Shown here piece after piece: positions 1 to 32,449 of a DNA stretch of 32,449 nt. The DNA comes from Bacteroidota bacterium (lineage in GTDB: Bacteria; Bacteroidota; Bacteroidia; Bacteroidales; Paludibacteraceae). Where the stretch lies: assembly GCA_017860335.1 (NCBI GenBank), contig JAFNAU010000003.1, positions 1-32,449 of the forward strand. The letters run 5' to 3'. A program made the translations under genes and the position numbers. Under the pieces are notes generated by a model. That model saw only the letters and a list, made by a program, of their open reading frames with translations. It did no database searches and was not told where the DNA came from. Every line of letters begins with the position of its first letter. Position 1 is the stretch's first letter.

Positions 1-823
1 ACCATCGTTGATAAGGTGTTTGCCGAAATTATAGTACATTCTCAAGCCACCGCTTGTGTATTTATAGTCATTTTCGAGTGCGAGCGAAGTCATCGCGCGA
101 CGCACATCGGCATCATTGTCGTGAACAGGGATATTTACGATCCCGGGATTGGAGGCCAGGGTTCTTGTTCCGTTGATATCAGCGGAGGTTCTCCAGTGCT
201 CGGATAATTCATAGCCCGCCTTCGCGTAAACAGCCATTTGTCCGAAATCCATATCTTCCCGGTGTCCGTCGGACCGGTTATATGCCAGGTTGACATTACC
301 GCTCAGCTTTCCTCTCTTTATCCCTGCATCTGCCTGTGTTTCGAGGGTATTGTAACTCCCGTACATGGACTGAAAAGACAGGCTGGAACCGTCCTGTTTC
401 TGTTTCTTTGTAATAATATTGATCACTCCGCCCATGGCGTTGGATCCGTAAAGCACGGAAGCAGGTCCCCGAACCACTTCTACCCTCTCTGTCATCATAG
501 ACTGGTAGCTGTCAGCCAGCGGATGCCCCATCAGACCCATGTACTGCGGATGTCCGTCGATTAAGACCAGCACTCCGAAGCCCGGGAACTTCCTCTGTCA
601 AAACAGTTAATACTGACGACTGTAACCGGTCCCTGATCTGCCGGTCGCTGACAACCGATATGCTCATGGGCAGGCTTCGCAGATTAACCTTGGGTACGAA
701 GCCTGTAACGATGACTTCGTCCAGACGCACAGTATCAACATCACTTAAACCAGCTGCCAGCATTCCTCCCGGAATATGTACAGCGAAGAGAATGAAAAAG
801 AGTATTCGTTTCAGATAATCCAT
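1..823 (-). pseudogene. TonB-dependent outer membrane receptor, 5' part (continues past the left edge), frameshifted near 577-586
   Basis: N-terminal ORF (512..823) reads ...DTVRLDEVIVTGF...LPMSISVVSDRQIRDRL...LTEEVPG. A second minus-strand frame is open from about 585 to position 1 and reads [60 protein letters not shown]..., a typical TonB receptor plug continuation. Confidence 0.85.
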
Positions 824-1212
824 GGGAATTTAAAACACGCTTCGTTGTAAAGGGCATAATCCGCGTTCCCGTTTACTGCAAATGTTTTTACCACGTTGGC
901 TTCCTTCAGCAGGCTGATGGCAAAGTTGACTGTTGCACCGGTTTTAATGCGGTCCTCCACAAGCAGAATAGTCTTTCCTTTGCAATCAAAACCGACAGGC
1001 GAAAGGAGCTGCGGATTATCGTAACGGGGCTTCTGCTCGGCATCGCGCAGATTGATTTTAAGTAACTGTAAATCGGTGTTTAAACGCTGGTTGAGTATAG
1101 CTGCAGGAACTACCCCCCCGTTGGCTATGGCTACAATCATATCAAATTGTTCATGAAACTCAATTTCACGAAAACGAGCCATCACTTCTTCGAATGATTT
1201 TATCTCGGGCAT
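811..1212 (-). CDS. Phosphoribosyltransferase family protein
   Basis: 133-aa ORF with IVAIANGGVVPAAIL and the PRPP-binding-like ILLVEDRIKTGATVN motif; overlaps the start of the TonB receptor by 13 bp. Confidence 0.8.
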   Translation of the reverse strand: MPEIKSFEEVMARFREIEFHEQFDMIVAIANGGVVPAAILNQRLNTDLQLLKINLRDAEQKPRYDNPQLLSPVGFDCKGKTILLVEDRIKTGATVNFAISLLKEANVVKTFAVNGNADYALYNEACFKFPWII

Positions 1213-1216
1213 ACGT

Positions 1217-1753
1217 TCAGACTTTTTTCAAAGTTCTCAGCAGCAAATATCCGCCAAAGAGCTGTATAAGTATTCCGGGAAAACCGATGCGGAAATCCTG
1301 AAGCGCCACTGAAAGCTGACCTGTTAGTATCCACTCAAAACCGGTACCGATAAACTGATAAGCAAGAATAGCAATCAGAATTCCCCACAGGGATACTTTG
1401 CCAAAATATCTGGCTGCCAATGCTGCGGCAATGGCAAGGATAGCTGACTTAAAGATTATCGCGGGTAAAACAGCAAGAACCGGCATCCCGAACAACATAC
1501 TATTCACAAGCGGTGACAGGACAGCAGTGAGCAAACCAACATTGATCCCGTATTTATATGCCCCGATGAGGGTAAAGAAGTAAATAGGAAGAAAAATAAG
1601 ACCACCACCGGGTATCAAATGTGCCAGTTGAGGTAAAAGTAAATTACCGGCAATAAACAGAACGGCAAAGAGATAGGTTCGGGCGTTGCTGAGTTTCAGA
1701 GAATAAAGTTTAACTGTAGTGTCCATAATATTATTTAATTGATTATTTGACAA
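1217..1753 (-). CDS. Membrane protein resembling an ECF transporter substrate-binding (S) component; start may be Met at 1726
   Basis: 178-aa polytopic hydrophobic ORF; compact six-helix-like pattern; directly upstream of the PRTase and TonB receptor genes. Confidence 0.55.
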   Translation of the reverse strand: MSNNQLNNIMDTTVKLYSLKLSNARTYLFAVLFIAGNLLLPQLAHLIPGGGLIFLPIYFFTLIGAYKYGINVGLLTAVLSPLVNSMLFGMPVLAVLPAIIFKSAILAIAAALAARYFGKVSLWGILIAILAYQFIGTGFEWILTGQLSVALQDFRIGFPGILIQLFGGYLLLRTLKKV

Positions 1754-1868
1754 AATATTTATATTCAGAATGTTGATTACAAAGCTATAAAAACTTTAGA
1801 AACATTCAGAGGATGATGCCTGATTTTATAAATATTTAAGCAGATAAAAACACACGGTGCTTAATTCT

Positions 1869-1876
1869 TATCTTTG
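1869..1876 (+). promoter_or_regulatory. Candidate Bacteroidetes -7 box TATCTTTG
   Basis: Exact match to TAnnTTTG, about 47 bp upstream of the small ORF at 1923. Confidence 0.35.
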
Positions 1877-1922
1877 ATTGTGGAAAGCAGATAAATAAAC
1901 CAACAATACAAATCAGCCTGTA

Positions 1923-2057
1923 ATGAGCAGAAATGAGATATCCGAAACAGCCGATAATAAGGCTCTTTTGATCGAAATAAAAGACTCAGCTTGGAATAAT
2001 AGTGAATGGAAAGGGAGCTGGCTTCATATCAAAGCCAATATTTACATGGTGGAATGA
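1923..2057 (+). CDS. Candidate 44-aa small ORF MSRNEISETADNKALLIEIKDSAWNNSEWKGSWLHIKANIYMVE
   Basis: Read manually (below the ORF track's length cut-off); preceded by a TATCTTTG box; occupies an otherwise empty gap, ending 6 bp before the end of the converging lptC. Confidence 0.3.
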   Translation: MSRNEISETADNKALLIEIKDSAWNNSEWKGSWLHIKANIYMVE

Positions 2058-2063
2058 TCAGGT

Positions 2064-2681
2064 TCAGGGATGAGTGGCACCTGCCGGTATTGCTGCGGTA
2101 TTGCTGTTTTCGTCTGGAACAACCAGCAATCCTTTCAGCGTTGCCTGGAAACTGTACTTGGTCATCGACTGGTTCGACTGAAATCCATAACCGGAAATAA
2201 CGCGTGTGAGCTGTGTAATCTTCACCAATGTATCCGAAAATATGAGTTCCTGAGCCCGATCCCAGTACAGACGTTCACTTTCAAACATCTCACCCATCAT
2301 GTTGATGGCTTTAACTTTACCCTTAAATTCCCATAATTGTCTGGCTTCGTAGTAGCGGGCATAGTTGCTGTGAAAATTGGCATCGATCACCAGGTTCTCA
2401 TCAAAACGCTCGAAATGCAGTCCTTTGGGAAACTCCCAATATTTTTCCTTGGCTTTATCGAAAACATCCCACTGATCTGTATAGATCCGGTAACGCGTGA
2501 TTCCCGAGTCTGAAATTACAGTTGTTATTTTGGTCGCGTGAAGACCGGGCATTGCCTGTCTGTCCTTTACAGCTGCTATCTTCTCTGTTTTTTTATTCTG
2601 ACACGAAATAGCGCCAAATAACACGACAACCACCCAAAAGGCGGCTGTCATATTGATGATTATTTGCTTTGAAAACTTCAT
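2064..2681 (-). CDS. lptC: LPS export ABC transporter periplasmic protein LptC-like lipoprotein (ORF track start at 2702 uses GTG; ATG at 2681 preferred)
   Basis: ISCQNKK lipobox; 'MPGLHATKITTVISDSGITRYRIYTDQWDVFDKAKEKYWEFPKGLHFERFD' and 'AKYYE..LWEFKGKVKAINMMGEMFESERLYWDRAQELIFSD' are typical of Bacteroidetes LptC. Confidence 0.8.
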   Translation of the reverse strand: MKFSKQIIINMTAAFWVVVVLFGAISCQNKKTEKIAAVKDRQAMPGLHATKITTVISDSGITRYRIYTDQWDVFDKAKEKYWEFPKGLHFERFDENLVIDANFHSNYARYYEARQLWEFKGKVKAINMMGEMFESERLYWDRAQELIFSDTLVKITQLTRVISGYGFQSNQSMTKYSFQATLKGLLVVPDENSNTAAIPAGATHP

Positions 2682-2701
2682 TCTTTTTTGAGAAAAGATC
2701 A

Positions 2702-3946
2702 CTATAATTTTGGTTTCACAAACCAGAATTCATTTATCGAAGCGCTGAAAGTGAGTTTCAGATAGTTCTCCTTCAACAGAGGCGAACCCATTTTGCCGTA
2801 CTCGATCGAAGCATTCAGGATAGATTTTGAGGTTTTTGTCGGAAAGCCAACTCCGAAGCTGACGGTGTAATTATTGGGTAATTTGGTGGTTCCTGCTGTA
2901 TAGTATGGATTTACCGTATTGAAACCTACACGATAACGTATTCTGTCTGTATATCTTCTTCCAACCGGATTAGGAATATATTCAGCTCCGAGAGCTATTT
3001 TGGTTGTATTCAGCAGCGAATCGGTTTTGTTCATAAACGAGGTTTTTGCCCACGCCTGCTGTGTTACGTCAATACCTACTGTCAGTTGCTTGTTGTACGT
3101 GTAGTTTAATCCAATTCCCAGCGTTTGCGGCAGTTCAAATCCGTTGGCAGAATTAAGAACCGAATCATTGGCTATTGCCGAGAACCTGGCATTGAACTTG
3201 GTTTTCCCTTCATAAATCGCTCCTAACACCACATCGTGCTTTTCTGCAAATGTATTATACAGCTGAATACCATAGCGAAACCGAAAATCGTTAGCACTGA
3301 TGCTATTGGCATAAGCTACGGACTGATAGGCAGTTGTTGAAGAAAAAACCAGATTCCGGTTATTATTTACCTCCCCAAACATATAGTAAGCATTTACACC
3401 TAACGAAATGTGGTTCAGAAAGTTGGCCGACAACCCTCCGTAAACCTGGGTAAATCCGCCGGCGCCGTTGAAAAGAGTATAATAATTGATATATTTGGCA
3501 TCCTGTGTCTGACTGACAGGCATTTGTAGGGAGTCAACCTGGTTAAAGTTATATCCTACGAAAGAATACGGTGTCAGACCCGCGCTAAAGCCAAGCCATT
3601 TCGCAAGGGGAAAACGCATGGTGAGATACTCCAGGTTGGAGTTAAAAGTTTTATTTGAGCCATCATCATCCGAGAAAATCGAATATCTGGCACTACCGGC
3701 AATATCAAACATGAATGTGAGTGAATCCACGCTGCTGTATGAAGCCGGATTTACGGTATTGATTGTATTTTTGGATCTGTTACCGAGCGAAACGCCCCCC
3801 ATCCCCCGCAACTCTGTGGCTGTACTTTGTGTTACGTCTCCATATCCGAAACGCGTGTAGGGCGAATTTGTATTATTCTGACTTACAGTCAACTGAATGG
3901 CAGAAAAAAACAAGGCGATTGCAAAAACTACTTTTTTGTTATACAT
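2702..3946 (-). CDS. Outer membrane beta-barrel protein, uncharacterized (FadL/PorV-like in style)
   Basis: 414 aa, signal peptide, N-terminal 'NNTNSPYTRFGYGDVTQ...RGMGGVSLGNR', many amphipathic beta strands. Confidence 0.65.
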   Translation of the reverse strand: MYNKKVVFAIALFFSAIQLTVSQNNTNSPYTRFGYGDVTQSTATELRGMGGVSLGNRSKNTINTVNPASYSSVDSLTFMFDIAGSARYSIFSDDDGSNKTFNSNLEYLTMRFPLAKWLGFSAGLTPYSFVGYNFNQVDSLQMPVSQTQDAKYINYYTLFNGAGGFTQVYGGLSANFLNHISLGVNAYYMFGEVNNNRNLVFSSTTAYQSVAYANSISANDFRFRYGIQLYNTFAEKHDVVLGAIYEGKTKFNARFSAIANDSVLNSANGFELPQTLGIGLNYTYNKQLTVGIDVTQQAWAKTSFMNKTDSLLNTTKIALGAEYIPNPVGRRYTDRIRYRVGFNTVNPYYTAGTTKLPNNYTVSFGVGFPTKTSKSILNASIEYGKMGSPLLKENYLKLTFSASINEFWFVKPKL

Positions 3947-4093
3947 TCAATTTATTTTTCCGGTTAACCCGTTTTAACTTAAATTTATTGGTAATGCAAA
4001 GATGGCGTATTTAATTTTCCTGTCAAAGTAAATAAAGTTGTACCCCGTTAAAAAAACTGAAACTGGGCCGTAATTATTCTATCTTCAGGTGTT

Positions 4094-4945
4094 TTATAGA
4101 ATCATTTTTTCGATTGGAATAACCAGAATTCCTTCAGCTCCCAGATTTTTCAGTTTCCCGATTATATCCCAGAATTCTTTTTCACCAATCACGGCATGCA
4201 ACGAACTCCAGCCTTCCTTTGCAAGTGGCATGATTGTCGGACTACGCATACCGGGAATCACCTCTACAATTTGATTCAAATTAGCCGTGGGAATATTCAT
4301 CAGTACATATTTCTTGTCATCAGCCAGTTGTACAGCTTCCAGACGGAATAACAAATCATCAAGAACGTCTCTTTTTTCGGGGGACAAATCGGGATTTGAA
4401 ATCAGCAGTGCTTCCGATTTCATAACAACTTCTACTTCATGCAACTGATTGGTCAGTAGGGTACTGCCGGAACTGACTATATCGAAAATAGCGTCGGCCA
4501 ATCCTATTCCGGTTGCGATCTCGACCGAACCAGTAATAACGTGTATATCGGCAGAGATATTATTTTGTTTCAGGAAATTGTCAAGTATTACCGGATAGGA
4601 GGTGGCAATCACTTTCCCGTCGAACCAACTCAGTCCCTGATAATCGGTCGATTTCGGAATGGCCAGAGACAAACGGCATTTACTAAATCCAAGTCTTTTC
4701 TCGATGTTTACCTTTTTATTTTTCTCGGCATATTCATTTTCACCGACGATACCGATGTCTGCAACCCCATCGGCTACAGTTTGGGGTATGTCATCATCGC
4801 GTAGAAAAAGAACTTCAACAGGAAAATTTTTTGCCGGAACAAGGAGCAGTCGTTTGCCCCATTCCAGTTTAATGCCAGCCTCATTCAATAAGGTCATGCA
4901 TTCTTCATTCAGACGTCCTTTGGATTGTATTGCTATTCGTAACAT
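4094..4945 (-). CDS. hisG: ATP phosphoribosyltransferase (long form)
   Basis: 283 aa: 'MLRIAIQSKGRLNEECMTLL', 'DIGIVGENEYAE', 'ITGSVEIATGIGLADAIFDIVSSGSTL', plus C-terminal regulatory domain. Confidence 0.95.
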   Translation of the reverse strand: MLRIAIQSKGRLNEECMTLLNEAGIKLEWGKRLLLVPAKNFPVEVLFLRDDDIPQTVADGVADIGIVGENEYAEKNKKVNIEKRLGFSKCRLSLAIPKSTDYQGLSWFDGKVIATSYPVILDNFLKQNNISADIHVITGSVEIATGIGLADAIFDIVSSGSTLLTNQLHEVEVVMKSEALLISNPDLSPEKRDVLDDLLFRLEAVQLADDKKYVLMNIPTANLNQIVEVIPGMRSPTIMPLAKEGWSSLHAVIGEKEFWDIIGKLKNLGAEGILVIPIEKMIL

Positions 4946-5054
4946 GGTTCGATCTTGTATTTGTTGGATTTTTTATTAAAAAGCCGTGCATTCAATGAAA
5001 TAATACACAACGACTTCTAAGCCAACAAAAGTACTACAATTCTGACAAAAAAAA

Positions 5055-5079
5055 AAGTCCGTTAGAAACTAACGGACTT
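5055..5079 (-). terminator. Intrinsic terminator for the minus-strand small lipoprotein gene
   Basis: AAGTCCGTTAG-AAA-CTAACGGACTT, 11-bp perfect stem; + strand A-run immediately left becomes a U-tract on the minus transcript. Confidence 0.8.
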
Positions 5080-5115
5080 GCAGATGTCTTAATAAATTTT
5101 TTGCAATAGCTAAAA

Positions 5116-5298
5116 TTATTTAACAACAGCAGTAGCAGCTGAATCAACAACAGCAGCAGCTGAATCAACAACAGCAGCAGTGGTATCAACAACTTCAGTA
5201 GCAACTGAATCGATAGTTTGTTCAGTTTGTTCAGCTTGTTTAGGAGCACATGCAGCAAATACTGCAGCTACGGCAAAAAATAAAAATACTTTTTTCAT
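5116..5298 (-). CDS. Small Ala/Val-rich lipoprotein
   Basis: MKKVFLFFAVAAVFAACAPKQAEQTEQ... lipobox AAC; repeated VDSAAAV units; similar N-terminus to the 5545..5715 ORF. Confidence 0.7.
   Translation of the reverse strand: MKKVFLFFAVAAVFAACAPKQAEQTEQTIDSVATEVVDTTAAVVDSAAAVVDSAATAVVK
5122..5211. repeat. In-frame tandem repeat, units 24/21/21/24 bp (AACAACAGCAGCAGCTGAATC-like)
   Basis: Four consecutive units at 5122-5145, 5146-5166, 5167-5187, 5188-5211. Confidence 0.85.
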
Positions 5299-5544
5299 TT
5301 TGTTTTAATTCTTAAAAATTTAACATGTTAGATATTTTGTTCAATTCAAAATCGTGACAAAGGTACATCTTTATTTTGATATACAATTAATATTTCTGAC
5401 TTTTTTTTATTTTTTTTTCACTTTTCGGTAATTTTCTTTGAAAAAAGCCTAATAAGCGGATAAAAAACAAATATTTACAGTTTCAAATTCAAGTTTTGTT
5501 TCTCTAAAACACAAAAACTTACAGTAAGCAGGTTTTATCCTTTT

Positions 5545-5715
5545 TTACATCTGAGGTGCAACGCTGTCAACGCTTGCGATAGTAGTATCGGCCGGAGCAG
5601 CAACGGTATCAACTACCACCACTGAATCTTCCTGTACTTTTTGCTCTTCTGCCTGTTTAGGAGCACAAGCTGCAATAGCGAAAGCGACAGCAATAAACAA
5701 AAATACTTTTTTCAT
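5545..5715 (-). CDS. Small lipoprotein, paralogue of 5116..5298 (start at MKKVFLF, 5715, rather than the track's 5754)
   Basis: MKKVFLFIAVAFAIAACAPKQAEEQ... same signal peptide and lipobox; acidic/Val/Ala-rich tail. Confidence 0.7.
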   Translation of the reverse strand: MKKVFLFIAVAFAIAACAPKQAEEQKVQEDSVVVVDTVAAPADTTIASVDSVAPQM

Positions 5716-5877
5716 CTTTCTAATAAATTGTAACTTTTTATCTTTGAGTCTCAAAAACGGTGCAAAGTTACTACAATTTTATAATCTCTGACAAATATTT
5801 TTTCGCTTTTTTTATAAATATTTTTACTTTAACTTTTCACACCAACCAATCATATGAATATCAACTAATTACAAAGT

Positions 5878-7602
5878 TTAAAATCCTGTAGTATAAAGGT
5901 AACGTTTAATGCTTTTTTTAGGTGTTTTTTCAAACTCATGTGGATACAGTTGGATTTTGGCAACACTCTCGTAAGCAGCACCCAGTGAATTTAATAATTT
6001 TCTGTTTTCTTCCATTACATCTTCCAGCCCTTTCTGATCCAAACCTTCGGCATCAACAGCGTCATAATCAGGACAAACCAGAGCAATCAGTTTTCCATTG
6101 CTGTCAATTACCAGACTTTCCATGACAAACGGCATGTTGTTCAGTTTCGATTCGAGTTCTTCCGGGTAGATATTCTGACCGTTAGCACTCAGAATCATAG
6201 TTTTGTTGCGCCCGCGGATAAACACATTACCATCAGCATCCACAGTACCCAAATCACCGGTATGAAGCCAGCCGTCAGCATCCAGTATCTGTTCGGTTGC
6301 TTCAGGGTTTTTGTAATAACCAGACATAACATTCTCTCCGCGTACAAATATCTCTCCTACTCCGGTTTTTGGATCAGGACGGTCAATTTTCACCTCCATA
6401 ATGCCATCCAGTACCTTTCCCGATGATTTGGAAATAAAATCCTTAGCCTCAGTATAGCTGATCAACGGAGCACATTCGGTCATGCCATAACCAACCGTAA
6501 ACGGAAATTTTATTTTTGTAAAAAATTCTTCCACTTCAGCATTCAGCGGAGCTCCTCCAACCACAATCTGTGAAAAATTACCTCCGAATGCATCCACCAG
6601 TTTTTTACGTATCTGGGCAAGCACCGGCTGATCAAGAAACGGGATGCTTAACACCCAGCGTACAGAAGGACGAGCCAGAAGGGGCTGAATTTGCTTTTTA
6701 TAAATCTTTTCGATAATCAGCGGCACACAGAATATCACATTCGGACGCACTTCGGCAAAAGCTTTCAGCAAAATTTTCGGAGATGGTGTCCGACCGATAA
6801 AATGAATGTGACAACCGGCACATGTGGAAGCCAAAAAATCAAAAGCACAGCCGTATGCATGTGCTAGCGGTAAAAAAGCAACAATATTAAATCCGGGCGC
6901 AATGAGTTTGGTGTTGACGGCAAAAGTGACATTTCCTGCCAATGCATTCCCAGAAGTCATAACTCCCTTGCTAAACCCGGTGGTTCCGGATGTATAATTA
7001 ATTGAAACAATTTCGGAATTGGATTTATCGATATAACGGACCGAGTCCTTATTGAAACCGTAGGGATATTTATGAGCAAACAATTCATCAATATGACGTT
7101 TGGACAATTTTGTCTTACTGAGCGGTGCAATAATACTTTCTTTGCTTTCATTTTCTTCGAGCAATGTCGGGACTGGCTGATTGAGTAAAACCAGTGTCCT
7201 GTAATCATTCAGAGAAAATACAGCCTGCAACGAAATGAAATTTTCTTCTTCAAGATTTTCCCAGATATAATCGCTGACAAACAATAATTTTGATTCGGAA
7301 TGATTAACGACATGATGAATATCGTTCGGATTAAAATCCTGCAGTATCGGCACAACGATTGCTCCGTATGTAACGGCTCCCAAATATACGACAGCCCAAT
7401 TTGAATTATTTTTACCGCACAGAGCTATTTTATCGTTCCGTTTCACATCGCATTGTTCGAAAAGCAGATGCAATTTTGCAATGCTGACGGCAATCTGTTC
7501 ATACGTCATGGTATGATTTTCGCCATAATCGGTAAAGCCGGGCAATTCCCAGTTCCGGCGAAAAGCATCCTCGTACAGACGGATAAAATTTTCTTTAATC
7601 AT
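5878..7602 (-). CDS. AMP-binding long-chain fatty acid--CoA ligase family protein
   Basis: 574 aa; 'SINYTSGTTGFSKGVM', 'VGYGMTECAPLIS', 'GWLHTGDLGTVDADGNVFIRGRNKTMILSANGQNIYPEELE', 'KTPKKSIKRYLY'. Confidence 0.93.
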   Translation of the reverse strand: MIKENFIRLYEDAFRRNWELPGFTDYGENHTMTYEQIAVSIAKLHLLFEQCDVKRNDKIALCGKNNSNWAVVYLGAVTYGAIVVPILQDFNPNDIHHVVNHSESKLLFVSDYIWENLEEENFISLQAVFSLNDYRTLVLLNQPVPTLLEENESKESIIAPLSKTKLSKRHIDELFAHKYPYGFNKDSVRYIDKSNSEIVSINYTSGTTGFSKGVMTSGNALAGNVTFAVNTKLIAPGFNIVAFLPLAHAYGCAFDFLASTCAGCHIHFIGRTPSPKILLKAFAEVRPNVIFCVPLIIEKIYKKQIQPLLARPSVRWVLSIPFLDQPVLAQIRKKLVDAFGGNFSQIVVGGAPLNAEVEEFFTKIKFPFTVGYGMTECAPLISYTEAKDFISKSSGKVLDGIMEVKIDRPDPKTGVGEIFVRGENVMSGYYKNPEATEQILDADGWLHTGDLGTVDADGNVFIRGRNKTMILSANGQNIYPEELESKLNNMPFVMESLVIDSNGKLIALVCPDYDAVDAEGLDQKGLEDVMEENRKLLNSLGAAYESVAKIQLYPHEFEKTPKKSIKRYLYTTGF

Positions 7603-7805
7603 AACTGAACTACTATAAAATAATAAATCGTTGTAACTGTCTTAATATGTTTCACAAACTCATTAATAGCCTGTATATTGAGTATGATCTCATTTTTTGA
7701 CCTGCAAAAGTAATTAAAACACACAAAACAACCAAAAGTGTGCATTTTTTTAATGATAATTCGCATTTAGAATATTATTCATTTTTCAAAAAAGTAAAAA
7801 AACAG

Positions 7806-7813
7806 TATCTTTG
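7806..7813 (+). promoter_or_regulatory. Candidate -7 box TATCTTTG upstream of pheT
   Basis: Exact TAnnTTTG match 80 bp upstream of the pheT ATG. Confidence 0.5.
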
Positions 7814-7893
7814 CGGTTTATACAACTGGATATCAAAACAAATTTAAGTTTATCCATTATCCTCTCTGATAAACTGATACAATATTATATAGT

Positions 7894-10356
7894 ATGAATA
7901 TTTCTTATAACTGGCTTAAAAATTACATTAATATTAATGTGTCGCCTGAACAGATTTCGAAAATACTGACCTCAATCGGGCTGGAAGTTGGTAGTGTGGA
8001 GCAAATTCAGACCGTAAAAGGCGGACTGGAAGGTCTAGTGGTGGGTGAAGTACTTAGCTGCGCCAAACATGGAAATTCGGACCATCTGCACGTGACAACC
8101 GTTAACATCGGTCAGACCGAACCACTGCAGATTGTATGTGGTGCTCCAAATGTGGCTGTCGGTCAGAAAGTTATTGTGGCAACGGTTGGTACAAAATTAT
8201 ACTCCGGCGACGAGTGTTTTACTATCAAACGGTCTAAAATCCGCGGCGTTGAATCATTCGGAATGATATGCGCCGAAGATGAAATCGGCATAGGAACAGA
8301 TCACGACGGTATAATGATTTTACCCGAAGATACAGAAGCTGGTATGCTTGCCAAAGACTATTTCGGTATTAAGGACGACACATTAATTGAAGTGGACATC
8401 ACCCCCAACCGCATTGACGCGGCATCCCATTATGGTGTTGCACGCGATCTGGCTGCATATTTTGCTCTGATTGATGACAGCGTGAAACTAACCAAACCGT
8501 CGGTCGACACTTTCAGGGTTGACAATACAAGTCTGTCCATCCCGGTGGTTATTGAAAACACGGCTGCCTGCCCAAGATATTCAGCCATCACCATTTCGGG
8601 CGTTACTGTGACTGAATCGCCAAACTGGCTCAAAGACAATCTGCTGGCTATCGGACTCCGTCCTATTAATAATATAGTAGATATTACCAACTTCATTCTG
8701 CACGAGCTGGGACAACCGCTCCATGCTTTTGATGCTGATAAAATTACGGCAGGTGAAGTGCGCGTAAAAAATCTGACTGAGGGAACTCGGTTCACTACCC
8801 TTGATGGTGTGGATCGCAAACTCAGCGTCGAAGATCTGATGATTTGCAACGGTGATGAACCGATGTGTATCGGAGGTGTTTTCGGAGGATTGAATTCCGG
8901 CGTAACAGAAGCTACCCGGAATATATTTCTCGAAAGTGCATACTTCAATCCGGTAAGCATCCGCAAGACTGCCCGCCGCCATGGCCTAAACACCGACGCT
9001 TCGTTCCGCTTCGAGCGCGGTTGCGATCCGGAAATCACCATCTTTGCCCTGAAACGTGCTGCACTGTTGATTCAGGAAATTGCCGGAGGCACTATTTCAT
9101 GCGAACCCGTGGATGAATATCCCGTACAATCACATCCATTCGATGTTACACTGAACAAAGAAAAAATTGACAGCCTGATCGGTAAAAAAATCGGCAGAGA
9201 TAATATTGCGAAAATCCTGAACGGACTGGAAATAGAAATCGTATCGGAGAATGACGAACAATTTCAGCTGAAAGTACCGGCATATCGCGTTGACGTGCAA
9301 CGTGACGTTGATGTAATCGAGGACATCCTCCGCATCTACGGATACAACAATGTTGAAATAGGCGATAAACTGGTTTCGACACTGAGCTATGCATCCAAAC
9401 CGGACAGCCACAAAATGCAGATACTTATCTCCGAGCAACTTACTGCACAGGGTTTCAATGAAGTGCTCAACAACTCACTGACCAAGGGAGGTTACTACAA
9501 CGGCCTTACAGCTTATCCCGAAACCGAAAGCGTAAAATTATTGAACCCGTTAAGCTCCGACCTGAATGTGATGCGTCAGACTTTATTATTTGGTGGTCTC
9601 GAAAACATTGCCCGCAACATTAATTACCGTAATGCCGATCTGAAACTGTATGAATTCGGCAATTGCTATCATTATGAAAATGAAAACAAAAATCCGGAAA
9701 ATCCGCTTGAAGCATACTCGGAAGAATATCACCTCGGAATGTGGATTACCGGTAATAAATTCACAGACTCGTGGACAGGTGGCACCCAGAAATCGAGTTT
9801 CTACGAACTGAAAGCTTACGTGCAAAATATTTTAACGCGTTTTGGCTTTAATCTGCGTACGCTAAAAACCGAAGAATTCACCGACGATTTGTTCGCCGAA
9901 GCGCTGAGGATAAGTTCTGCGAAAGGCACCTTACTCGCTACATACGGAATTGTAAATTCCGAAATGCGTAAAAGAACAGATGTGAATGCAGAAGTATATT
10001 ATGCCGACTTGGTTTGGAATAATATCCTTTCGGAGCTAAAAAATTCAGCGGTTAAATACTCCGAACTACCCAAATATCCGGAAGTGCGCCGCGATCTGGC
10101 ATTCCTGCTCGATAAAAACACCACGTTTGACGAAATTGAAAAAATCGCCTACGAAACAGAGAGAAAATTCCTGAAGAAAGTAAGTCTCTTTGACGTGTAT
10201 GAAGGCAAAAACCTGGAAGCAGGCAAGAAATCGTACGCGATATGTTTTATCCTTCAAGACGAAAGTAAAACCATGACCGACAATGTAATTGACGGAATAA
10301 TGCGTAAGATACAACAAAACATTGAAACCAGACTGAACGCTAAACTGAGAAGTTAA
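7894..10356 (+). CDS. pheT: Phenylalanine--tRNA ligase beta subunit
   Basis: 820 aa full length; 'MNISYNWLKNYIN', tRNA-binding domain, 'VDITPNRIDAASHYGVARDLAA', 'GLRPINNIVDITNFILHELGQPLHAFDADKI', C-terminal anticodon-binding-like domain. Confidence 0.97.
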   Translation: MNISYNWLKNYININVSPEQISKILTSIGLEVGSVEQIQTVKGGLEGLVVGEVLSCAKHGNSDHLHVTTVNIGQTEPLQIVCGAPNVAVGQKVIVATVGTKLYSGDECFTIKRSKIRGVESFGMICAEDEIGIGTDHDGIMILPEDTEAGMLAKDYFGIKDDTLIEVDITPNRIDAASHYGVARDLAAYFALIDDSVKLTKPSVDTFRVDNTSLSIPVVIENTAACPRYSAITISGVTVTESPNWLKDNLLAIGLRPINNIVDITNFILHELGQPLHAFDADKITAGEVRVKNLTEGTRFTTLDGVDRKLSVEDLMICNGDEPMCIGGVFGGLNSGVTEATRNIFLESAYFNPVSIRKTARRHGLNTDASFRFERGCDPEITIFALKRAALLIQEIAGGTISCEPVDEYPVQSHPFDVTLNKEKIDSLIGKKIGRDNIAKILNGLEIEIVSENDEQFQLKVPAYRVDVQRDVDVIEDILRIYGYNNVEIGDKLVSTLSYASKPDSHKMQILISEQLTAQGFNEVLNNSLTKGGYYNGLTAYPETESVKLLNPLSSDLNVMRQTLLFGGLENIARNINYRNADLKLYEFGNCYHYENENKNPENPLEAYSEEYHLGMWITGNKFTDSWTGGTQKSSFYELKAYVQNILTRFGFNLRTLKTEEFTDDLFAEALRISSAKGTLLATYGIVNSEMRKRTDVNAEVYYADLVWNNILSELKNSAVKYSELPKYPEVRRDLAFLLDKNTTFDEIEKIAYETERKFLKKVSLFDVYEGKNLEAGKKSYAICFILQDESKTMTDNVIDGIMRKIQQNIETRLNAKLRS
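10273..10302 (+). repeat. Left copy of a 30-bp perfect direct repeat, inside the 3' end of pheT
   Basis: ATGACCGACAATGTAATTGACGGAATAATG, identical to 32322..32351. Confidence 0.95.
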
Positions 10357-10381
10357 GCATTCGTATATAAAATTCTTATCC

Positions 10382-10413
10382 AAAAAAAGCTTTCAAAAAT
10401 GAAAGCTTTTTTT
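10382..10413. terminator. Intrinsic terminator after pheT (structurally bidirectional)
   Basis: AAAAAAAGCTTTCA-AAAA-TGAAAGCTTTTTTT, 14-bp perfect stem. Confidence 0.85.
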
Positions 10414-10435
10414 GTGTTTGTATGCCAACACAAAA

Positions 10436-10464
10436 AAACCGCTTATCTATTCGATAAACGGTTT
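10436..10464 (-). terminator. Second hairpin, terminator-like in the minus orientation
   Basis: AAACCG-c-TTATC-TATTC-GATAA-a-CGGTTT with an A-run on the left flank. Confidence 0.45.
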
Positions 10465-10601
10465 CCCTCTGATTAACAGAGTTTAAGTGCGTTTCTCCTT
10501 CTTTTTTCATCACCTAATATCAGCTTTCTTCTGTTATCATAAAATTAATCAATTATTCGGATATTAATACCCACAATTTCATTAATGAACTTTGAATCTG
10601 T

Positions 10602-10636
10602 ATCAAATTTACACAATGATGCAACAAATTTGACAG
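10602..10636 (+). promoter_or_regulatory. PUL regulatory element, copy 1 (ATCAAATTTACACAATGATGCAACAAATTTGACAG)
   Basis: 32/35 identical to copy 3 and 27/35 to copy 2, without gaps. Confidence 0.75.
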
Positions 10637-10656
10637 TCATTGGCATTAACTCAATC

Positions 10657-10664
10657 TATTTTTG
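10657..10664 (+). promoter_or_regulatory. -7 box TATTTTTG for the first PUL transcript
   Basis: TAnnTTTG match, 55 bp downstream of the start of element copy 1. Confidence 0.6.
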
Positions 10665-10709
10665 CTTTGTGATTTTACACCAGAATTAATATCCTAACAA
10701 TTTAATGAA

Positions 10710-13361
10710 ATGAGAAAATATTTTACCTTTTTAGCTGGAGCATTACTTTATACATTTATTGCAAATGCACAAACAACTATTTATGATGGAGAAACTGTTA
10801 CTCCTGATTTTTGGGATTTAGGAGGAAATCCCCCCAATGGTGTTTCGTGCCCTTCAAGTGCTAGCTGGACATTGAATGTTACAGGGAAAATGGATCTTCT
10901 TACTGAAGGATTAGTAAATCCTTTTCCAACTGGTTTAAATACAACAGAGAAAGTAGTTCGTACTGTTCGTTCTAAAGATGGAGAGGGTTGGGCTGGTGCT
11001 GCACTAAATATCGCTCCTTTAAATTTGGATATAAATTTGACAAATAAATTCAGCGTACTAGTTTATAAAGAAATTGAAGGTAATATTACAATGAAACTTG
11101 AAGGTGCAGGAAGCCAGGAAGTCACAGCCTACTATAATACCCCCGGTCAATGGCAGAAAATGGAATTTAGCTTTGATGCTTCAAACTTTTCTGGGTCGCC
11201 CACCACATTATTAGTGTTTCCACACAATCAAACAGGTCTGACGGAAACTATCCTCACATATTGGGATGAAGTAACCATGTATGATGCATCGAATAATCCT
11301 ACGGTAATATATAATGGTAACGATCCAGTTTCAGGTTTCTTTATAGATGGGTATTGGAGTCCTAACGGATCATTGAATAATTTGGAGACAGACATTTTCC
11401 CTAACCTATCTAAATCAGGTATAAATACCTCAAATCATGTTATACGACTTTTGCGTGCAAAAGATGGTGAAAGTTGGTGTGGTATAGGACTTGGAGGTTT
11501 AAATATTAATGTAAAATCAACTCCTGTAGTAAGCTTAATGATTCTAAAAAGCGTTTCAGGTAGAGTTGGAGTAAAGTTTGAGGGAGCTGGTTCTCAAGAA
11601 GTTTATGCTAATTATACAACTCCCGGACAATGGGCCAGACTGACTTTCACATTCAATAGTAGTAATTTTAGTGAAAATCCGAATACACTGATAATTTTTC
11701 CTCACTTTGAAGATACTAAAACGGTAAATCTTTCTGATCACTTACCAATGTATATTGATAACGTCTTATTAAGAGATAATTCAACGGTTTCAACTGACTT
11801 TTTTCGTTCAAGAACAACAGGATATTGGAGTGATGCAGGAACTTGGGAATCATCGTGCGACAGTGTCAATTGGGTTGCGGCGACTGCATTCCCTACATCG
11901 GAGGCATCATCGGTTACAATACAAAAAGGATATTTAGTAACAGTAGCAGAAAATGCCACAACTTCCATTCTAACACTAAATGCAGGAGCAAAGCTAACAC
12001 TAAATAAAGGCAAGACACTAAATATAACATGCATTAACATACTTAGTGACGAAGTCAATGGAACGGGTACTTTTGTAGATAATGGTACTTTTACTGCAAC
12101 AACAGCTAAAATTCACCAATACCTGACAAGCGGTAGAAACTGGTATGTATCAAGTCCTGTAAATTCAGCTACATGCAATGTATTTAGCTCAGCTACGTCT
12201 GTAGTAAGTTACAATGAGCCAAGTGCAGGATGGCCTTCAGAGAGTTCTTTTCTTACACCTATGAAAGGATATGTATCAACTGCTACAAAAACAGACGGAG
12301 CCATTACTTTCAGCGGAACACTAAATACTGGATTACAATCTATTGCTCTTACTCGTACTTCAGGCCAAACAAAAGAAGGTTTTAATTTAGTCGGGAATCC
12401 TTATCCTTCAAGCGTAAACTGGACATCAGAAATAGCGACTTCAGCGAATGCACTCCCAACAATTTGGTATCGGACAAAAGCAGCCGACGTATATACGTTC
12501 TACACTTATAATGCTGCTGGTGAAGGAATTGGTTCCCCTGCAGAAGGAACTGGTACAGTGCCTCCAATGCAGGCATTTTGGGTAAGAGCTAATTCTGGAG
12601 GTGGAACACTTACTTTTGATAATACTATGCGTTCGCATAGTGCAACAGCTAATCCACTGAAATCACCGACTGCAATTAAGACTAACCAACAGATATTACG
12701 TTTACAAGTCTCAAATGGAACAAACAGTGACGAAACAGTTGTGTACTTTAATGCAAATGCATCAAACGATTACGACTCCTTTGATTCACCAAAAATGTCA
12801 AATGCTAATGCAGCTATTCCTGAAATTTACACGATAGTTGGCTCAGAACAATTAGTTATTAATGGATTGAACAGTGTAACTTCAAACGAAGAGATAGCAC
12901 TTGGATTCACTACTGGTCAGTCGAATTCATTTACAATAAAAGCTTCTCAATTCAGTAATTTTGATTCAAATATAAAGATATTCCTGAGAGATAATTTATT
13001 GAATACTGAACAAGAGTTGACTGATGGTTCGGTTTACGGTTTTACTTCGGGCATAACTTCAACAAATACACGCTTCAGTGTCTTATTCAAATCATCAGCT
13101 GTTGCAACGAAAATAAAAAAAGCAAATGATAGTCAAACAGTAATATATATAAATGACAATAATCAAATAGTGGTTAATTGTAATGGAGATATTAGAAATG
13201 ATGCTTTGGTAACTGTATATAATGCAGTTGGCCAAAAATTGCAAACCAAACATATATCTGAAGCCATTACAACTATTAGCGCAACTTTCACCCCGGGAGT
13301 ATATTTAGTTACTGTAAAAAACGGAGCTCAAAGTTCCATTAAAGAAGTTATTCTTAATTAA
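10710..13361 (+). CDS. Secreted multi-module protein: two copies of the PUL-shared module plus T9SS-associated C-terminal region and sorting-domain-like tail
   Basis: 883 aa; signal peptide to 'ANAQ'; modules at residues ~22-195 and ~198-356; C-terminus 'ALVTVYNAVGQKLQTKHIS...TFTPGVYLVTVKNGAQSSIKEVILN' resembles type A T9SS CTDs. Confidence 0.75.
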   Translation: MRKYFTFLAGALLYTFIANAQTTIYDGETVTPDFWDLGGNPPNGVSCPSSASWTLNVTGKMDLLTEGLVNPFPTGLNTTEKVVRTVRSKDGEGWAGAALNIAPLNLDINLTNKFSVLVYKEIEGNITMKLEGAGSQEVTAYYNTPGQWQKMEFSFDASNFSGSPTTLLVFPHNQTGLTETILTYWDEVTMYDASNNPTVIYNGNDPVSGFFIDGYWSPNGSLNNLETDIFPNLSKSGINTSNHVIRLLRAKDGESWCGIGLGGLNINVKSTPVVSLMILKSVSGRVGVKFEGAGSQEVYANYTTPGQWARLTFTFNSSNFSENPNTLIIFPHFEDTKTVNLSDHLPMYIDNVLLRDNSTVSTDFFRSRTTGYWSDAGTWESSCDSVNWVAATAFPTSEASSVTIQKGYLVTVAENATTSILTLNAGAKLTLNKGKTLNITCINILSDEVNGTGTFVDNGTFTATTAKIHQYLTSGRNWYVSSPVNSATCNVFSSATSVVSYNEPSAGWPSESSFLTPMKGYVSTATKTDGAITFSGTLNTGLQSIALTRTSGQTKEGFNLVGNPYPSSVNWTSEIATSANALPTIWYRTKAADVYTFYTYNAAGEGIGSPAEGTGTVPPMQAFWVRANSGGGTLTFDNTMRSHSATANPLKSPTAIKTNQQILRLQVSNGTNSDETVVYFNANASNDYDSFDSPKMSNANAAIPEIYTIVGSEQLVINGLNSVTSNEEIALGFTTGQSNSFTIKASQFSNFDSNIKIFLRDNLLNTEQELTDGSVYGFTSGITSTNTRFSVLFKSSAVATKIKKANDSQTVIYINDNNQIVVNCNGDIRNDALVTVYNAVGQKLQTKHISEAITTISATFTPGVYLVTVKNGAQSSIKEVILN

Positions 13362-13401
13362 TTCTCAAATCAATAAAACATATCAGAATCAAATCTACAA
13401 T

Positions 13402-13587
13402 ATGAAAACACAAATTGAGAATACCCAAAAAAGACACTATGTTCGACCTGAATTAAGTCTTATTAAGCTAGATAATGAAATATCGTTAGCACTTGAGTCT
13501 TTTCCACCAGTTTTACCTGGAGAGGAGGATCTTTCAAAAACATCGGAATATTTCAATCATAATCCGTTTGAACCAAGAGTTTCTTGA
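13402..13587 (+). CDS. Small conserved-looking peptide of unknown function
   Basis: 61 aa MKTQIENTQKRHYVRPELSLIKLDNEISLALESFPPVLPGEEDLSKTSEYFNHNPFEPRVS; 40 bp after the 883-aa gene, same strand. Confidence 0.65.
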   Translation: MKTQIENTQKRHYVRPELSLIKLDNEISLALESFPPVLPGEEDLSKTSEYFNHNPFEPRVS

Positions 13588-13647
13588 TTCAAAGAATAAT
13601 AAAGTTGCTACTTTTTGAAACCAGAGGTAGAATATTTTCAAAAATGG

Positions 13648-13682
13648 ATCAAAAATACAAGATATTGCAACAAAATTGATAG
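13648..13682 (+). promoter_or_regulatory. PUL regulatory element, copy 2 (degenerate)
   Basis: ATCAAAAATACAAGATATTGCAACAAAATTGATAG; 27/35 match to copy 1 without gaps; TAAATTTA at 13703-13710 has the same 55-bp offset. Confidence 0.6.
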
Positions 13683-13753
13683 AAAATGATTTTTATTACC
13701 TCTAAATTTACACAAATATTTCAAACCAATTACTAATCAAATAATTAGATTTT

Positions 13754-15055
13754 ATGAAAAAATATTTTACAATTTTAGTTGGAGTTATATTAAGCTCATT
13801 TGTGGCAAATGCCCAAACAACAATTTATGATGGAGAAACTAATATTCCTGGAGGTTGGAGTATAGGTGGTGGATTTGGAACTGGATATGACGAAGGTCCT
13901 AACGGAGCTGATTGTCATAAGGGCGAAGGTTGGAAACTTTATGTCTCTGGAGAAATGGACATTATGAACGAAGGAGTGCCCAATCCGATTGTTTCGGGTG
14001 TAAATCTTACAGATAAGGTTGTTCGTCAAATAAGAAATACACACGGAGAAGGATGGGCAGGTGCAGGACTGGATATTTCCTCTTACAATGTAAATATATC
14101 ATTGACAAATAAATTCAGCGTGCTGATTAACAAACCGATCGAAGGCAATGTATCAATGGAGATAAATGGTGCTGGCGGACAAACAGTTTCACAGAATTAT
14201 ACAACTCCTGGTCAATGGCAAAAATTGACTTTCACTTTTGACCCAGCACAATTTACAGGGCATCCAACTACTTTGCTCATTCATCCTCACGATCAGGGAA
14301 GCTTTAGTGGTAATATCGTTACTTACTGGGACGAAGTTACGATGTATGATGCTTTGAACATTCCGACAGTTATTTACAATGGAAACGAAAAGATTGGAAG
14401 TCCAACAGCTCCTGGTTTCTTTGCTGATGGCTACTGGAGTCCGAATGGTGATTTGAGTGACATACTTCAAAATTCACCTTTCCCTAATCTGTTCAAAACG
14501 GGTATTAATACTTCTGATAATGTGATGCGATTTATAAGAGCCAAAGATGGAAGAAGTTGGTGTGGACTTGGGATTGGCGGACAGAATATTAATGTTGCCA
14601 GTACTCCGGAGTTTAGTGTAATGATTAATAAACCAGTCAGTGGCAAAGTGGGTATGAAGCTCGAGGGAGCTGGTTCACAAGAAATTTATGCTGACTACAC
14701 CACTCCTGGTCAATGGGAAAAATTAACTTTCACTTTTGACCCAGCGCAATTCACAGGAAACCCAAATACCATTATTATTTTCCCGCATTTTGAAGATACA
14801 AATCTTTCAGGTCAAAATTTAGCTGATCATATGCCGGTTTATATTGATAATGTGACAATGGGAGCTATATCAACATTTACGAACGTTGCAACAACATCTG
14901 CCAATGCCATTTCATACAAAATATACGACTTATCGGGGAATTATGTTGATGATAAAATCAACAAATTAAATAAAGGTATTTACATCAAGAAAATTTTATT
15001 TGACAATGGGAATATAGAAAGTGTAAAACTGATAATCAAAAATCAAAAATATTAA
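13754..15055 (+). CDS. Secreted protein with two copies of the PUL-shared module; short sorting-domain-like C-terminus
   Basis: 433 aa; N-terminus closely parallels the 883-aa protein (MKKYFTILVGVILSSFVANAQTTIYDGET); modules at residues ~22-200 and ~205-370. Confidence 0.75.
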   Translation: MKKYFTILVGVILSSFVANAQTTIYDGETNIPGGWSIGGGFGTGYDEGPNGADCHKGEGWKLYVSGEMDIMNEGVPNPIVSGVNLTDKVVRQIRNTHGEGWAGAGLDISSYNVNISLTNKFSVLINKPIEGNVSMEINGAGGQTVSQNYTTPGQWQKLTFTFDPAQFTGHPTTLLIHPHDQGSFSGNIVTYWDEVTMYDALNIPTVIYNGNEKIGSPTAPGFFADGYWSPNGDLSDILQNSPFPNLFKTGINTSDNVMRFIRAKDGRSWCGLGIGGQNINVASTPEFSVMINKPVSGKVGMKLEGAGSQEIYADYTTPGQWEKLTFTFDPAQFTGNPNTIIIFPHFEDTNLSGQNLADHMPVYIDNVTMGAISTFTNVATTSANAISYKIYDLSGNYVDDKINKLNKGIYIKKILFDNGNIESVKLIIKNQKY

Positions 15056-15141
15056 ACTAAAATAAATCTGAACACATTGCAATGTTGCAGATGTTTATTT
15101 CTATTTTGGTAATAAGTATCAATATTAAATCTAATAAAATC

Positions 15142-18100
15142 ATGAAGATTAAAAGCAAACTGAAAAGCAAAAATTTTCGGAAATTGAGTTTGTTGGTGTT
15201 TTATTGCACTATGAGTGCTGTAATAATGGCTCAGACAAAAACAGTTTCAGGGGTCGTGACCTCATCAGAAGATGGTGAGAAATTAATTGGTGTTTCCATT
15301 TTAGAAAAAGGGACAAGTACAGGAACTGTCACCGATGTAGATGGTAAGTATACTTTGACAAATAAAAGTGATATCTCGACATTAATATTCTCAATGGTGG
15401 GGATGAAAACAAAACAAGTTGCTGTTGGAAATAAAACTGTTATTAACGTGATTATGGAGCCTGATTCTAAACTTTTGGACCAGATAGTCGTAACAGGTTA
15501 TTCAAAACAAAAGAAAGCTGATTTGACCGGTGCAGTAACAGTTGTGGATGTTGACCAATTGAAGAAAATCACATCCAATAATCCTATTCAGGCACTACAA
15601 GGACGAGCACCAGGAGTAAACATTACAACAGATGGTTCACCAAGTGGATCGGGAACAACAGTTCGCATACGTGGTATAGGTTCAATCAATTCTAATATCG
15701 ATCCATTATATGTCATTGACGGAGTTGCCACTCAGGGTGGTATGCACGAAATGAACCCAAATGATATCGAGTCAATTCAGGTATTGAAGGATGCTTCTGC
15801 TGCATCAATATATGGATCAAAAGCAGCAAATGGAGTAATTATTATTACCACTAAAAAAGCAAAGGAAGGTCAGTTACAAGTGAATTTTGGTGCAAGAGCA
15901 AGTGCATCATGGTATGATTCGAAAATTCCAATGCTTGCCACTCAGGAGTATGGACAAGCTATGTGGCAAGCAAAAATAAATAGCGGTGACAAAAATCCCG
16001 ATGGATCGGGCTATGGATATAACTTTATTACTGGATATAATACAGATGGAACACCTAAATTGCTTCAGGTTATTGATCCAACTGCTGTTTATCTTGATAA
16101 CGATCCTACAAAATCGTATTATCACACAATGAAAATTTCCAATACCGATTGGTTCAATCAAATTACTCAAAAAGCCCTTTCACAATCTTATGATCTTTCA
16201 GTTCTTAGGGGAACGGATAAAGGAAATACCATGTTCTCTATGAACTATACAAATAATGATGGAATTATTAAGACAACCAATTTTGAACGTTTCTCTGCCC
16301 GTATTAATTCTGATACGAAATTGATAAATGGAAAATTGATAATTGGTGAGAATCTTTCTCTGAATAAAACAGGAGAAATCCAGGATCCGGGAGTTATGGA
16401 TCTGACTTTTCAAACACTACCTATTATTCCTGTACATACAGTAGATGGTATAGGATGGGGTGGACCGGTAGCAGGTATGAATGATCGTCAGAATCCTGTC
16501 AGACTATTGGAAGACAACAAACAAAACAAATATGATTATATGCGTTTGTTTGGGAATGTTTTTGCTGAATTGGAACTGATTAAGAATCTACATTTAAAAT
16601 CCAGTTTTGGTATTGACTACAGCGATTATTTCAAAAGAAGTATGCAATTGGCATACAGTTCCGGATATTTGAATAATAACCAAAATGGTGTGAACAATAA
16701 TCAGGGCCATTCCATAAAATGGACTTGGAGTAATACGTTGAATTATCAAAAAACTATTGGAAAAAATGCAGTTGATATTCTTCTTGGCACCGAAATGTAC
16801 AAACAACATGATGAAAGCTTTTGGGCACAACGTTTAGGTACAGGAAGTTATGTTAGCGAAGATCCTAATTACATGTATTTGGATGCTGGTACAGGCACTA
16901 TGTCACTTGGTGGTGGTGCTGCCGAAAACACATTATTGTCATATTTCGGTAAAGCCAACTATGTTTATGATCAAAAGTATCTGGCTTCGGTAACAGTTCG
17001 TCGCGACGGCTCTTCACGCTTCGGTAAAAACAATCAGTTTGGTACATTCCCCGCATTTTCATTGGGTTGGAGAATTAATCAGGAGAATTTCATGAAAGAT
17101 TTGTCTGCAATTTCTGACTTCAAATTGAGAGTTGGTTGGGGACAAACAGGTAATCAGGAAATTTCCAATGTGGGCACACGCTCAATTTATGTTACAGATT
17201 ATGCCGGAAATAATCCAACGTGGGATCCATCTACAAGTACAGCTTATGATATTACAGGGTCTACCACAGGTTCACTTCCTTCGGGATACCGCATTACTCA
17301 ACGTGGAAATGATAACCTAAAATGGGAAACTTCAACTCAAACAAATATTGGATTGGATTTTGGTTTTTTCAATCAGAAATTATACGGATCAATTGATTAT
17401 TTTATAAAAGACACCAAAGATTGCCTTATCAATCCTCCATATTTAGCTGCTATTGGAGAAGGTGGAAACCATTGGGTAAACGGAGCTTCAATACAAAACA
17501 AAGGATTTGAAGTATTGGTAGGTTATAGAAGTAAGATAGGATCTGACTTCAATTATGACATTACAGGTAACGCGGGTTCTTATATTAATGTTGTAACTTC
17601 TCTCCCTGCTGAGGTGGTTAATAATTATGGTGGAAATGGAACTACAGATAATATTCTGGGACATTCACTTGGTACATTTTATGGCTATGTAGCTGATGGT
17701 TTATTTAAAACACAAGATGAAGTTAATAATTCGGCAGAACAAAATGGAAAAGCACTCGGTAGGATTCGATACCGCGATATAAATGGCGATGGTGTAATTA
17801 ACGATAAAGACCGAACATGGATTGGTAATCCTAATCCGGATTTCACTTATGGATTAAATATAAATATGGAATACAAAGGATTCAATTTAACTTTATTCTT
17901 TCAGGGAGTTGGAAGAGTTGATTTGAATGATTATGCTGTGAAAAGTTTTACAGATTTCTGGAGTGTTCGAGAAACAGGATCAAATAAAGGTATCCGTTTA
18001 TTAAACGCATGGACACCTACCAACTCAAGTTCTACAATTCCAGCATTAACTTCCACAGACAGTAACAATGAATCTAGATTTTCAACTTATTACATCGAGA

Positions 18101-18318
18101 ATGGATCCTATTGTAAATTGAAAAATGTAGAATTGGGTTATAATGTCCCTCAAAAAGCATTGAAAGTGATACATCTAAGCAGAGTCCACTTATATGTTAG
18201 CGGTCAAAATATTTTCACAGTCAAAAGTAAAAGTTTTACAGGTATAGATCCTGAACGGCCAGATTTTGCATATCCATTGCCAATTACTTTTACTTCAGGC
18301 ATTAACGTTACATTCTAA
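15142..18318 (+). CDS. SusC/RagA-family TonB-linked outer membrane transporter (track start 15082; Met at 15142 preferred)
   Basis: CarboxypepD_reg-like 'KTVSGVVTSSEDGEKLIGVSILEKGTSTGTVTDVDGKYTL'; 'VVTGYSKQKKADLTGAVTVV'; 'ALQGRAPGVNI'; 'LYVIDG'; 'IESIQVLKDASAASIYGSKAANGVIIITTKK'. Confidence 0.95.
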   Translation: MKIKSKLKSKNFRKLSLLVFYCTMSAVIMAQTKTVSGVVTSSEDGEKLIGVSILEKGTSTGTVTDVDGKYTLTNKSDISTLIFSMVGMKTKQVAVGNKTVINVIMEPDSKLLDQIVVTGYSKQKKADLTGAVTVVDVDQLKKITSNNPIQALQGRAPGVNITTDGSPSGSGTTVRIRGIGSINSNIDPLYVIDGVATQGGMHEMNPNDIESIQVLKDASAASIYGSKAANGVIIITTKKAKEGQLQVNFGARASASWYDSKIPMLATQEYGQAMWQAKINSGDKNPDGSGYGYNFITGYNTDGTPKLLQVIDPTAVYLDNDPTKSYYHTMKISNTDWFNQITQKALSQSYDLSVLRGTDKGNTMFSMNYTNNDGIIKTTNFERFSARINSDTKLINGKLIIGENLSLNKTGEIQDPGVMDLTFQTLPIIPVHTVDGIGWGGPVAGMNDRQNPVRLLEDNKQNKYDYMRLFGNVFAELELIKNLHLKSSFGIDYSDYFKRSMQLAYSSGYLNNNQNGVNNNQGHSIKWTWSNTLNYQKTIGKNAVDILLGTEMYKQHDESFWAQRLGTGSYVSEDPNYMYLDAGTGTMSLGGGAAENTLLSYFGKANYVYDQKYLASVTVRRDGSSRFGKNNQFGTFPAFSLGWRINQENFMKDLSAISDFKLRVGWGQTGNQEISNVGTRSIYVTDYAGNNPTWDPSTSTAYDITGSTTGSLPSGYRITQRGNDNLKWETSTQTNIGLDFGFFNQKLYGSIDYFIKDTKDCLINPPYLAAIGEGGNHWVNGASIQNKGFEVLVGYRSKIGSDFNYDITGNAGSYINVVTSLPAEVVNNYGGNGTTDNILGHSLGTFYGYVADGLFKTQDEVNNSAEQNGKALGRIRYRDINGDGVINDKDRTWIGNPNPDFTYGLNINMEYKGFNLTLFFQGVGRVDLNDYAVKSFTDFWSVRETGSNKGIRLLNAWTPTNSSSTIPALTSTDSNNESRFSTYYIENGSYCKLKNVELGYNVPQKALKVIHLSRVHLYVSGQNIFTVKSKSFTGIDPERPDFAYPLPITFTSGINVTF

Positions 18319-18338
18319 ATCATTTAAATAACAAGACA

Positions 18339-20033
18339 ATGAAAAAAATAGCATATATAATTGTAATAGCTGTGGCTTTAACGTCATGTACCGACTTTCT
18401 CGATCTACAGCCCAAAGCCATCCTTAGCGAAGCTCAAGTAGCAGGAGCTGATAATGCCGATAAATTTGTCATAGCTGCTTATGCAAGTTTGGGAAATGAT
18501 CACTATAATATTCCTTTTAGTCTCTGGCCGTATGGTAATGTTCGTTCGGGTGATGCTTATAAAGGCGGTCGCGATGAAGCCGATATTCAGGCTTTCTACT
18601 TCATGGAAACGTTTAAAAACATGAGAACTGATTTTGGAGAAGTAGATGGTATCTGGTATAATATCTATGTAGGAATATCACGTGCTAATGCAGCGCTGAG
18701 AAATATTAACACACTTACTGAAGCAGAATATCCAAATATGAAAGTTAGACAAGCTGAGATGCGTTTTCTACGGGGGCACTGGTATTTTATGTTGAAAGAA
18801 ATGTTTAAGTATATTCCTTATATTGATGAAACTGTTGCTGTGACTGATTATGAGAAAATATCAAACAGAGCATTGACCAATGATCAACTTTGGGATAAAA
18901 TTGCCGATGATTTCGAATTTGCAGCTAAATATCTTCCAGCAGTTCAACCTGAGATAGGGCGTGCGAGCAGATATGCAGCACAAGCCTATCTTGCTAAAAC
19001 AAGACTTTATCAGGCTTACGAGCAGGACGAACAAAACAATGTGATTAACATCAACAAAGATAAACTGAATCAGGTCGTTACTTTGTGTGATTCTGTTATG
19101 TCATCAACAGCAAGATTGGAAACCGATTTTGGTTATAATTTTATGCCGGGTGCATATGAAAATGGAAACGAATCTCTTTTTGCTGTTCAATATTCACACG
19201 ATGATGGAACAAGTAAAGGCCGTTTAAATTTTGGTGATATTTTGGCAACACCTCAAGGATTGGGTTGTTGCGATTTCCACAAACCAAGTCAAAATCTCGC
19301 AAATGCCTATAAAACAGGAGCAAACGGTTTGCCAATGTTTGACACATTCAATGATACTGATCTGGATTTGACAGTCAATACTGTTGACCCACGTCTGAAC
19401 CATACCATTGCAATTCCAGGACATCCTTGGAAATACGATCCGACATTATTGTACGATAAGAGCTGGAATAGGACTCCGGATGTATATGGTGTTTATGCTT
19501 CGCTGAAAGAAAATGTATCGCCTAAATGCGATTGCTTTATTCACCTTGATCCATTTTTTGGAAATACCAAGAACCGCATTATCATACGATATGCCGATGT
19601 TATATTGTTTAAAGCCGAAGCATTGATTGAACTTGGTCGGGAATATGAAGCATTATCATTGATTAATCAAATCAGAACTCGTGCCAGAAGAAGTACCGGA
19701 TTGTTGAAAATGTCGAACGGAAATTACGAATCAAATTTCAATGTTAGTAACTATATACCAGGAACAAACTGTGTGTGGACACAGGATTATGCTCGTCAGG
19801 CACTTCGCTGGGAACGTCGTCTGGAATTTGCTATGGAAGGAAACCGTTTCTTTGACCTCGTTCGTTGGGGAATTGCTGATTCGTACATGAATGCTTATTT
19901 TACAAAGGAAAAGACAAAAAGAACTTATTTGAAAGATGGATTATTCACTAAAAACAGGGATGAGTATTTGCCAATTCCTTTTAACCAAATCAACTTCAGC
20001 AAAGGAACATATAAGCAAAATTACGGATATTAA
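18339..20033 (+). CDS. SusD/RagB-family nutrient-binding outer membrane lipoprotein
   Basis: 564 aa; 'LTSCTDFLDLQPKAIL' lipobox; 'AEMRFLRGHWYFMLKEMFKYIPY'; 'ALRWERRLEFAMEGNRFFDLVRWGIAD'; 'YLPIPFNQIN'. Confidence 0.95.
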   Translation: MKKIAYIIVIAVALTSCTDFLDLQPKAILSEAQVAGADNADKFVIAAYASLGNDHYNIPFSLWPYGNVRSGDAYKGGRDEADIQAFYFMETFKNMRTDFGEVDGIWYNIYVGISRANAALRNINTLTEAEYPNMKVRQAEMRFLRGHWYFMLKEMFKYIPYIDETVAVTDYEKISNRALTNDQLWDKIADDFEFAAKYLPAVQPEIGRASRYAAQAYLAKTRLYQAYEQDEQNNVININKDKLNQVVTLCDSVMSSTARLETDFGYNFMPGAYENGNESLFAVQYSHDDGTSKGRLNFGDILATPQGLGCCDFHKPSQNLANAYKTGANGLPMFDTFNDTDLDLTVNTVDPRLNHTIAIPGHPWKYDPTLLYDKSWNRTPDVYGVYASLKENVSPKCDCFIHLDPFFGNTKNRIIIRYADVILFKAEALIELGREYEALSLINQIRTRARRSTGLLKMSNGNYESNFNVSNYIPGTNCVWTQDYARQALRWERRLEFAMEGNRFFDLVRWGIADSYMNAYFTKEKTKRTYLKDGLFTKNRDEYLPIPFNQINFSKGTYKQNYGY

Positions 20034-20060
20034 TTCAATAACCTTTTTAATAAAAATAAA

Positions 20061-21146
20061 ATGAAACGACATATTATAAAAACATTATATCTTGCAGTTC
20101 TGACTATTGTTTTCACCTCGTGTTACGACCGTGATATTCCAAACATCGAACCAAACTTACCAGCAGTGAGCAATTTGCAATATACTCTCGTCGGAGATAG
20201 TGTAAAGCTAACATGGTCACTGCCTCTGGGCCATGATAGCCTGAGTGCTTCTATCTCAACTCTTAATGGAACGGTTTTAGTTTCGGGGAATCCAACTTCG
20301 TATACTTTTGGTTTGGTTGAAGTACTTAAAGAATACAGCTTTACTGTGAAGATTAAAGATACAAAAGGAAATTTATCCTTGGGTCAGACAGTTCGATTGA
20401 CTCGACCGGGTGCAAAAATAACTAAATTTGCAATTGACACAATAAATGGTGTGATTGACAACCTGATGAGAGAAATCATAATTTATCTTCCTGTTGGAAC
20501 AAACGTCAAAACATTAAAACCGACTGTTGAATTTACCAGTGGCGCAACATTAAGTCCTGCTTCAGGCACTACGGTTGATTTCACCAATCCGGTAACATAT
20601 ACTATAGCCAAAGACAATATGACGTTTACCTATACAGTAACAGCAGTAGTGGCGCAAAAACCACTTGATTATGTGCTGCTTTATAATGGTGAAAATGTTG
20701 CCCCACTTTGGGATAACATAGCTGCAACCGTTAATAATGGTGTAGCTAATCCGATTACAAATGGCATCAACAATACCTTGACCTGCTCTTCAATTGTTCG
20801 CAACAGCATAGTTGGAGATGCTGGCGGTCGTCCATGGTCAGGTGGTGCACTTTGGAATGCGTATAAAGTAAATATTGATCCTGCTATTTACAATAAATTC
20901 TCAGTAATGGTATTGAAAGAATCTGCAGGAACAGTTCAATTGGAAATTCAAAATGCAGATGGCTCTGTAAAAGATTGGTTGAAAACTGAATACACTACTG
21001 TTGGAAAATGGCAGGAACTTACATTTGACATTCCATCAGGTCGTACTGCTTTCATAAACAACATATTAATTGCACCACATTGTCAGGATGTAATTGATCA
21101 TACACAAACTATTTATTGGGATGAACTAAAGGTGTATAAAAAATAA
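20061..21146 (+). CDS. Surface glycan-binding-protein-like lipoprotein with one C-terminal copy of the PUL-shared module
   Basis: 361 aa; 'FTSCYDRDIP' lipobox; Ig-like N-terminal part; residues ~205-361 align with modules of the 883- and 433-aa proteins (LLYNGEN...NKFSVMVLKE..GTVQLEIQ...TTVGKWQELTFDI...YWDELKVYK); position after SusD. Confidence 0.75.
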   Translation: MKRHIIKTLYLAVLTIVFTSCYDRDIPNIEPNLPAVSNLQYTLVGDSVKLTWSLPLGHDSLSASISTLNGTVLVSGNPTSYTFGLVEVLKEYSFTVKIKDTKGNLSLGQTVRLTRPGAKITKFAIDTINGVIDNLMREIIIYLPVGTNVKTLKPTVEFTSGATLSPASGTTVDFTNPVTYTIAKDNMTFTYTVTAVVAQKPLDYVLLYNGENVAPLWDNIAATVNNGVANPITNGINNTLTCSSIVRNSIVGDAGGRPWSGGALWNAYKVNIDPAIYNKFSVMVLKESAGTVQLEIQNADGSVKDWLKTEYTTVGKWQELTFDIPSGRTAFINNILIAPHCQDVIDHTQTIYWDELKVYKK

Positions 21147-21158
21147 TTATTATCAAAG

Positions 21159-21195
21159 AAAGTACGTTATGCATATAATTGTATGGCGTGCTTTT
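21159..21195 (+). terminator. Possible terminator/attenuator hairpin between the SusCD block and the GH32 gene
   Basis: AAAGTACG ... CGTGCTTT(T), 8-bp arms with one G-U pair and a ~20-nt loop. Confidence 0.3.
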
Positions 21196-21311
21196 CTATA
21201 AAATCTAAACTTTATCTCAAATTCAATTTGTCGATTCATTAAAATTCTAAAAAACAATATTTAAGGTTTAGTTTGTAAAGGATTGAAAAGTTTACTCAGA
21301 TAAGAAATGCA

Positions 21312-23615
21312 ATGAAAATAATCGAAGGTGTCTCAACACAAAATGAAAAAAAATGTATTTGCACATTAGGACTTCTGTTTTTTTTAACAACATTGACTAC
21401 ATGGCCTTTATTTGCACAATATAATGAAGTATACAGGCCTCAGTATCATTTCTCTGCAAACACTGGTTGGATAGGTGATCCCGATGGGTTAGTGCGTTAC
21501 AACAACAAGTACCATCTTTTTTGGTGGGGACATGCCACATCAAGCGATTTAGTTTACTGGACCGAAAAAAACTGGCCTATGCAAGGCGACAACAGTACGT
21601 TCGATTATTACTCCGGTAGCATGGTTGTTGATGCGAAAAACACCGCAGGCTTAAAATCAGGTACGTATGCACCAATGATTGCCCTCTTTACAAATCACAA
21701 CAAAACAACAGGTCTGGAAGCACCTGCTTTATCATTCAGCAATGATTATTTGTCTGATTATACAAATTTTTATCTTTATAATCGCGGAACTCCGCTAATG
21801 ACAACGGCTAATGGATTCAGAGATCCGAGCGTATTCTGGGATTCAGCTAATAATCAATGGGTAATGTCCATTGCTGCCAATGCCAGTAATAAAACGGTAC
21901 AGTTCTATTACTCTACCAACCTGAAGACATGGAGAATATTGAATTCATTTGGTCCTCTTGGCACAAAAGAAAACTGGTGGGAATGTCCGGATATGTTTCA
22001 ACTACCAGTAGATGGGAATAGTAATAATAAAAAATGGGTACTGATAGTCAGTGCAAGTGCCAAAGTTCAATATTTTCTTGGTGATTTCGATGGCTTGTAT
22101 GGATTTGATATTGATCCGACTTGTGATTCGTACCTGCGTAATGGAACAGGTATTCAGGGAACTGTATTTGCCGATTTTGAAACAACCGCTTATACAGGTT
22201 GGACAGCAACCGGAACAGCCTTTGGGTCAGGTCCTGCCAGTGGAAATCTGAGTGGACAACAATCTGTTTTCGGTTATCTGGGAAATAAGCTAGCTAACTC
22301 ATTCAATAATGGAGATGGTTCTACCGGAACTCTCACATCTGCGTTATTTACGATAAGTAAAAATTGCATCAACTTCCTGATTGGGGGTGGAAATAATGCC
22401 GGACTAACCTGCATTAATCTGATTGTTAATGGTTCTGTGGTGCAATCGACAACAGGAAGAAACGAAGAGGTGTTGAAATGGGCCGGTTGGAATGTTACAC
22501 AATGGATAGGTAAAACGGCTCAGATTCAGATTGTTGATAACAGTACCGGAGGTTGGGGGCATATTAATATTGATCATATTGTATTTGCTGATGCGTTGTG
22601 GAATAATAATATCGAACATTCTTTAGTTGCCGATTATGGTAGTGATTTTTATGCTGCCAGAACTTTTCGAGATTACGACAACGCAGAAAACCGTACCGTT
22701 ATGATGGGTTGGATGGGTAACTGGAATTATGCCAACTCAACACCAACCAGCTGGGGACGAGGTCACGAATCATTGCCTCGCGAATTGTCCCTGAAAACTT
22801 TTGCGGATGGCATTCGGTTGGTACAACAACCAATTCCTGCATTGAAGAAACTGAGAAACGACAGTGTAATTGTGACAAATAAATCGGTCGTAAATACACA
22901 GACACTGACAGAGTTTACGCCCTTATACAATTATTATGAAATTGATGCAGTATTCAATGTTACCACGGGAGCTAATTTTGGTTTAAACCTTTGTGTGAGT
23001 GGAACTAATAAAGTAGTATTGGGGTATGATGCCAGCAGTTCTAATTTATACCTCGACAGAACAAAGTCAGGTAATGTGGCATTTAGTTCGGCTTTCCCCA
23101 ATGTAATTACTACTCCACTTTTGCCTGATAATGGGCAGATTAAATTGCACATCTATATTGATCAATCATCCATTGAAGTCTTTGCTAACGACGGGGTTCG
23201 GGTTATGAGCTCCTTGATTTATCCTGACACTTCGAGTAAATTAATTCAGCTTTTTTCTACTAATGGGACAACCAATGTGCAAAGTCTGAAAGCTTATAAT
23301 TTGAAGTCCATCTGGAAAACTGTACCCTCTGCAGTACCATTAACCTTCGATACGGGAAACAAGGAAATAAGCCTGTATCCCAATCCTGTAAAGAGAGGAC
23401 AGGCAATAACAATAAACTTTTTAAATAAAAATTTTACAGGAACAAATGTTAAACTGAAATTATTTACATTACAAGGAAGATTAGTGTCAGAAGAAAATTA
23501 CTCGGCAGAGGCTAATTCTGTTTTTAATGTTAATAATGATTTAGCGGCAGGTGTTTACATCATCACAGTAGAGTCTGAAGGTTACACGAAGTCTTTGAAA
23601 CTTGTTGTCCAATAA
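21312..23615 (+). CDS. GH32 family fructanase-like enzyme, atypical active-site segment, inserted beta-sandwich-like domain, T9SS-type C-terminal sorting domain
   Basis: 'YRPQYHFSANTGWIGDPDGLV', 'FRDPSVFW', 'WWECPDMFQLP'; inserted 'DFETTAYTGWTATGTAFGSGPASG...INIDHIVFAD'; C-terminal 'ISLYPNPVKRGQAITINF...AAGVYIITVESEGYTKSLKLVVQ'. Confidence 0.9.
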   Translation: MKIIEGVSTQNEKKCICTLGLLFFLTTLTTWPLFAQYNEVYRPQYHFSANTGWIGDPDGLVRYNNKYHLFWWGHATSSDLVYWTEKNWPMQGDNSTFDYYSGSMVVDAKNTAGLKSGTYAPMIALFTNHNKTTGLEAPALSFSNDYLSDYTNFYLYNRGTPLMTTANGFRDPSVFWDSANNQWVMSIAANASNKTVQFYYSTNLKTWRILNSFGPLGTKENWWECPDMFQLPVDGNSNNKKWVLIVSASAKVQYFLGDFDGLYGFDIDPTCDSYLRNGTGIQGTVFADFETTAYTGWTATGTAFGSGPASGNLSGQQSVFGYLGNKLANSFNNGDGSTGTLTSALFTISKNCINFLIGGGNNAGLTCINLIVNGSVVQSTTGRNEEVLKWAGWNVTQWIGKTAQIQIVDNSTGGWGHINIDHIVFADALWNNNIEHSLVADYGSDFYAARTFRDYDNAENRTVMMGWMGNWNYANSTPTSWGRGHESLPRELSLKTFADGIRLVQQPIPALKKLRNDSVIVTNKSVVNTQTLTEFTPLYNYYEIDAVFNVTTGANFGLNLCVSGTNKVVLGYDASSSNLYLDRTKSGNVAFSSAFPNVITTPLLPDNGQIKLHIYIDQSSIEVFANDGVRVMSSLIYPDTSSKLIQLFSTNGTTNVQSLKAYNLKSIWKTVPSAVPLTFDTGNKEISLYPNPVKRGQAITINFLNKNFTGTNVKLKLFTLQGRLVSEENYSAEANSVFNVNNDLAAGVYIITVESEGYTKSLKLVVQ

Positions 23616-23624
23616 ATGTGAAGT

Positions 23625-25151
23625 ATGAAGAAGCTGATTACTATATTGATGTTTTTCTTGAGTCTGACAAGCTGTAGACTTGCCGGTAAAGACACTTATT
23701 TTCTGACTACAGAAAGCACTCCAAAGGTTCATTATTCATCAATCGATCACAATGTCGGTGCACCTTCGTCATTTGTTTTACAGAATGGTATTTACTCTGT
23801 CTTCTATCAGGATTTCCATCTAGATAAAAACAAGAAAAACACCATATACAAGACAACCAGTACCGATTTGATTCATTGGGGGAAATCGGAGAAAGTTATT
23901 TTTTCGAACAAAGCTTTGCCTGTATTGTATGCCAATGTGGTTATTGATACTCAAAACACGATCGGTTTAATAACTAAAGCAATATCACCACTTGTTGCTT
24001 TAATATTGACCGAACAGAAAAGAATAAGTACTGGTTTTCAGCTTTATTATAGTGCAAATCAGGGTAAAACATGGAAGTACATCAGCAAGATTGATTTTCC
24101 CGGAGTTCTGACACCTGATTCAAAGCCAGCAATCATTTGGAACAGTTATACACGAAAATGGACAATGACATTGGTTGAGAACCAATCAATTAAAATTTAT
24201 TCGTCGACTGATTTTAGAAAATGGGAATTTGAAAGCACCTTCGAAAAAGATGCCCAGTACCGGGATAATATATGGCTGAAGGCAACGCTTTTCCCTGTTA
24301 ATGACGGGGCAAACTGGGTGTTACTGATAGATCAGGAATTTCCGAATCCACGAGATGGATCGTCTATTCAGTACCTCATTGGCTATTTTGATGGTAAATC
24401 GTTCAATACAAAAATTACAGCCAAATCGCAATGGTTTGATTATGGAAAAGATAATATCTATAATGTTGTGTGTAGTGGCTTGCCTGAAAATGCTCAATCA
24501 ACAGTTATTGGACTTAAAAACAACATTGATTATGCATTAATCGGTAGTATGAAACCTTACTGGGGAAGTTTTACTTTTCCACGAACACTACATACCGATA
24601 AGTATTCAGGAGAAGATATTCTAGCTTCTGAACCGATTCAGGTAATAGAAAAAGTGAAAACTAAAAGTCAGACATTGAACAATCTGAATGTCAATGAAAC
24701 TGTAGACATCAGCCATGTAATCACTATTCCGCTTACTCCATCATTCATTGTTCTGAAATTCGACACGAAGCAAATGACAAGAATGACTTTTCCATCAAGG
24801 TTTGGAATTCAGTTCGAGAATGATATAGCAGAAAAGCTAATCGTCGGTTACGATGCTTTCAAAGGAGAATATTTTGTTGACAGAAATAATTTTTCAATAG
24901 CAAAAGATAACTCCCAGTTCAGAGGCATTGATATTATTTCGTCTTTTCATTCCGACTCGGAGTTGGTTCTTAAAATGATCATGGACAATTCATCAATCGA
25001 ATTATTTGTAGAAAATGAAAAACAGGTCTTGACAGAAAATTATTTTACCGAACACAAACTTACTAAGGTAAAGCTTTTTGCCGAAAATGGAATTATCAAA
25101 ACAAAAGAATTGACAATAAGCAATTTAAACCCAATTCAAGAAAGCTACTAA
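23625..25151 (+). CDS. GH32-fold lipoprotein lacking all three catalytic acidic residues (predicted pseudoenzyme)
   Basis: 508 aa; 'LSLTSCRLAG' lipobox; GH32 framework kept ('STDLIHWGKSEKVIFSN', 'VVIDTQNTIGL', 'WLKATLFPVNDGANWVLLI', 'QYLIGYFDGKSFN', 'SSIELFVENEKQVLT') but WMNDPNG, RDP and EC motifs are replaced. Confidence 0.8.
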   Translation: MKKLITILMFFLSLTSCRLAGKDTYFLTTESTPKVHYSSIDHNVGAPSSFVLQNGIYSVFYQDFHLDKNKKNTIYKTTSTDLIHWGKSEKVIFSNKALPVLYANVVIDTQNTIGLITKAISPLVALILTEQKRISTGFQLYYSANQGKTWKYISKIDFPGVLTPDSKPAIIWNSYTRKWTMTLVENQSIKIYSSTDFRKWEFESTFEKDAQYRDNIWLKATLFPVNDGANWVLLIDQEFPNPRDGSSIQYLIGYFDGKSFNTKITAKSQWFDYGKDNIYNVVCSGLPENAQSTVIGLKNNIDYALIGSMKPYWGSFTFPRTLHTDKYSGEDILASEPIQVIEKVKTKSQTLNNLNVNETVDISHVITIPLTPSFIVLKFDTKQMTRMTFPSRFGIQFENDIAEKLIVGYDAFKGEYFVDRNNFSIAKDNSQFRGIDIISSFHSDSELVLKMIMDNSSIELFVENEKQVLTENYFTEHKLTKVKLFAENGIIKTKELTISNLNPIQESY

Positions 25152-25164
25152 TAATCCATTTTGT

Positions 25165-25199
25165 ATCAATTTTACACAATGATGCAACAAAAATGACAG
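25165..25199 (+). promoter_or_regulatory. PUL regulatory element, copy 3 (ATCAATTTTACACAATGATGCAACAAAAATGACAG)
   Basis: 32/35 identical to copy 1; TATTTTTG -7 box at 25220-25227 at the identical 55-bp offset. Confidence 0.75.
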
Positions 25200-25261
25200 A
25201 CTTCATTTGGCTTTGTTTCTATTTTTGCATCGTAAATTATTAACCAATTTTTTTAAGTAAA

Positions 25262-27028
25262 ATGAAAAATACACTCTTTCTTATTATCATGGTGCTTATA
25301 TCGATTAATATGAGTTGCACTTCTCAGAAAAAATCGTCCGGCAATAATATATCTTCCGATTATCAAATCAAGTCATCCTATTTGCTTATTCCTGTGGAGG
25401 AAAAAGCACCGGAGGTAAAAATCATAGCAGCAGCTTCTGATACGACACACCAAACAGCTTTTGATGTGCATTTAGCTGTAGATCAGATTGATTATTGGGT
25501 GCCGGTAGATGTGAAAAAATGGAAAACCCAACTACTTACACTTACTTTTCAGGGATTAACAAAACCTGTGTTGGGGAGCAAAGAAATCAAACAATCTGAC
25601 AAATTTGAATTTGAGTACAATGAAACGTATCGTCCTCAGTTTCATTTTTCTCCTGAATACGGCTGGATGAATGATCCCAATGGAATGGTATATCTCGACG
25701 GCGAATACCACCTTTTTTATCAGTACAATCCTTACGGTTCGATGTGGGGAAATATGTCGTGGGGGCATGCCGTAAGCACCGACCTTACTTCGTGGACTTA
25801 CCTGCCGGTGGCACTTAGGCCCGATAGTCTGGGTGAAATATTCTCCGGCAGTGCCGTGATTGACAAGGACAATACAGCCGGATTTGGTAAAGATGCGATG
25901 ATAGCAATTTTCACCAGCGCAGGCAAAGTTCAGGCGCAATCTATCGCTTACAGCACGGACAAAGGACGTACATTTTCAAAATATGCTCAAAATCCGGTTT
26001 TGCCAAATCCGGGAATTACCGATTTTCGTGACCCGAAAGTATCGTGGAACGAACAATCCGGGCAATGGGTTATGGCACTTGCCACGAAGCAAACAGTCAC
26101 TTTCTTTGGCTCGCATAACCTGAAGAACTGGACTAAACTGAGTGAATTTGGCGAAGGTATTGGTTCGCACGCAGCTGTGTGGGAATGTCCCGATTTATTT
26201 CCGATGACTTATCAGGGAAAAACTAAATGGGTACTGCTGGTGAGCTTAAATCCGGGGGGACCAAACGGCGGCTCAGCCACTCAGTATTTTATTGGAGACT
26301 TTGACGGAAAAACATTTACACCCGACGCATTGCCTTATCCGCTTTGGCTGGATTACGGGCGCGATAATTATGCCGGTGTAACGTTCAACAATATCCCGCA
26401 GTCTGATGGCCGCCGCATTTTTATGGGTTGGATGAGCAACTGGGATTACGCTAATCAGATTCCATCGAAACATTTCAGGAGTGCAAATACAACTGCCCGC
26501 GAACTCACAATTGTGAATAACGGCAAACATCTGATACTGAGCAGCTATCCGGTAAAAGAAATAAATAAACTGAAAAGGGAAATTTCAGAGATGCCTGGTC
26601 TTCATGTCAACAAAGAATATGTAATAACTGAATTGTTGAAAAAAAACGAGGGGTGTTTTGAAATTGAAATGACAATTCGTCCTGAAAATGCACGGATATT
26701 TGGTTTTAGTTTGAATAATGCTAAAAACGAAACATTGAAATTTAATTTCGATAACACAACCGGATTTTTCAGCATAGACCGCAAACAGAGCGGTTTGACC
26801 GATTTCAATGACCGCTTTGCAATGGGAATGAATGCCCCGCTTATAAAGAGAGACAGTTACAAAGTTCGTTTACTGGTAGATAAAGCTTCAGCAGAAATAT
26901 TCATCAACGATGGTGAAATCACATCGACAACGCTGTTTTTCCCTTCGGAATGGATGAACCAACTCAGATTTTTCAGTCAGACCGGAACATTCAGTGTAGA
27001 AAACATTAAAATTAATAACTTAAAATAA
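25262..27028 (+). CDS. GH32 family fructan beta-fructosidase/levanase-like lipoprotein
   Basis: 588 aa; 'NMSCTSQKK' lipobox; N-terminal domain then 'YRPQFHFSPEYGWMNDPNGMVY', 'DFRDPKVSW', 'WECPDLF'; C-terminal 'ASAEIFINDGEITSTTLFFP'. Confidence 0.95.
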   Translation: MKNTLFLIIMVLISINMSCTSQKKSSGNNISSDYQIKSSYLLIPVEEKAPEVKIIAAASDTTHQTAFDVHLAVDQIDYWVPVDVKKWKTQLLTLTFQGLTKPVLGSKEIKQSDKFEFEYNETYRPQFHFSPEYGWMNDPNGMVYLDGEYHLFYQYNPYGSMWGNMSWGHAVSTDLTSWTYLPVALRPDSLGEIFSGSAVIDKDNTAGFGKDAMIAIFTSAGKVQAQSIAYSTDKGRTFSKYAQNPVLPNPGITDFRDPKVSWNEQSGQWVMALATKQTVTFFGSHNLKNWTKLSEFGEGIGSHAAVWECPDLFPMTYQGKTKWVLLVSLNPGGPNGGSATQYFIGDFDGKTFTPDALPYPLWLDYGRDNYAGVTFNNIPQSDGRRIFMGWMSNWDYANQIPSKHFRSANTTARELTIVNNGKHLILSSYPVKEINKLKREISEMPGLHVNKEYVITELLKKNEGCFEIEMTIRPENARIFGFSLNNAKNETLKFNFDNTTGFFSIDRKQSGLTDFNDRFAMGMNAPLIKRDSYKVRLLVDKASAEIFINDGEITSTTLFFPSEWMNQLRFFSQTGTFSVENIKINNLK

Positions 27029-27035
27029 TTAACTC

Positions 27036-28379
27036 ATGTCAAATAATAAATATCTCTATTGGATAACCTTTGTAGCCATTAACGGTGGTTTACTTTTTGG
27101 GCTTAATATGGCCGGCATTTCAGGCGCAGTAGATATGATTAAAGGCGAATTTTCGCTCACCGACAGTGGACTGGGTACAGTGGCTGCACTGCTTACATTC
27201 GGTTGTCTGATTGGTGCATTATTTACCGGAACATTTACCGAAAAATTCGGACGGAAAAAAGTAATGATAATCACTGCGGTACTTTACATCATTTCTGCTT
27301 TTGGCTGTGCGTTGGCAGAATCGGCAACCATACTTATTGTATTTCGCGTATTATCCGGTCTGGCGGTGGGAGCTACTTCGGTAGTTGCACCAATGTACAT
27401 ATCCGAAATTGCACCAGCACACAATCGCGGAAGATTGGTATCACTCAATCAGTTTGCCATTACCATTGGTATTGTGCTGGCTTATATTTTTGATTATCTG
27501 CTCATTGGGTTTGGCGATAATGCATGGCGGTATATGTTGGCGATTCCGGGATTTTTTGGTGTTCTGTTTTTCCTGTTCCTGATTGTAAAATTTCCCGAAA
27601 GTCCGAGATGGTTATTGGCTCACGCACGCAGGGACGAAGCCATTAAAGTTCTGAACAGCATTGGCGGAACAGCATTGGTGACCGAAGAATTGCCTGCCAT
27701 GGAAAGTACGCTGATAGCCGAGCAAAAAAAGAATAAAATGTCGATTGGTGAATTATTTAAAGGTAAAACGGGTAAGCTCGTTTTAATAGGTACAATCATC
27801 GCTGCTCTTCAGCAAATCACCGGAATAAATGCAGTGATTATGTTTGCTCCTGATATTTTTCAGGCAGCCGGTTCTGCCAAGGGTGACTCGGTGATGCAGG
27901 CAATGATTGTAGGGTTAGTCAACTTCTTGATGACAATAGTGGCATTGTGGCTGGTTGATAAGCGAGGCCGCAAAACCTTGTTGCTCTGGGGAGCTGTGGG
28001 GATGATAATTTCATTAGCGTATCTCGCATTCGATTTCTCAAAACCGGTTCAAAACGGCGCCGGTGTTTTAATTGCCTTGTTGGTGTATATTTCGTTTTTT
28101 GCTGCTTCGTTTGCACCTGTTATGTGGGTAATTATATCCGAAATTTATCCTAATCGTATCAAAGGAGTTGCCATGTCGTTCTCCACAGCGGTAAGTTGGT
28201 TATGTACGTTTCTCACCGTCTATTTTGCACCTGTCATTCACGGTGCGTTTGGATTACAGTATTTATTCGGGATTTTTTGTCTGTTCAGTATTGTTGCTTT
28301 CGTTTTTGTGAAATTCTGGATACCCGAAACCAAAGGAAAATCATTGGAGCAGATAGAACTGGAACTTGGATTGAAATAA
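27036..28379 (+). CDS. MFS sugar porter family transporter (likely fructose/hexose)
   Basis: 447 aa; 'GRKKVMI', 'PESPRWLLAHARRDEA', 'QQITGINAVIMFAPDIF', 'PETKGKSLEQIE'. Confidence 0.92.
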   Translation: MSNNKYLYWITFVAINGGLLFGLNMAGISGAVDMIKGEFSLTDSGLGTVAALLTFGCLIGALFTGTFTEKFGRKKVMIITAVLYIISAFGCALAESATILIVFRVLSGLAVGATSVVAPMYISEIAPAHNRGRLVSLNQFAITIGIVLAYIFDYLLIGFGDNAWRYMLAIPGFFGVLFFLFLIVKFPESPRWLLAHARRDEAIKVLNSIGGTALVTEELPAMESTLIAEQKKNKMSIGELFKGKTGKLVLIGTIIAALQQITGINAVIMFAPDIFQAAGSAKGDSVMQAMIVGLVNFLMTIVALWLVDKRGRKTLLLWGAVGMIISLAYLAFDFSKPVQNGAGVLIALLVYISFFAASFAPVMWVIISEIYPNRIKGVAMSFSTAVSWLCTFLTVYFAPVIHGAFGLQYLFGIFCLFSIVAFVFVKFWIPETKGKSLEQIELELGLK

Positions 28380-28406
28380 AATCTCAAACGTAAAAAAAAT
28401 TATAGC

Positions 28407-29291
28407 ATGGAAAATACAATAGTAGGAATAGGCGAAATATTATGGGATGTTTTCCCGAAAGGAAAAGTACTGGGCGGTGCTCCTGCCAATTTTGCCTATC
28501 ATGTGTCGCAGTTTGGATACGAAGGATATGCCGTAAGTGCAATTGGCAACGATGAGCTGGGACAGGAAATTAAAACTTGTCTGGATCAGCGAAACCTACA
28601 TTATCTGATCGAAACTACACCTTACGCTACCGGTACTGTGCAGGTTACGCTTTCGGGAAATGGAATTCCACATTATGAAATTTGTGAAAATGTGGCATGG
28701 GATAATATCCCCTTTACCGACGAAATGGAAGCATTGGCACGTAAAACCATGACAGTATGTTTCGGGTCATTAGCCCAACGAAGCAGCGTTTCAAGAACAA
28801 CAATAAATCGGTTTCTGGATTGTTTGCCCGATACTGCACTAAAAATATTCGATATTAATCTCCGGCAACATTTTTATACATTAGAACTGATCGAACATGC
28901 ATTAAATCGTTGTAATATATTGAAAATAAATGACGAAGAAATACTTCTGGTTGGAGAACTGTTTGGCTGGCAATCCAAAACCGAACTGGAAATTTGTAAC
29001 CAACTCTTACATAGCCCAAATCTGGACATTGTGGTGTTGACCAAAGGAGCAGAAGGAAGCTATGTTGTGACTAATAACGAAACCTCCTTCAAACCTACAC
29101 CTTTGGTAGAAGTTGCTGATACAGTTGGTGCCGGTGACTCATTTACAGCTGGTTTTGTAGCCGCAATTCTGAACGGACAAAGCATTAGTCAGGCACATGA
29201 ACTGGCAGTGGATGTATCTGCTTTTGTTTGTACACAAAATGGTGCCATGCCAATCCTACCCGAAAATTTATTGTCGCGGGTAAAGAAATGA
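28407..29291 (+). CDS. PfkB-family carbohydrate kinase, likely fructokinase
   Basis: 294 aa; 'GIGEILWDVFPKGKVLGGAPANFAYH', 'DTVGAGDSFTAGFVAAIL'. Confidence 0.92.
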   Translation: MENTIVGIGEILWDVFPKGKVLGGAPANFAYHVSQFGYEGYAVSAIGNDELGQEIKTCLDQRNLHYLIETTPYATGTVQVTLSGNGIPHYEICENVAWDNIPFTDEMEALARKTMTVCFGSLAQRSSVSRTTINRFLDCLPDTALKIFDINLRQHFYTLELIEHALNRCNILKINDEEILLVGELFGWQSKTELEICNQLLHSPNLDIVVLTKGAEGSYVVTNNETSFKPTPLVEVADTVGAGDSFTAGFVAAILNGQSISQAHELAVDVSAFVCTQNGAMPILPENLLSRVKK

Positions 29292-29315
29292 CGATTGAAA
29301 AACCTCCATAACCTC

Positions 29316-29347
29316 AACCGATCGGATTTCACAATTCGATCGGTTTT
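29316..29347 (+). terminator. Intrinsic terminator after the fructokinase gene
   Basis: AACCGATCG ... CGATCGGTT followed by a T-run. Confidence 0.85.
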
Positions 29348-29404
29348 TTATAAATGTTGAAAATATTTATAATATCTAATGCCATCAAAAGACAAATATT
29401 GTAT

Positions 29405-29412
29405 TACTTTTG
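29405..29412 (+). promoter_or_regulatory. Candidate -7 box TACTTTTG for the regulator gene
   Basis: TAnnTTTG match; overlaps the ORF track's start at 29410, supporting a downstream start. Confidence 0.45.
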
Positions 29413-29457
29413 ATACAATATATGGATGCTGAACTTTCACTGAAATCCTCAAATGCC

Positions 29458-32223
29458 ATGAAACGGATTTTCATATACCTGCTTTTCGCAGGACTTATTT
29501 TTTCTCAGTCCTGTACAACCAGATCTGACCATGCGAAAATAATCGGAGTTTCTCAATGCAGTGATGATGCATGGCGGAGAACCATGAACAGCGAAATGAA
29601 ACGTGAAGCTTCGTTCAATCCAGGTTTTGAAATCAGAATAAAAACAGCGCACGACAGCAATCAGCAACAAATTCGTGATATTGAAAGCTTTATTGCTGAT
29701 GGCGTTGATTTGATTATCGTTTCTCCTAATGAAGCCATTCCACTGACTCCGGTTATCGAAAAAGCAATGCAGGCAAACATACCCGTTGTATTGATTGACC
29801 GGAAAATCAGTTCGGGAAAATATACAGCATTTGTTGGAGCCGATAACATTCAGATTGGAAAAGAAGTAGGCACTTACGCAGCAAATCTGTTGAATGGCAA
29901 AGGAAATATTGCTGAAATATGCGGACTGGACGGCTCAACTCCGGCTTCTGAACGTCACAATGGATTTATGAGTGTTATTCGGAAATATCCGGGAATTAAA
30001 GTCGTATATAAGTCAAATGGTGATTGGTTGCGCAAACAGGCCAAAGAAAAAATGACAGAAGCGCTGCAAACCATGATACCAATTGACCTTGTATTTGCAC
30101 AGAATGATGAAATGGCGACAGGTGCCCGGGAAGCCTTGCGGGTTACTACCGGGATAAAGAAACCCATCTTACTCGGAATTGATGCACTTCCTGGTACTAA
30201 CGGAGGCATTCAAAAAGTTCTGAATGGCATTATAGATGCTACTTTCATTTATCCCACCGGAGGCGAAAAAGCTATTCAGACAGCCTTACACATTTTAAAT
30301 AATGAACCTTACGACAGAGAAAATATCCTTTACACTGCTGTTGTTGACAAAACGAATGCGAGGGTGCTGAAACTGCAAACGGATCAGATTATTCAACACC
30401 AAAATCGTATTGGGCAACTGAATACAGTACTGAATCAAAATTTAGCAAAGTTCAGTACGCAACAAAATTTATTATTTTTATCTTTTGCTGTTTTATTTCT
30501 CATTTCTGTACTTTTGATACTTCTTATACGCTTATACAGACACAAGAACAAGGTCAATGAAGAACTGAGACTTACCAACATTGCCATTAACAAGCAAAAA
30601 GAAGAATTGTCAGAGCAACGTGATCAGTTAATCGTTCTTTCTAGAAATCTGGAAGAAGCAACACAGGCTAAATTGGTTTTTTTTACGAACATATCGCATG
30701 AATTCCGCACTCCGTTAACCCTTATTCTCGGACCGTTAGATAGTCTGATAGAAAAGGAGTCACTCAGCTCTAACGGCAAACGTCTCCTCCAACTCATGCG
30801 CAAGAATGTTCATGTATTGCTGAAACTTATTGAACAGATTACAGAATTCAGGAAATACGAGAACGGAAAGATGCAGATGTACTTTACACTGACTGATCTG
30901 AAAAGTTTTATCTCCGAAATATGTGATTCATTTGTCGAATTTGGGAAAAAGAAACGTATAAATTTCTCATTTAAAGCCTCTGATGATGATTACACCTTAT
31001 GGTTCGATTCTGATAAAATGGAAAAAATCTGCTATAATCTGTTGTCAAACGCATTTAAATTCACCAGCGAAAACGGGCAAATCGATGTACGCTTGACAAA
31101 GATTCTGAAAAATGATGAGGAATTTGCACAAATAACCGTTTCAGATGATGGTGCTGGTATTCCCGAAAATCATGTACACAGTATCTTCGAACGATTTTAT
31201 AAAGTGGATGACCGTGCGCTTGGTTCCGGAATCGGGTTACATTTAACCAAAGTCCTTGTTGAACTGCATAACGGTGAAATTAACGTAGAAAGCACAGTAG
31301 GAAAGGGTACAAAATTCAGTGTACTGATACCTTTCAAACAAAAGGAAATTCCTGTTGTTGAACAATTTCCAATCCTGAATACGTTAGAGAGTAAGCAGGA
31401 TGATATATTGATACTGGATGGTGAAAATGAAGAAGAACAGGTTGCTGATTTGCAAACAGATAAACCATTAGTTCTTTTAGTAGAAGATAATGTAGATGTT
31501 CGGGTGTATATTAAAAGTTTGTTGATTGATAATTTTGAAATAATCGAAGCTCAGAATGGCCGGATTGGGTTATTAAAAGCAATGAAGTTTGTTCCGGAAC
31601 TTATCATCAGTGATGTGCAAATGGATATTATGGACGGTTTTGAACTCTGTAAACAAATTAAGGAAAATCTCTCAACCAGCCATATTCCAGTTATTCTTCT
31701 TACGGCTTATTCTCTTGAAGAACAACGTGCAGTTGGCTTTGAAAGTGGTGCCGATGCGTATATTCCTAAACCATTCAATGAAAATCTGCTTAAAATCCGT
31801 GTGCGCAAGTTGATAGAAAACCGGGAAAAAATCAACAACTATTTCCAGAAAAACCTGACTTTTGGCGAACGTAAAGAAACTGTGGCTGAAATAGATAAAT
31901 CTTTTATCACAAAATTCCGTAAGCTGGTTGAAGAAAGGCTGACAGACACTGAGTTAAATGTGGATGAAATTGGTAAAAATCTGGGACTTTCGCGTGTTCA
32001 GGTATATCGCAAAATAAAATCGTTGACCAATTACGCTCCGAATGAACTGGTGCGTATCATTCGATTGAAAGCTGCCGAGCAAATGATAATTAACTCGGAT
32101 AAAAGTGTTTCAGAAATTGCTTATGATACAGGTTTCTCTACTCCTTCTTATTTTACCAAATGCTTCAAAGAATATTACAATGAAAGCCCCAGCGATTACA
32201 CTAAAAGAATTAAACAAAAATAA
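29458..32223 (+). CDS. Hybrid two-component system regulator (periplasmic-binding-protein sensor, histidine kinase, receiver, AraC-type HTH); ATG at 29458 preferred over the track's TTG at 29410
   Basis: 'IIGVSQCSDDAWRRTMNSEMKREA...VDLIIVSPNEAIPLTPVIEKA' PBP-type sensor; TM segment; 'FTNISHEFRTPLTLIL' H-box; 'GSGIGLHLTKVL'; receiver 'LIISDVQMDIMDGFELC'; AraC HTH 'VSEIAYDTGFSTPSYFTKCFKEYYNESPSDY'. Confidence 0.95.
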   Translation: MKRIFIYLLFAGLIFSQSCTTRSDHAKIIGVSQCSDDAWRRTMNSEMKREASFNPGFEIRIKTAHDSNQQQIRDIESFIADGVDLIIVSPNEAIPLTPVIEKAMQANIPVVLIDRKISSGKYTAFVGADNIQIGKEVGTYAANLLNGKGNIAEICGLDGSTPASERHNGFMSVIRKYPGIKVVYKSNGDWLRKQAKEKMTEALQTMIPIDLVFAQNDEMATGAREALRVTTGIKKPILLGIDALPGTNGGIQKVLNGIIDATFIYPTGGEKAIQTALHILNNEPYDRENILYTAVVDKTNARVLKLQTDQIIQHQNRIGQLNTVLNQNLAKFSTQQNLLFLSFAVLFLISVLLILLIRLYRHKNKVNEELRLTNIAINKQKEELSEQRDQLIVLSRNLEEATQAKLVFFTNISHEFRTPLTLILGPLDSLIEKESLSSNGKRLLQLMRKNVHVLLKLIEQITEFRKYENGKMQMYFTLTDLKSFISEICDSFVEFGKKKRINFSFKASDDDYTLWFDSDKMEKICYNLLSNAFKFTSENGQIDVRLTKILKNDEEFAQITVSDDGAGIPENHVHSIFERFYKVDDRALGSGIGLHLTKVLVELHNGEINVESTVGKGTKFSVLIPFKQKEIPVVEQFPILNTLESKQDDILILDGENEEEQVADLQTDKPLVLLVEDNVDVRVYIKSLLIDNFEIIEAQNGRIGLLKAMKFVPELIISDVQMDIMDGFELCKQIKENLSTSHIPVILLTAYSLEEQRAVGFESGADAYIPKPFNENLLKIRVRKLIENREKINNYFQKNLTFGERKETVAEIDKSFITKFRKLVEERLTDTELNVDEIGKNLGLSRVQVYRKIKSLTNYAPNELVRIIRLKAAEQMIINSDKSVSEIAYDTGFSTPSYFTKCFKEYYNESPSDYTKRIKQK

Positions 32224-32321
32224 CAATCTCTCCATTACTTTAAACCTGGTCTGATAAGAAAAATTACAGAAAAGGAATGGGATATATAATATGTTTTTTT
32301 CCTCTTCTTCTGATTGCAAAT

Positions 32322-32351
32322 ATGACCGACAATGTAATTGACGGAATAATG
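32322..32351 (+). repeat. Right copy of the 30-bp perfect direct repeat (orphan pheT 3' fragment)
   Basis: Identical to 10273..10302; same reading frame gives MTDNVIDGIM, then diverges to DQCKNQVE-stop (32376-32378). Confidence 0.95.
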
Positions 32352-32402
32352 GATCAATGTAAAAATCAGGTGGAGTAGTTTTACCCTTTTTGATAGAATA
32401 TT

Positions 32403-32410
32403 TATCTTTG
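32403..32410 (+). promoter_or_regulatory. Candidate -7 box TATCTTTG for the gene entering the right edge
   Basis: Exact TAnnTTTG; possible start codon only 12 bp further at 32423. Confidence 0.5.
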
Positions 32411-32422
32411 TGCAAAAAAGCG

Positions 32423-32449
32423 ATGCCCATAGATTACGATTTAGCCTCA
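32423..32449 (+). CDS. Possible 5' end of an unidentified CDS (MPIDYDLAS...), truncated by the window
   Basis: Open frame from ATG at 32423 just after a TATCTTTG box; too short to identify. Confidence 0.3.

Follow-up and report, generated by a model that had tools for sequence, protein, structure and literature searches.

Related GH32 proteins and pseudoglycosidases

The closest homologues of the protein described here, P0001, are exo-inulinase/exo-levanase-like GH32s of Bacteroidota (L009, L040, L042 and L043). These share with P0001 the two-domain fold, a full-length alignment at approximately 30% identity and secretion as lipoproteins. However, they keep the catalytic acids D, D and E as well as subsite -1, and the clade of P0001 has none of these acids. 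BT1760 of the B. theta levan utilisome is, like P0001, a GH32 lipoprotein encoded beside SusC/SusD, but it is an active enzyme exposed on the surface, and most of its levan affinity comes from the active site (PMC7618045). As the BT1760 mutant D42A demonstrates, levan binding can survive in a dead GH32, although in this case the rest of the pocket is retained (PMC7618045).

Plant defective invertases, e.g. tobacco Nin88, resemble P0001 in the GH32 fold, in the lack of sucrose hydrolysis (predicted for P0001) and in a proposed accessory role. However, their catalytic triad is reported never to be affected (PMC3713406); the plant type combines an intact triad with altered sucrose-stabilising residues, whereas in P0001 the triad is lost. 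The Cluster 4 'GH32' proteins of butyrate producers are assigned to GH32 and are inactive on FOS, inulin and levan, but keep the triad and RDP and are without only other residues such as NDPNG (PMC7833758), which again differs from P0001. The pseudoglycosidases YKL-39, klotho and CyRPA have a glycosidase fold, have lost catalysis and display a binding or receptor role; they belong to other GH families, and none is mentioned for GH32 in the same source (PMC7828330). In a literature search of partial coverage, no naturally occurring GH32 clade that has lost all three acids was found described.

The switch from enzyme to binding or regulatory protein is thus known in other glycosidase families, and the inactive GH32s of plants are described as triad-keeping. 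A selected bacterial GH32 clade without the triad and subsite -1, found beside active relatives, is a natural test of the role of a dead CAZyme in sugar uptake. Automatic annotation would score its gene as a fructanase.

Open reading frame and predicted fold of P0001

P0001 is encoded in a genome of the family Paludibacteraceae, within a stretch of 32,449 nucleotides that was analysed as a whole and is termed the window. The following features are found in the gene:

23625..25151, + strand: GH32-fold pseudoenzyme lipoprotein P0001, 508 aa (open reading frame, Pfam, phmmer, AlphaFold2 model, Foldseek)
23625..23675, + strand: signal peptide II with lipobox, lipid Cys17, followed by RLAGKD with no acids at +2 to +6 (sequence)
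23730..24614, + strand: five-bladed propeller, Glyco_hydro_32N (Pfam, model)
24657..25118, + strand: C-terminal beta-sandwich, Glyco_hydro_32C (Pfam, model)

The reading frame starts with ATG and continues unbroken for 508 codons, and both the intact frame and the lipobox noted in the initial annotation are present. A frameshift or assembly artefact is ruled out, as orthologues are intact in independent assemblies. Pfam gives significant matches to Glyco_hydro_32N (1.3e-24, profile positions 1–301 of 307) and Glyco_hydro_32C (1.1e-13). In a phmmer search against solved GH32 structures the nearest relatives are the exo-inulinase 8i12 and the endo-levanase 9h8i. An AlphaFold2 model built with 27 aligned sequences has a mean pLDDT of 85.7 and a pTM of 0.86, and a Foldseek search with this model finds GH32 structures that match over the whole length, the best being 8i12 (E = 2.5e-34, TM = 0.80). 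The predicted structure therefore recovers the GH32 fold end to end, and propeller and sandwich persist as first proposed.

Loss of the catalytic triad and of subsite -1

A MAFFT alignment compared P0001 with 51 homologues in which D, D and E are all present. The three catalytic positions are replaced as follows:

23748..23765, + strand: H42-P47, HNVGAP replacing GWMNDP; nucleophile Asp to Ala46 at 23760-23762 (MAFFT alignment)
24117..24128, + strand: DSKP replacing DFRDP; Arg deleted, stabiliser Asp to Lys167, Asn in orthologues (MAFFT alignment)
24273..24293, + strand: WLKATLF replacing WECPDLF; acid/base Glu to Leu218 at 24276-24278; WLKAT invariant in both full orthologues (alignment)

The same pairings, A46, K167 and L218, are recovered by phmmer against the solved structures and by a profile search that included the orthologues, and they agree with the three substitutions initially read by eye. 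The alignment adds a refinement at the RDP motif, where a one-residue deletion changes F-R-D-P to S-gap-K-P in P0001 and to F-gap-N-P in the orthologues, such that both the Arg and the stabiliser Asp are lost. This pattern is found in none of the 51 homologues but recurs in the two full-length orthologues, at 53–54% identity. No replacement acids are found at the triad alignment columns of P0001.

Eight residues hydrogen-bond fructose at subsite -1 in a B. longum GH32, namely Asn, Asp, Gln, Trp, Ser, Arg, Asp and Glu (PMC7833758). By alignment, P0001 keeps one of them, Gln62, and the two full-length orthologues keep none, the Gln position being occupied by Lys. Across the 51 active-like homologues, 93 columns reach at least 93% invariance, and 38 of these family-invariant columns are retained in every one of the three full pseudoenzymes. 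Most of the retained residues are Trp, Gly, Phe or Asp in the propeller and Asp, Ser, Glu or Phe in the sandwich. The lost columns cluster in WMNDPNG, the loop-1 Trp, SWGHA, SGS, RDP, ECPD and the NW of GWMSNW. As aligned, P0001 displays a dismantled fructose site that goes beyond three point losses and is deeper than the initial annotation described, and the protein is predicted to be non-catalytic as a fructosidase.

Orthologues and origin

Full-length orthologues with the same substitutions, apart from Asn at the stabiliser position, are found in G147 (54% identity) and G183 (53%), and a C-terminal fragment is situated at a contig end in G221. HNVGAP and WLKAT are common to P0001 and both full orthologues. 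With the source genome, the pseudoenzyme is present in 4 of 358 genomes of the family, the other three being different species of Paludibacteraceae. It was not found in the seven other genomes of the source genus, and draws from the order (295 genomes), class (296) and phylum (398) gave active-type relatives only, or nothing.

In the tree the three full pseudoenzymes form one clade (support 100/100) with a very long stem, and the group is rare and of single origin. The clade is placed beside the active-type L009, L040, L042 and L043 (support 96/91); this placement is tentative and is held lightly because the stem branch is long.

The fructan utilisation locus and a proposed accessory role

The genes surrounding P0001 are listed here, all from domain searches except where further evidence is given:

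15082..18318, + strand: SusC-type TonB-dependent transporter
18339..20033, + strand: SusD
20061..21146, + strand: SusE-position lipoprotein (DUF4945), candidate surface glycan-binding protein
21312..23615, + strand: GH32 with triad, inserted domain and T9SS tail (P0003); WIGDPDG, not WMNDPNG (also alignment)
25262..27028, + strand: canonical GH32 lipoprotein with DUF4980; triad and subsite -1 intact (also alignment)
27036..28379, + strand: MFS sugar porter (also best matches)
28407..29291, + strand: PfkB kinase, best named match fructokinase (also best matches)
29410..32223, + strand: hybrid two-component regulator with periplasmic sugar-binding sensor domain

P0001 is situated between the T9SS GH32 and the DUF4980 GH32, and the combination of SusC/SusD, GH32s, sugar porter, fructokinase and hybrid two-component sensor supports the original assignment of the locus as a fructan PUL. 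In G147 the whole gene set is syntenic, but the pseudoenzyme lies ahead of the T9SS GH32; in G183 it is found between a canonical GH32 and a LamG-GH32. G034 carries the whole syntenic set minus the pseudoenzyme, and no remnant of the gene was found there. The pseudoenzyme is therefore optional. In G034 a thioredoxin/AhpC-like open reading frame (L124:11988-12683) fills the slot between the two GH32 genes.

Several other features of these loci were observed. The T9SS GH32 at 21312-23615 is without the loop 1 that carries the subsite -1 Gln and Trp, and a large domain is inserted in it. 'GH32' proteins that share its Asn-to-Gly change are inactive on FOS, inulin and levan (PMC7833758), thus the substrate of the T9SS GH32 is also uncertain. 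Two secreted proteins upstream of SusC (10710-15055) and the SusE-position lipoprotein (20061-21146) have similar domains and cross-match at approximately 30% identity, and a weak CBM_4_9 match is present in 13754-15055; these are possibly copies of a carbohydrate-binding module repeated within one PUL.

P0001 is best explained as an accessory lipoprotein that has the GH32 fold but no catalysis and serves a fructan utilisation locus of Bacteroidota, a reading that, taken with all its parts, we regard as about evenly balanced between right and wrong. On a single occasion, prior to the divergence of the present species, an active GH32 gene would have lost the nucleophile, the stabiliser, the acid/base and almost all of subsite -1. 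Purifying selection would then have retained the gene, probably for a job other than cutting. The protein would most likely be tethered to the outer membrane at its periplasmic face. A partly rebuilt pocket face, formed by HNVGAP, NIWLKAT, DQEFxNPRDGSS, KNNxDY and GSMKPxWGSFT, would hold either an oligosaccharide that has been imported or a portion of a partner protein, and P0001 would store, present or regulate substrate for the active GH32s or for the sensor.

A different role, in which P0001 partners with or allosterically activates one of the active GH32s of its PUL, by hetero-dimerisation or by guiding the placement of that enzyme, appears unlikely. The pseudoenzyme adjoins an active-type GH32 in all four genomes, though the order varies, and an indirect activation of cell-wall invertases is reported for the inactive GH32 Nin88 of tobacco (PMC3713406). 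However, the neighbouring active GH32s occur without the pseudoenzyme in many genomes. Strict co-occurrence with P0003 fails in both directions: G034 has a P0003 orthologue (67%) but no pseudoenzyme, and in G183 the pseudoenzyme is present with no P0003 detected.

Cellular location

Surface lipoproteins of Bacteroidota have acidic residues in the vicinity of their lipid cysteine (PMC5080379). In the source genome 13 of 14 SusD proteins show at least two acids at +2 to +6. Among BamD proteins from relatives, taken as inner-facing controls, 2 of 27 do so, the N-termini having been picked by an automatic lipobox rule of which a few may be wrong picks. The three pseudoenzymes continue after the lipid cysteine with RLAGKD, KIKGKD and KKNGND, and none has Asp or Glu at +2 to +6. 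No other GH32 lipoprotein in the set has two acids there. The absence of the acidic export signature is an indirect indication that the pseudoenzyme, like these other GH32 lipoproteins, probably faces the periplasm, although the export rule may not fit this lineage and the SusD N-termini may be acidic for reasons other than surface export. The initial annotation had proposed a surface protein that binds or presents fructan, or else an accessory to the adjacent GH32s, the latter being possible. The N-termini do not support the surface location, and fructan binding is unsupported as stated, with seven of the eight subsite -1 residues lost in P0001 and all eight in the orthologues. As these residues are gone, fructan binding by the ancestral pocket is unlikely; fructans may possibly bind through a rebuilt pocket or another surface of P0001.

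A surface protein that binds levan or inulin outside the cell, feeds SusCD and fills the GH32 slot of a utilisome would agree with the gene lying where the PUL encodes its surface proteins. The GH32 endo-levanase of Bacteroides is a surface lipoprotein of the levan utilisome; levan binding persists in its D42A mutant and also involves a secondary site off the active site (PMC7618045). The missing acids in all orthologues, the loss of subsite -1, given that the active site of the known levanase provides most of the affinity (PMC7618045), and the presence in the PUL of a SusE-type candidate binder make this role rather improbable.

Conserved segments of the former pocket

Two segments of P0001 are conserved specifically among the pseudoenzymes:

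24330..24362, + strand: D236-S246, DQEFPNPRDGS, conserved loop aligned to the SxNPGGPNGGS loop of active GH32s (alignment)
24543..24575, + strand: G307-T317, GSMKPYWGSFT, conserved segment (alignment)

HNVGAP, NIWLKAT, NPRDGSS, GSMKP and WGSFT are invariant in all three pseudoenzymes and align to pocket-lining segments of active GH32s. Loop 1 and the SGS and RDP regions vary freely. With three full sequences, 48 of 76 positions are invariant in the pocket segments and 91 of 230 elsewhere in the propeller (p = 5e-4), a comparison that includes two rim segments chosen after viewing the alignment. With the canonical motif segments only, the numbers are 33 of 59 versus 106 of 247 (p = 0.08). These counts give a weak indication that the pocket face is conserved, and a partly rebuilt cleft is plausible from the alignment. 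As to class, P0001 may be a GH32 that has discarded the retaining machinery and rebuilt the cleft with new conserved residues for a different ligand or partner, or even a different reaction, on the periplasmic side of a fructan locus; we put this forward as a tentative possibility.

A repurposed enzyme, with new catalytic residues in the old cleft (e.g. D236, E238 and D244) and a different reaction, seems very unlikely. Four non-canonical residues, D236, E238, R243 and D244, do not vary among the orthologues and align to the pocket-rim loop of GH32, but only three sequences are compared and these residues may be structural or ligand-binding.

Selection versus decay

The dN/dS between the pseudoenzymes of G147 and G183 is 0.11 (bootstrap 0.06–0.16; dN = 0.20, dS = 1.81), in the range of purifying selection, although dS is near saturation for the full-length pairs. 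The unsaturated pair G147 and G221, compared over 152 C-terminal codons, gives 0.19 (0.06–0.55), and the neighbouring T9SS GH32 gives 0.16 for the same pair. The pseudoenzyme diverges faster than its PUL neighbours: its identity between the source genome and G147 is 54%, below that of the T9SS GH32 (82%), the other GH32 (79%), SusD (69%) and SusC (61%).

In G147 all that is left of a decayed GH32 is a 3′ stub of 37 residues (L060:13519-13629), 65% identical to a GH32 relative in G183 and situated directly upstream of the intact pseudoenzyme. This stub is an internal control, in that real GH32 decay is visible beside a gene that has not decayed. That P0001 is itself in recent or slow decay, still open by chance, would agree with its rare and patchy presence (4 of 358 genomes), fast divergence and absence from the syntenic G034 locus, but is scarcely credible and is rejected on the shared substitutions and intact frames at 53% identity, the dN/dS of 0.11 and the contrast with the stub. 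The loss of catalytic residues, common to the orthologues and combined with a well-folded model and low dN/dS, supports the initial view of a selected loss of catalysis, with the inactivity itself predicted from the residues.

Two further observations concern GH32-related genes. In G211 (L126:9192-11366) a run of GH32-type genes is found in one PUL, one of which (725 aa) is without the simple triad motifs scanned and is possibly another divergent or inactive GH32. The only other GH32N match in the source genome (G000:C236, L065) is a GH43 protein beside an alpha-galactosidase-like gene.
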